Positions 1-64,000 of a stretch of 64,000 nucleotides of DNA are shown in pieces. This stretch comes from Platanthera guangdongensis. Lineage: Eukaryota > Streptophyta > Magnoliopsida > Asparagales > Orchidaceae. The stretch lies in the NCBI GenBank assembly GCA_039583875.1, contig CM077151.1, forward strand, positions 24,918,208-24,982,207, in the 5' to 3' direction. The position numbers and the translations under genes are program-made. Under the pieces are notes generated by a model that was not told the origin of the DNA, searched no databases, and was given only the letters and a program-made list of their open reading frames with translations. Position 1 is the stretch's first letter. Each line of letters starts with the position of its first letter.

Positions 1-1051
1 TCCTTGCCGAGATGATCAGGGCGAAGGCTAGCTTCTCCAGAATCGGGTACCGGAGCTCGGCCTTCCTCAGCACCCGGCTCACGTAATAAATAGGGAGCTG
101 CTTCTTCCCCTCTTCGCGAACTAAGACGGAGCTCAAGGCCTCCGCCCCGACCCCGAGATATAAGAATAGGTCTTCCCCCTCCTTCGACCCTTGGAGTAGC
201 GGAGCCTGAGTTGACTACATTTTGAGGGCCTGGAACGCTTCCTCGCACTCCTTGGTCCACTCGAACTTCTGACCACCCCTCAGGGTTTTGAAGAAGGGGG
301 AGCACTTTTCTCCTGCTCGGGAGAGGAACCTACTCAGCCCTGCTAGCTTCCCCGTCAGCCGTTGCACTTCCTTAGCATTCCGTGGCGCCCCCAGCTCCAA
401 GATAGCCTTGACTTTGTCAGGATTCGGCTCGACCCCTGCGGGGGTGAGAAGGTGCCCCAAGAACTTTCCCCGGCTGGCCCCAAAGACACATTTTAGGGGG
501 TTCAACCGCATCTTGTATTTGCGCAGGGTGGCAAAGGTCTCCTCCAGATCCTGGAGATGGGAGTCCACATCCCGACTTTTGATCATGAGGTCATCTACAT
601 ACACCTCCAAATTCCTCCCCCTCTGCTCCTTGAAGACCCTATCCATCATTTTCTGGTAGGTCGCCCCAGCATTCTTCAGCCCGAAGGGCATCATCTTGTA
701 GCAATAACATCCATCCCCTGTGATGAACGAGACATCTTTGATGTCTGGGGGGTGCATCCTGATTTGATGATAACCTGAAAAAGCATCTAAAAAACTCATT
801 ACAGAAAAACCGACGACTGAGTCAACCAGCGCGTCGATCCGAGGCAAAGGATAACGGTCCTTAGGACAAACTTTATTAAGTAAGGAAAAATCGATACACA
901 TCCTCCACCGTCCGTCTCCTTTCTTGACCATGACCACGTTGGAGACCCAGCCGGGGTACTGAATCTCAGACACGAAGCCGGCCTTGAGGAGTTTCGCCAC
1001 CTCCTCCCTGATGGGCTCCGCCAGCTTGTCCGCTGTGGACCTCTTCTTCTG
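1..1051 (-). pseudogene. Reverse transcriptase and start of RNase H, Tat-like gypsy
   Basis: Conserved RT blocks read right to left: PGWVSNVVMVKKGDGRWRMC, then PLPRIDALVD, FLDAFSGYHQI, MMPFGLKNAGATYQ and the catalytic YVDDLMIK, followed by the connection region (GKFLGHLLTPAGVEPNPDK). This polymerase copies the element RNA into DNA. A TAG at about 1052 separates it from the gag-protease frame, and another TAG at about 212 interrupts the reading just before RNase H (DLFLYLGVGAEALSSVLV, then ALIISAR). All three stretches are in one frame, so these are point nonsense changes. Integrase would lie left of the window. Confidence 0.88.
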
Positions 1052-3558
1052 CTAAATGGCGCGTGTTCCCGGGTCCAGGTTGAGGTGGTGGCAAGCCACA
1101 TCCGCGTCAACCCCCGGCATCTCCGCGACGTTCCAAGCGAAGATGTCCACGTTCTTCTGGATGCACTCCAGCATCCTGCCTTGGTCCTCCGGGGTCAGCC
1201 CCCCGCTGACGCGGATTTTCTCCATCCTGCCTCCCCGGGTGAGCACCTCCAGCTCCACCACTTCCTCTGCAGCCTCCAGCCTGGACTGCTTCCCCCATCC
1301 TTCGGCATCCCCTTCCTCCGGAACGGGGATCTCTACCTCCATCTCTTTTCCCCCGGCCCTCACTTCGGCCACCTCCTCCAGGTCTCCCCCTGCCGCCTCC
1401 TCCTCTGCGCAATTCTTCCTTTCCAGCTCCTCTCCTGCTCCCTGCCCTGCCTCCTCCATCCCGCGTCCCATCTCTTCGGCTCCCTCTATCCAAGAGATGG
1501 TGTTCACCGCAGTGACATAGCACTCCCGCGCCACCTTGGGGTCCCCTCTGACCCTGATCTGAATCCCCTCGGTGTTGAACTTTAAGCACTGATGGAAAGA
1601 CGAGGGGACGTAGCGGAAGGCGCTGATAAGGGGCCTCCCGAAGATGGCGCTGTAGCTGCTGGGGCATCCACAATGACGAACCTGCAGTTCCTGTACTGCC
1701 CCCCCCAGGGTAACATGGAGGCCAACTCCTCCCTCTACTTCCTTCCTTTCTCCTGAAAACCCGAACAAGAGTCCATCTGAGGCCAGCACGCTCTTTGCCT
1801 CCGCTTTCATCGCGTCAAACGCCTTTTTGAAGACGACGTTGACGGAGCTTCCGTTGTCCACGAGGATCCGGGAGACAGTGAAATTCTCGATGGCTGCCTT
1901 GATGACCAGCGCATCGCAAAATGGGTCCTCGTGGTCTGGCATATCGCTCCTGGAGAAAGTGATCCTCTCCTCTGGGGGTGGGGTTTGGGATGTGGAGGCG
2001 ACGCTTCGCCGATACATGGTGTGGAGGCTTGCCTTGCGGGAAGCCTCGACCCCTACTCCCCCGTGGATCACTCCGATCCCCCCTCGGGTTCCAACATCCA
2101 CCCGGTCTTCGCACCGATCCTCCTCCGCCCGAGGCAGGACCTCCTCAATCCTCACTTCTTGCCGACCCCCCTGCTGCTGCTGTTGTTCCCTATTCCCTCT
2201 CATCTCGAGGAATTCCGGGCAGGTGGCTGTGGCGTGCCCCTCTTCCTGATGGAAATCGCAATAGGGCAACTCCACCCTGACCTCTCTTCTCCTCCTCATA
2301 ATTCCCCTCCTTGCTCCCAAGGCTATGGCCATGACCTCCTCTTGATCGGGGAGCCGGGGCCTCTGGCCCTGCCTCCAGCCCGGAGGGTGGAACTGATCTT
2401 GTCTCCCCTGGTAGTGACCCCTTCCGTAGTACCCTCTCTGTGGCCCCTGCCCCTGCCACTCAGGTCTCCAGCCCAGCCGACGGTCGGGCTCCTGATGCCC
2501 CCACCTCGGCTGCTGCTGCCACTGGAGCTGCCTTTGCTCCCTCTGCCTAGGCTCCCCTCTTCTCTCCTCCTGTCCCTTCCCTCCTCTTGACTCCTCCTCT
2601 TCCTCCGTGGCCCACCTGACCAGCTTCCTTGCAAACTCTGGGTTCGACGCCTCCCCGTCGACCTCTGTCGCCGCCCTCTCCATCAACTCCTCGTAGGAGA
2701 GGGGAGGAACTCTCTTCAGCTCCATTCGGAAGAAACCCTGCTGCAGGCCCAGGGTAAAGGCCATCATCAGACTATGGCCCGACATCTCCTGGACCTGAGT
2801 AACTTCCTCCTGAAATCGGTCCACATAGCTCCCCAACGTCTCGTTCACCCCCTGCTTAATGTGGAACAAAGACTCAGACTCCTTCTTCCTCTTCTTCGAG
2901 GTAGTGAACCTCAGCATGAACCCTCAGCGCAGGTCCTCGAAGCAGTAGATGGAGCTGGCCGGTAGCTGGTGGAACCATTCCCTTGCCTTTTCCCGGAGGG
3001 TGATGGCGAAGAGTCGGCATTTGAATCCGTCCGACATCTGACGGATGGAGACCACATCCTCGAACCATTGGACATGCTGGACCGGGTCTCCATTCCCGGT
3101 GTAGTAGGACATCTCGGGTTCTCTGAACCCATCTGGAACTGGAGCTGAGGAGACCAGCTCACTGAAAGGATTGCCTCCTCCCACCGGGCGAGCCGGCGAG
3201 TCTCGCGAACCCAGCTCGCCGAACCGGCTTCGTCCTGCCGAGCCGAGGAAGAGCTCGCGCCCGGGGAGCTCGCACCCCCGTCCTCCCTCGACCACCTCCT
3301 TCCCAGCTCGCATGCCGGGAGCGTCCTCGCCCAAAGAGGGGGCGGCCGCGATCTGGGCTGCCGGGGTCGAGCACTCGGCCCGCGTGCCGCGTGCGAATTT
3401 GACGAGGCCCAACACCTCATTCCTGAAGTCTTCCAACATCCCCACCGTTGCGAGAGGCGGGGGGGGGGGGGGGGGGGGGAGTTCTGCCCGTCAGACCCCT
3501 GCCCTCCGGTCATTGAACCTGCTGAAGCTTTTCTGTACTGACCACTGTCCACGCTCAT
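1052..3558 (-). pseudogene. gag-protease, downstream tandem copy (copy B)
   Basis: Starts at the ATG at 3558, 10 nt after the LTR fragment end, and runs to the TAG at 1052. The N-terminal gag holds a retrotransposon gag core (KAREWFHQLPASSIYCFEDL) and ends in a TGA near 2920. The same frame continues through the second half of gag, an R/Q/G-rich stretch with a weak Cys/His motif (YCDFHQEEGHATATC), and the aspartic protease (ILVDNGSSVNVVF). A run of 21 G at 3459-3479, coding proline, puts the first about 33 residues out of frame with the rest. In copy A the run is 19 G and the frame stays open. Confidence 0.85.
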
Positions 3559-3565
3559 CGCACCA

Positions 3566-3692
3566 AAATGTTGAAACCGATTCCTCGATCTCCTGTGGAG
3601 TTCGCCCTTGGGGAAGGGGTGGTGTCGCGCCTACGTCACTCCTGCAAGCAAAACAACAAAGAAGACAAGGTGACACAGACCCAAGGGCTCGG
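3566..3692 (-). repeat. Internal LTR 3'-end fragment
   Basis: Near-identical to 5662-5785, the last about 125 bp of the 5' LTR, and followed by the same primer-binding sequence and gag ATG. It sits between the two gag copies as part of the tandem unit, so it is not an independent LTR insertion. Confidence 0.85.
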
Positions 3693-5651
3693 AAAGACGA
3701 GGGGACGTAGCGGAAGGCGCTGATAAGGGGCCTCCCGAAGATGGCGCTGTAGCTGCTGGGGCATCCACAATGACGAACCTGCAGTTCATGTACTGCCCCC
3801 CCCAGGGTAACATGGAGGCCAACTCCTCCCTCTACTTCCTTCCTTTCTCCTGAAAACCCGAACAAGAGTCCATCTGAGGCCAGCACGCTCTTTGCCTCCG
3901 CTTTCATCGCGTCAAACGCCTTTTTGAAGACGACGTTGACGGAGCTTCCGTTGTCCACGAGGATCCGGGAGACAGTGAAATTCTCAATGGCTGCCTTGAT
4001 GACCAGCGCATCGCAAAATGGGTCCTCGTGGTCTGGCATATCGCTCCTGGAGAAAGTGATCCTCTCCTCTGGAGGTGGGGTTTGGGATGTGGAGGCGACG
4101 CTTCGCCGATACATGGTGTGGAGGCTTGCCTTGCGGGAAGCCTCGACCCCTACTCCCCCGTGGATCACTCCGATCCCCCCTCGGGTTCCAACATCCACCC
4201 GTCTTCGCACCGATCCTCCTCCGCCCGAGGCAGGACCTCCTCAATCCTCACTTCTTGCCGACCCCCCTGCTGCTGCTGTTGTTCTCTATTCCCTCTCATC
4301 TCGAGGAATTCCGGGCAGGTGGCTGTGGCGTGCCCCTCTTCCTGATGGAAATCGCAATAGGGCAACTCCACCCTGACCTCTCTTCTCCTCCTCATAATTC
4401 CCCTCCTTGCTCCCAAGGCTATGGCCATGGCCTCCTCTTGATCGGGGAGCCGGGCCTCTGACCCTGCCTCCAGCCCGGAGGGTGGAACTGATCTTGTCTC
4501 CCCTGGTAGTGACCCCTTCCGTAGTACCCTCTCTGTGGCCCCTGCCCCTGCCACTCAGGTCTCCAGCCCAGCCGACGGTCGGGCTCCTGATGCCCCCACC
4601 TCGGCTGCTGCTGCCACTGGAGCTGCCTTTGCTCCCTCTGCCTAGGCTCCCCTCTTCTCTCCTCCTGTCCCTTCCCTCCTCTTGACTCCTCCTCTTCCTC
4701 CGTGGCCCACCTGACCAGCTTCCTTGCAAACTCTGGGTTCGACGCCTCCCCGTCGACCTCTGTCGCCGCCCTCTCCATCAACTCCTCGTAGGAGAGGGGA
4801 GGAACTCTCTTCAGCTCCATTCGGAAGAAACCCTGCTGCAGGCCCAGGGTAAAGGCCATCATCAGACTATGGCCCGACATCTCCTGGACCTGAGTAACTT
4901 CCTCCTGAAATCGGTCCACATAGCTCCCCAACGTCTCGTTCACCCCCTGCTTAATGTGGAACAAAGACTCAGACTCCTTCTTCCTCTTCTTCGAGGTAGT
5001 GAACCTCAGCATGAACCCTCAGCGCAGGTCCTCGAAGCAGTAGATGGAGCTGGCCGGTAGCTGGTGGAACCATTCCCTTGCCTTTTCCCGGAGGGTGATG
5101 GCGAAGAGTCGGCATTTGAATCCGTCCGACATCTGACGGATGGAGACCACATCCTCGAACCATTGGACATGCTGGACCGGGTCTCCCTTCCCGGTGTAGT
5201 AGGACATCTCGGGTTCTCTGAACCCATCTGGAACTGGAGCTGAGGAGACCAGCTCACTGAAAGGATTGCCTCCTCCCACCGGGCGAGCCGGCGAGTCTCG
5301 CGAACCCAGCTCGCCGAACCGGCTTCGTCCTGCCGAGCCGAGGAAGAGCTCGCGCCCGGGGAGCTCGCACCCCCGTCCTCCCTCGGCCACCTCCTTCCCA
5401 GCTCGCATGCCGGGAGCGTCCTCGCCCAAAGAGGGGTCGGCCGCGATCTGGGCTGCCGGGGTCGAGCACTCGGCCCGCGTGCCGCGTGCGAATTTGACGA
5501 GGCCCAACACCTCATTCCTGAAGTCTTCCAACATCCCCACCGTTGCGAGAGGCGGGGGGGGGGGGGGGGGGGAGTTCTGCCCGTCAGACCCCTGCCCTCC
5601 TGTCATTGAACCTGCTGAAGCTTTTCTGTACTGACCACTGTCCACGCTCAT
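3693..5651 (-). pseudogene. gag-protease, upstream tandem copy (copy A)
   Basis: Second copy of the gag-protease block, next to the true 5' LTR. The first gag part is open for 210 codons from 5651 through the polyproline stretch to the TGA near 5018 that it shares with copy B. The shared stop therefore predates the duplication. Against copy B there are single-base losses near 4201 and 4453, which break the frame. The copy ends inside the protease-RT linker (GRPLISAFRYVPSSF) and is followed on the minus strand by LTR sequence instead of RT. Confidence 0.85.
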
Positions 5652-5661
5652 CGCACCAAAA

Positions 5662-6341
5662 TGTTGAAACCGATTCCTCGATCTCCTGTGGAGTTCGCCC
5701 TTGGGGAAGGGGTGGTGTCGCGCCTACGTCACTCCTGCAAGCAAAACAACAAAGAAGACAAGGTGACACGGACCCAAGGGCTCGGCAGGGAGGTCCCTCC
5801 ACAAACCCGAAAGATCTCAGAGCGCTTCCCCTCCTTAGCTAGAAGCCGAGCTAAGGTACCCTCAGAAAGCACTTGAAGATTGGAGCAGGAGAGCACTGAA
5901 AAAACCTCTCTGGGGTACCCCTTGGGTCCTATTTATAGTTTTTGAGATCTGGACTGCCAATAACCAAAAGAACTGACCTGAAATTACCAGAAAACCCTTG
6001 GATGGGTCTGCCGTCTGCCAACAGCCAAACTCCGCTGTTTTGAAGGGCTATGGGCAGACCAGCGGGGGCAAAACAGTAAAAAGTACCTCATACATCCAGG
6101 CGAGCTGGGGAGATTTGACCACCTCGGCATGTTCTGCTCGCCTACCGCTGCCGAGCTCCACTGCGAGGACGCGAGTTGCGGCTCGCTCAGCGAATGCCGA
6201 GCTCTGGGTCGCCGAACGTCGATCTCTGGTCGACGGATGCCGAGCTCGGGCTCGCCGCCTCCACTGCCGAGCTCGCCTATTGTCCTCCGCCCGATCTGCC
6301 TAGACCCTGGTGACCTTGCTCGCCGGACACGGGGTTGTACA
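5662..6341 (-). repeat. 5' LTR of the Tat-like element (680 bp)
   Basis: Read on the minus strand the LTR starts TGTACAACCCC and ends GGTTTCAACA, so it has TG...CA termini. A promoter TATA box (CTATAAATAGG) lies near 5930-5940. The internal region begins with TTTTGGTGCGATGAGCG, the expected primer-binding-site position. The outer border at 6341/6342 is fixed by comparison with the uninterrupted copy near 61065. Related LTRs occur at 24587, 26176, 30100 and 40430. Confidence 0.85.
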
Positions 6342-7971
6342 GCTACCACTCACGCCTCCTCCCGTGATATCCCTGCTGCCACCGAAGAAATCAACACAAA
6401 GACCTCTGCCCCAGAAGAGATCAACGTTCCCTGCCTCCACCGAAGCCCTGCTTCCTTCTGAGACGCACGCGACCCACGACTCTCAGACTTCTTCTCCTTC
6501 AGGTATAACCCGATTTCCCTAATTCTAAACCGCAAGCCTCCAACGACTGCTCCCTCCTCGCTCCCATACGCCGCTATCACTCACGCCTCCTCCCGTGAAA
6601 TAGCTGCTGCCACCAAAGAAATCAACGGTCAGACCTCTGCCCTAGAAGACATTAACGTTCCCGCCTCCACCGAAGCCCTGCTTCCTTCTGGGACGCACGC
6701 GACGCACAACGCTCCAGCTTCTTCATTTTCATCTGAGATTTATCATAGATCTGAGATCCGTTTTCTATTTTCGTTTTCAGATCTGAGGTTCGTTTTCTAT
6801 TTTATTTCAGATCTGAGGCTCGTTCTCTATTTTTTACTTTCAGATCCGAGGTTTGTTTTCGATTTTCATTTTATATTTCATTTCCTGATTCCAGATCTGA
6901 CGTAAATAGATTTTCAATGTCGTTTTCTATTCCAGATCTACCATAATATTGCAAAAAATGTCATCTATAAGAAAATATATGCATTTAATATTCATTGAAA
7001 AAATAGATATAAGCCTAAATCCAATGGCTCTATCTTTTAAATTGAACAAAGGGAAGAAAAAAGGATGTGCTCATCACATCATAATATCAAGAAATTAGTC
7101 CAAAAGAATTAAAGTTTTGGTCATCATTCCACAAAAAAGAATGGCCCACTAATCTTTTTGCAGGAATCAATAGCAATTAAATAATATTTTATCACCAAAA
7201 AATAGCACAGATTTGATATGCAAGATCATTAACATTAGGAGTCAATGACTCCAGTGTGAAATGAAGCTCACATCCGTGGAACATACAACAATTTATTGGT
7301 TGGCTCATTGCCATTTATTATTAGAGGCGGTATTTTGGTTAGTAACAATACGACCATAACAACACCATAAATGCACGTATTAAAGGAACTACAAATTCTT
7401 TGCTTAACTGTTCTAAGAAGTTTGAAGTTAAATCTGGGTATTCATTATTTAAGGATATAGTATGATAATATAGGATAAATCAAGATTAAATTGTTTAGTT
7501 ATATAATTATATATTTTAAAAGATTAAATTGTTTAGTTAAATTCTTTTCCTGTTATACTGTAGTCATCATCGCTAAACCAGAAATTTTGGGATCGAGTGG
7601 TGGTTGTTTTTTTAAAATTTTAAATGATTTACTTTCCTCTATGAATGTGGTGAACTGACACATCCATGGGAATAAAAAAGATATTGGTATTTTATGATTT
7701 GATCATAGAAATAAAACCTGACATACTTATCTACTAAAAAAAAATTTCAGCATTTTATGATTCATCATGGCTTGAATAAAATCCTATCTATACACCATGA
7801 AGTATTTTTCAATATTTCATCCATTCAACATTTCACAATGAGTACATACACACGTACAAGTCCAAAAAAAGTGCATACATCCTGTTCATACTATAGTATT
7901 TACCTTCGACTTATACTACGCATATACATGAGTTTAGTACAAGTATACAAGTAACATAAGCCTCTACAAAA

Positions 7972-8024
7972 GTGTGTATCAACAAAAGTAGCTAAGTTGC
8001 GCCATCAACAAAAGTAGCTAGCAT
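7972..8024. repeat. 26-bp tandem repeat, two units (copy 1)
   Basis: Unit resembles GCGCCATCAACAAAAGTAGC. There are about two units here and about five in copy 2 (62781-62910), so the locus varies in copy number between paralogues. Confidence 0.75.
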
Positions 8025-8924
8025 CTTTATTTATCCAAGTCATATCACTAGCGCTGTCCAGTTTGTGATTTTCCTGTGCCTAAAAAATTAGATTTTGAAA
8101 CCATTAGTCTTTACCAACGACTAAGCGAGAACAAATTTTTTTATCCTGCTGTACATGCAAGACTAAAAAGATTACATGTAACAATATGCACAACATTATA
8201 ACAGATATAATCTGAGCCAGTAAAGGTAGTAAAGCGGTAATTTTATATCAGCATTCCTATGAAACAATATAGTACAGTGTAAGGACATATCAGTGTGCAT
8301 CTATATAATATAGTACGAGCTATCATGAACAGCTGTATATAACATTAAGGTAAGAGATCATTTGTTTCTATGAAATTTCATTAACTAGGAAATATTAAGG
8401 GCAATTGAATCTGTAATCTGTATACGTTCTCTTATTTCAGTCTTTAGGTCCGACCCTTTAGGGTCGTCAATGTCCAAAACAGTACGTGCAATACGCGTTT
8501 ATGCCTTTCGGCCGACTGATTTGACAATTCTTCTGTATCATTTCATTCATGTGCATGCAATATCAATTTGCCCTTAACATAACCTTGTGTCGACACGTTA
8601 ACATTTGGATAAACAGTACTTATTTATTTTATAATTCCCTCAAATTTTCTCTCCTGTTTGCCTTTTACCAAGGCCACACATATAAGTGAGCATTATTTTT
8701 TCAGTGATAAACATTGTATTCATGATGTGACAAGCCATATAAATCTCATTTCATATCCTTGAAAAGATGCAAATAAATAAATTACTTTAAATAAGAATAA
8801 ATTAAAAAGATAAGTTTCACCGTCACTTTTTCCTTCCCAGCATCACGCCCTACGTCATCGCCGTGTCTATCTTGGGATGCCATCCTTCGCAATACCTGTT
8901 TCAAAATCTTATCTTTAGGGGACA
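8000..8924 (-). pseudogene. Exon-like fragments of an unrecognised host gene, copy 1
   Basis: Three minus-strand stretches look like exons and are conserved in copy 2. (1) ATG at 8924, reading MSPKDKILKQVLRRM and ending at a GTGAAA donor near 8820. (2) About 8540-8430, after a GATACAG acceptor, reading VLDIDDPKGSDLKTEIRERI; in copy 1 this frame has a TAA where copy 2 has TGT. (3) About 8075-8000, after TTTTTTAG, reading AQENHKLDSASDMTW and then a stop. The phases between (1) and (2) do not join directly, so the model is incomplete and an exon may be missing. I do not recognise the family. The hAT element sits about 100 bp upstream of stretch (1). Confidence 0.35.
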
Positions 8925-9017
8925 TGTGTATCGAGGTTGCACCACATTAGAGTTACAGCGTTGACACTTTCAGGTTGACTAGATTTTTCTTTAAGATTTG
9001 TCGAAGGAGGAAACACT

Positions 9018-9025
9018 AATATGAG
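9018..9025. repeat. Target-site duplication, left (AATATGAG)
   Basis: Identical to 17047-17054. Copy 2 of the surrounding segment has a single AATATGAG at 63897-63904. An 8-bp duplication is the hallmark of hAT transposition. Confidence 0.95.
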
Positions 9026-9164
9026 CATTCTTGTCTCGGCGTCAAGGCGAACCAAGGCGAGCGCTGGGCGCCTTGACGCTTAGGCGTCATGGCGGACGCC
9101 TAGGTGACACTAAGGCGAGCAAGTCGCAAGGCGCCATTTTTTTTTTTTTAAAAAAAAGCAGCCT

Positions 9165-9550
9165 ATCGACTGCGGTTATTATAATAACCGCAGTCTATAC
9201 TATAGACTGCGGTTATTAAAATAACCGCAGTGTATAGTATACATTCTATATACTGCGGTTGTATAATACCCGCAGTGTATAGTATACATGCTATAGACTG
9301 CGGTTTTATAATAACCGCAGTCTATAGTACACATACTATCGACTGCGGTTGTTTAATAACCGCAGTATATGTTATATATACTGCGGTTAATAGAATAACC
9401 GCAGTATATATTTATTGACCATCGACTGCGGTTATTCTAATAACCGCAGTCGATAGTCATATATAGACAGCGGTTACAAAAATAACCGCAGTCTATAGTA
9501 TGCCTGCCAATCTTTAGACTGCGGTTATTATAATAACCGCAGTCTACAGC
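9165..9550. repeat. Subterminal array of palindromes, left end of hAT
   Basis: Nine consecutive imperfect-to-perfect palindromes of about 28 bp. Each has an ACTGCGGTT arm, a 9-10 bp AT-rich centre and an AACCGCAGT arm. They are separated by 10-20 bp AT-rich spacers such as TATAGTATACAT. The likely role is transposase binding, by analogy with subterminal repeats of other hAT elements. Cruciform formation is possible. Confidence 0.92.
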
Positions 9551-10088
9551 TCCTTTTTTTTTTAAAATAAATTGTTTACCAATTACAAACACAGCTGGAG
9601 ATTTTTTTGTTCTTCATAGCAGACTAGCAGTTAGCAGTTAGCAGTAAGCAACTAAGCATAGCAGTTAGCACTTAGCAACTAAGTATAGTTTCTGAATGAT
9701 CATATGACAAGAAGTAGGCAAGTAGCAACTAGCAACTAGCAAGCACAAATGTTCCAAGTTCCAAGTTCCAACTACCAAAATCATGTATTCTGTATTCATG
9801 AATCATGAATTCATGATATCTCAAATCCTCAATTCTCAAACATCAATACATTCATACAATCATACCTATGACCTATCTCAAATTCTCAATTCTCAAATAC
9901 CATGAAGCAGTAAGCATGTAACAGTAAGAAAAAACAGTGGCAATCATCTATCAATGGTCAAGACTCAAGAGTCAAGAGTCAAGACTCAAGACAAACTTCA
10001 GAGAAAGCAATAACAAAAAAGGGAACACAAAAATAGCATATTAGCATGAATAATATTTTTAACATTAACTTTAAATAATCATACAAGG
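9551..10088. other. hAT non-coding stretch with short direct repeats
   Basis: AT-rich sequence downstream of the transposase gene. It has runs of short direct repeats (AGCAGTTAGCA, CAACTAGCAACTAGC, TCAAGAGTCAAGAGTC). I see no gene. Confidence 0.6.
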
Positions 10089-12771
10089 TCAACTAGAATC
10101 ATCATCTAGTAAGTCGTCATTGACATTGCAGATGTTTGGTTGGATGGAGGTACTCGGCATTTGCCCATAATTATCATAAATATCTTCATCATCACTGGCA
10201 ACTACAAAATGATCTAAATCTTCATCCCCTTGAGCTATTAGTTCATTTATTTGAAAATTAGTTCCAACTCCACTTCGTAAATTTCGAGCCCCAGTTCCAA
10301 GAGCTCTCTCTACAGCATCCCATGTGAGATTATCATCATCAAAAACTAGAGCTTCCTCTGGTTTGTTCACCATCCACTCACTACTCCAGTCGAGCTCATC
10401 AAGCACCAAAGGATTGTAATTTCTTCCCTTTTCACGTCTGTCTTGGAATCGTGCTTGTAGACGCCGATTATATTGGATGTATACAAGATCACTAAGCCTT
10501 TGATGTTCCAATCTATTTCTTTTTTTTGTGTGAATCTGAATCAAGATAATTTCAAACTTATTGGTAAATTATTAAAATAAAAATATTAAAATTTTTATTG
10601 AATATTTGTATACTTAGATTACTTACAAACTCAAAAGTACTCCAATTGCGCTCACAACTAGAAGAAGAACAACATAAGCCAATTATGCGCAATGCTACCT
10701 TTGCAAGGTCAACATTTGATCCTCCATGTGCACCCCACCAGTCCACTATTCATTTAAGACAGATATAAATTGTTTGACATATAATTATATAAATAAATTA
10801 AGAAAAAATAAAAATGTAAACAATACTTACTTGGATTTAAGGTGGTTCGTTGCCTAATAGCCATAGGCTTTCCAAAACTATTTCGAGATGCTTTGTAGTT
10901 AGTACCTTGCTCGGCAATCTTGTCTTGCAATTCTTGATCGGGCACTAGTCTTGCAATAACATCATTGAAAGCATCTTGAAATTTCCAGGCATCATCATTA
11001 TTTTGTTCCTCATATTCAAAATATTTGCCTGAATTTAGAAACAAAGCCGCCCTATACAACTTTTGCTCCATTTGATTTGTCCATCTATTTTCAACAATCT
11101 CAATAATCTTTTTAAATAATCTTTCTTTGTTATCAAAATGTTGTTTGATCTTTTGTTTGGCTTCTTCCATTGCAGCATATACTTCAGGCATAGCCGGCCT
11201 TTCATCTCCATCTACTAATCGCAAAACTGCAATCAGTGGTTTTCCCCCTTTTAGGCAATCTCTTACTCCATTCCAAAAATTGGTTGAAAGTATTATTTCA
11301 ACAATCTGTTTTCCGGCTTCAGTTTTTGCCAAATTAGCGGCATTCCACGAGGGCGACACAAAGAATAATTTCAGCTTCTCCTCATGCTTAAGCACACTTT
11401 GTAGAGTAAGGAATGATGTTGCAAATCTAGTTACTGAATGCCTAACTAGATCACCGCCTATAGTAGTCCTTATTGCATCAAGTAAACGAGTGTGTCTGTA
11501 GATGAAATTTGTAATCATTCTTGCCTTTCTTATCACTGTTTTGTTCTGTTGTAGCTTGCCTATATCCTCTAGCATTAGATCAATGCAATGAGCTGCACAA
11601 GGAGTCCAGAATAATGTAGGTCTTTTTTCCATTAAAATTTTACCAGCTGCCTTGTAATTAGAAGCATTGTCAGTCACCACCTGCAGAGTGCAGACATTTG
11701 TAATTATTGAAAGCTGTAGAGTGTAGACTATTAAACTTGTATTTGAAAATTACTAAATTAATGAAACCAAAAAAATTACCTGAACAACACACTCTGCTCC
11801 TATCTCTCTAATCTTACTATCAAGCAAATCTGATAACATTGTGGCATCTTGAATATGACTGGATGCATCTACGGAACCCATAAAATAGGATCCTTCTGGA
11901 CAGTTGACTAGGAAATTGATCAAATGTCTCCCTCTCCTGTCTGTCCAACCATCTGACATAAGTGTGCAACCATATCTTCTCCAGTACGCTTGATAGTTTG
12001 TCTTCATCTCCATGACTTTATCTTTTGTATTTTTTAACAATGGGACTCTCAAATCATGATAACTAGGGCCTTTATAACCAGGCCCATACTGTCCAACTGC
12101 TTCAAGCATGACTTCAAAACTTCGTGCCTTTGCGGCATTGAATGGAATTCCACATTCATAGAACCAATCAGCAACATAACTATCAACTCTCTTTTTCTCT
12201 TCAGGTGTTCTAAAACATCTCTCGATAGTAGTTTGTGCAGGACCTTTTGCAAGTCTATCATCTACTACATCTTCAGGAGCACGCCTCACATGAGCATACA
12301 TAGGCCCCCTTTTTGTGGCAAGTGAATTACTTTCCTTTTTTTGGCACTTGTCCCAGAACTTGGGACAAATGACGTTTTAGCTGTAGATAATGTCGGGGAT
12401 ACATTTTGTGACCCCGTTGGTTCTCTTTCTTGGTCACTCTCATTGTCATCATCAACAGTCAGATGCACATTGTCCTTTTTTTTAGCATTTAAAGCTGAAT
12501 ACATCTCAGCTGCTATTTCAGAAGTAGTCTTCAAACACTTGGATACATCTCCATACCCGCCACATAAGTGTTACTTCAACCTTTTGATACCACCCTTTAT
12601 CAATCTACCACACAAATTACATTTAACTGTATTTTTATCTTCTAGGTTGGGCCAATGACCATACTTCCAACCAGGATCATTTGACTTTGCTTTTCGTTTA
12701 GGATCCGTTTTTGGATCAAGGTCATTGCTACCAATGGATGGAGCAAGAGTGTTGGTGTTTTGGTCTTCCAT
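10089..12771 (-). pseudogene. hAT transposase (BED finger, DUF659, hAT dimerisation), lightly broken
   Basis: Catalyses excision and insertion of the element. Four exons fit GT-AG rules: 12771-11780, 11680-10831, 10745-10627 and 10535-10089, with introns of 99, 85 and 91 bp. Exon 1 starts with MEDQNTNTL and a BED zinc finger (CNLCG, then HLC), followed by the DUF659 region (CTLMSDGWTDRRGRHLINF) with the first catalytic Asp. Exon 2 begins VVTDNASNYKAAGK with the second Asp and continues to CAAHCIDLMLEDIG. Exons 3-4 form the dimerisation domain (WWGAHGG, CERNWSTFEF, HTKKRNRL). Breaks: a TAA between the zinc-finger Cys and His pairs near 12568, and a one-base frameshift at 12305-12340, in or near short A or G runs. 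Splice sites and the rest are intact, so inactivation looks recent. Confidence 0.9.
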
Positions 12772-13033
12772 CTTTCACAAACAGGACCTATAGATTGCAG
12801 AGTTAGGTCGGGACAATGAAATAAATAACAGCTAAAGAAATCATCAGTCATCACTCATCAGTCATCACAATGAACAATTTAAAGAACTCTAAAAGACATG
12901 CTCATTTAGAAATTAGAAGAGTCAACAAGACCATAAGATCATCAGTTCATCACTATAGACAAGACACTACATGATAAATCTAGCAATACAAAAATACATT
13001 TGTCATGTACTCATGTGTCAATTAAATCATGAT

Positions 13034-16016
13034 TCATGAAACACAATAAGTGATTATATAATGACAAATCATATTTCTAATATTATCTATTTTCTCCTGC
13101 GAAAATTGTGTCACTCCATGATAGATCTGCAATAAAACAAAAATGGTTAAAATCAATTCAACATAATTATTACCAATCTACATGCACTAGACAGTAACGT
13201 CACATACCTTTATCAATGATGACATTGGCCTAGTTTTAAGAGCATCAACTATATCAATCATGTAGCACATGATATAATAGCCACATTGAATACTATCTGG
13301 TTGTTTTGGGCACTACACAGTAACATAAATAAAAAATTGGTAAGTATTTTAATTTTTAATTACAAAGGTTTAAATTACAATACATACTCATATATGCTAT
13401 ACATCTAAAACTTACCGGAATCAACTTTGTAAGTTTTATTTTTTTAAAACTGGTACGCTGCTCTTTTGCTAAATCTTTTAATGCTCTTCATAAAATAAAA
13501 AAAGAATAAGTTTATAGCAAAATGTAAACAACTAGGAAAGTAAGTAAATAACACATTAATAAACTTACTTTGTAATGACATTCTTAATATCATCACGAAT
13601 GTCATTATTTAAGGGATCAAGCCAATAAACTGTATAATTATTATAATCAATAATAGCCAACATCCAATGTTCCCTGTGAAACAAATGAAATAATTAATAA
13701 CTTAATTAGAATAAAAAATAGTAATAATCATTGATATTTGATACAAAGATTTTTCATACTTACAATCTATTATAGGACACAAATAATAAAGAATCTGATT
13801 GGAGTTGACTAAGCGTCCTAAGCCTGATTTTTAGATCTTCAACTCGTGTTTTTAAATGTTCTTTGGCATAGTCATCATTAATAGCAAAAATGGAATGTGG
13901 ATTATGAAAATATACACCAATATTGTATGTAAATTCCTTTAATTGTGAGTCTATGTACCTGCAAAAACATGTAAATTCAAAATCAATTTATATATTAATA
14001 AAAATTCTTACTTTTATAATATTTGATACTCAGTAGTCAGATGCACAATACTCACCCAATACATGCTAATATGATGTTAGCTCCAATCATTTTCATATTT
14101 AGAAAATCATACAACTCTGAATTTTCAAAGTACGTACATGTTGATTCAACACTCCCAAATACTGTTGAATCTAACATTAGAGATATTATTTTATCTTCAT
14201 TCTCCATCTTACTTATAAAACTGGGCAAGATATCAATGAATTCATTTGTAGCCTGTGGAAATAAAAGAATTAATATTGTGGAATGTGGACATCAATATTG
14301 AATTCATTGATTACATAAAAGTCAAAAAAAATATTATAAATTATAATACCGTGCAAGCTAATTGTTCATGTCTACTCTGACTACTCTCAGGTTCATGTGA
14401 CCTGGATTCGTACTCCGGCTGAGACTGAGAAACCAAAAAGTAACAAAAAATAATTAATTACCTACGCAACAAAAAGAGAAGACAACATTTCATAAAAGTA
14501 TAAATATTTAAACATAATAATATTCGTGCAACTGGAAGTGCGGCACTTGTTCCAGTTCTAGCACTAAACATGCGCATAAGCTCTTCAATTTGATTCTTCA
14601 TAGTGCTAATCTCGGCTTGTTGCGCTTCTTCTTTTTGGCTCCATAATTTTTGTTGCGCTTGTTCTCTTTGGATCCATAATTCTTGTTGCTCTTGTTCTTT
14701 TTGGATCCATAATTCTTGTTGCTGGCTCAATCTTTCTTGTACTATAGCTTCAACATCTTCAATACGAGCTATTGGTGTTGGTGTCCTATCACTCCGCCTA
14801 TCATTTTTGAAAAATCTTGTAATGGTGGAAAACTTGCCACCAGCTCTAACTCTGCCCGGATGTTCTTGGCCTAAAACAGATGCAAGGATGTCATTTCTTC
14901 CCTGTGACACTGTTTCAGCACTCCGAGACTCTTGGCTCGACAACTCGTCCTAAACAAAAGTAATAAATATTTGAAGTTGGAACAGAATTGCAGATAAGAA
15001 AATATACTTCTCAAGAAATATTACTATCGATAATTTACAAATGATGAAATGATTCATTTACACTTACCATTTTAGATGCCAATTCAGCTGCATCTTTACT
15101 AATGTATTCACCCGTCTTTCTTTTATGACCGGCTTTCCATAACTCCGCACGTGAAATTGGTGCAGCTTCACCTTGTTCAATCTTGACAAAAAAATGAAAA
15201 TAAATTATCATACAAATAATTAAGAAACCAAATTTTAAAATACAAAAAACGGAAGAGAAGTAGAGAGATAATACCATTCTTTTTTCTAATCCAGAATAAC
15301 CCATTCTGGAAGTAGTATGAAAGGCCTTTCGTGCTTTTGCTCTCTCAGTATTAACCTTACTTTTCTCCTACAAAAATAAATGTGTTAATACTTAATTTGG
15401 TTATAAGTTATAAAGTTAAAAAATGATATAAACATTGAATTTAATAAGAAGTTAAGAACACAACCATATATTCTGTAGTAGTGCGATGGTCGACAAAAAC
15501 TCTCCAGTCTTCGGCAGTAATAAAACTATATTTGACAGGAACATTGTATCGATGCTCCAAATCAACATTTTTTACATAATTGACAAAAAGTTTGGATTTC
15601 CAAGTCCTCCAACTTTCACCCATGCTTTTCATTAATGCCTTGTAATGACCATCAATATTATCAAAAAATATCTGAAAATAATAAAAAATATCACTTAAAA
15701 AGTAACTAAAACACCAAAGATATGTAATCACTAATCACTCATAAGTCATAACAAGGTTACGTACATTTAATTCTGCCCATATGTGATCTTTAATTTGTTT
15801 ATCAACATCCCTCCATGCAACATATGTAATTGGCACATAACACTTCACAAGAGATCCCATCAAACTCATCAATTTATTTGTTTCAGGACCGGGAATAATG
15901 CGGCCATCATCACGGAAAGAAATAATAAGCTTCCTCCCCTCTAGCCTAAGCTTATTCAGTTCATTCATTTTCGTGAAGCCTCTTGTTGACCTCGATGAAG
16001 CTCCCTTGTCCGACAT
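13034..16016 (-). CDS. Transposase_24-like / coiled-coil / Ulp1-like protease protein carried by the hAT element
   Basis: Twelve GT-AG exons: 16016-15765, 15671-15465, 15367-15275, 15181-15068, 14950-about 14465, about 14424-14350, 14252-14056, 13958-13764, 13673-13569, 13485-13416, 13312-13208 and 13126-13034. The start is MSDKGASSRSTRGFTKMN, with stop TGA at 13034. Exons 1-4 resemble the plant Ptta/En/Spm Transposase_24 family (VAWRDVDKQIKDHIWAELN, GESWRTWKSKLF, RAELWKAGHKRKTGEYI). Exon 5 is a Q/E-rich coiled coil of QQELWIQKEQ-type repeats. Exons 7-12 are a Ulp1/C48 cysteine protease fold: EHWMLAIIDYNN (catalytic His), VYWLDPL (Asp), IPCPKQPDSIQCGYY (Gln and Cys). All junctions keep frame except exon 5/6, where the obvious donor gives a shift; an alternative donor or a small indel is possible. 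The protein would be about 570-600 residues. A SUMO- or ubiquitin-like target is inference only. Confidence 0.75.
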
Positions 16017-16484
16017 TTTCCTGTAAAACCCTAAAAAAAACCTAAACCATACAAAAAACCTAAACAAAATTCATACAAAACCGCAATGATATTGAACAAC
16101 TAGTTATTAGTTAGTAGTTAGTAGTTACTACTTACTACCACACAATGTTTATACATGTATAAATGTATAAATGTATAAATGTTTAACAAGGTTCCTAAGG
16201 AGGTTTAGACATGTATAAATGTATAATAATAATAAACACACAATGCTTAGCAAAGAGCAAAGAGATCAAAAGTTCAAAAACCGAGAAAAGGTATTAAGAA
16301 ATAGTATACCTAAGTGAGAATATTAGTTTTGTCGAAGAAGAATCGTTCGAAGCAAAGGAGAGCAACAACTTGAACAAAATCGCCTTTAGGGTTTCTCGCA
16401 AAGCGCAGGGACTGTAAAAAGAAGAACCAAAAATACGGGGAAACAAAAGATTTTTACGGCTCACGGTTAAAAAAAGATAGAGAC
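16017..16484. other. hAT upstream non-coding region of the Ulp1-like gene
   Basis: AT-rich, with short direct repeats (TTAGTAGTTAGTAG and ATGTATAAATGTATAAATG near 16110-16220). It probably holds the minus-strand promoter and leader. No TATA box can be assigned with confidence. Confidence 0.45.
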
Positions 16485-16945
16485 GACTGCGGTTTCTATA
16501 TAAACCGCAGTCTATACTACATTCCACTGCGGTTATTATACAAACCGCAGTCTATTCTCTGGAAGGCATAGACTGCGGTTTGAAAATAACCGCAGTCTAT
16601 ATTCAATTCCACTGTGGTTATTATACAAACCGCAGTCTATTCTCTGGAAGGAATAGACTGCGGTTTGCAAATAACCGCAGTCGATATGAGAATGGACTGC
16701 GGTTTATACAACCGCAGTCTATTCCCTGGAAGGAATGGACTGCGGTTTGAAAAGAACCGTAGTCGGTGTGAGAATGGACTGCGGTTTATACAATACCCGC
16801 AGTTTATAGTAGCATAGACTGCGGTTTATATCACAACCGCAGTCTATTCGACACTACACTGCGGTTATTGTACAAACCGCAGTCCATTCTCGGTTTCATA
16901 CAATAGACTGCGGTTTATATATAAACCGCAGTCTATTCCCATATT
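16485..16945. repeat. Subterminal array of palindromes, right end of hAT
   Basis: About eleven palindromes of 25-28 bp with the same arms as the left array (ACTGCGGTT ... AACCGCAGT). The inner part and spacers differ (TCTGGAAGGAATAG recurs). Their presence at both ends but not in the middle supports one element with both genes inside. Confidence 0.92.
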
Positions 16946-17046
16946 TTTTGTAAAAAAAAAAGGCGCCAAACGCCTTGTTTACAATTGGGCGCCGTGACGC
17001 CTAGGCGACGCCTAGGCGACGCCTAGGCGACGCCATGACAAGAATG

Positions 17047-17054
17047 AATATGAG
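17047..17054. repeat. Target-site duplication, right (AATATGAG)
   Basis: Matches 9018-9025 exactly and precedes the same host sequence (AGTGTACA) that follows the single copy at 63897-63904. Confidence 0.95.
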
Positions 17055-18050
17055 AGTGTACAAGTGAAGCTAAGTGAAGGAATAATTCAATCAGTGAAGC
17101 AGTCCTGAGTGAACAATAAAAGATCAAACAATATATGCTTGTTTCCATTCAGAATACACAGAGAGAGGCCAGCCCGGAGAACTCTTATTTCAAGATTGGG
17201 GCAAAACATTTCATGGCAGTTGGTATTAGAAACTTGAGCTGCCAGAAAATAACTCTCATAGTTCAGTAAACCCAAATAAGATAAATTTATATTTAATCAA
17301 CATAGCTACAGCCTGAATAGGAAACGGAAACCTTAACATGCCAACGGAACCTAATTTGGAAGAATACACTAATTTAAGATTTGTCCCACGGAAACCTTAA
17401 CAATAGCCACAGTAAAATCGGTGCAGCAGAATAACACTCCCCAAAATCAGGGACCGACTAACATAGGACATGATTTTATTTTTTTTTAACATTTTTACGC
17501 AGCCAGTAAAACAAAGAATTGCAGACGATCTAAGAAATAAACAGTTCACACCCAAGCAACCACCAAAACCATCGGCCAAACAAAATATCTAACAAACCTC
17601 CTCTCTGATCTTATATAAAGATTAACCCAGCCCAAATCAATTGTAAACTATAGAATATTTAAGGTAATAGAGGGCTTACAGTGGATCTGAAAAAGAACTA
17701 GTTCACCGGTTCAGCACAACTAACTGTGCGATTAAGAGGATCTTAACACTATTTCAAGTCGAAACCAACCGAGCTCAAGTAGTTCCCAGTTCAAACAAAA
17801 TCAACCCAAACTTCGATTCCCGCAGCAGGTAAGAAGATCCCACCCGAATATTAAAAAAAATTGAGAGAAAGAAAGGTTGTTGAGTAGGAATGAAAGGGGT
17901 CGAGCAAACCCTAGCATCAAACTCTCCGCCAGAACTCCAGGCGGTAAGAGAATATGAGATGAGGAATAGAAAAGAATAGGGATCCGCACGTATTGATATC
18001 ACCGCTTCATTTAAGCCGCCGCCTCACCTAATTGAGCTTAACTCTAATAA
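17055..18050 (-). other. Duplicated host-like segment, copy 1, right part
   Basis: The first about 95 bases match the window end (63905-64000). The rest has no partner here. The minus strand near 17880-18010 looks like a leader (GCGGCGGCTTAAATGAAG, then GCTAGGGTTTGCTCG), so the host gene may start here and run left through the hAT insertion. This is suggestive only, and I see no protein family. Confidence 0.35.
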
Positions 18051-18327
18051 CCAACTCAATAGTGCTCATAATGTTTTTAGCAAATAAATAAGCTCATGGC
18101 CGCCCCAAACACCATCCATCCACTACCTTGCTACAAAAAAAATATAACTATGCCAATTGATTTGGTCCATTTATAGCTTCTATAACAAACACACAACTGA
18201 TAAAACTGTAATAACCAAATATCCATACCCTCAAAACGGATTGGGCGTCGCTAAACTTCAAAAATATGCGAATTCAAGGCGACGCCGACTCAACACTGTT
18301 TTCAATTATTTTATTTTATGATCACAG

Positions 18328-18393
<66 letters not shown>
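18328..18393. repeat. (TA)n microsatellite
   Basis: About 32 TA dinucleotides in a row beside the hairpin of unit A. Unit B has a shorter, interrupted run at 19108-19163. Confidence 0.95.
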
Positions 18394-18399
<6 letters not shown>

Positions 18400-18443
18400 A
18401 GCAGTCGTGCACGGGGGATCCCGTGCGGGCAACATTCGTCGTG

Positions 18444-18655
18444 AGTGCGATATTTGTCGAGGGGACGATATTTGGCTGAGGCGGCAACATTGGTCGTCGG
18501 TGCGACATTTGTCGAGGGGGCGACATTTGTCGTGGGGGCGTCATTTGTCGTGGGGTCGTCATTTGTCGTGGGGTCGTCATTTGTCGTGGGGGCGTCATTT
18601 GTCGTGGGGGCGTCATTAGTCGCGGGGGCGTCATTAGTCGCGGTGACGACATTCG
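18444..18655. repeat. 18-bp minisatellite, unit A
   Basis: About twelve units of the type GGGGGCGTCATTTGTCGT, the complement of the arrays at 20690 and 58748. Many units contain the palindrome CGACA-AA-TGTCG. Confidence 0.9.
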
Positions 18656-19107
18656 TTCTTAAAATCTACCGGCCGCCGAACAGGGTGGCGAAATCAGACT
18701 GAGTCATTTTTTTCGTCTGCGAGTTTGGTAGTCTTCGACCGCATCTATAAGAAGAGTTCTTAAAATATAAAAAGAAATGACTAAAAAGACCACCCAAGAT
18801 CAAGCCTAAACAAATGAAAAGGGGAGGAGAGCTCTTGGGTGGTCTTCGGCTGCATCTAGGCGGACTTCGCCCGCCTCAGCACGGGCTTCGCCCGTGCTCG
18901 ATGCGTCGCTGCGGGTTGCGGCCGCAACATATACATATGAGTACTCAAAATGACCGTAAAAAATATAAATCACGATATTAATTTTTATTTTGTTAAAAAC
19001 ATACGTTTTGACATACAAAACATAATTTCACTCCCTCTTCTCTAAATATAAGAAAAAATGACTAAAAAGACCAAAATAAATGAAAAGAAGAGTTGATTAT
19101 ATGAGGG

Positions 19108-19172
<65 letters not shown>

Positions 19173-19214
19173 AGCAGTCGTGCACGGGGGATCCCGTGCG
19201 GGCAACATTCGTCG

Positions 19215-19440
19215 TGAGTGCGATATTTGTCGAGGGTGCGATATTTGTCGAGGGGGCGATATTTGGCTGAGGCGGCAACATTGGTCGTCGGTGCGACATT
19301 TGTCGAGGGGGCGACATTTGTCGTGGATGCGACATTTGTCGTGGGGGCGTCATTTGTCGTGGGGTCGTCATTTGTCGTGGGGGCGTCATTTGTCGTGGGG
19401 GCGTCATTAGTCGCGGGGGCGTCATTAGTCGCGATGACGA
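19215..19440. repeat. 18-bp minisatellite, unit B
   Basis: Same array as unit A with one extra unit near 19235 and small internal changes, so copy number changed after the head-to-tail duplication. Confidence 0.9.
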
Positions 19441-19898
19441 CATTCGTTCTTAAAATCTACCGGCCGCCGAACAGGGTGGCGAAATCAGACTGAGTCATTT
19501 TTTTCGTCTGCGAGTTTGGTAGTCTTCGACCGCATCTATAAGAAGAGTTCTTAAAATATAAAAAGAAATGACTAAAAAGACCACCCAAGATCAAGCCTAA
19601 ACAAATGAAAAGGGGAGGAGAGCTCTTGGGTGGTCTTCGGCTGCATCTAGGCGGACTTCGCCCGCCTCAGCACGGGCTTCGCCCGTGCTCGATGCGTCGC
19701 TGCGGGTTGCGGCCGCAACATATACATATGAGTACTCAAAATGACCGTAAAAAATATAAATCACGATATTAATTTTTATTTTGTTTAAAACATACGTTTT
19801 GACATACAAAACATAATTTCACTCCCTCTTCTCTAAATATAAGAAAAAATGACTAAAAAGACCAAAATAAATGAAAAGAAGAGTTGATTATATGAGGG

Positions 19899-20465
19899 GT
19901 AGTATAGTATTAAAATGTTACACCAAACTCCTTTATGAGTTTGCTTATATAATAAAGATAATAAAGATATAGTGATTTAATAACGCGTAAACCACTTACA
20001 AGAAATGTTGAGCGTCACAAAAATGACGAATGCGCGATTTTTGTCACAATTTAGGAGTTGCACCATTCGCCGCTTCGAGTGAGACGCTGGGCGTTCATTT
20101 ATAAAGTTGTTCATTCATTTTGCAAAATTAAGACTCATTTTTTTTTGCATTTCAAATTTTCATTTTTTTGATGTTTTTATTCTAGGATGTCGGCTCTTCC
20201 TCTAATTTAATTTCTTTCTTTATATATGCATCGTTATTCAAACTCTTCAATTGCACACAGAGTCAAGTATGACGAACAATTGAACTCTTAAAATGAGAAG
20301 TTTTTACTTGATAACTAAGACTTATTTAAAATAATATCATTGACATTTCTCTTTCATCTAATTTTGTCCCTGCTTTTTATATCATGAGTTACTTTGCACA
20401 AGGCTTGAAAATCATTCATTATATTATGAATATTTTTTAAGTTGAACTCTTAAGTTTTGTGGTTG
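19899..20465. other. AT-rich spacer
   Basis: No gene or recognisable element seen. It may hold the 5' part of the element ending at 20898, but I could not define its start. Confidence 0.4.
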
Positions 20466-20469
20466 TCGA

Positions 20470-20898
20470 ATGCAGTAGCAGAAGCTTCCCACGACAATTG
20501 TCTCCCCCACGACAATTGTCTCCCCCACGACAATTATCGCCCCCAACACAATTGTCGCCCCCACGACCATTGTATCCCCCACGACAATTGGCGCCATCCA
20601 CGTTAATGGTTGCCCCCACGACAATTGTCGCCCCCACGACCATTGTATCCCCCACGACAAATTGCGCCATCCACGTCAATGGTTGGCCCCACGACAAATG
20701 ACGCCCACGACAAATGTCTCCCCCACGACAAATGTCGCCCCCACGACAAATGTCGCCACCATGACAAATGTCGCCCTCACAATAAATGTTGCCCTCACGA
20801 CAAATGTTGCCCTCACGACAAATGTTGCCCTCACGACAAATGTTGCCCTTACGACACATGTTGCTCATGTAGGGCCGGAGGCCCGTGCCTGCCACTTG
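20470..20898 (+). repeat. Compound minisatellite with terminal hairpin (Helitron-like 3' end)
   Basis: Two repeat types follow one another. 20485-20690 is based on CCCCCACGACAATTGTCG, with a longer unit containing GGCGCCATCCACGTTAATGG that occurs twice. 20690-20860 is based on CCCTCACGACAAATGTTG. Next come the hairpin GGGCCGGAGGCCC (20872-20884) and GTGCCTGCCACTTG ending at 20898, before a T. The layout matches the end of the 58144-59332 element. Confidence 0.75.
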
Positions 20899-21640
20899 TC
20901 ACCAAATAGGACAATAGTTTAATAAATACGACCCGTTTATCACCAAATACATCCGAGTAAATGAATGAAGTTCTTCGCAAAGGACCAAATGTGACTGTTG
21001 TTTAATAAATACATATGTTTATCACCAAATATGACCATCTTAGTACATGAATGGACTCCCACGACCGTTGCATTCCTTATCTAAGTTGAGCAGCACAATC
21101 AAGTTACATTTAAATGACCGTCTGCCTGAATTATTTCATGTCATGTAGGGCAAACTATTTTAGACCCGAAGGTGCCAGCTATTTGTTTTGCTAATTGTTT
21201 GTGAATTGCTTGCGGTAAAAAAGTGGCGGGTCAGTCATGCTCGTAGACCGTTTGTATCTGTACAAGTGGGTTGACGACCCCAGGCAACAGGGAGATGTGC
21301 ACCCCGAGAGCTCGATGATGGGTTATGCCCCACTGGGTCCCTCCACTGGTTAGCCAAATTGCAGTTATCGCTGGATGTCGCTCACATCCAGGAGTATATG
21401 GATTGTCCATTAGGGCCTGAGTAGTGCGGTATGACCATCTCTAGAAGTGGCAAGACTAGCCACTATAACCGATGTCACATCGGTAAGTACCGCGGGGTTT
21501 GCTACTCTGCTAGAAGAGAAGCGGTCTGACTATGTCGGCATAGAGAGTTGTTGCGAGTTGTGAACACCTGCTTTTCTGCGCGCTAACTAGTAGAGCTTAT
21601 TTGAAATAACAGTTTAAATATATATACGCTGCATTTCAGG
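20899..21640. other. Degraded repeat sequence
   Basis: No gene seen. Parts of 21240-21600 (for example ATGGGTTATGCCCCACTGGG) look like old gypsy LTR sequence, but there is no matching partner in the window. Confidence 0.35.
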
Positions 21641-21745
21641 GTGATCGTGTATCGTCTTGCCAAGGTGACCCATTTCATTCCAAATCGGAAGGAAGATGGT
21701 GTGGAAAAGCTAGTGAAGCTCTATGTTCAAAACTTAGAGCTTGTA
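21640..21745 (+). pseudogene. Gypsy integrase core fragment
   Basis: Reads VIVYRLAKVTHFIPNRKEDG and then EKLVKLYVQNLEL, matching the chromoviral integrase core (normally VVDRLTKSAHFIP). The first catalytic Asp is replaced by Tyr. It is directly followed by TGTAAGACCCTGCC, similar to the Tekay LTR end at 49776. Only about 35 codons remain. Confidence 0.65.
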
Positions 21746-21933
21746 AGACCCTGCCCGCTCCAAATGATATAACTGCGGGTCCAGCTGAGACTCCACGCCA
21801 TATTAAATGAACAAACTAAAGTTTTACTCAATGATTACCAAATAAAACTAAGAAACTACGCACAACAGAATGATACGCTGACGGAAGCTAAAGAGAATAA
21901 CTCGAAACTAGAATGCCCACATCACTAAATAGT

Positions 21934-22379
21934 GATGCGGCACAGGCGTCACACCTGTCCGCCACCCTGGAGTCCCACCAGGGAGCCCACCTGGAGTCAG
22001 CACCAGGCGGATTTCATCAGGGCCGCGGCCCATACCCCCCAACCTGCTCTTCGCCATAGAATCATCACCATGCGGCAGATTGTTGAGGTCGGGGCTCGAT
22101 CCCCTGACCTCCTAGATAAGAGGCCTTCACCAGCGCTCCCATCACCAACTGATCCGCGACTCAGTTGGTGATGTGAGCGCTGGTGAAGGCCTCTTATCTA
22201 GGAGGTCAGGGGATCAAGCCCCGGCCTTAACAATCTGCCGCATGATGGTGATTTCATGCCGGAGAGCTGGTTGGGGTGTACGGACTGCCGCCCTGCTGAA
22301 AGCCGCCTGGTGCTAACTCCAGGTGGGCCCCCTGGTGGGACTCCAGGGTGGCGGGCAGGTGTGACTCCTGAGTCGCATC
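21934..22379. repeat. 446-bp foldback made of two head-to-head tRNA-like arms
   Basis: The left arm (21934-22152) is the inverted complement of the right arm (22160-22379) at roughly 85-90% identity by eye, around the centre TCCGCGA. Read outward, each arm begins CTCAGTTGGTGATG (A-box-like), then a short hairpin with CCTCTTATCTAGGAGG, then GGGGATCAAGCCCC (B-box-like). It ends GGCAGGTGTGACTCC...GCATC. This looks like two tRNA-derived SINE copies in inverted orientation. It is not a tRNA gene, since no acceptor stem is seen. Confidence 0.8.
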
Positions 22380-23280
22380 ATAAAAGTGCAAATAGTTGCG
22401 GGGATGCACCCATCGACCCGTTGGAGAGCACCCTTTCCCCCACCCGTCGGTGGGGAAGGGCTTTCATGCAAACATGCTAAAATAAGGGCTTCACCTGCCC
22501 AAGAAGAGAAGCCGTTACCCTTGACGCGCGTTTCAGAGGCATGACTCGGTCACGGATGACCTTCGTAATGGCTTCGATGCCAGATCTCACAAGAGTTGGA
22601 TAGCCATCACGAGCAGTGTGCCGGTAAGAAATTTACTCTCTCCTTAGCATTGACCCCTAGTTTTGTTTTCTATGTTCAATGTCTTTATCTGCATATTTTG
22701 ATCGTTTGTGAGAACTTCTTCCTATAGGTGAAACTAAATTTCTTATTGCTTCCATATATGGAATGGTAAGCAGATGATGAACGATCTCTTAGGGCAAGTG
22801 CCCATTTCTGGGAAATCCAGGCTCGCATGGAAAAGTCCTCCACAATCCCAGAAAAAGAGAAGTATCGATCCCTATGACTATCTTCTATATGGAATTTGAA
22901 TCAATTGCTTCCCAGTATCGTCCAGTAGTAATAAGGAGAAAGAAGTTTAACCTAGTGTTTGCCTCGACGGAGTAAAAAGAAAGAGTGGAAGTTTAACCTA
23001 GTGCTGACCTGAAATCTCTTCCTCTCCTCGCTGGAGAACGGCTTCCCGCAGCCTTTGTCGCGACTCCTAGCCACAAAAACTGAGCAGAAAAAAAGATTTT
23101 GGTGGCCGCTACGAAAGGAATGACGGAGAGAAATAGAAGCGAGCCCTAGCTAGCTGCCTTTAATCGCAGGGCTCGGTGATAATTCCGGACGTCCGTAATC
23201 AAACCATCTTAAATTAAACATTCTAAGCATATTTTATTATATTTATTAATAGGCCAACAAATAACCGAATTGAACCGCTT
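22380..23280. other. No gene seen
   Basis: Mixed sequence. 22540-22625 reads open with a GTAAGAA at its end, like an exon and donor, but no family is recognised. Nothing firm can be supported. Confidence 0.4.
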
Positions 23281-24586
23281 GTGAATTATTCAGGCCCGAA
23301 GGGGGACGCGACAACGTCACCGCGCTCGCATACGGACATCGTCGTCGTGCCCATGGGGATGCACACGCAGCCTCCGTAGTGCGTGTGGTCCGCGTGCGCG
23401 CCACAATCACTTCTGACCGCCCTCGACCACCACCGGTGTCGGGCAATGTGCCCGGACCGCCTGGGAGGCATGCTCGTCATTTTCAAGAAAAGGGTGATCC
23501 AGGTGACCAGATTTAATCAAGATCCAAATCAATCATCTCGCAATACGGGCAAAAAATATTTGCTCTAATCATAAAAATCCTTGGGATCAATCTGAAAGAT
23601 CTTGAAAATCTAATGCCGCCAACAAGTAATAATTTGTAGTATGGCTAGTCATAATCGAAGTCCACGACTCAAAGTGGTCGCAAGTACAGTTAAAAATTTC
23701 CGGGCTTGTCTCTTTGTAATTCTCGACCCATGAAAAATTAAGAGGCATTTGATGGGGTTCCCACTAAAGCTTTACAAGTCAAACCGGTCTAAAGCATTCA
23801 AACGAGCCAACTCGACCACGCGAATTGCGTAAACGAACCACTTTCGCTCAAAAGGACCAAAAGTCGCCCGAAGGGGAGGCGTGACAATAACATTGCGCAC
23901 GTACGTCGTGGGCATGGGGGGGGGCATGCATACACGACCTCCTTCGTGTGCGAGGATTCTGCTCCGCGCGCGCGGGCTGTGCGAGCGTGTGGTCCTCACA
24001 CGCCCTCGCACTCCACTCCCTGCATTAAAAACTCTCCAAACGACGTCAAAATTTGAAACTATCAACACCATTCGACTCGTGTTGTCGTTATGAGTCTAAC
24101 GAAGCCGTCTAAGGTCTATTTTGAGACTGTTTGCTCATTTGCACCTTTTTGGATAAATTGCGTTATTTTATTTCGTGTTTACGTCATAGTTTTTTCGATT
24201 CTCATCGGAATCGTGCGCAAATAGTTTTGTTGAACTCGTATAAGCGTCACGAGCCTACAAAAACTGACTGAGTTCCAAGACCGTTTGCTCAATTTCACTG
24301 CTTTGGATGTTTCTATTACTTAAACTTGCGTTTGCATTACAATTTCGCTGATACTCATCATAATGAGCTCAAACAGTTTTGTTGAACTCGTAATGACTTC
24401 ACAAGTCTAACAAAACTGGCAGAATTCGATTCTGAGACCATTTGCTCAGTACGCGAGATACCCATAGATTTCGGTCATGATCGAGTAATGAAACACCAGA
24501 CTCGACTAAACCGGTCACGTTGGTCAATTGAACCATCTAGTAGAACCGTCTAGACTCCTGCTAGATGGTTCAATTAAAAAGTGGGA

Positions 24587-25287
24587 TGTTATAGAGAGAG
24601 ACGATGACTCCTTTTGGGAGGCTGAGAACAAAACACGTATGCATGGGTAGAATAATTTTTTCCAAGCTCCAAGGTCGCTCAAAAAGTGCGGGATTTTGTA
24701 TAATCTGCATTCGCCAATGAGGGACTCAGTCGTGCCACTTAAGTCAAGGTCAAAGTCAAAGATCAGTTCAGAGTCAACAATCAGGGGAAGGAGCATTAAT
24801 GACTAAACTCGAGCATCAGAAAGGCTCGTCCAGTAGGCGAGCATCAGCCAAGTTGGCGACTATTGAAGACAGCTCGCCAGGTCACCAGTCATAGGTCGTA
24901 TATCGCTAAGTTCAGAGAGGCATCTTCGCAAGGTTGAGTCTTCTTGGCTAGATACCCCCTGGATTTGTCTATAAATAGGACCTCAGAGGTACCAAAAACG
25001 ACACTTGAAAATATTGCCCCTCTCTTCCTTTTGAGATCACAACTCCTTTTTAGTGTCTTCCTCATACCTTGCTCAGTCATCTTGATTGTTGAGGGAAAGT
25101 TTTTCCAAACAACTTCTAGGTACGTGGTGGGTCCTCCCTACTGCAGCACCTAGGGTCCTTTTGTTGTTCTCACTCTGTTAGTTCTTTGTCCTTGTCTTCC
25201 TAGCCTTGGTGACAGATCACGTGACAAGTAACCTCAGGCTACAGTTAGATCCGAATATTTGGATTAGAGATTTTTCCAATTTTAACA
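24587..25287 (+). repeat. LTR of the short gypsy-type element (701 bp)
   Basis: Starts TGTTATAGAGAGAG and ends CAATTTTAACA. The promoter GTCTATAAATAGGACC is at 24967-24984. It is followed by CTTTGGTGCAATGAGC at the primer-binding position. Confidence 0.8.
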
Positions 25288-26175
25288 CTTTGGTGCAATG
25301 AGCTTGGATTGTAGCAAAATGTGGAAAGTCTAGCGAAGAAGCAAGTATGGCGGATGAAGGCGGGAGAGATAAGAGTGGTGTGCAACTCGCAGGGAGTCGA
25401 CGAGTATGTGATCCAGGCTGACTTCGCCAACTTCACACAGTGTATGGAGGAGACTTTGCGGGTAGTCCTAAATCCTCGCACATAAGCGACGATGACATCA
25501 ACTCATACACGACCTCCGCCGCGTGTGCGGATTTTGCTCCGCCCGCGCGGATTCTGCTCCGCACGCGCGGGTTGCGCGATCGCGCGGTCCATGCGCCCTT
25601 CCACTCCACTCCCTACATTTAAAACTTTCCAAGCGACATCGAAATTTCAAACGGCCGACACCGTTTGACTCGGGTTATCGACTTATCGTTATGAGTCTAA
25701 CAAAACTGCCTGAGGTCCATTCCGAGACCGTTTGCTCTTTCATACCTTTTTGTATAAATTGCGTTATTCTATTTCGCGTTCACGGCTTCACGCCATAGTT
25801 TCGTTGATTCAAATCAGAATCGAGCGCGGATAGTTTTGTTGAACTCATATAAACTTCACAAGCCTAACAAAACTGACTGAGTTCCAAGACTGTTTGCTCA
25901 ATTTCACCGCTTTGCATGATTCTATTACTTAAACTCGTGTTCGCGCTACAATTTTGTCAAACTCATCGGAATTGTGCGCAAACAGTTTTGTCGAACTCGT
26001 ATTTACTTCACGAGTCTAACAAAAAGAGCAGAATTCCATTCTGAGACCATTTGCTCAGTTTGTGAGCATAGATTCCGGTCACGATCAAGTAATGGAACAC
26101 CCGGACTCAACTGGACCGGTCACGTAGGTCAATTGAACCATCTAGACTCCTAGATGGTTCTATTAAAAAGTGGGA

Positions 26176-26868
26176 TGTTATAGAGAGATAGAGAGACAAT
26201 GAATCCTTTTGGGAGGCTGAGAACAAAACACCCATGCATGGGTTGGATATTTTTTCCAAGCTCCAAGGTTGCTCAAAAAGAGCAGGGTTTGTGTATAACC
26301 AACATTAGCCAATGAGGGGCCCAGTCATGCCACGTATGTCACGGTCAAAGTCAAAGATTAGGTCAAAGTCAATAGTTAGGGAACAGAGCATTAATGACTA
26401 GACACGAGCATCAGAGAGGCTCGTCCAGTAGGCAAGCATCAACTAAGTTGGCGATTATTGAAGACAGCTCGCAGCTCGCCAGGTCGCTAAGTTCAGAGAG
26501 GCATCCACGCAGGGCTGGGTATTCTCGCATAGATACCCCTTGGAGTTGTCTATAAATAGGACCCTAGGGGTACTAGGAATGACACTTGAAAATCTCGTCC
26601 CTCTCTCCCTTTTTAGATCACAACTCCTATTTTAGTGTCTTCCTCGTACCTTGTTCAGCCATCTTGGTTTTGGAGGGGAAGTTCTTCCAAACAACTTCTC
26701 GGTATGCGGTGGGTCCTCCCTACAACACCTGGGGTCCTATAGTTGTTCTCACTCTCGCTCTCTTCTTTGTCCTTGTCTTCCTAGCCTTCGAGACGGATCA
26801 TGGGACCAGTAACCTCAAGCTACACTTAGATCCGAATATTTGGAGTAGAGATTTTCTCGGCTTCAACA
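26176..26868 (+). repeat. Second LTR of the same family (693 bp)
   Basis: Starts TGTTATAGAGAGATAG and ends GGCTTCAACA. TATA box GTCTATAAATAGGACC near 26550. It is followed by TTTTGGTGCGATGAACG, close to the sequence after the LTR at 5662. Confidence 0.8.
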
Positions 26869-26960
26869 TTTTGGTGCGATGAACGTAGATCGTAGCCAGA
26901 TGAGCAAAGTCTAGCGAAGAGGCGAGTATGACGGGTGAATGCGGGCGAGATAGTGTGGCG

Positions 26961-29040
26961 TGCATGATTCTAATACAACATCATAAACAATAGAAATGTG
27001 TGTTTCAAACATCAAACATGTTTCTATGTTGAGTATATAAATTAAAAGGCCTGCCAATGCAATATGTATGCAAACCTGAGTTTCACCCATGACAATCTAA
27101 GCGGTATGATTCTAATACATCATCATATCACATCAATCACATGGGTACTTCTATTTCCCCAACGACACTCAATCACGTGTGTCGATCGCTGATCTCCATC
27201 AACTCCCCTCGGCTTGAAAGCACTCATCTCTAAGATCTCCATCAACTCCCCTCGGCTTGAAAGCACTCATCTCTATCAATGAACATGGGCTAGCTTCCGT
27301 CCTTCTTTGGAGTAAGAAGGGCTGGTACTACGTAGGGGCTCAGACTCTATCGTGCGGGTGGGGCTCAATCTCTACGACTAGGTGGAGGTGGAGAACGAGG
27401 TGCATTGGGACGACAGTGATTCCTCCCTGGGTCCTACCTAAGGGCGTCGAACTTGGCCCCAATCCAATCAAATCGATCGTTAACAAATCTTTGAAATTTA
27501 ACTTATAGGATATGACTTCTTACTATGAGGAGCGCGTGTATGTGGACTCTTTCTCCACAACCATACCGAAGCCCTAGGTTAGGTCCATATTTTGTGCTAT
27601 GTAGTGGAGGGGATCAATGACAGCTCTAGGGAGTAGGGTTGATGGGATCATCGAGAAATAAGGGAATGCGTGAAGGGGAATACCAAGAGTCGCGCCAGAG
27701 AGGGGCCGCTTGGCGTGACACCAAGGGGGAGACCGGCGGTTTCAATTTGAATCCAAAACCATTGATGCCCTCCCCACCGTAACCTGCATGTATATATACT
27801 CAAATGTGAAATAGAACGTCCTAATCGGACCGCTGACAATGTCAAAGCCCATCGGACGCTAAATATAATAAAAAACAATTCATCAAAAACCCTCAAAACG
27901 ACTGAGTGCAACCGCGGACTCGGATTGCCTGAACTGGCAGCGTTGTTAATTTATTATTAACATATCAGTTTTGACTATTTGCACTTTTGGCTATCCGCAA
28001 GCATGTTTTCAGACATCAATATCCACAAACATAAAGCTATCCACACTCAATTTGAAAAAGAAAGAAAACCTTAAACTAATTAATAAAGCATTACAATTTC
28101 ATGACTATAAATTAACGTCCCAAAATTATTTCCTTTGAACTAAAATTCTGATGTATATGTAGTTAAATGTTACGGTTTATTTGATGGGCATCATTGGATT
28201 TATGATCAGCAAATTTAGTACACAAGATGCAAATTTATCTTGATGCTATTTGTCATGTAAATTTCATATATTGCCACTCAGGTTGTGCTAGTCATGCGTG
28301 CTTATCAAGTTCAAGTTTTCTGCTAATATCAGATAGAGAGCCTTAGATGAAATCACAATGCAAGTTGAAAAACATTAAATGAGCAAAATCTGCTCCATTT
28401 CTCATAGTCTAAGGACTCCGTGTAATGATTAATATAAACTTTGGACGAGATCTGCTTGAGTGGATTTTTGAACATGGGAAACATTTGCATCTAATCTTCA
28501 TACATCACTGTTGCTTGATTTCTGGACAGGGCGAAAACATCCCCTTCACATTTTCAGCGAAGCAAGGGGAAACATGGGGAAATTTTAAAATTTTACCATC
28601 GTCGTAGTATAAATCCGCGAAACTAGCGGCGATATCCGATGTAACTTGCGGGGAGGGGATATAGGGGGAAACCTCCAGTGAAACTTTGGGTGAATTCTGT
28701 TGCCAATCATCCGACAAAAGCAACGACTAGGTTTAGGAACTAGAGAAATCTATGGAGAATCCAACAATTATGGAAAGGAACCATTGAAATACTCGTGGAA
28801 TGGAGATCACCGCGTCGCTGCCGGAAGGAGGACTCACTTGGAAATCGCAAAAGTTGGAGAAGAGATGATGCGAGCGCGAGTCAGCTGAGGCATGAGTGAG
28901 GGTAGGTTTTTTAGAAAGTTCCAAGATGCTTAAAATTTGAGTGCTAATATCCAAAAACTGAGTGTTATTATCAGGCATTGAGGATCAAGATAAAATACTT
29001 AATATTTATGAACAAATTTTATCCTTCATTTTTTTTCTTA
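26961..29040. other. No gene recognised; one 43-bp direct repeat
   Basis: 27191-27276 holds two copies of a 43-bp sequence starting GATCTCCATCAACTCCCCTC. 27960-28010 has TTTTGACTATTTGCAC beside TTTTGGCTATCCGC, the terminal motif of the foldback at 37400. 28530-28900 is gene-leader-like, but no open protein or splice pattern is convincing. Confidence 0.5.
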
Positions 29041-29225
29041 AATGAAACTTTGGCACATCGGTTGAGATGATGTCGTGTGACCTTGAGGTCACGGGTTCGA
29101 GTTTTTGAAGCAACCTCTTGTAAAAATGCAGGGGTCAGATTTGACTACATTTCAATCTTGTGGGGGGACCCTTCCCCGGACCCTCGCTGTGTGGGGATGC
29201 TTTGTGCACCAGACTGTCTTTTTAA
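29041..29225 (+). mobile_element. Au-like SINE
   Basis: tRNA-related head with a B box (GGTCACGGGTTCGAG at 29086-29100), then the family body AACCTCTTGTAAAAATGCAGG, CCCTTCCCCGGACCCT and the end TTTGTGCACCAGACTGTC followed by T-rich sequence. These motifs match the widespread plant Au SINE. The internal pol III promoter would drive its transcription. Confidence 0.85.
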
Positions 29226-29259
29226 TGAAGATGCATGATAAGTCCAACAAAAAGTGTTA

Positions 29260-30060
29260 CTTCGACCATTACTAGGTACATGCAACAAACTCTAAATATA
29301 AAACCTCTAGGGAGGAGTCTCTTGTATGTCGCCTCAGGAAATCTACCCATGGTCTGAATTTGCCGCCCGAGCAAAGACGTGCCGGAATGCGGGGTTTGAG
29401 GCCTCGCGTCACGTCGAGGAGTCCGATCTCGGGGCGATGTGCGAGCATGACGAGGAGACAGGCTGCGCTGAGAACCTCGCCGGCCCGAGGTCGTGTCCCC
29501 ACATTGTCCCCTGCCTTGGGGCGCAGGGAAGGAGTGTGAGGTCCCGGGGCACCGAGAATGCTCGACAAAAAACTAAACAGGGGCCTTCCACGAGGATCAG
29601 GAACGCGCGACTCATCAGAAGGGCCGGCCGAATGAGACCTCCTGTTTCCTCTACTGCGCGAGGATGGCTGCGGAGAAAAATTCATCGTGGCGGTCGAGGA
29701 AGGAGCGAAATCCGCGGGTAGCGGAGGCAGCAGTGGAAGATTACTCACGACGTTACTCGCTGATGGAATTTGCGAGCTCGCAGCAGCAGGAGCCAGTCTC
29801 TTTGAAGTCCTTGACGTCGAGGTATTCCCGCCAGGGCGGACTTTTCCGCTGCTTAGGTTGATCCTCATAGAACGATCAACCCCGGAGCCTGAAGAGCCCG
29901 GGCGACGATGTTTAGAGAAGCCCAACTTTAGCAATTTCTCCAAAACTAGCATCTCAATCACAAATTCATCAGCATGGGTTCACATCTCGCGTGACTCAAG
30001 AAGGGGCTTTCTAAAGAAGGCCCCCTATTTATAGACCGCAGGGTTAGGTCCGCAAGACCG
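29260..30060 (-). mobile_element. Probable gypsy LTR/leader fragment, minus strand
   Basis: The minus strand has CGGTCTATAAATAGGGGGCC at about 30030, a TATA box like those of the LTRs here. Downstream is a Ser/Pro/Arg-rich open stretch (29272-29961, 229 codons) with no recognisable domain. It may be gag leader or simply GC-rich LTR sequence. It lies head-to-head with the plus-strand LTR at 30100. Confidence 0.45.
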
Positions 30061-30099
30061 AGCCAAGCATGCCAGTTACTCACAAAAACGCCTTGCCAA

Positions 30100-30734
30100 G
30101 TAAGGGTTGGATGTTTCTTTCCGAGCTCTAGAGTCTCTCGCAAAGAGAGGGGATTGTGTACAACCTGTATTCGTCAAGGGTGGTCCCAGTCTTGTCACGT
30201 AGGCAAAGTCAGAGTCGAAAGACACGTGAAAGTCAACAGATAGGGGGATCTACAGAGAGAAGGTGAGCATCTGAAGCTACTCGCCCGATAATCGACAATC
30301 AACAACATCTCGCCAGCTAGGCAATATACTTCCATACTCGCCCGACTTATGGTAGCCATAGTCTCCAGTTCACCAGTGCAATTCTGGCAGGGGATAGGTG
30401 TTCTCGGCCACATACCCCCGTATGACTTGTTTATAAATAGGACCCAACGGTACCATAAATGACACCTTGAAATCTGGACACCCCCCACAGGTTTACAACC
30501 CTAAGTGATGCCTTCCTCGTAACTCGCTCAACCATCTTTGGTTGCAGAGGAGTTTCTTTCTAAGTTCCAGGTATGAGGTGGGGCCTCCCTGTTGCAGCAC
30601 CCGAGGTACTTTAGTAGTTCATTTCTCGCTCCTTTGCTCCAACCTTCGATCCCGGGTCTTCAGATTGCGGGGTCAGTAGCCTCAGGCAGCACTCGGGTCC
30701 AAACATTTGGAGTCAGGATTTTCCTAACTTTAAC
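30100..30734 (+). repeat. Truncated LTR of the short gypsy-type family
   Basis: Homologous to 24640-25287: TTTCCGAGCTCTAGAG, TTTATAAATAGGACCC at 30429, GGGGCCTCCCTGTTGCAGCAC and the end CTTTAACA at 30734. The 5' end is missing, and copia sequence follows directly. Confidence 0.75.
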
Positions 30735-31030
30735 ACAAACTCTTCACGTGGTAATCCCAATAAGATGCACTCACGAGATTTTTCATCAAGCTTAGAACTT
30801 TCTTCTCTGGGGATATGAACATGTGCTCTGCAACTAAACAACCTCACATGTTCATAAGACACATCCTTCCTAGACTATACCCGCTCTGGAACATCTCCAT
30901 CCAATGGTGCAGAAGGAGATAGATTGATAAGATTCATTGCAATATGTACTGCTTCTGCCCATGATTACTTACCAATTCCGGCATGTGAGATCATACATCT
31001 AATCTTCTCCACGATAGTTCTGTTCATCCT
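30735..31030 (-). pseudogene. Ty1/copia integrase fragment
   Basis: The minus strand reads RMNRTIVEKIRCMISHAGI, then HIAMNLINLSPSAPLDG and RAHVHIPREESSKLDEKSRE with ILLGLP. These are the C-terminal integrase blocks of copia elements. Frameshifts separate them. It is joined to an LTR end on its left and to unrelated DNA on its right. Confidence 0.75.
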
Positions 31031-31149
31031 TGTAGAGAGAGCTCAAAACTTGTATGTATTTCTTGCGTGTCTAAATACAATGAGAGAGTACAAATATATA
31101 GGAAGGAGAAAGAGAGAGCTCAAAACTTGAATGTAGTTTTCAAGATGTC

Positions 31150-31990
31150 GTTTTTTATTCGCAAATGATAGTTCTTGATTTTAAATTTGATTTAGAATAA
31201 GCGGAGATCCAACCAGCTGGTCGAATAGATCTATCCGTGGAATTTAATACTTATTGATCACATTCATCTTATTCAATTCTCTATAATTGATTTAGAGGCG
31301 AAGACTTCGGTCCTTCTTACAAAATCTTTGCAAAAGTGCAAGTGCTTCCCATGGAGAGATATATGGACGAATGTATCCTCGGTCTAATAGCTCTTCAATG
31401 CCATCAATGACTGCCTGGGATGATCTCAAAGAACTTTGTAGAAACACTGAGCCTTTTCTTCATCCCTAGCTTGCACCAGCGCATTGGCTTAGCTGGTTGA
31501 GTCTTGCTCATATGTATCATTTAGAGATATTTCGTTGACGGAATCTCAAAAACTATTCCTAGAAGACCAATTGTGTCGCGGTAGGCGCGTATTGTCTTGA
31601 TAATATAGTAGATAAATAAATCTTCTGATTTGTGTCTCCTGCCACTATATCTTAGCATCTCCATCTAGCATGAAGGGCGGCAGCAAAACCTTCATCTTCT
31701 TAATAATTTCTGTGGGCTTCTACAACTCACCAATCTAGTTTATTAGTCCTCAATATCATATGGTTCCCAGTGTCTTCAAAGATTTGTGGGTGAAAATCAA
31801 TCAAGTATTTCAATTCTTGGTGGTCTCGAACACCACCTATTCTCACCACTTTGGCCCGTGGAACATCTTAAACAATCATATAGATAATCAATCATGACAT
31901 ACACCAGAATCCCCTTATTTAACTTCTTTTATTCTTATTTAATTTCATAAAATCTCAATACCTCACTCTGATATCAAATTTTGACTTTAC
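31150..31990 (-). pseudogene. Gypsy gag/RT junction fragment (deleted chromovirus)
   Basis: The minus strand reads IEELLDRGYIRPYISPWEA, INYRELNKMNVINKY and IPRIDLFDQLVG, the start of a chromoviral reverse transcriptase. At higher coordinates (31640-31720) lies gag-like LLPPFMLDGDAKI. Several stops and frame changes are present. The part 31340-31690 is the intact counterpart of the site at 41035-41340/54494 where the Tekay element inserted. Confidence 0.7.
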
Positions 31991-31999
31991 CTGATTACA

Positions 32000-33450
32000 T
32001 AATTATATGATTTTGGTCAACCCCCCACTATAACATTTTCAAACAAAAGAATTAAAATTTGATAAAACACAAAAGATGACTTAAAATAAAATTTGGGGTG
32101 TTAAAAATAATTTGTTGTGTTTTCTTGTTTTTTGCCTTAATTAAAATTTACTAATTTTAAGCACAAAATTCCAAAAAAATGCTATGCCAAATGCTATGCC
32201 AATTGCGAAAGGCTGATCCATGTTCTCGTATGCAAAAATGATATATATTTAGTACTTCCTTTAGGCCTTTAGCTAGCCCTCATGGCTTTATTTGTCTCAT
32301 TCTCCCTCAAAATCTGAAATACAATACACAATTGGTTGATTGATCGTTCTTCCATTCCCTTCACACGTTTGCATCAGCGTCTTCCTCCTCCATGCCGATC
32401 GAAGTCTCCCAGGCCCAACCCTAACTGCGCGCCTGCGGTTGATCGATTCCCTCTTCCGATCAAAATCCGCAAGCCCTGAGATCGTCTTCGTCCATCCTGC
32501 GATCGACACCGACCAGTTGTCTTCCTCCCGCTCAATTCCTCAATTCCAGTCGCAGATTTACAAGCCTGCTCTACGGAAGCCTCCTCCCCATCGTTGATCC
32601 CAAGCTTATCCGCATCTTCCAGTTTTCCTCTCATGTTTCCCCTCGCTCCTTTCTCTGACGTGGAACCACCGTCAAAGCCGCATGGTCCAATCTCCTCTCA
32701 CATTCATCTCCATTAGCAAAGCCTTCACTTACCCAACCTCCAGAAGCAGACAACTACTCTTTCCCCCTTCAATTTCAATCTATCATTACAGAGCAGCCCG
32801 CTGCCGCATTCCACACCAGCCGCATTCCATCACCTCCTGCAGGATTCCTATTTTTTGTATCTTATATTGTGTTCTTCATTTATTATTGAATATCGTATGT
32901 GTATCACATATATGGTGGAGATATTGTCTTGTTTGCATAGTTGATTCCGATTTCATATTTTCTTATAAACTGTATTCGTGCAAGCTGTAGTTGAAAACCT
33001 TCGTGCGTAAAGCGCATGATATTGTTTGTGTATTTGAACATTTGGCGAACGTTGTGTTGAATTGCTAGCTAATATAATTTTCACTTGCTAAAGTGTTTAT
33101 TTTCCGGAATAATTAACATGCACACATCATTTAGGTTGAGCTTGATCGTATTTATTCTGCACGTTCACGTAGGATTGCATTAGCGTGTCGACACCGTCAT
33201 ATTTTCAGACAGGGCCGTCCCGCATCAAGCCGTCAACAACTCTCCATGTTCTTGTATGCAAAAATGATGTAGATTTAGTACGGCCCTTTAGGCCTCTAGA
33301 AAGCCCTAGTGGCTTTTTTTAAACAACTTAAGGTCATCATGCTTCTATTCAGTATTTTCTGCTTCATCTTTATTGTTATTCATTCTACTCTCTTTCTTCT
33401 TCTTTCATTAAATTTTAATATTATTTGGCTCTTTTATACTAGCACTTCAA
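32000..33450 (+). other. Region upstream of the host gene, with 80-bp direct repeat
   Basis: 32217-32300 and 33243-33320 are diverged direct repeats (CCATGTTCTYGTATGCAAAA ... AGGCCTYTAG). Between them, 32340-32640 is C/T-rich and leader-like and could be a 5' untranslated exon of the gene at 33451. That link is unproven. Confidence 0.4.
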
Positions 33451-36400
33451 ATGGAAAAAATTCCACCAGAAAAAATAGAACAGTTACTTCAAAATTTCCA
33501 AAACAAGGCCATGATTACTGCCCAGAGAGACTTGGACATACTCTACAACGAAGGAATTGAGATGTTTACAAAGGAGCTAAATATTACAAATGCAAAGGTA
33601 GATTAATCGTTTCCAGTTTCTTTTGTCACTGCTCTCTTTCTTGTCATATTATTATGTTTACATTTTAGCGTTATTGTGGATAAGAGAGAAGAGCGGGAGA
33701 GAATGAACAAAATAAGAGTAGAAGACCACTTGGAAAAGGACATAAAAAAATCAAGAATTGTTTCTAAATTGAATGTCTTACAAATGAAGATTTCATTTTT
33801 TAATAGTCATCTATGACCAATATTTTATTTACAAGCTTGTATTTTTATTGATCTCATTCTATTATTTACATCATCATCGCTGGCATCATATCATTTACAT
33901 CATCCGTGATTCATATCATCGATGACATCGAATTATTTACATTGCTTACATCATTATTCAGGCTAAAAAGATTTTGTATCACAAAACCAACATTTACGTC
34001 ATGCTAGCTGTTCATTTTTAAATCTCTTACTCTAATTTTCGACCACTCCTTGTACTTATTGCGAAAAATACTAATCTAAAATATTATTTATAAATTTATT
34101 CTTATATGATAGAAGAATTAATCAAAGACATGTTGGAACGAGTTGGCAATTCCTTCATATCTGAACCGTATCATTAGAAATTTTTTAGCACTGTTGTGAC
34201 TTTTGTGTCATGCTTCCTATATTTATTATGTGATTTTTTTTCTTCAATCATAATTTTGTTAATTTGTGATTTTTTAAGCACTAATCCTACATATGTTTTG
34301 TGGCATTTAAGTTAAATTATTGAAGAGATCACTGAGTTAAACATAAAATATATGTACGTAATTATATAAAACAAATACTAAATGATCTTCTAATGATCGT
34401 CTAATGGGATCAAGGGTGCATGATGGTGGGATTGTTGAGTGAAAAGTAGCATGGTTGGTTTAATTAAAATTTTCTTTTCTTTCCTTCAATTCAGGAAGAG
34501 CAATGGGCACTGCTACTGCTACAACTATTCAAGGATTTACATAAGGAAGAAAGAGAAGCTTTGAATTTTACAAAGTGAGTTATGTAATTTTATGTTGTGT
34601 TATTTTATTATTATTATTTTCTTTGGCTTTCGAGACTTGATTTGATTTGGAAGGGTAAAATGATTTCTGTGAATTCAAATGTTGATTAATTAGCTTATCC
34701 TAAGATCATGTAAGCTTTGAGATTAAGGTCTCTAAATGGTGTCTCAATGTTTCATCATATTCAATTGCACGTGATTATTTCTTCGACGAAGTCCAAAATG
34801 TCCAACGAGAATTGTTTCCCCTTCATTCGATTAGGGTTTATATGTTCCCATATTGAGATAAATTCTTAGTGAACTGGTATGATTTTATGTTAATTTGTGT
34901 TTTATGTTTTTATACATAACAAATTATTTCACAAATTATTTTATAAATGTGACCTCATGTCGCTTTTTAATGTTTCTTTCCTCACTGTGGATTTAGAGCT
35001 TTGGATTTCATAACTCTGATCAGTCATCCATTTTTACAAATTATGCCATCAATTGTAGATTCGACTGTGCTGCGATCATCACATGAATTACCCCACACGA
35101 AGGTGTGGGGTCTATCTTAAATGATCGAATTTCCGTGCTATATTTGATTTCACATAAAATCTAGACACTATCTGAACACAAAATTCAACAGCTCGTGGCC
35201 CTGACCTCTGACCCTGACTGAACTCCTAGAATTCTCAGGCCAAAAATGAAGCAGTCTTGTGTGTCTTTGGATAAAACTTATGACTCCCACTTCTTTTATC
35301 TTTTAAGCTGAATGAAGGTAGTGATCAAATAATAACATCCAAGGAAAGGAAGAGAAAAAGAAACGCATCAGAAAATTTATACTGAAATGAAAAATGCATC
35401 TAAGCAAGAGCCCTGGTTTGAAGATAAAGAAGTGTGACATGATGTAATTATTAGTGTGAAGATGCCAAAAAATGATAGTGCGAATTACCAATCAACTCAA
35501 AGATCCCATGTGAGAAAATTTCCATGATATTACCAATCAAGTCAAAGATCCCATGTGAGAAAATTTCTATGATATTCTCAGGTTGCTCGTGCACAAAACT
35601 AACTTGGTGGTTAATATTTATTAAGTTGGGAAGTCTAATGCGGTCGGGGGGGGGGGGGGGGGATGAGTTTTAATTATGTCAGGGAGTTTGATTTTCTAAT
35701 TAGTGCCCTTTGTTCTTGTAGAAACCCCTCATGGTTTACTTGAACAACCTAAACCCCTGATGCTTTTATTACGTATTGTTATACTCGCTTCCATCTTCTT
35801 TAATGCTTTCTGCTGTTCAGCTATTTTGCAGACCTGCCTCCGCTTTTAAAACCAGAAGGACCCACTCCGGAAGAACTCGTACAGGCCCTTAAGGAAAACA
35901 AGAAGATTCTGATGGATAGGGCTGATAGAGAACTACTGATGTATGAGAAGAAAGTGAAGCACATGTTTGCAAAGGTAGGTTGATATTTTTTTTGTTTCCC
36001 AGCATTCTCCTTTTCGTGGTATTATTATAGTTGTGGTTTTTTTTATATCTTTTACTTTCACCCTTGTGGTTAGACACCTCTCCAGACCTCTTGCTGCACG
36101 GGGATACTTTGTGCACCGAGCTGCCCTTCTATTTTTTACATTTATTTTAGACTTAATTGTGATAAATATCGTTGCGGTCCGCTCGAGGGTCTTGGTAGAC
36201 CTTTACTTTCACCCTTGTGGTGGGCGGCCCCTTGCAGGGCAGGCCGCGGCCGGGGAGCGACTGACGCGCGGGATCCGGCTGGGCGGTTGGGATCCTGCGC
36301 GTGGTGGTTATGGCGATTGGATGTGCGGATCGATCGCGCGTGCCACGGTTTCATATGCAATTTCCCATGATGCGAGTGGGGGGAGAGGGAAACTTGACTA

Positions 36401-36663
36401 TTTGTAGCCCGGTATTTTCTGTAAATTGGGGGCGACCCCATCAAATATTAATCTAAATGTTACTTATAAGTGTTTTCCTTTTGTCATCTCTTTCTCTCTC
36501 TCTCTTCCCTCAGGTAGAGGAAGTGTTCATAAAAGAAAAGAGAAGTCGGTTTGCTGTAGCGCCAGTGGATGCAATTATTTTGCGGATGATCAAAAAAGTG
36601 AACCTAGAATGTGAGGCTGGTGAGGCGAGCAATAAGCTCGATTTGGAAGACAGAACACCTTGA
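33451..36663 (+). CDS. Uncharacterised host gene, four coding exons, 176 residues
   Basis: Exons 33451-33597, 34495-34574, 35821-35974 and 36514-36663 join in frame with GT-AG borders (AAG|GTAGAT, TTCAG|GAAG, AAA|GTGAGT, TTCAG|CTAT, AAG|GTAGGT, CTCAG|GTAG). The start is ATGGAAAAAATTCC and the stop TGA. The protein is charged and largely helical: MEKIPPEKIEQLLQNF, then EEQWALLLLQLFKDLHKEE, a proline break (DLPPLLKPEGPTPEEL) and a long K/E-rich helix (LMYEKKVKHMFAKVEEVF). It has no signal peptide, membrane segment or known catalytic motif. I do not recognise a family. No frame break in 531 coding bases, in the middle of broken transposons, argues for a real gene or a very young pseudogene. Confidence 0.65.
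35646..35662. repeat. Poly-G run (17 G) in intron 2
   Basis: Homopolymer in the intron between 34574 and 35821. A likely sequencing or polymorphism hotspot. Confidence 0.9.
36050..36140 (+). mobile_element. Au-like SINE 3' fragment in intron 3
   Basis: CCTCTTGCTGCACGGGGATA, then TTTGTGCACCGAGCTGCCCT followed by T-rich sequence matches the 3' half of the SINE at 29041. A preceding CTTTCACCCTTGTGGT motif recurs at 36206. Confidence 0.65.
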
Positions 36664-37390
36664 GGTGGTTTAAATGTTGTTTAGCTTCTGCTAAGATCAT
36701 GGATTACATTTCTATGTTGTAAGAACTCGTGTTTTTGTTGTTGTAAGAGCTTGTTGGTGATGATGATTGCCAAGGGATAGTACTTTGGACATTATATTCG
36801 AGGATGAAGAGATGTTTGATGATGATGTTGTCTACAACATCAACAACAAATTTCTAGATAGAAATATTATTGAAAACGGCAATAGTGATGACTAATATCT
36901 CCATCAAATTCTCCCCCACCTGTCAAATGACAATGAAGATGGAAATGCCACGATTACTAAATCTAATTGACTGAGCTTAAAAGCCGATGAAAGACTTTAA
37001 TGATGCAATAACAACACATGCTAGCCCATTTGAATTTAAGCTTAAAATCGATGACAACAAAAGAGTATTTGCTATTGCAAACCTCGATGTGAACGAGAAA
37101 TATATGATGCATTAATGTAATATAGAGAGATGTCAAGTGCTCACATATTGTTGCTATATGATCACTATGAAATTTTATTTGCAGATCATTGTTTAAATTG
37201 CAAAAAAAAAAGCAATTGTCGTTGCATTGAAGAACTCTTGATGGCTTCCGCAAACTCTATCACCACGAATGAAAGGAATTTGTGTATATATTGATTGGAA
37301 ATAAAAGTATTAAAAAATTTTGTTTAATTGTTAAGAGTACCTGAAACAATTTAAACATAGTTGGAGTCACTTTTGTGGATATTGTAGGGT
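36664..37390. other. 3' flank of the host gene, no further gene seen
   Basis: AT-rich with GTTG/GATGATG repeats near 36730-36850. A short open stretch at about 36780-36893 (ending IIENGNSDD) has no recognised domain. Confidence 0.4.
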
Positions 37391-37394
37391 GCTG

Positions 37395-37785
37395 CTATCC
37401 GCACCGCAGTTTTGACTATTTGCACTGCACTTTCTCCTAATTTTTCGTGTCTTTTGCAAATACGTATTGTACATGTATTTTTAGGAAAAGTGTTCAACAC
37501 GAAAGTTATAAATCTCGACGAGATCTATAACTTTCGTGTTGAACATTTTTTAAAAAAATGCATGTACAAGGCGTATTTCGGAAATATACTTAGATTTTGC
37601 GCCTTTTGGAAATACGTCTTGTACATGCATTTTAAGGAAAAGTGTTTAACACAAAAGTTGTAGATTTTGTTGAGATCTACAATTTTCGTATTGAAAACTT
37701 TTCCTAAAAATGCATGTACAAAATGTATTTTATAAAGACATGAAAAATTAGGAGAAAATGTGGTGCGAATAGCCAAAACAAGGCC
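37395..37785. mobile_element. Foldback MITE with two internal hairpins
   Basis: The ends are inverted: TTTTGACTATTTGCAC with CTCCTAATTTTTCGTG on the left, CATGAAAAATTAGGAG with GTGCGAATAGCCAAAAC on the right. Inside are two perfect-to-near palindromes of about 100 bp centred on CTCGACGAGATC and GTTGAGATC, with arms GTACATGCATTTTTAGGAAA and GTGTTCAACACGAAAG. The same architecture occurs at 59697-60114. Non-coding. Confidence 0.8.
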
Positions 37786-37789
37786 TCTT

Positions 37790-38980
37790 CCTTCCCTTTG
37801 CATTACTGTAGCGGTGTGAGAGATGCCTGTCTCAGAGGACATGCGAGCTAGCCTGGAGGCCACGAAGGAGGGTATGCGGTCGCAAGCCATTGATGCCGCC
37901 CCTGGGCTGGCTCGGGTATCGCCCGGGTCTTCCTTCTAACCAAAGAAGGCCAAGGCGGTCAAGCGACCTTCCCAGGGCGTCGCCCCCCTTTCCGATTCGG
38001 TGGTCGGTTCTGAATCCTCCCATCAGGTATGCGGACCGGTCATTTTATGCGATGATGTGCCGACCCTGAACTAATTTTTCACAGGGGACACTTCGCGAGG
38101 ATGAAGGCAGAGTTGATCCAGGAAATCTTTCCCTGACCTTGTCCGGGCGGGCCGTCAACCCCTTGGTCGCGGGGTCCAGCCTTCCCGCATTCCTCAGTAT
38201 TCCTCTTCTACTAGCCGGGGACTCCTCGATTTCTCGCTTTCGCTTCTTGCCAAACCATCTCATTTTTTGTTACCTTTTGCTGTTGTAGCCTCCACTCCAA
38301 GAGCTGCCGATCTGCCCTTGCTGGTTCCATAGCTGCCGGCCTGCCCCGGGCTAGGAAAGCCCATCGCTGCTTTAGGCGGCGAGCCCTTCCAAGGCCAACC
38401 GAGTACCTCCCGCCGGCTTAATAATGCGGGAGACGTGCCGACCCCGACTAAGTTCACATACTTGCTCGCTCATCGTCGTCCGCTCGCCGTGCTGACCTTT
38501 TCTTTTCCAAGTTTCCACGAGGTTTCCTCTGACCTCGACTTGAGCGAGGAGTAGTCTCCTTCCCCTTCCCCCGACAAGGTAATGGACTACCTGGGCGACC
38601 CGCAGACGACGCGGGGATGAAGGAGCGAGTGGCCAAGCTGTTCTAGAAGCATTCCCTGTTGCTGCGAAGGATCTGTGGCAGAGTGGACGAGGACAGAGCG
38701 GAGGCAGAGACGCGTTTTGGGGCATTGGAGAGCGGGAGGCGGCAGGAGGAAGGCGACGGGACAACCTCACCAGGGGTGCACATCGCGCGAGCTGAGGAAG
38801 ACGCTGACTGCAAGGGCCTTACTCAACGCCTAGGAGATGCATTAAGTGACTGGGCCCCACTCAACGCCAAGTAGAGGAGGCGTTGAGTGACAGGGCCTCA
38901 CTCAATGCCAAGGAGAGGCGTTGAGTGGTAGGGCCTCACTCAACGCAAGGAGAGGCGTTTAGTGTTTAGGGAGGTGAGTA
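37790..38980. pseudogene. Decayed GC-rich transposon-like coding stretch
   Basis: GC-rich block with broken open frames on both strands. The plus strand reads SEDMRASLEATKEGMRSQAI and AEAETRFGALESGRRQEE, coiled-coil-like pieces with intron-like GTATGC and TTCACAG borders. I cannot assign a family. It may be the 5' coding part of a gypsy element. Confidence 0.35.
38818..38965. repeat. About 50-bp tandem repeat, three units
   Basis: Units centred on GGGCCTCACTCAACGCCAAG and AGAGGCGTTGAGTG, with small length differences. Confidence 0.75.
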
Positions 38981-39064
38981 CTGAACTAACCATGCCTCTG
39001 CTCGCCAGCTATTTGCCAAACCCCTAGGGCGAGTGCGATCCGACCTACTCTACTCGCCCCTCAC

Positions 39065-40430
39065 TTATTCCACCTCACCAGGGCGAGCTGAGGAGGCCAC
39101 TGAGCTCTCGCCTCCTCCCGGATTGTCTGGGACTTGGACTACTGACTCCTGTCGCCCACTACTCGTTGGATATGTGGTTGTACACTCAAAGCAGAAGATT
39201 GAGTTGGTCGATAACTGGTTGAACCACTCTTTCGCCTTCTCCATGAGGGTGATGACAAAAAGCTTGTATTTAAAGGCATCCGACATTTTCAGACTCGTCA
39301 TTGAAATGTCCATTATCAGATCTCTTATCCACTCTGCTTCTTCTCCAGCTGAAGCGAGAGAATAGAGTTCTGATTCTATAGAAGATAGTGCAATGCACGT
39401 CTGCCTCTTTGACTTCCAAGCTACTGTTGCTCCACCTAGGGTAAACACAAAAGCACTAGTGGATCTACTATCAACAATTTCTGAGCAACATGAGGCATCA
39501 TAATACCCCTCAAGCACGGGAGGATGTCTACTGTAACATAAAGCGTACTTCTCAGTATACTTTAAATATTTCATTAGTCTGTCTAAGACATCCCAGTGGT
39601 CCTTCCCAGGGTTACTCGTAAATCTACTTAACATGCCGATCGTAAAGGCTATGTCAGGTCTTGTGCAGGTTGTAGCATACATGAGAATGCCTATGAGTTT
39701 GGAGTAATCCAACTGTCTAATAGGTGAACCTTCATTCGGTTTCAGTCTATAGTTGTAGTTGTATGGAGTCTCAGTCTTTTTGCTACTAACGTAACCCCAC
39801 TTTTCTTGTAGATTTCTAACATAGTGACTCTGACTTATGGTAATACCATTTTCAGTGAAGTTCACTTCCATACCTAGGATGGTCTTCACCACTCCCAAGT
39901 CTGTCATGCTAAATTTAGCCGTCAAGGCAACTTTCACGTCTTACACCTCAGACTGATCAGTGCCCAGAATTAGTATGTCGTCAAAGTACAAGCATACAAT
40001 TACGACTTTATCTGAACTTGTTCTCACACACAAATATTTATCTGATAGACTAGATTTAAAACTCAAGTCTTTAACACAAGTTTCAAATTTCTCGTGCCAC
40101 AATTTCAGTGCTTGCTTCAATCCGTATATTGACTTAATCAACTTACAAACCTTGTTTTCTAGACCTTCTATGACAAACTCTTTAGGTTTGTGCATATAGA
40201 TCTCCTCAGTCAGATCTCCATTAAGAAATGCAGTCTTGACATCCATCTGATGGGCAACAAAATGTTCAATAGATGCTAACGCGAGAAGTATTCTAATTGT
40301 CGCAAAGTGACAAACAGGTGAGTATATATCAAAGTAGTTTATACCACTCACTTGAGTGTAGACCTTGACAATTATACATGCTTTGTATTTAGCGATACTC
40401 CAATCAGGATTAAGCTTCTTCTTGGCTTGA
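39065..40430 (-). pseudogene. Ty1/copia RT-RNase H fused to a gypsy gag fragment
   Basis: From 40430 down, the copia RT starts abruptly at KKKLNPDWSIAKYKA and continues with HQMDVKTAFLNGDLTEEIYM, the catalytic LYFDDILIL and, after an in-frame TAA at about 39938, RPDIAFTIGMLSRF and RNase H (ALSSIESELYSLA). At about 39307 the open frame passes without a break into gypsy gag (MSDAFKYKLFVIT, EKAKEWFNQL), homologous to 3000-3070 and 5095-5165. The copia RT start is joined in frame to LTR minisatellite. The upstream copia parts (integrase, protease, gag) are at 54499-56262, beyond the Tekay insertion. Confidence 0.85.
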
Positions 40431-41030
40431 GGGTTCTCGCCCGGCTGGGGGGTTCTCGCCCGGCTGGAGGGTTCACGCCCGGCTGGAGGGTTCACGCCCG
40501 GCTGGAGGGTTCTCACCCGGCTGGAGGGTTCTCGAACGTCTAGAGGGTTCTCGCCCGGTTGGAGGGTTCTCGCCCGGCTTGAGGGTTCTCCCTCGGCTGG
40601 AGGGTTCTCGCCCGACTTGAGGGTCTGCTATTTTACCCCTGATGGGCTGCGAATAGCTGTTCAGAACAACGGAGTTTGGTTGTTGGTAGACGAGCCTCGG
40701 GGTATTTCAGAAATTTCAGAGCAGCGGGATTGCGCTATTCGCAGGTCATCCCCAAAAACCTATAAATAGACCCTTGGGGTGCCTTGGAGAGGGATCAGTT
40801 TTTAACCACTCCTCATCTTCTTCCTTCATCCTCTAAGGCACCTAGCTCAGCATTGGCTAGGGAGGGGGAGATCTCAAAAGTCTTCCGGGTGTGAGGTGGG
40901 ACCTCCATGCTAGAGCTAAGGGTCATTCCTCAAATTCAAGTCTCTCACCAAGGGACGACTCGGGAGAAGTAGGTGTGAGCTGCACACTAGGTCCGAACTT
41001 TAGGTGGAGCCGAATCTCGCTTCCACTACT
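40425..41030 (+). repeat. Gypsy LTR (Tat-like) with 20-bp minisatellite in U3
   Basis: 40430-40630 holds about ten units of GAGGGTTCTCGCCCGGCTGG. Next comes sequence homologous to the LTR at 5662-6341 (AACGGAGTTTGGTTGTTGG, CCTATAAATAGACCCTTGG), ending near GAATCTCGCTTCCAC. The terminal CAACA is missing. It sits inverted inside the copia element and is cut at both ends. Confidence 0.7.
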
Positions 41031-41340
41031 TCCCAGGGAGAGATACATGGACGAATGTATCCTCGGTCTAACAACTCTTCAATGCCATCAATGACTGCCT
41101 AAGATGATCTCAAAGAACTTTGTAGAAACACTGAGCCTTTTCTTCATCCCGAGCTTGCACCAACGAGTTGGCTTAGCTGGGTGAGTCTTGCTCATATGTA
41201 TTATTTAGAGATATTTCATTGACGGAATCTCAAAAACTATTCCTACAAGACCAATTGTGTCGCGGTAGGGCGTATCGTCTTGATAATCTTGTAGATAAAT
41301 AAATCTTCTGATTTGTGTCTCCTGCCACTATATCTTAGCA
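41031..41340 (-). pseudogene. Gypsy RT-start fragment interrupted by the Tekay element
   Basis: About 95% identical by eye to 31345-31667 (IEELLDRGYIRPCISP on the minus strand). It stops at TATCTTAGCA, and its next bases (TCTCCATCTAGC) are found at 54499 after the 13-kb insertion. Confidence 0.8.
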
Positions 41341-44300
41341 TGCAAGACCCCTCCCCCTTACCAAGGAGGCTCCCGGTATTATGACCAGAACCGTCGTCTT
41401 ACGGTGGCACTAACACACGGGTTAGTCAACACCGCAACACGCCGATTCTGGCGGCTAATACGATCATATAACCTGTAGGCCAATATGAGAAAAAGAAGTA
41501 TAGCAGTATATCAAATCCACTAGTCCACAAGTCATAGAGTACATATCATATATATATAAATGAAGAGTACATAAACATAGTTCACAATGAGTACAAAATG
41601 AAGGAGTAATAAGGGCTTATGCCCAATACATCATATCAACTCTCTCTCTCAAATCAAAGCGGAAGCTAATCTAATACATCAAAACTCGTCCCACCTGAGG
41701 ACGCGAAGTAGTAGTAGTAGTCTGCGATAGCGGTATCTGCTCCTCAAGTCCTGCCTCCTCGTCATGCTGGTGCTCCATCTCCACGAGTTCCTAAAATAGT
41801 ATGGTCACCGACCATTAGTCAAAACGACTAAGTCGTTTCCTCCGCATCTCGCCCCGCGACTCCTAGGCACCGAGCGGAAGGACGAAGCGGAGGACAACAA
41901 GGGGTAGCAAAAGTGGAAGCAGGTGACAAGAGCTAACTAGCAGTTGTAATTGATATTATTATTCTACTCTAGCAGTTCTAAGTATATAGTACAAGTAAGT
42001 AAAGTGCAGTACTAGTAAAGGAAGGAACTGAAAGTAAGAACATAAAAGTAAAGTAAAGCTGAAAGGTAAAGCAATCTACCATCACAGAGTACCCTAACTT
42101 ATATAAATGCTCATACAAATATATAAGTTAGGATTTCCAAAATAACTTATCATATAAAATAGCTCATACTAATTTATATGAGAAAGATCTATGAAGCGTA
42201 TGTCCTAATGCAAATGGATGATATGTTATGAATTATGAAACATGTAAGTACAACACACGCACACAACTCTGAGATCCCAGACCTTTAGTTCCCACTTTTC
42301 GAGAGCTAGCATCACTCTCAAGTACCACCGTTGTGGCTACGGCAGCAGCGAAGCGGGCGTCTCCGCTTTCTAGACGGGTATGCACACTACCAAGCCTAGA
42401 CCTCTCTCATACGCCTCTGTACACGTCTAAGGTGCACTCTAGAGTCTCTGCGTACGTACTTTGCTGACAACTGTCAGTCTTGTTGGGTTAGGTGTGCGTC
42501 ATCGAGGATCGTCCTCCAGACCGCAGTGTAAAACCCACTGGCCCCTCAAACCCTCTCACCCGCCTGGTTCACCGTATTGCCGTCGGTGTGACGATCGGCC
42601 CAGTATCGCATGACCCGCCACTAAATTTATGCACATGCAAGTATTTCATCTCGAGCCTTCAGCTCGCAGGAACAAACCGTCCTGAATCCCTCCAACCCAT
42701 CACAGGTGAGCATATTACACAAGTCTCCCTCCAACTCATCACGTGTGAGAATAAACCACAATCCCTCCAACCCTACACGGGTGAGAATGAACCACAATCC
42801 CTCCAACCCTACACGGGTGAGAATGAACCACAATGTCTTAACCTATTAGACTACTCTTGTCTACGGGTTATTATACTTAGTGATTTAAGATTAATCTCAG
42901 GATTGCACAGGGTATACCCGGTGAAGGGCTCTCGGGGGCACTAGGAACTACGATGGGATTACGCACAAAGTTCCCTTTCTCAAGGATAATTACTTTTATT
43001 GGTGTCTACCCATGATTTATACCCCAACTTTTGTATTACTTTAGAACGACCCTAAAGACTTAAGGTGTTATTAGGAGCGTGACGGTCTTCCGCCGGTCCT
43101 CGTTATTGTTGCTGTCACAGGACTTGCACTCTTCCACACATGGTTAAGGAATCCTCTAGGAGACCAACCAGGGTTAATTCCTCCACTAAGATCCTCACTT
43201 TACTAGTTATTCAGATTCCTCCCCTGGTGGCCCTACTAGTATGAACATCGGTGCTAGACCCTTACCCATGTCCCGATACCACCCACAAATGTGACCTTCT
43301 AATTCCTCTGGTCATATGCCTCAAATTATTTATCCTATGATGATATTGACCTATATGATGAACAAGATGAATTCCATAATTTTCCAAATTACTTACACCA
43401 TTAAATTAATTTCTTTAAATGTAATCCCTAGTCGTTTTGCACATGAAGTATTCTCAATAATAAACCTACTGTCCTAGGGATACTTCCAGGTATATAATAT
43501 TACAATTAATGGGGCCTACCAAAATTTCATGCTTTTTTAATTCAGATTTATAATTAATTCCTATTTAATATTATATTCACAAATCTAGCATTTTCCAAAT
43601 GAAGTACATAAAATATTATCTCAAAAATTCTAATTAAATTACATAGCCTTGATAATAATGAAATAATACTATGTCCAGATTTCCATTTACATCTAGGTTG
43701 AAATGACCTATCAATGATCAATTTGAGTTATTTACCAAAATGCCATTATGGGGCCTAAGTACATTATTTGGCACCCCAAAATTCTGAAATAATTGCACAA
43801 GGTATAAAACATAAAAATTACAGCAATATGAATTTTCTCAGATTTTTAAAAGGAATATACCCATCATTTCTACACAAATTCCATAATGGTAAAATGGTCA
43901 TTTTTCTCCTTAAACTACTTAAACTTCATCCAACAGAGATATAATTTATTTCTAGTTTTTATTATGTCACTCCTTAGTCCTCAACAAAAATTGAACATTT
44001 TATGATAAGGGTAAACCTATTTTAAATTTATTTTCTCAAAAGGACCAAATTTTCAGAAATTCAAAATAATGGGATTTTTGTTCCCAAAAATTCCACCATT
44101 GCTATGAGATGTGTATTACACCCTCATGTGTCTCTATAATGAAAATCATGATTTTTGAATGTTCCAAGTTGGCTGAATACACATTATTTCATTTTTAGGC
44201 TAAATGCACACCAAGCCTATAACAAGCCAACACATGCAGTGATCCAAATTGGCTGAAATTTAAAACATACACTTATAATGTCCCTAAGGACATGCCACCA

Positions 44301-46015
44301 AAATTTGGGGCCATTTGGAGTCCCTTAACTCCAAATATTTCATTTATTTCATTTTGGGTATTTTAGTAAAAACTATAAAAAGAGTTTTCCCAAAAATTCT
44401 CATTTTTGTACAGGGGTTAACCAAGCCCTAGACATGCATGCACCCAAAATATTGGGCCATTTGGATGACTGGTTTGACTGGGGCATCATTTTGAAATTCT
44501 GCCCTAGCTAAGGACCAACCCTAGCAAAATGGTCCTACAGGTCAGACCACTGACCAAATCTCAAGTTAAGGGTGGCAAATTAAAGTTAACATAAAGGGCT
44601 ACATTTTTCATGTTCATGTCATCCTCTGGAAATGGCTCTAAGATCCCTATATTTGACATGCAAGATCACTGAATTAATGTGACAGAAATGTAATTTCATT
44701 TCATTAAATAATAACAGAAATTAAATTGATTTTAATAATAATGCACAGCACGAATCTTAAAGCGATATTGGACGACATCCGTTTATCTTCCCCAAGCATT
44801 CAACGGTTGAGATCGAGCCGACCTGGGGTATATTGCGGGGAGACGACGCCACCCCCGACCAACGGTGTCATCACCTTCAAGGTGGTGGTGACTATCCTTT
44901 GCCGGTGATGAGGCGGCGGGAGACGACGGCGACGGCGATCCCGAGCAGTAAGAAAAAGCTTGAAAAATCTCTCATTTCTCACATGGCATCGGGCCCGATA
45001 TCTCTCATAGTTGATCTAGGATTCTAGTACGGGTAGAGGGACGGTGAAACGAACCTGTGTTGGTGGCTGGCGGCGAGGATGGAGGCGGGTGGCCATTCCC
45101 GACCTTGCTCCGGCGGCACCTCTCGGATTCATGGTTCCTGCACCGTTTCCTTCACTCCAGCTATCGATTTATACTCTCCCTTGCCCTCTGAAGCTAATGG
45201 AATCAATATCTCTGGCTGGGAGGGGATATATGGGGAGATACAACCAAGGCAAGCTCGGTTTGGAGCTTTGGTTGTATCACCCTTCATGCCAAGTGGCCCT
45301 CAGCCTCTCACCTCCTCCTAATAACTCCAAGGGAGGTCTGCCAGCAAGCCATGGCTGAAGAGAAGGAGCCATGTGGCCTCCTCCCTTAATTTCAACCTTC
45401 TCTCTCCTCTTTTTGGGTGAATTTTCCAATTTTGCCCTTGCATGTATTCTCTCTCTTCAAATTGAGGGCCAGGGGTTGACTTTGACTCCTTGGGTTGGCC
45501 TTGGGCTGAGTTGGGTGTGCTTAGCCCAATGGAAATGGCCTTGGGTTCATCTTTCCCTTCTTTAGGCCTCATGTTGACCAAGTTGACTTTTTGAGTTGAC
45601 TTGGTCAACATGATGAGTGGGCTGACCCCACTTAATGGTCATGAGCCTAGTCGCACCACCCAACTTGGGTTGGGCCAAGGGGGTGCCCCACTTAGGCTAA
45701 TTGGGCATATAGGTATAGGTTTGACCAAAATTAGGGCTAAGTTGACTTGGGTCAACTAGGGTTAAAGGGTTGACCTAGTGACATGCTCTAGGGTCCACTT
45801 AGATTGTTTTTAGGGTTAGGGAAATGTGGTGGGGTCATGGTATGGTTAGGGTCCTTATGTAGGCTAGTTTGACCTAGTTTGACTTGGGCCCTATGGTGGG
45901 CCCCACATGGCTTCACTCACCTACTAGGGTCAAACCTAGCTAAATACCTCTATCACCCACCCCATGCCTAACCCAATCTAAGTTAAGGGGCCTAGAAGTA
46001 ACATGGGATGTTAGA
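41341..46015 (-). repeat. 3' LTR of the Tekay-like element (4675 bp)
   Basis: Collinear with 49776-54493 along its whole length with scattered small differences. It carries a 43-44 bp tandem repeat (ATCCCTCCAACCCTACACGG type, 42685-42835, four units). It begins TGCAAGACCCC on the plus strand (mutated from TGTAAGACC) and ends GGGATGTTAGA (from TTACA). No gene inside. Confidence 0.93.
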
Positions 46016-46109
46016 ATTCCAATAAATAAAAAAAATAATTTTGTCCTCGAAATTTAAGTTCAGGTTCACGGGGTTCTTCTCGTAATAATTTAAGTAATTT
46101 TAAGACATA

Positions 46110-48360
46110 ATTTATAGCATACCTGAAGTAAACAGCTCCGGGTGTCGCTCCAACATCAGGTCCCTTGGCTCCCAGGTGTGTTCCTCCCATCCATGGTTGT
46201 ACTACAGCACCTTCACAAGAGGGACCTTCTTCTTCCGCAACACTCGGACATCTTTATCATCAATCCGGATCGGCTCCAAACGAACTGATCTATCGGATGC
46301 TAGCGGGCCAGCTATAGTAGTAATGTGCTGCTCCGGCCGGAGGAGTGCTCTCCGTAGTGAAGAGACATGAAAGACACCGTGCAGTGTACTCAACTCTGGT
46401 GGCAGCTGCAGTCTATAAGCCAAGGGACCGATCCGCTCTAGGATCAAGTACAACCCCATATATCGTGGACTGAGCTTCTTGTGCCTCCGCACCCGAGAGA
46501 CACCATATACCGGACGTATCTTCAAGAATACCCTGTCTCCCACCTGGAACTCCACCTTCCTATGCCGAGCATCATAGTATTTAGCCTGTCTACTCTGAGC
46601 TTCCAACATCCGATCCCTAATCAAACGAATCTGAGCTTCCGTGTCTTCCACAAAATCAGAGCCAAGAGTCTTGGTGTCCACATCCTGTACCCAAGATAGC
46701 GGTGTCCGACATCTCCTTCCGTACAAAGCCTCATAATAAGTCATCCTAATGCTAGCTTGGTGGCTGTTATTGTAAGAGAATTCGATCAATGGTAGCAGCC
46801 TCTCCTAAGGCTTCCCCGTATCCAATATGCATAATCTGAGCAGGTCCTCCATTTTCCTGTTTGTCCGCTCCGTCTGGCCGTCGGTCTGCAGATGGAAGGC
46901 AGTGCTAAAGGTAAGTCGGGCCCCAAGTAAGCCTGCACTGCCCTCCACTCCCTGGAAGTGAACCGACCATCACGATCTGAGACGATAGTCCTAAGGATGC
47001 CATGGTATCTGACAAACTGCTCTACGAACAATCTCACCAAAACTGCAACTGGAGCATCCTTCCTGACTGGCATGAAACGCGCTACCTTGGTCAGTTTGTC
47101 GATTATGACCCAAATGGAATCATGCCCGAAGTGGGAGCGAGGTAGTCCGTGTATAAAGTCCATAGCAATGTCCTCGAACTTCCACTCTGGGACTGGCAGT
47201 GGCTATAGTAAACCTCCTGGGCTCTTACATTCCGCTTTCACTCGCTGACAAGTCTCGCAATGTGTCACAAAATAGGTGATCTCCCTCTTCATCTCAGGCC
47301 AGTACATGGTCCTCCGTAAATCTGCCCACATCTTGGTGATGCCGGGATGCACTGAATATCTGGAGCAATGAGCCTCTCTGAATATGTCATCCCGGATACC
47401 ATCTCATGCTGGTATATATACTCGCCCACGGAATCGAAGGAGATCATCTTGCAGCGTGTAATCCTAAAACTTGCCCCCTTCAAGGGCACTGAAAATCGGC
47501 TCTAATGCAACATCCAGCCTCTGATGTGTTCGGATGCGCTCTCGTATATCATCACCACTGATCACTGAGCTCAAGTACTCTCGATATACCACTGGTTCGG
47601 TCTCAGATACCATGGTAATATACATGTCTTCCATCATCCGTATCAGCTCTATAGACATCAACCGAGGCTCCGGTCCATAAGTGTCGGCTCTCCTACTCAA
47701 AGCATCTGCTAATGTGTTTGCTTACCCCGGATGATAGTGGATCTGATAATCATAGTCACAGAGGAATTCCAGCCATCTCCTCTGTCGCAGGTTCAGGTCC
47801 TTCTGCGTATCGATATAGTTAAGATTCTTGTGATCTGAATAAATATCACAATGAATCCCGTATAAATAATGTCTTCACATCTTTAGGGCGAATACCACAG
47901 CCCCGAGCTCTAAGTCATGTACTGGATAGTTATGCTCATGCTTCTTCAACTGTCTTGAAACATAAGCAATAACATGTACATGCTGCATCAGGACAGCACC
48001 CATCCCCTGATAAGAGGCATCTGTGTAGATCTGAAATCCTTCACTCCCGGATGTGAGCGCAAGAATAGGGGATGAGGTGAGTCGGTCCTTCAGCTCCTAA
48101 AAAGTTGTCTCGCACTGCTCTGACCAAACAAAATCTGTATCCTTCTTCGTCAAGGACGTGAGGGGGAGGCCTAACCTCGAGAATCCCTCCACGAACTTGC
48201 GATAATAACCTGCAATGGGTAGTGGTCCGCAGTTCTGACCCATCGGGTAGACGCACCCTCATCTCTAGTCCCGAAAATCTTTCCACGCCTTCAAGTCCGT
48301 CTATGAAGGCCTCAGATACGAACGAGTGCGAAGCACTCGTGTCGAATAAAGTGTGAGCGG
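46110..48360 (-). pseudogene. Tekay protease, RNase H, integrase and chromodomain; RT missing
   Basis: Protease: PAHTLFDTSASHSFV near 48310-48350. It passes within about 100 bp into the RT-RNase H connection (GYYRKFVEGF at about 48220), so the whole RT catalytic region is deleted. RNase H follows, ending in LSRRADTYGPEP near 47700. Integrase: HHCC finger (HCSRYSVHPGITKMW, HCETC) near 47260-47370, and core DFIHGLPRSHFGHDSIWVII with DRDGRFTSREW. Frameshifts lie near 46850 and stops near 47464. The C-terminus has KYYDARHRKVEFQVGDRVFL and a chromodomain-like end (NHGWEEHTWEPRDLM), with a TAG where Trp is usual at about 46202. Confidence 0.85.
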
Positions 48361-48499
48361 GCTTGCCGCTGATAATAACTATGCCTGAGGTTTGTTTAAG
48401 GTAAAATGAATTGTTATTTTATGGTTGCAGGTACTATATAATTGAAAACTCAAGTAATTTAACAATAATCTTAAGTACATGTGATAACCTCCTGTGGGT

Positions 48500-49589
48500 T
48501 CCTTGGTTCGGTAAGATCTAGCGCGTACATCTGTTCCTGCCCTCGACCTCGGCCGTAATGTCCCCGGCCTCGGCCTCGACCTCGACCTCATCCTCGGCCC
48601 TGCTGTACTGGAGGGGCTGCTGGAGGTGGGGGAGGAGGAAGTGGTCGAAACTGATGTGGGCACTGCGATCTGATGTGTCCGGGCTGATGACAACCATAAC
48701 AGACCACCTGTCTCTGGCCACTGTCGTCTTGCCTCACCGGGCCATTCATCTGTGGTGGTGGGGGAGTAAGCACTGGAGGGGGCCTCTGCTCCTATCTGTA
48801 GTTAGGACGCTGTCGTCCTCTACCCCTCTTGTATCCCATCAGTACTCTGCCACTCTGAGAGCCTCTGCTGCTCTCCCCGAACGATTGCCCATCCATCGGC
48901 CTCTTACCCCAGCTCTGCACCATCAACTGATCGGCCTCCAGTTTCTTGGCCATTTCGATGATCTGGGTCGTCGAGCCGTGAGAAATGAATAGAAGCGCCT
49001 GCCTCGTAGAATCCCTGAGTCCTCGATAAAACTTCTCAGCATACCTCCTGTCTTCCAGATCATATATCCCTGCGAACCTTGCCAAATGAGAAAACTCTCT
49101 CTGGTATTCAATCACTGATTTGGACCCTTTCTTGAGGTTTAGGAACCTCTCCTTTAACTCGTCCCTGTCCGTAGTGGACACAAAATGCTCCAAGAAGGAC
49201 TCGTTGAACTCCTCCCACGAGATGTCTGTCAATGCTCTGTCTGCGTAGGTGGAATCTAACATGGATTTCCACCACCTCTTAGCATGAACCTCCAAGGCAG
49301 AGGATGCCAACGGTACTGCCTGGCTGACAGGGCAGCTGATGCCAGCCAGCATCTCCTGAATAGTCTCCAACCACTCCTCTGTCTTCACTACATCTTCTGT
49401 CCCACGGTACGTCAGCGGGGACAGGCTCTTAAAGGCACTCAACCAGTTTGATCCCGGGTTTGGCAACTGTGTTGGGGCCTGCTGGGCTCTGAAGGCATCT
49501 AGGATAGCCGTCAGAGTTTGTCCCATCTCTGTCTGCATGAAAGGAGTGGCAGCCGGAGGGGGAAGAACCACATTCTGTGGAGGCAGCAT
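48500..49589 (-). pseudogene. Tekay gag with CCHC zinc knuckle
   Basis: 265 codons from MLPPQNVVLPPPAATPF contain the gag core (EEWLETIQEMLAGI, AKRWWKSMLDSTY, FLEHFVSTTDRDELK, SVIEYQREFSHLARFAG). A TAG near 48790 interrupts the frame. In the same frame the knuckle CYGCHQPGHIRSQC follows (C-x2-C-x4-H-x4-C), then a GRGRG-like tail. Gag forms the particle and the knuckle binds element RNA. Confidence 0.85.
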
Positions 49590-49775
49590 AAAGGTAAGGT
49601 AAACGTCAAAAATTGGCCTAACTCATTGCTTAATGGACTATTTTATGTGACTTTTTGCACATGGGCACACAATTGCTTCCGCTGCATAGTTTGTCCGCAA
49701 ACTAATGCTCGAGCGGGGTGTTCCAGTGTTGTGGACTTCTTTCTGATATGATCGTTTGTTCAAGTGATACCAGTT

Positions 49776-52700
49776 TGTAAGACCCCTCCCCCTTACCAAG
49801 GAGGCTCCCAGTCTTATGCCCAGAACCGCCGTCTTACGGTGACACTAACGCATGGGTTAATCGACACCGCAACACGCCGATTCTGCCGGCTAATACGATC
49901 ATATAACCTGTAGGCCAATATGAGAAAAAGAAGTATAACAGTATATAAATCCACTAGTCCACAAGTCACAGAGTACATATCATATATATAAATGAAGAGT
50001 ACAGAAATATAGTCCACAATGAGTACAAAATGAAGGAGTAATAAGCGCTTATGCCCAGTACATCATATCAACTCTCTCTCAAATCAAAGCAGAATCTAAT
50101 CTAATACATCAAAACTCGTCCCACCTGAGGACGCGCAGTAGTAGTAGTAGTCTGTGGTAGCGGTATCTGCTCCTCAAGTCCTACCTCCTCGTCATGCTGG
50201 TGCTCCATCTCCACGAGTTCCTAAAATAGTATGGTCACTGACCATTAGTCAAAACGACTAAGTCGTTTCCTCCGCACCTCGCCCCGCAGCTCCTAGGCAC
50301 CGAGCGGAAGGACGAAGCGGAGGACAACAAGAAGTAGCAAAAGTGGAAGCAAGTGACAAGAGCTAACTAGCAGTTGTAATAGATATTATTATTCTACTCT
50401 AGCAGTTCTAAGTATATAGTACAAGTAAGTAAAGTACAGTACTAGTAAAGGAAGGAACTGAAAGTAAGAGCAGAAAAGTAAAGTAAGCTGAAAGTTAAAG
50501 TTATCTACCATCACAGAGTACCCTAACTTATATAAATGCTCATACAAATATATAAGTTAGGATTTCCAAAATAACTTATCATATAAAAAATACCATACTA
50601 ATTTATATGATAAGGATCTATGAAGCGTATGTCCTAATGCAAATGAATGATATGTTATGAATTATGAAACATGCAAGTGCAACACACGCACACGACTTTG
50701 AGATCCCAGACCTTTAGTTCCCATTTTTCGAGAGCTAGCATCACTCTCTGGTACCACCGTTGTGGCTACGGCAGTAGCGGAGCGGGCGTCTCCGCTTTCT
50801 AGACGGGTATGCACACTACCAAGCCTAGACCTCTCTCATACGCCTCTGTACACGTCCAAGGTGCACTCTAGAGTCTCTGCGTACGTACTTTGCTGACAAT
50901 CGTCAGTCTTGTTGGGTCGGGTGTGTGTCATCGGGGATCGTCCTCCAGACCGCAGTGTAAAATAACCCACTGGCCCCTCAAACCCTCACACCCGCCTGGT
51001 TCACCGTACTGCCGTCGGTGTGACGATCGGCCGTGTACCGCATGACCCGCCACTAAATTTATGCACATGCAAGTATTTCATCTCGAGCCTTCAGCTCGCA
51101 GGAACAAACCGTCCTGAATCCCTCCAACCCATCACGGGTGAGCATATTACACAAGTCTCCCTCCAACCCATCACGGGTGAGAATAAACCACAATCCCTCC
51201 AACCCTACACGTGTGAGAATGAACCACAATCCCTCCAACCCTACACGGGTGAGAATGAACTACAATGTCTTAACCTATTAGACTACTCTTATCTACGGGT
51301 TATTATACTTAGTGATTTAAGGTTAATTCCAGTACTGCCCAGGGTATACCCGGTGAAGGGCTCTCGGGGGCACTAGGAACTACGATGGGATTACGCCCAA
51401 AGTTCCCTTTCTCAAGGATAATTACTTTTATTGGTGTCTACCCATGATTTATACCCCAACTCTCGTATTACTTTAGAACGACCCTAAAGACTTAAGGTGT
51501 TATTAGGAGCGCGACGGTCTTCCGCCGGTCCCCGTTATTGTTGCTGTCACGGGACTTGCACTCTTCCGCACATGGTTACGGAATCCTCTAGGAGACCAAC
51601 CAGGGTTAATTCCTCCACTAAGATCCTCACTTTACTAGTTATTCAGATTCCTCCCCTGGTGGCCCTACTAGTACGAACATCGGTGCTAGACCCTTACCCA
51701 TGTCCCGATACCACCCACAAATGTGACCTTCTAATTACTCTGGCCATATGCCTCAAATTATTTATCCTAGGATGGCATTGACCTATATGATGAACATGAT
51801 GAATTCCATAATTTTCCAAATTACTTACACCATTAAATTAATTTCTTTAAATGTAATCCCTAGTCATTTTGCACATGAAGTATTGTCAATATTAAACCTA
51901 CTGTCCTAGGGATTCTTCCATGTATATAATATGACAATTAATGGGGCGTATCAAAATTTCATGCTTTTTCAATTCAGATTTATAATTAATTATTATTTAA
52001 TACTATATCCACAAATCTAGCATTTTCCAAATGAAGTTCATAAAATATTATCTCAAAAATTCTAATTAAATTACAGAGCATTGATAATAATGAAATAATG
52101 TTATGTACATATTTCCATTTACATCTAGGGTGAAATGACCTATCAATGATCAATTTGAGTTATTTACCAAAATGTCATTATGGGGCCTAAGTATATTATT
52201 TTGCAACCCAAAAATCTGAAATAATTGCACAAGGTATAAAACGTACAATTACAACAATATGAATTTTCTCAGATTTTTCAAAGGAATATACCCATCATTT
52301 CTACACAAATTCCATAAGGATAAAATGGTCATTTTGCTCCTTAAACTACTTAAACTTCATCCAACAGTGATATAATTTATTTCTAGTGTTTATTATATCA
52401 CTCCTTAGTCCTCAACAGAAATTGAACATTTTATGATAAAGGTAAACCTATTTTAAACTTATTTCCTCAAAAGGACCAAATTTTCAGAAATTCAAAATAA
52501 TGGAATTTTTGTTCCCAAAAATCCCACCATTGCTATGAGAGATGTATTACACCATCATGTGTCTCTATAATGAAAATCATGATTTTTAAATGTTCCAAGT
52601 TGGCTGAATACACATTATTTCATTTTTAGGCTAAATGCACACCAAGCCTATAACAAGCCAACACATGCAAGTGGGTTTACCCAACATGCAGTGGTCCAAA

Positions 52701-54493
52701 TTGGCTGAAATTTAAAACATACACTTATAATGTCCCTAAGGACATGCCACCAAAATTTGGGGCTATTTGGAGTCCCTCAGCTCCAAATATTTTTTTTATT
52801 TCATTTTGGGTATTTTAGTAAAAACTATAGAAAGAGTTTTCCCAAAAATTCTCATTTTTGTACAGGGGTTAACGAAGCCCTAAACATGCACGCAACCAAA
52901 ATTTTGGGTCATTTGGATGAATATTTTGACTTGGGCATCATTTTGAAATTCTGCCCTAGCTAAGGACCAACCCTAGCAAAATGGTCCTACAGGTCAGACC
53001 ACTGGACCAAATCTCAAGTTAAGGTGGAAAATTAAAGTTAACACAAAGGGCTACATTTTTCATGTTCATGTCATCCTCTGGAAATGGCTCTAAGAGCCCT
53101 ATATTTGACATGCAAGATCACTGAATTAATGTGATAGAAATGTAATTTCATTTCATTAAATAATAACAGAAATTAAATTGATTTTAATAAAAATGTACAA
53201 CACGAATCTTAAAGCGATATTGGACGGTATCCGTTTATCTTACCCAATCGTTCAACGGCTGAGATCGAGCCGACCTGGGGGATATTGCGGGGCCATTTCT
53301 GGCCACCTGAGGCGGCGCCACCCCCGGCCAACGGTGCCATCACCTTCACAATGGTGGTGGCTATCCTTTGCCGGTGATGAGGCCGCGAGAGACAGCAGCG
53401 ACAGCGATCCCGAGCGGTAAGAAAAAGTTTGAAAAATCTCTCATTTCTCACATTGCATCGGGCTCAATTGAGCCCGATATCTCCCCTAGTTGATCTAGGA
53501 TTCTAGTACGGGTAGAGGGACGGTGAAACAAACCTGTGTTGGTGGCTAGCGGCGAGGATGGAGGCGGTGGCCATTCCCGACCTTGCTTTGTCGGCACCTC
53601 TCAGATTCATGGTTCCTGCACCGTTTCCTTCACTCCAGCTATCGATTTCTACTCTCCTTTGCCCTCTGAAGTTAATGGAATCAATATCTCTGGCTGGGAG
53701 GGGATATATGGGGAGATACAACCAAGGCAAGCTCGGTTTGGAGCTTTGGTTGTATCATCCTTCATGCCAAGTGGCCCTCAGGCTCTCACCTCCTCCTAAT
53801 AACTCAAAGGGAGGTCTGCCAGCAAGCCATGGCTAAAGAGAAGGAGTCATGTAGCCTCCTCCCTTAATTTCAACCATCTCTATCCTCTTTTGGGGTGAAT
53901 TTTCCAATTTTGCCCTTGCATGTATTCTCTCTCTTCAAATTGAGGGCCCGGGGTTGAATTTGACTCCTTGGGTTGGCCTTGGGCTGAGTTGTTTGGGCTT
54001 AACCCAATGGAAATGGGCTTGGGTTCATCTTTCCCTTCTTTAGGCCTCATGTTGACCAAGTTGACTTTTTGAGTTGACTTGGTCAACATGATGAGTGGGC
54101 TGACCCCACTTAATGATCATGAGCCTAGTGGCACCACCCAACTTGGGTTGGGCCAAGAGGGTGCCCCACTTAGGCTAATTGGGCCTATAAGTATAGGTTT
54201 GACTAAAATTAAGGCTAAGTTGACTTGGGTCAACTAGGGTCAAAGGGTTGACCTAGTGACATGCCCTAGGGTCCACTTAGATTGTTTTTAGGGTTAGGGC
54301 AATGTGGTGGGGTCATGGTATGGTTAGGGTCCTTATTTAGGCTTGTTTGACCTAGTTTGACTTGGGCCCTATGGTGGGCCCCACATGGCTTCACTCACCT
54401 ACTAGGGTCAAACCTAGCTAAATACCCCTATCACCCACCCCATGACTAACCCAATCTAAGTTAAGAGGCCTAAAAGTAACATGGGATGTTACA
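49776..54493 (-). repeat. 5' LTR of the Tekay-like element (4718 bp)
   Basis: Same sequence as the 3' LTR, with intact TGTAAGACCCC and GGGATGTTACA ends on the plus strand. The 44-bp repeat block lies at 51112-51265. A short insertion near 52660-52690 and another near 53285-53320 distinguish it. LTRs of 4-5 kb are unusually long but known in the Tekay/Del group. Confidence 0.93.
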
Positions 54494-54498
54494 TTGCA

Positions 54499-55800
54499 TC
54501 TCCATCTAGCATGAAAAGGCTCGGAGACGGTCAAACCATGATCTTTGATAAATTTGTGTTTAAAGAAAATAGCATCTCTAGACTCTATCACTGTATTAGT
54601 GGATAGATGCAGAAACCTGTCAGCTTCACTATCTTCTGCACTAACTAGATAAACGCAGGTCATTGTTCTAGGTCCCACCTTATGTCTCTTAAGGTCTTGT
54701 ATTCTTACATAAGCGATACATTCCCAAGTCTTAAGAGTGTCATATCTACAAGGATGACCATGCCACAACTCATTTAGAGTAGAGTTGAGCTTTGAGTGAG
54801 ACACTCTATTTAGAATGTGATTTTCAATTAGAACTGCTTCCCCTAAAAAATAATTGGGCATGCCAGCTGTGAGGAACATAGAATTCAACATTTCTGTTAA
54901 AATTCTATTCTTACGCTCAACAACACCATTCGACTAGGGTGAGTAAGGTGCTGTGGTTTCTAGGATTATACCCTTAGAGGCACAAAAGTCCTTAAACCCA
55001 GTTGCAGTGTACTCTCCTCCTCGATCACTTCTAAATCTCTTAATCTTTATATTTAATTGATTTTCTACCCGAGATTTAAAGATCTTAAAGGTCTCGAATG
55101 TCTCATCTTTCGATTTCAATAAGTAAACATGACAATATCTGGAAAAATCGTCGATAAAAGTAATTAGATATTTCCTTCTCCCTCTAGTGGCGTGACTACA
55201 AAAGTCACAGAGGTCAGAATGTATCGACTCCAAAAGTTGTGTGCTCCTAGAAACTGTCTTGTAAGGGTTTTCAGTGATCTTAGTCTTGGCACAAACCTCA
55301 CACCTATCAAATTGAATAAAAAGATCTAATTGGATGTTTTGACTTTTAACTAGATCTCGCATTTTCTTATGGTGAATATGTTCAAGTTTATTGTGTAATA
55401 ACTTCAGATCAATCAGAGTTGAACTCACTTGATTTATCCACTCGTTATCTAAGCTAAGTCTATACATACTATTGATCAGGTAAGCGCAACCAAAGTAGTG
55501 AGAATTAATAGTTAATGTCATTATATCGTTCATAGTTGTGAAAGACATTCCAACTTTATCAAGCAAACTCATAAAAGTCAAATTCTTATTTAAATTATGA
55601 ACTATTTTAACATGTTGTAAAATTAAGGTTTTACCTGAAGAGAGGACCAGCTCTGTTGTCCCAGCATGAGTAACCTCAGTCTCTCCTCCATTGCAGTTCT
55701 CAACTTTGTCCTGGACTGTTCTGACCTATAAAAGAAGACGTCTGTCATTTGTGACGTGACATGTAGCATCGCTGTCTAGCCATCACTCAGAAGACGCACT
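54499..55800 (-). pseudogene. Ty1/copia protease end and integrase
   Basis: Protease motif WLDSDATCHVTND near 55785, where the usual DSGA triad has Asp for Gly. Then the GAG-pre-integrase finger (LLHNKLEHIHHKKMRDLVKS, CEVC) and integrase core (ESIHSDLCDF, TFIDDFSRYCHVYLL, FRSDRGGEYTATGF, SNGVVERKNRI). One in-frame TAG lies at about 54934, just before SNGVVERKN. The protein ends at EPFHARWR, where the gypsy-like TCTCCATCTAGC sequence and the Tekay insertion begin. It belongs to the same element as the RT at 39310-40430. Confidence 0.87.
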
Positions 55801-56262
55801 GCTATGACTACTCTTAATCATAACAACGAAGGACTTGAAATCAGAGTTGTCGACTACCATGTTCGCCACATTTTATGGGGCTCCCTCCTTTTTCCTTTTC
55901 AGACCCTTACATTCAGCGGCCCAGTGACCTCATTTGCTGCAGTTGTGCCACTTACCCTTCTTCATTTTAACAGAAGACTTTTGGATCGACAACTGTGCAG
56001 TGGTGTCACCCTTAGGTACCGGGGGCTTCCGAGAGGGCTTGCTAGGTCGTGAAACGAAGTTGACAGCCTGTGAGGGCTGAGCAACTTGCTCCGAGCTTTT
56101 CCCAGCAATGTTCTGGTCACTTCGGACAGTATAAAAAATTTTTATCGTTGCTTCATTCCTAGTTGAACTTGAATTTTCCAACTGAGGAAGACAGTGACGT
56201 CGAAGGACTGTAGTTTGACAGTTTCGAGCGCACTTTTCTGTCATCGCACTAGATTTACACAA
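55800..56262 (-). pseudogene. Copia gag C-terminal part
   Basis: Basic, Ser/Pro-rich gag tail (RPSKPSRKPPVPKGDTTAQ) followed by a degenerate Cys/His knuckle (WHNCSK, stop, GHWAAECKG). The stop codon TGA stands where a Cys is expected. It is upstream of, and on the same strand as, the protease. Confidence 0.7.
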
Positions 56263-57620
56263 ATTAAAAATTCTAGAACGAGATCACTTGAGCCGTGTGA
56301 AGACGTCGGAAAATCTTCGGATACAATCCTGAAATTTGTTCCTCCGAGACGAGAAATCCTCCTGCCCGACTTAGAACAGTGGCCACAAAAAATCTTAGTT
56401 ATGCGGATCTCCAACAAGGAGAATCACAAGTGATGAGGACAAAACAAACCCTCTTCCTCAATGCCAGAGATCCAAGCAATGGAACTCTAAACAGATCTAC
56501 CCAATTCCTCAAGTTCTGGAAAAATAAAATGGCTTGCTCCTCCCTTTTCATGTTGGCTGGATCTTCAAAAAAACTGGATCGGACTTCGCTCCACTTATCC
56601 AGATCTCACAAATTATAGTTTCACCCTCTTCCTCCTTGAGAACAGGAGAAGAGCAGTGATAAAAAAAGAGCAACTCCAGATCTGGAGTTTTCCTGATCAG
56701 CAGAGCAAGCTTTTGCAAGATAGAATCCAGCGAAATTTTGATCTGACTTTCTACAACAGGGAGCGATCAACCTCCTCCTTCGAGCAATGCAGATCATCCA
56801 CGAGACAGGCTTCCCGAGAAATGAAGTCGCGAGATACCAGATCTGCGATAGGAGAAACGCAAAACGAGTACAGGGACAGCGCAACAGTTTCCAGATCTGC
56901 GATGGAGCGGCAAGACACGATCTGCTTGAACAGGGATGGCGATGCAGGGATTTGTGAAAATTTCCCCTCAATTAAGAGGGGCACCAAAAAAAATGTAGAT
57001 CATGACTTGATCTCCCGAGCTGCAGCGGAATTAATGAGAAGATCATGACTTTAGCTCCAGGACTCGGGGATGGCAACTGGATTCCTTCTCTGTTGGAGAA
57101 GAAGATCTCAGGTCTGCGCTTTATCGAAATCACAAGAACCTCAGGAGGCTTCTTCGTTCCAGATCTACACGAGAAAACGCCCAATCTCGATCTTCCTATA
57201 GCACAGCGACGACGAAACTCCCGATCTCGATCTGCAGTTGAAGCACAAAACAGAGGAGCGACAACTTCATCGGGATTCAGAGCGGCGACAACCAAAATCG
57301 CGAGCGGTGGAATTAGCCGATTCCGCTTCCTTGTTCCTTGCGATCCGGCGGCCACTCGAAAAAACGTGATTTGCCAGAGAGAGAGAGGGAGGGAACAGAC
57401 AAGAGCGGAAAACTCTAATCTTATCTTGAGAATGTAAATGACTCCGCTCAAGATAGTGCACTAGGGCTCATCAAGTGTGGAATGACCTTATATAGTATCT
57501 CCAGCGTAGAGCCGTTACACTCTAGTGACACAAAACTCAATGAGTTGTTCCGAGTCGGTCTCGACACGCGCGGATATATATTAATACCCTAATAATTTTT
57601 CATCTATTGTCCTGAATTTT
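56263..57620 (-). repeat. Probable copia 5' LTR and leader
   Basis: The minus strand shows a TATA-like ACTATATAAGGTCATTCC near 57490-57505, then leader-like sequence rich in AGATCTGGA and CTCGTGTAGATC motifs. I could not fix the LTR ends or the primer site, and the gag N-terminus is not visible. No other gene seen. Confidence 0.45.
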
Positions 57621-57730
57621 TTTTTTCTTTAAAAGAGTCAACATGCTTTCTACCATAATATTGTAAAAAATGTCATCTATAAAAAAATATATGCATCTAA
57701 TATTGAGTGAAAAATAGATTTAAGCCTAAA

Positions 57731-57944
57731 ACTCCATTTGGTTCGGCGGTGGGGTTGATCCGACGGGTGAAAACGGAGTGTTCGAAATGGAGGGGAGAGG
57801 TGGCTGCTCCAAACGGAGCTTTTTGGGGGCGTTTCTCAAGACGAGCGGGTGGAAACAGAGCAAACGTCACCGAATGTTCATTTGTTTACCCTCCTTCCGG
57901 CAGCATTTGCACAAAACGAAGCATCAAAACTCTCAAACAAATAG
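57731..57944. mobile_element. hAT-type MITE, 214 bp
   Basis: Flanked by perfect 8-bp direct repeats AGCCTAAA (57723-57730 and 57945-57952). Copy 1 has one AGCCTAAA at 7012-7019. The ends ACTCCATTTGGTTCGG and CTCAAACAAATAG are weak inverted repeats. Non-coding. Confidence 0.75.
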
Positions 57945-58143
57945 AGCCTAAATCCAATGTCTCTATCCTTTAAATTGAACAAAGGGAAGAAGAAAGGATG
58001 TGCGCAACACAACATAATATCAAGAAATTAATCCAAAAGAATTAAAGTTTAGGTCATCATTCCACAAAAAAAGAATGACCTACTAATCTTTGTACATGAG
58101 CCACTAGCAATTAAATAATATTTTAGGATAAAAAAATAGCACA

Positions 58144-59332
58144 TCTATACTATTCTATAAAGTAAAAACACCCTTTGGTGCAACATTCATAATACTTGTA
58201 ATACCCTCATTGTTTTTAATTAAAGACACCAAACTATGACAAAAAATTCAAAATTTTTTTTTGAATATAATGGACCCGTGTCTAACTTCATAAGGAATTC
58301 TCCATCTTTATGTCCGTCAACTTTACTTGCTTGCTGGGAATAGTATAGATATATGTTATCAAAGTCTTCTCCCATCAGCCCATCTTTCCCAGCAGCTTTA
58401 TGTCCATCAGCAAGCTTTATGTCCATCACCTCTCATCAGCAAGTTTTATGTCCATCAGCAAGCTTTATGTCTCATCAGCAATCTTTATGTCCCATCAGCA
58501 AGCTTTATGTCCCATCAAGAGCTACTTTGGGTTGATTGTGCATAAAGTTTTCTTTTGATTTCACTTGCAAAGACTATATTTTTATGCATATGATTCAGAT
58601 TGCTCTTAACTTATATGATCTAATTTGAGCATTGAAATTTGTTTTGCATATGTTATTGATTTCGAAGGTTTTATTTTTAGGTTTTAAGATTTTGGGGAAT
58701 GTGAAATCAAGTTCTCAAATATTTGTCATATTTTAAGATTTAAGGTTTTGACAAAGATCGCATCCATGACAAATGTCGCACACACGACAAATGTCGCACC
58801 CACGGCTAATGTTGCACCCACGACAAATGTCGCCCCCGTGAAAAAATACCGCCTCCACGAAAAAGATCGCCCCCACGAAAAATGTCGCCCCCACGGTAAA
58901 TGTCGCCTCCGCGACAAATGTCGCCCCGACGGCAAATGTCGTCCCCACGATAAATGGCGCCCCCACGACAAAGTTGTCCTCCACGATCAATGTCGCCTCC
59001 ACGACAAATGTCGTTCCCATGACAAATTTCGCCCCCACGACAAATGTCACCCCCACGACAAATGTCGCCCGCCACGATCAATGCCGCCCCCACGACAAAT
59101 GCCGCCCCCACGACAAATGTCGCTCCCACGACAAATGCCGTCCCCAGGACAAATGTCGTCCCCATGACAAATGCCGCCCCTAAAACAAATGCAGCCCCCA
59201 TGACAAATGCAGCCCCCACGACAAATGCCTCCCCCACGACAAATGTCACCCTTACGACAAATGACGCCCCCACGACAAATGTCGCCCCCACGACAAATAC
59301 CCCCAGAGCCGGAGGCTCGTACCTGTCACTCG
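58144..59332 (+). mobile_element. Helitron-like non-autonomous element, 1189 bp, with minisatellite
   Basis: Copies 1 and 2 read AATAGCACAGATTTGATATG, while here that site is split: AATAGCACA|TCTATACTATTC ... CACTCG|TATTTGATATG. The insert starts TC, lies between A and T, leaves no target duplication, and ends with hairpin GAGCCGGAGGCTC (59305-59317) about 11 nt before the terminus. These are Helitron traits, though the end is CTCG and not CTRR. 58748-59300 is an 18-bp array. 58380-58520 has a separate TTTATGTCCATCAGCAAGC-type repeat. No Rep/helicase gene. Confidence 0.7.
58748..59300. repeat. 18-bp minisatellite, about 31 units
   Basis: Consensus CCCCCACGACAAATGTCG; most units hold the palindrome CGACA-AA-TGTCG. 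The period is a multiple of three, so several frames stay open by chance on both strands. Confidence 0.92.
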
Positions 59333-59696
59333 TATTTGATATGCAAGATCATTAACATTAGGAGTCAATGACTCCGTGGAACATATAACAATTTATTGAT
59401 TGGTTCACTGCCATTTATTATTAGAGATGGTATTTTGGTTAGTAACAATACTACCGTAACAAGATCATAAATGCCCGTACAAAAAACTACAAATTCTTTA
59501 CTTAAATGCTTTAAGAAGTTTGAACTTAAATCTGCCTATTCATTATTCAAGGATATAGTATGATAATATTAAATAGATCAATATTAAATTATATAATTAT
59601 ATAATTACATATTTTAAAAGATTAAATTGTTATTAAACTATACCGTAGTCTGTCAATAAAAATTAAATAAAAATCTAAAAATTTATTTAAAAAGAT

Positions 59697-60114
59697 TGGT
59701 GATTGTTAACCGCAACTCGTAATTGGCTAGTCGCACCCCAAAATCTTCCAATTTTTCGCGCATTTTCAAAATACGCTTTGTACATGCAATATCAGGAAAA
59801 GTGTTCAACACAAAAGTTGTAGATATCGACGAGATCTACAACTTTCGTGTTGAACACTTTTCCTGAAATTGAATGTACAAGGCGTATTTCGAAAAGATGC
59901 AAAACCTGTGCATATTTCCAAAGTACACATTGTACATGCATTTTTAGGAAAAGTGATCAACACGAAAGTTGTAGATCTCGTCGATATCTACAACTTTCGT
60001 GCGGAACACTTTTCCTGATATTACATGTACAAGGCGTATTTCGAAAAGGCGCGAAAAATTGAGAAATTTTGGGGTGCGACTAGTAAAATAACGGGTTGCA
60101 GTTAACAATCACCA
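59697..60114. mobile_element. Foldback MITE with two internal hairpins, 418 bp
   Basis: Termini TGGTGATTGTTAACCGCAAC and its complement (GTTGCAGTTAACAATCACCA), flanked by AAAGAT on both sides (59691-59696, 60115-60120). Inside are two palindromes centred on ATCGACGAGAT and CTCGTCGATAT, with arms GTGTTCAACACAAAAGTTGT, as at 37395-37785. Non-coding. Confidence 0.82.
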
Positions 60115-60122
60115 AAAGATTT

Positions 60123-60920
60123 TGGGTCCGTTTGTTTCCGCGTTACCACTCCGTTGAGTTGGGATCGTACCTGAGTTTTTTTTTCTGTCAGTTTGTTTCG
60201 GCGTTGCGGCGGGATCGGAGGAGCAAATTTCCGTTCTAAACGGAGCTTTGGGACAGCTCCTGAGAGCTCCTTTTCACCGGAGCTTTCCAACGTCACGCAC
60301 AGCTGCAGCGGCGATGGTTGCCGAAGCAGTGCTCCGGTGACGAGCGGCGGAGGTGCGCACGTTTCAGAGCAGACGTTTCATGGTTGCCGAAGCAGTGCTC
60401 CGGTGACGAGCGACGATGGTTGCCGAAGCCGTCCTCCGGTAAGGTCGGCGGAGCCTTGCTCCAGCGAGGGAAGGTGTAGCGTGCTCCAGCGAGGGAAGCG
60501 TGCTCCAGCGAGAGAAGATGATGAACAGTATTATTAAATTTATAATTATTATAATAAATATTAATTAACCTATTATTATTATATTCATTTAATTTATTAT
60601 TACGGATTATTATTATATTTATAATTATTATATTTATGATTACTATTTTTATTATTATTAGGATATTATATTTATAATTATTATATTTATGATTATGATA
60701 TGGATTAGCCCATTATTATTATTATTGTTATTATTATTAAACATAACAGAAACGCCACCGTTGTTTTATCAAACTGTTTCTCCATTCTGAACAGTTCTGT
60801 CACCGCTGTTTTACCAAACTGTTTTGTCATTTTGAACAGCTCCATTCCAACAGCTCTATTTCTACAACTCTATTCCCACAACTCCTTTTCTCACCGTCAC
60901 CGCCGAAACAAACTGACCCA
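60123..60920. mobile_element. MITE-like element with internal minisatellite and TTA-rich core
   Basis: Left end TGGGTCCGTTTGTTTCCGCG with a second start at 60188 (GTCAGTTTGTTTCGGCG). The right end is CGCCGAAACAAACTGACCCA. Inside, GATGGTTGCCGAAGCAGTGC recurs three times (60310-60440) and GTGCTCCAGCGAGGGAAG three times (60460-60515). 60540-60760 is TTA/TAT-rich. I could not identify a target duplication. Confidence 0.6.
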
Positions 60921-60999
60921 TTATGTTGGGGTGATTTACAGCAGCGGATTCAAGCTAAACTCTATTAAAACCGAAAGGAACGTGCTATTTCTTATCCCC

Positions 61000-61440
61000 T
61001 CCCGATATCCCTAACCCTAAGCCGCAAGCCTCCCACGACGGCTCCCTCCTCTCTCCCCGACGCCGCTACCACTCACGCCTCCTCCCGTGATATCCCAGCT
61101 GCCACCGAAGAAATCAACACAAAGACCTCTGCCCCAGAAGAGATCAACGTTCCCTGCCTCCACCGAAGCCCTGCTTCCTTCTGAGACGCACGCGACCCAC
61201 GACTCTCAGACTTCTTCTCCTTCATGTATAACCCGATTTCCCTAACCCTAAACCGCAAGCCTCCAACGACTGCTCCCTCCTCGCTCCCCTACGCCGCTAT
61301 CACTCACGCCTCCTCCCGTGAAATAGCTGCTGCCACCAAAGAAATCAACGGTCAGACCTCTGCCCTAGAAGACATTAACGTTCCCGCCTCCACCGAAGCC
61401 CTGCTTCCTTCTTGGACGCACGCGACGCACAACGCTCCAG
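61000..61440 (+). repeat. Two diverged leader-like units with telo-box motifs
   Basis: 61005-61240 and 61241-61440 are direct repeats, each starting TCCCTAACCCTAARCCGCAA and ending ACGCACGCGACSCACRAC. CCTAACCCTAA is the complement of a plant telo-box, frequent in promoters of translation genes. Promoter function is inference. Confidence 0.6.
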
Positions 61441-62480
61441 CTTCTTCATTTTCATCTGAGATCCGTTTTCTATTTTCGTTTTCAGATCTGAGGTTCGTTT
61501 TCTATTTTATTTCAGATCTGAGGCTCGTTCTCTATTTTTTACTTTCAGATCCGAGGTTTGTTTTCGATTTTCATTTTATATTTCATTTTCTGATTCCAGA
61601 TCTGACATAAATAGATTTTCAATGTCGTTTTCTATTCCAGATCTACCATAATATTGCAAAAAATGTCATCTATAAGAAAATATATGCATTTAATATTCAT
61701 TGAAAAAATAGATATAAGCCTAAATCCAATGCCTCTATCTTTTAAATTGAACAAAGGGAAGAAAAAAGGATGTGCTCATCACATCATAATATCAATAAAT
61801 TAGTCCAAAAGAATTCAAGTTTAGGTCATCATTCCACAAAAAAGAATGGCCCACTAATCTTTTTGCAGGAATCAATAGCAATTAAATAATATTTTATCAC
61901 CAAAAAATAGCACAGATTTGATATGCAAGATCATTAACATTAGGAGTCAATGGCTCCAGTGTGAAATGAAGCTCACATCCGTGGAACATACAACAATTTA
62001 TTGGTTGGCTCATTGCCATTTATTATTAGAGGCGGTATTTTGGTTAGTAACAATACGACCATAACAACACCATAAATGCACGTATTAAAGGAACTACAAA
62101 TTCTTTGCTTAACTGTTCTAAGAAGTTTGAAGTTAAATCTGGGTATTCATTATTTAAGGATATAGTATGATAATATAGGATAAATCAAGATTAAATTGTT
62201 TAGTTATATAATTACATATTTTAAAAGATTAAATTGTTTAGTTAAATTCTTTTCCTGTTATACTGTAGTCGTCATCGCTAAACCGGAAATTTTGGGATCG
62301 AGTGGTGGTTGTTTTTTTAAAATTTTAAATGATTTACTTTTCTCTATGAATGTGGTGAACTGACACATCCATGGGAATAAAAAAGATATTGGTATTTTAT
62401 GATTTGATCATAGGAATAAAACCTGACATACTTATCTACTAAAAAAAGATTTCAGCATTTTATGATTCATCATGGCTTGA

Positions 62481-62583
62481 ATGAGTTTTTCCTCCTATGT
62501 TGGTGAATTTGATATAACTATTAGATTGATTAAGAAGTGTATTGTTAAAATTGTAACTGTCCGTAGTCCGCCATAATCAACAA
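62481..62583. other. 103-bp indel between the paralogous copies
   Basis: Present in copy 2 between GGCTTGAAT and AAAATCCTATC, absent from copy 1 at about 7783. No inverted ends are obvious. Either an insertion here or a deletion in copy 1. Confidence 0.75.
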
Positions 62584-62780
62584 TAAAATCCTATCTATAC
62601 ACCATGAAGTATTTTTCAATATTTCATCCATTCAACATTTCACAATGAGTACATACACACGTACAAGTCCAAAAAAAGTGCATACATCCTGTTCATACTA
62701 TAGTATTTACCTTCTACTTATACTACGCATATACATGAATTTAGTACAAGTATACAAGTAACATAAGCCTCTACAAAAGT

Positions 62781-62910
62781 AAGTGCGTATCAACAAAAGT
62801 AGCTAAGTTGCGCCATCAACAAAAGTAGCTAAGTTGCGCCATCAACAAAAGTAGCTAAGTTGCGCCATCAACAAAAGTAGCTAAGTTGCGCCATCAAGAA
62901 AAGTAGCTAG
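62781..62910. repeat. 26-bp tandem repeat, about five units (copy 2)
   Basis: Unit type GCGCCATCAACAAAAGTAGC plus TAAGTT. Expanded relative to copy 1 at 7972-8024. Confidence 0.85.
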
Positions 62911-63818
62911 CATCTTTATATATTCAAGTCATATCACTAGCATTGTCCAGTTTGTGAGTTTCCTGTGCCTAAAAAATTAGAGTTTGAAACCATTAGTCTT
63001 TACCAAAGACTAAGCGAGAACAAACCTTTTTAACCTGCTGTAGATGCAAAACCAAAAAGATTACATATAGCAATATGCACAACATTATAACAGATATAAT
63101 CTGAGCCAGTAAAGGTAGTAAAGCAGTAATTTTATATCAACATTCCTATGAAACAATAGAGTATAGTGTAAGGACATATCAGTGTGCATGTATATAGCAT
63201 AGTCTGAGTTATCATGAACAGGCGTATATAACAGTAAGGTAAGAGATCATTTGTTTCTATGAAATTTCATTAACTAGGAAATATTAAGGGCAATTGAATC
63301 TGTAATCTGTATACGTTCTCTTATTTCAGTCTTTAGGTCCGACCCTTTAGGGTCATCAATGTCCAAAACAGTACGTACAATACGCGTACATGCCTTTCGG
63401 TCGACTGGTTTGACAATTCTTCTGTATCATTTCATTCATGTGCATGCAATATCAATTTGCCCTTAACATAACCTTGTGTCGACACGTTAACATTTAGATA
63501 AACAGTACTTATTTATTTTATAATCCCCTCAAATTTTCTTTCACCTGTTTGCCTTTTACCAAGGCCACACATTTTTTTTTCAGTGATAAACAATGTATTC
63601 ATGATGTGACAAGCCATATAAATCTCATTTCATATCCTTGAAAAGATGCAAATAAATAAATTACTTTAAATAAGCATAAATTAAAAAGATAAGTCTCACC
63701 GTCACTTTTTCCTTCCCAGCATCACGCCCTACGTCATCGCCGTGTCTATCTTGGGATGCCATCCTTCGCAATACCTGTTTCAAAATCTTATCTTTAGGGG
63801 TCATGTGTATCGGGGTTG
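62890..63818 (-). pseudogene. Exon-like fragments of an unrecognised host gene, copy 2
   Basis: Counterparts of 8000-8924. ATG at about 63807 reads MTPKDKILKQVLRRM and ends at a good GTGAGAC donor. The second stretch reads KACTRIVRTVLDIDDPKG and SDLKTEIRERI with no stop, unlike copy 1. The last stretch reads AQETHKLDNASDMT and then a stop. Conservation of frame between copies and the better donor suggest this copy was functional more recently. Function unknown, and the gene start is probably beyond the window. Confidence 0.35.
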
Positions 63819-64000
63819 CACCACATTAGAGTTATAGCGTTGACACTTTCGGGTTGACTAGATTTTTCTTTAAGATTTGTCGAAGGAGGAAACACTAATA
63901 TGAGAGTGTACAGGTGAAACTAAGTGAAGGAATAATTCAATCAGTGAAGCAGTCCTGAGTGAACAATAAAAGATCAAACAATATATGCTTGTTTTCATTC

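Follow-up and report, generated by a model that had tools for sequence, protein, structure and literature searches.

Results

The element and its empty site

The element occupies positions 9026-17046 of the 64-kb window (the window being the whole stretch of DNA analysed) and is bounded by terminal inverted repeats (TIRs) and a target site duplication (TSD); its features are collected in Table 1. The exact TIRs and 8-bp TSD that the sequence-only reading had claimed for this interval are confirmed, and a related copy of the flanking sequence fixes where they lie: the left flank (6342-9025) is directly repeated at 61065-63904, in three pieces with 94.4-97.6% identity, and this repeat continues past a single, element-free AATATGAG into the sequence to the right of position 17054 and on to the end of the window. 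Near this empty site the flanks agree at 221 of 226 bases on the left and at 76 of 78 on the right, so both borders of the element are settled. The window is rich in retrotransposon sequence.

Table 1. Features of the element and its flanks in the 64-kb window; the genomic ranges of the gene 2 domains were derived from the exon table.
Feature	Positions	Strand	Basis or remark
TSD, left copy, AATATGAG, 8 bp	9018..9025	.	exact match to right copy; single at empty site
Left TIR, CATTCTTGTC	9026..9035	+	10/10 bases vs right TIR
Left outer AGGCG/CGCCT repeats	9040..9135	.	7 of the element's 19; candidate BED transposase sites (predicted)
Left array, 9 palindromes ACTGCGGTT-N-AACCGCAGT	9169..9543	.	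37-51 bp start-to-start
Gene 1, hAT transposase (BED zinc finger, DUF659, Dimer_Tnp_hAT)	10089..12771	-	Pfam profile matches
Gene 2, 640 aa, 12 exons, Transposase_24 + Peptidase_C48	13034..16016	-	gene model, open frame; exon-5 donor uncertain
Gene 2 Peptidase_C48 (PF02902), residues 503-593	13259..13807	-	E=4e-6; H519, D536, Q579, C585
33-bp tandem repeats encoding Q/E/K-rich 11-residue repeats of gene 2	14616..14722	-	tandem-repeat detection
Gene 2 Transposase_24 (PF03004), residues 138-262, exon 2 to exon 5	14830..15512	-	E=2.6e-15
Right array, 11 palindromes, motif of left array	16486..16932	.	39-49 bp start-to-start
Right outer AGGCG/CGCCT repeats	16961..17030	.	8 of the element's 19; pentamer count
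Right TIR	17037..17046	-	10/10 bases vs left TIR
TSD, right copy, AATATGAG, 8 bp	17047..17054	.	exact match to left copy
Related flank copy without the element (empty site)	61065..64000	.	AATATGAG once, 63897-63904

Short TIRs and an 8-bp TSD, with two copies at the element and one at the empty site, are marks of a hAT element. The marks of a CACTA element (CACTA ends, a 3-bp TSD and Tnp2/Transposase_21) were not found: the ends and TSD differ, and there is no Transposase_21 among the element's proteins that were searched by profile.

Two genes on one strand

Gene 1 has matches above the cut-off to the BED zinc finger (PF02892, E=7.8e-5, in a query whose in-frame stop was replaced by X), DUF659 (PF04937, E=2.3e-60) and Dimer_Tnp_hAT (PF05699, E=1.3e-10), that is, it encodes the BED finger and C-terminal dimerisation region of a hAT transposase, though the gene is broken in this copy by an in-frame stop (12571-12573) and by a shift of frame close to 12300-12320. 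A BED finger, C-terminal dimerisation, an 8-bp TSD and short TIRs are common to plant hATs of the Ac/Tam3 type and to this element; the classical members have one gene, whereas this element has two.

The model of gene 2 has GT-AG borders in 11 of 11 introns and a frame whose single stop is terminal; the other two frames contain 44 and 80 stops. Both of its Pfam matches exceed the Pfam cut-off. When gene 2 was compared with solved structures, the top match was yeast Ulp1 (1euv, E=3.6e-5), with which the His, Asp, Gln and Cys of a C48 protease align; from what is known of Ulp1, we take these four positions to be the catalytic residues. The match to PF02902 is weak, and the C48 domain may lack activity or have a different modifier as its substrate. 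Two further likenesses were set aside: SirA, as a third domain, matched below its cut-off, and the resemblance of the Q-rich part to convicilin is weak (E=0.3).

These results bear out most of what the sequence-only reading had said of the coding regions. The Transposase_24-like N-terminus was recovered by the profile search that it had proposed, the C48 protease has its four residues in place, and the Q-rich stretch is present, encoded by the 33-bp tandem repeats. Its central claim, a hAT element in which a Transposase_24 + C48 gene adjoins the transposase, is supported by the domains, TIRs, TSD and empty site. It had also described two spliced genes on the same strand; gene 2 is open, but gene 1 is not intact. 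This copy could therefore still produce the gene 2 protein, as judged from its open frame, and would need transposase from another copy.

Palindrome arrays at both ends

Subterminal arrays of a nine-base motif in inverted pairs, which the sequence-only reading did not mention, flank the two genes. The half-sites are exactly ACTGCGGTT in 35 of 40 cases (20 palindromes), and the exact motif does not occur in the 64-kb window outside the element. When one mismatch is allowed, the window contains 49 occurrences, of which 40 are in the arrays, one is elsewhere in the element and eight are outside; 8.9 were expected, and the largest count in 100 shuffles was 15. The nine core columns of the half-sites carry 1.7-2.0 bits and 13 of the 16 flanking columns less than 1, a comparison in which the choice of half-sites with at most one mismatch could flatter the core. 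The arrays contain no half-sites with two mismatches, and every three-mismatch match is a shifted overlap, except for two strays (at 9154 and 9587); it follows that no degraded unit was omitted. At least one of four 10-base versions of the motif appears in 122 papers, and none of the 20 that were listed deals with transposons.

Outside the arrays, AGGCG/CGCCT pentamers adjoin the TIRs; this pentamer is common across the window (96 in all).

Relatives in Platanthera zijinensis

Searches with the gene 2 protein returned 3 of 7997 and 2 of 2790 scored candidates, all from P. zijinensis and amounting to three gene models altogether. Two P. zijinensis gene models contain gene 2 sequence followed by transposase sequence, in the order found in the element. 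Identity to P. zijinensis is 77-94% for the transposase (four models) and 67-86% for the gene 2 stretches (three models); P0001 aligns to gene 2 over 152 residues in a single frame. The two protein searches found no full-length homologue of gene 2 and returned no Ulp1 relatives from CACTA or MULE elements, so the proposed derivation from a CACTA ORF2 is based on the Pfam profile matches and on published layouts.

Discussion

Comparison with known accessory genes

Ulp1-type genes have been described in plant MULE (PMC13317346) and CACTA elements, as the sequence-only reading had said. In some CACTA elements (Jozin-type, CDA Type 4), ORF2 is described as Transposase_24 followed by Peptidase_C48 (PMC8978399); gene 2 has this layout, that is, its architecture is already known from these ORF2s. 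The Jozin-type coding sequence adjoins the transposase, as it does in this hAT; grape CACTA families carry a ULP1 region (PMC2528002), and the subterminal regions of CACTA elements, which extend over several hundred bases and contain repeats in both direct and inverted orientation, are a further likeness. The CACTA elements differ in having Transposase_21/Tnp2, CACTA ends and a 3-bp TSD, in contrast to the hAT transposase, CATTCTTGTC ends and 8-bp TSD found here. From the domains and these layouts, the hAT lineage most likely obtained gene 2 from CACTA-type elements or shares it with them.

The arrays also have parallels in two further systems. In the soybean CACTA element Tgmt (PMC2613891), 4 + 24 subterminal repeats have the potential to pair up as 2 + 12 palindromes, and a Ptta pfam03004 domain is present; Tgmt resembles the present element in its palindrome-forming repeats at both ends, in pfam03004 and in a presumed subterminal-binding protein, and differs in superfamily and motif and in that a C48 domain is not among its described features. 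VANC21 binds a nine-base motif arrayed in non-coding DNA in one orientation, and the variable regions of VANC proteins contain tandem peptide motifs (PMC5735166); tandem peptide repeats are also found in gene 2. Within the window, the arrays described here are likewise concentrated in non-coding DNA, with an orientation unlike that of the VANC21 motifs. VANDAL MULEs with VANC and the ULP genes of Kaonashi share with this hAT an accessory protein, with a Ulp1 domain in some members, and anti-silencing (PMC5735166, PMC13317346), and VANC21 shares with it an arrayed nine-base motif in non-coding DNA (PMC5735166); in our element, both binding to the motif and anti-silencing are predicted. VANDAL elements differ in belonging to the Mutator superfamily, in having no TIRs and in the absence of inverted pairs among the VANC21 motifs; Transposase_24 sets gene 2 apart from their accessory genes.

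An accessory gene in a hAT has a precedent in fungi, where transposons that bear TET/JBP genes, including TET+ hAT7 elements, carry an enzyme that acts on methylcytosine and whose gene has moved from one superfamily to another; three of the hAT7 families have the TET gene upstream of, and in line with, the transposase (PMC12730594). Like our element, the TET+ hAT7 elements are hATs with an accessory gene; unlike it, they encode a dioxygenase instead of a protease, occur in fungi and have a 7-bp TSD. In a search of mainly open-access papers, we found no hAT with Ulp1 or Transposase_24 in print.

A candidate accessory system

Both the open Transposase_24 + C48 gene and the two subterminal arrays lie within a hAT core (TIR, 8-bp TSD and transposase). 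We put at even chances the interpretation that this is a two-gene hAT transposon running an accessory system of the CACTA ORF2 type. In such a system, the gene 2 protein would multimerise via its Q-rich repeats, and its N-terminal/Transposase_24 part would bind the 40 half-sites at both ends; the bound protein might then pair the ends for the hAT transposase and/or, in the manner of VANC in VANDAL elements, protect the ends and promoter from being silenced. TNPA of En/Spm has a comparable role in countering silencing at the ends and promoter. Silencing factors or the transposase would locally lose SUMO (or a similar modifier) through the action of the C48 domain. It had been suggested that the element represents a distinct lineage whose gene 2 protein aids transposition or escapes silencing; this is plausible, and the palindrome arrays strengthen the idea of a role in transposition or anti-silencing.

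A more tentative reading, to which we give less than even chances, is that plant transposon superfamilies can exchange the complete module, a Transposase_24-C48 protein together with the palindromic arrays that it targets; if so, a hAT would be using the end-binding, anti-silencing system of CACTA elements, and a SUMO protease would be its effector. That a hAT combines a Ulp1-type gene with candidate sites arrayed much as in CACTA elements suggests an accessory system that is independent of the type of transposase, and this hAT suggests that helper systems are able to pass between unrelated transposons; such movement would parallel the passage of TET/JBP genes between superfamilies in fungi. 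With one protein, one 9-bp half-site and 20 palindromes, the element would also be a compact test system.

Alternative interpretations

Transposase sites lie near the ends of plant hATs, and hATs are able to pick up other sequences; gene 2 might then be a functionless CACTA ORF2-type gene captured long ago, with the arrays as ordinary hAT subterminal repeats for the hAT transposase. The transposase is mostly better conserved between copies than gene 2, which fits this reading, but a frame open over 640 codons when the alternatives are full of stops, and an alignment of P0001 that stays in one frame, make it unlikely, albeit the most serious rival to an accessory system. The arrays could serve the transposase itself, or could be functionless products of duplication; the AGGCG/CGCCT repeats adjoining the TIRs are an alternative candidate for transposase sites, though the pentamer is common in the window.

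It is improbable that the arrays act as hairpins, by RNA or DNA structure (a small-RNA source or fold-back), and not as protein sites. Four of the 20 palindromes were folded as single DNA strands and all fold well (z-scores of -6.7 to -11.6), which speaks for hairpins; however, the bases outside the conserved core are no more complementary within palindromes than between them (P = 0.22, 0.46, 0.33 and 0.67 for the outer 4, 6, 8 and 12 bases), and complementarity of the inner bases within palindromes is below the null. The lack of extra flank pairing favours protein half-sites, and we rank the hairpin reading second for this reason.

A nested insertion, in which gene 2 would belong to an independent CACTA- or MULE-type element inside the hAT, is very unlikely. 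The domain content of gene 2 is that of a CACTA ORF2 (PMC8978399), as this view predicts, but the ends of an inner element, one of the two findings that the sequence-only reading had named as refuting it, were sought between 12500-13040 and 16010-16490 and not found: these intervals share no exact inverted repeat of at least 10 bases, the only two 7-base pairs with a 3-base duplication do not exceed chance (200 shuffles averaged 0.61 and reached 3), and CACTACAAG is absent from the window. Both genes lie between the arrays, and the same two-gene order occurs in two P. zijinensis gene models. Finally, the chance juxtaposition of a hAT with the exons of some other element, to which the abundant retrotransposon sequence of the window might lend credit, is refuted for this copy by the empty site and has next to no probability, because the TIRs and TSD also surround both genes and the two occur together in the two P. 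zijinensis models.

The element and its empty site

The hAT element is 8021 bases long (9026–17046), with inverted ends of 10 bp that match exactly and an 8-bp target site duplication, AATATGAG, with both copies exact. Its flanking DNA is repeated directly in the window, 55 kb away: the left flank (6342–9025) matches 61065–63904 in three main pieces with 94.4–97.6% identity, and the match restarts past the element at 17055 and continues to the window end. At 63897–63904, AATATGAG occurs singly and without the element; joining the element's two flanks reproduces this empty site (221 of 226 bases identical on the left, 76 of 78 on the right), which is direct proof of one insertion having these ends. 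The anatomy of the element is secure; most simply, the insertion postdates the split of the two flank copies. The direct repeat that supplies the empty site (6342–9025 and 61065–64000) measures ~2.7 kb at 94–98% identity, its second copy reaching the window end.

Genes and palindrome arrays of the hAT element
Feature	Position	Strand	Description
Gene 1 (transposase)	12771 to 10089	minus	BED finger, DUF659, hAT dimerisation domain
Gene 2 (Transposase_24 + Peptidase_C48)	16016 to 13034	minus	upstream of gene 1; 12 exons, 640 residues (exon model)
Left array	9169–9543		9 palindromes inside left end
Right array	16486–16932		11 palindromes inside right end

The two genes

The transposase gene is broken in this copy, both by a stop codon inside the BED finger, where the relatives P0006 and P0010 have a residue, and by a frame change near 12300–12320; its three later introns have GT-AG borders. 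It has numerous relatives in many plants (E ≤ 0.001 for 2124 of the 7978 candidates scored). The best 120 of these 2124 are led by proteins of the orchid Platanthera zijinensis (P0004, 87% identical over 637 compared residues; P0005 and P0003, 94% over parts), and Transposase_24 and Peptidase_C48 are absent from the precomputed domains of all 120.

The frame of gene 2 has no internal stop (the other two frames have 44 and 80), and all 11 introns of the model are GT-AG. Two Pfam domains score above cut-off: Transposase_24 at E = 2.6e-15 and Peptidase_C48 at E = 4e-6. In a sequence search against solved structures yeast Ulp1 ranks first (1euv, E = 3.6e-5), well ahead of a chain annotated as conserved membrane protein (0.022) and SENP5 (0.2); the C-terminal part searched alone adds weak matches to SENP7 and SENP2, and the Q-rich part matches convicilin weakly (0.3). 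H519, D536, Q579 and C585 align with the catalytic residues of Ulp1.

Of 7997 candidates scored against the gene 2 protein, three were identified as matches, each of them a chimeric gene model from P. zijinensis; the N-terminal part of the protein retrieved two of the three again. In P0001, a RecA-type start is followed by gene 2 residues 223–374 (79% identical) and the transposase end (77%); in P0003, TIM22 sequence is followed by gene 2 residues 144–185 (67%) and residues 167–443 of the compared transposase body (94%); in P0002, other sequence precedes gene 2 residues 388–452 (86%). Thus, two of the three models, located on different contigs (201.7 and 217.9 Mb), contain both genes in the same order as the window's element; all three are predicted gene models, not transcripts, and the comparison is at the protein level only. 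The identities suggest an orchid within or near Platanthera as the origin of the window. The gene 2 stretches of P0003 and P0002 stop at the ends of model exons 3 and 7; the exon-5 donor is uncertain, as P0001 runs two residues beyond the model, without the next one. The public models P0001 (RecA-like) and P0003 (TIM22-1) hold sequence of this transposon family, through either exonisation or annotation error.

The subterminal arrays

Each palindrome has the form ACTGCGGTT-spacer-AACCGCAGT, with at most one mismatch per half; 35 of the 40 half-sites are exact, and the exact 9-mer does not occur outside the element within the 64-kb window. With one mismatch allowed, the window contains 49 matches (40 in the arrays, one elsewhere in the element and eight outside), vs 8.9 expected and a maximum of 15 among 100 shuffles. 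When the 40 half-sites are aligned, all nine core columns carry 1.7–2.0 bits; of the twelve outer columns only −4 (1.17) and −3 (1.66) exceed 1 bit, giving the extended half-site AT(A/C)GACTGCGGTT, and one of the four inner columns reaches 1.07 bits. Because half-sites had been selected at no more than one mismatch, we also searched for degraded units: none with two mismatches was found, and the three-mismatch matches proved to be known sites read with an offset, apart from strays at 9154 and 9587. The gaps between units are 11–25 bases, so no array unit is missing.

The palindromes might instead be hairpins kept for their fold, and the four that we folded all fold well; however, beyond the core the halves of one palindrome match no better than halves of different palindromes in the same array (P = 0.22, 0.46, 0.33 and 0.67 for 4, 6, 8 and 12 outer bases), and the inner bases match below the null (P of 0.98 or more). 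This pattern resembles paired protein sites more than fold-maintained hairpins. Another repeat, AGGCG/CGCCT, recurs 19 times in the element, and 15 of these copies lie no more than ~110 bases from its two ends; the window as a whole has 96 copies, so this repeat is not specific to the element.

Comparison with CACTA and VANDAL systems

In some Chenopodium CACTA elements the coding sequence contains Transposase_24 and then Peptidase_C48, as it does in other plants by database search (PMC8978399). Soybean Tgmt has the Ptta domain pfam03004 and palindromic subterminal repeats regarded as binding sites of a TNPA-like protein; TNPA of En/Spm recognises subterminal repeats and is needed for transposition (PMC2613891). 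In Arabidopsis, the target of VANC21 is a 9-base motif that occurs in arrays, and VANC causes a loss of methylation (PMC5735166); some VANC genes have a Ulp1 domain (PMC13317346). Their joint resemblance to these CACTA and VANDAL systems leads us to infer that gene 2 works together with the arrays as a single system. The protease would strip SUMO to lift silencing, a hypothesis whose silencing part has a precedent.

ULP1 regions occur in grape CACTA and MULE families, with none named for hAT in the text examined (PMC2528002), and we found no report, among the open-licence papers searched, of a hAT carrying a Ulp1 or Transposase_24 gene. Fungal TET/JBP genes are housed in hAT and other superfamilies and have been transferred between them (PMC12730594). 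For gene 2, domain profiles and published layouts make a step from CACTA to hAT likely.

Other repeats in the window

A 4.7-kb direct repeat (41341–46013 and 49776–54491; 94% identity, 8.4 kb apart) lies near retrotransposon gag, integrase and SH3-like matches, and a 2.1-kb tandem duplication (1594–3692 and 3691–5785; 99.3% identity) overlaps a retrotransposon gag region. Related repeats with a mostly 18-bp period occur at distant places and in both orientations (18404–19530, 20501–20860 and 58722–59298); a 19-bp period array is located at 40386–40651. There are also two long inverted repeats, one with 220-nt arms separated by 8 nt (21933–22380) and one with 366-nt arms 22 kb apart (37411–37776 with 59723–60088), each half of the latter folding back on itself.
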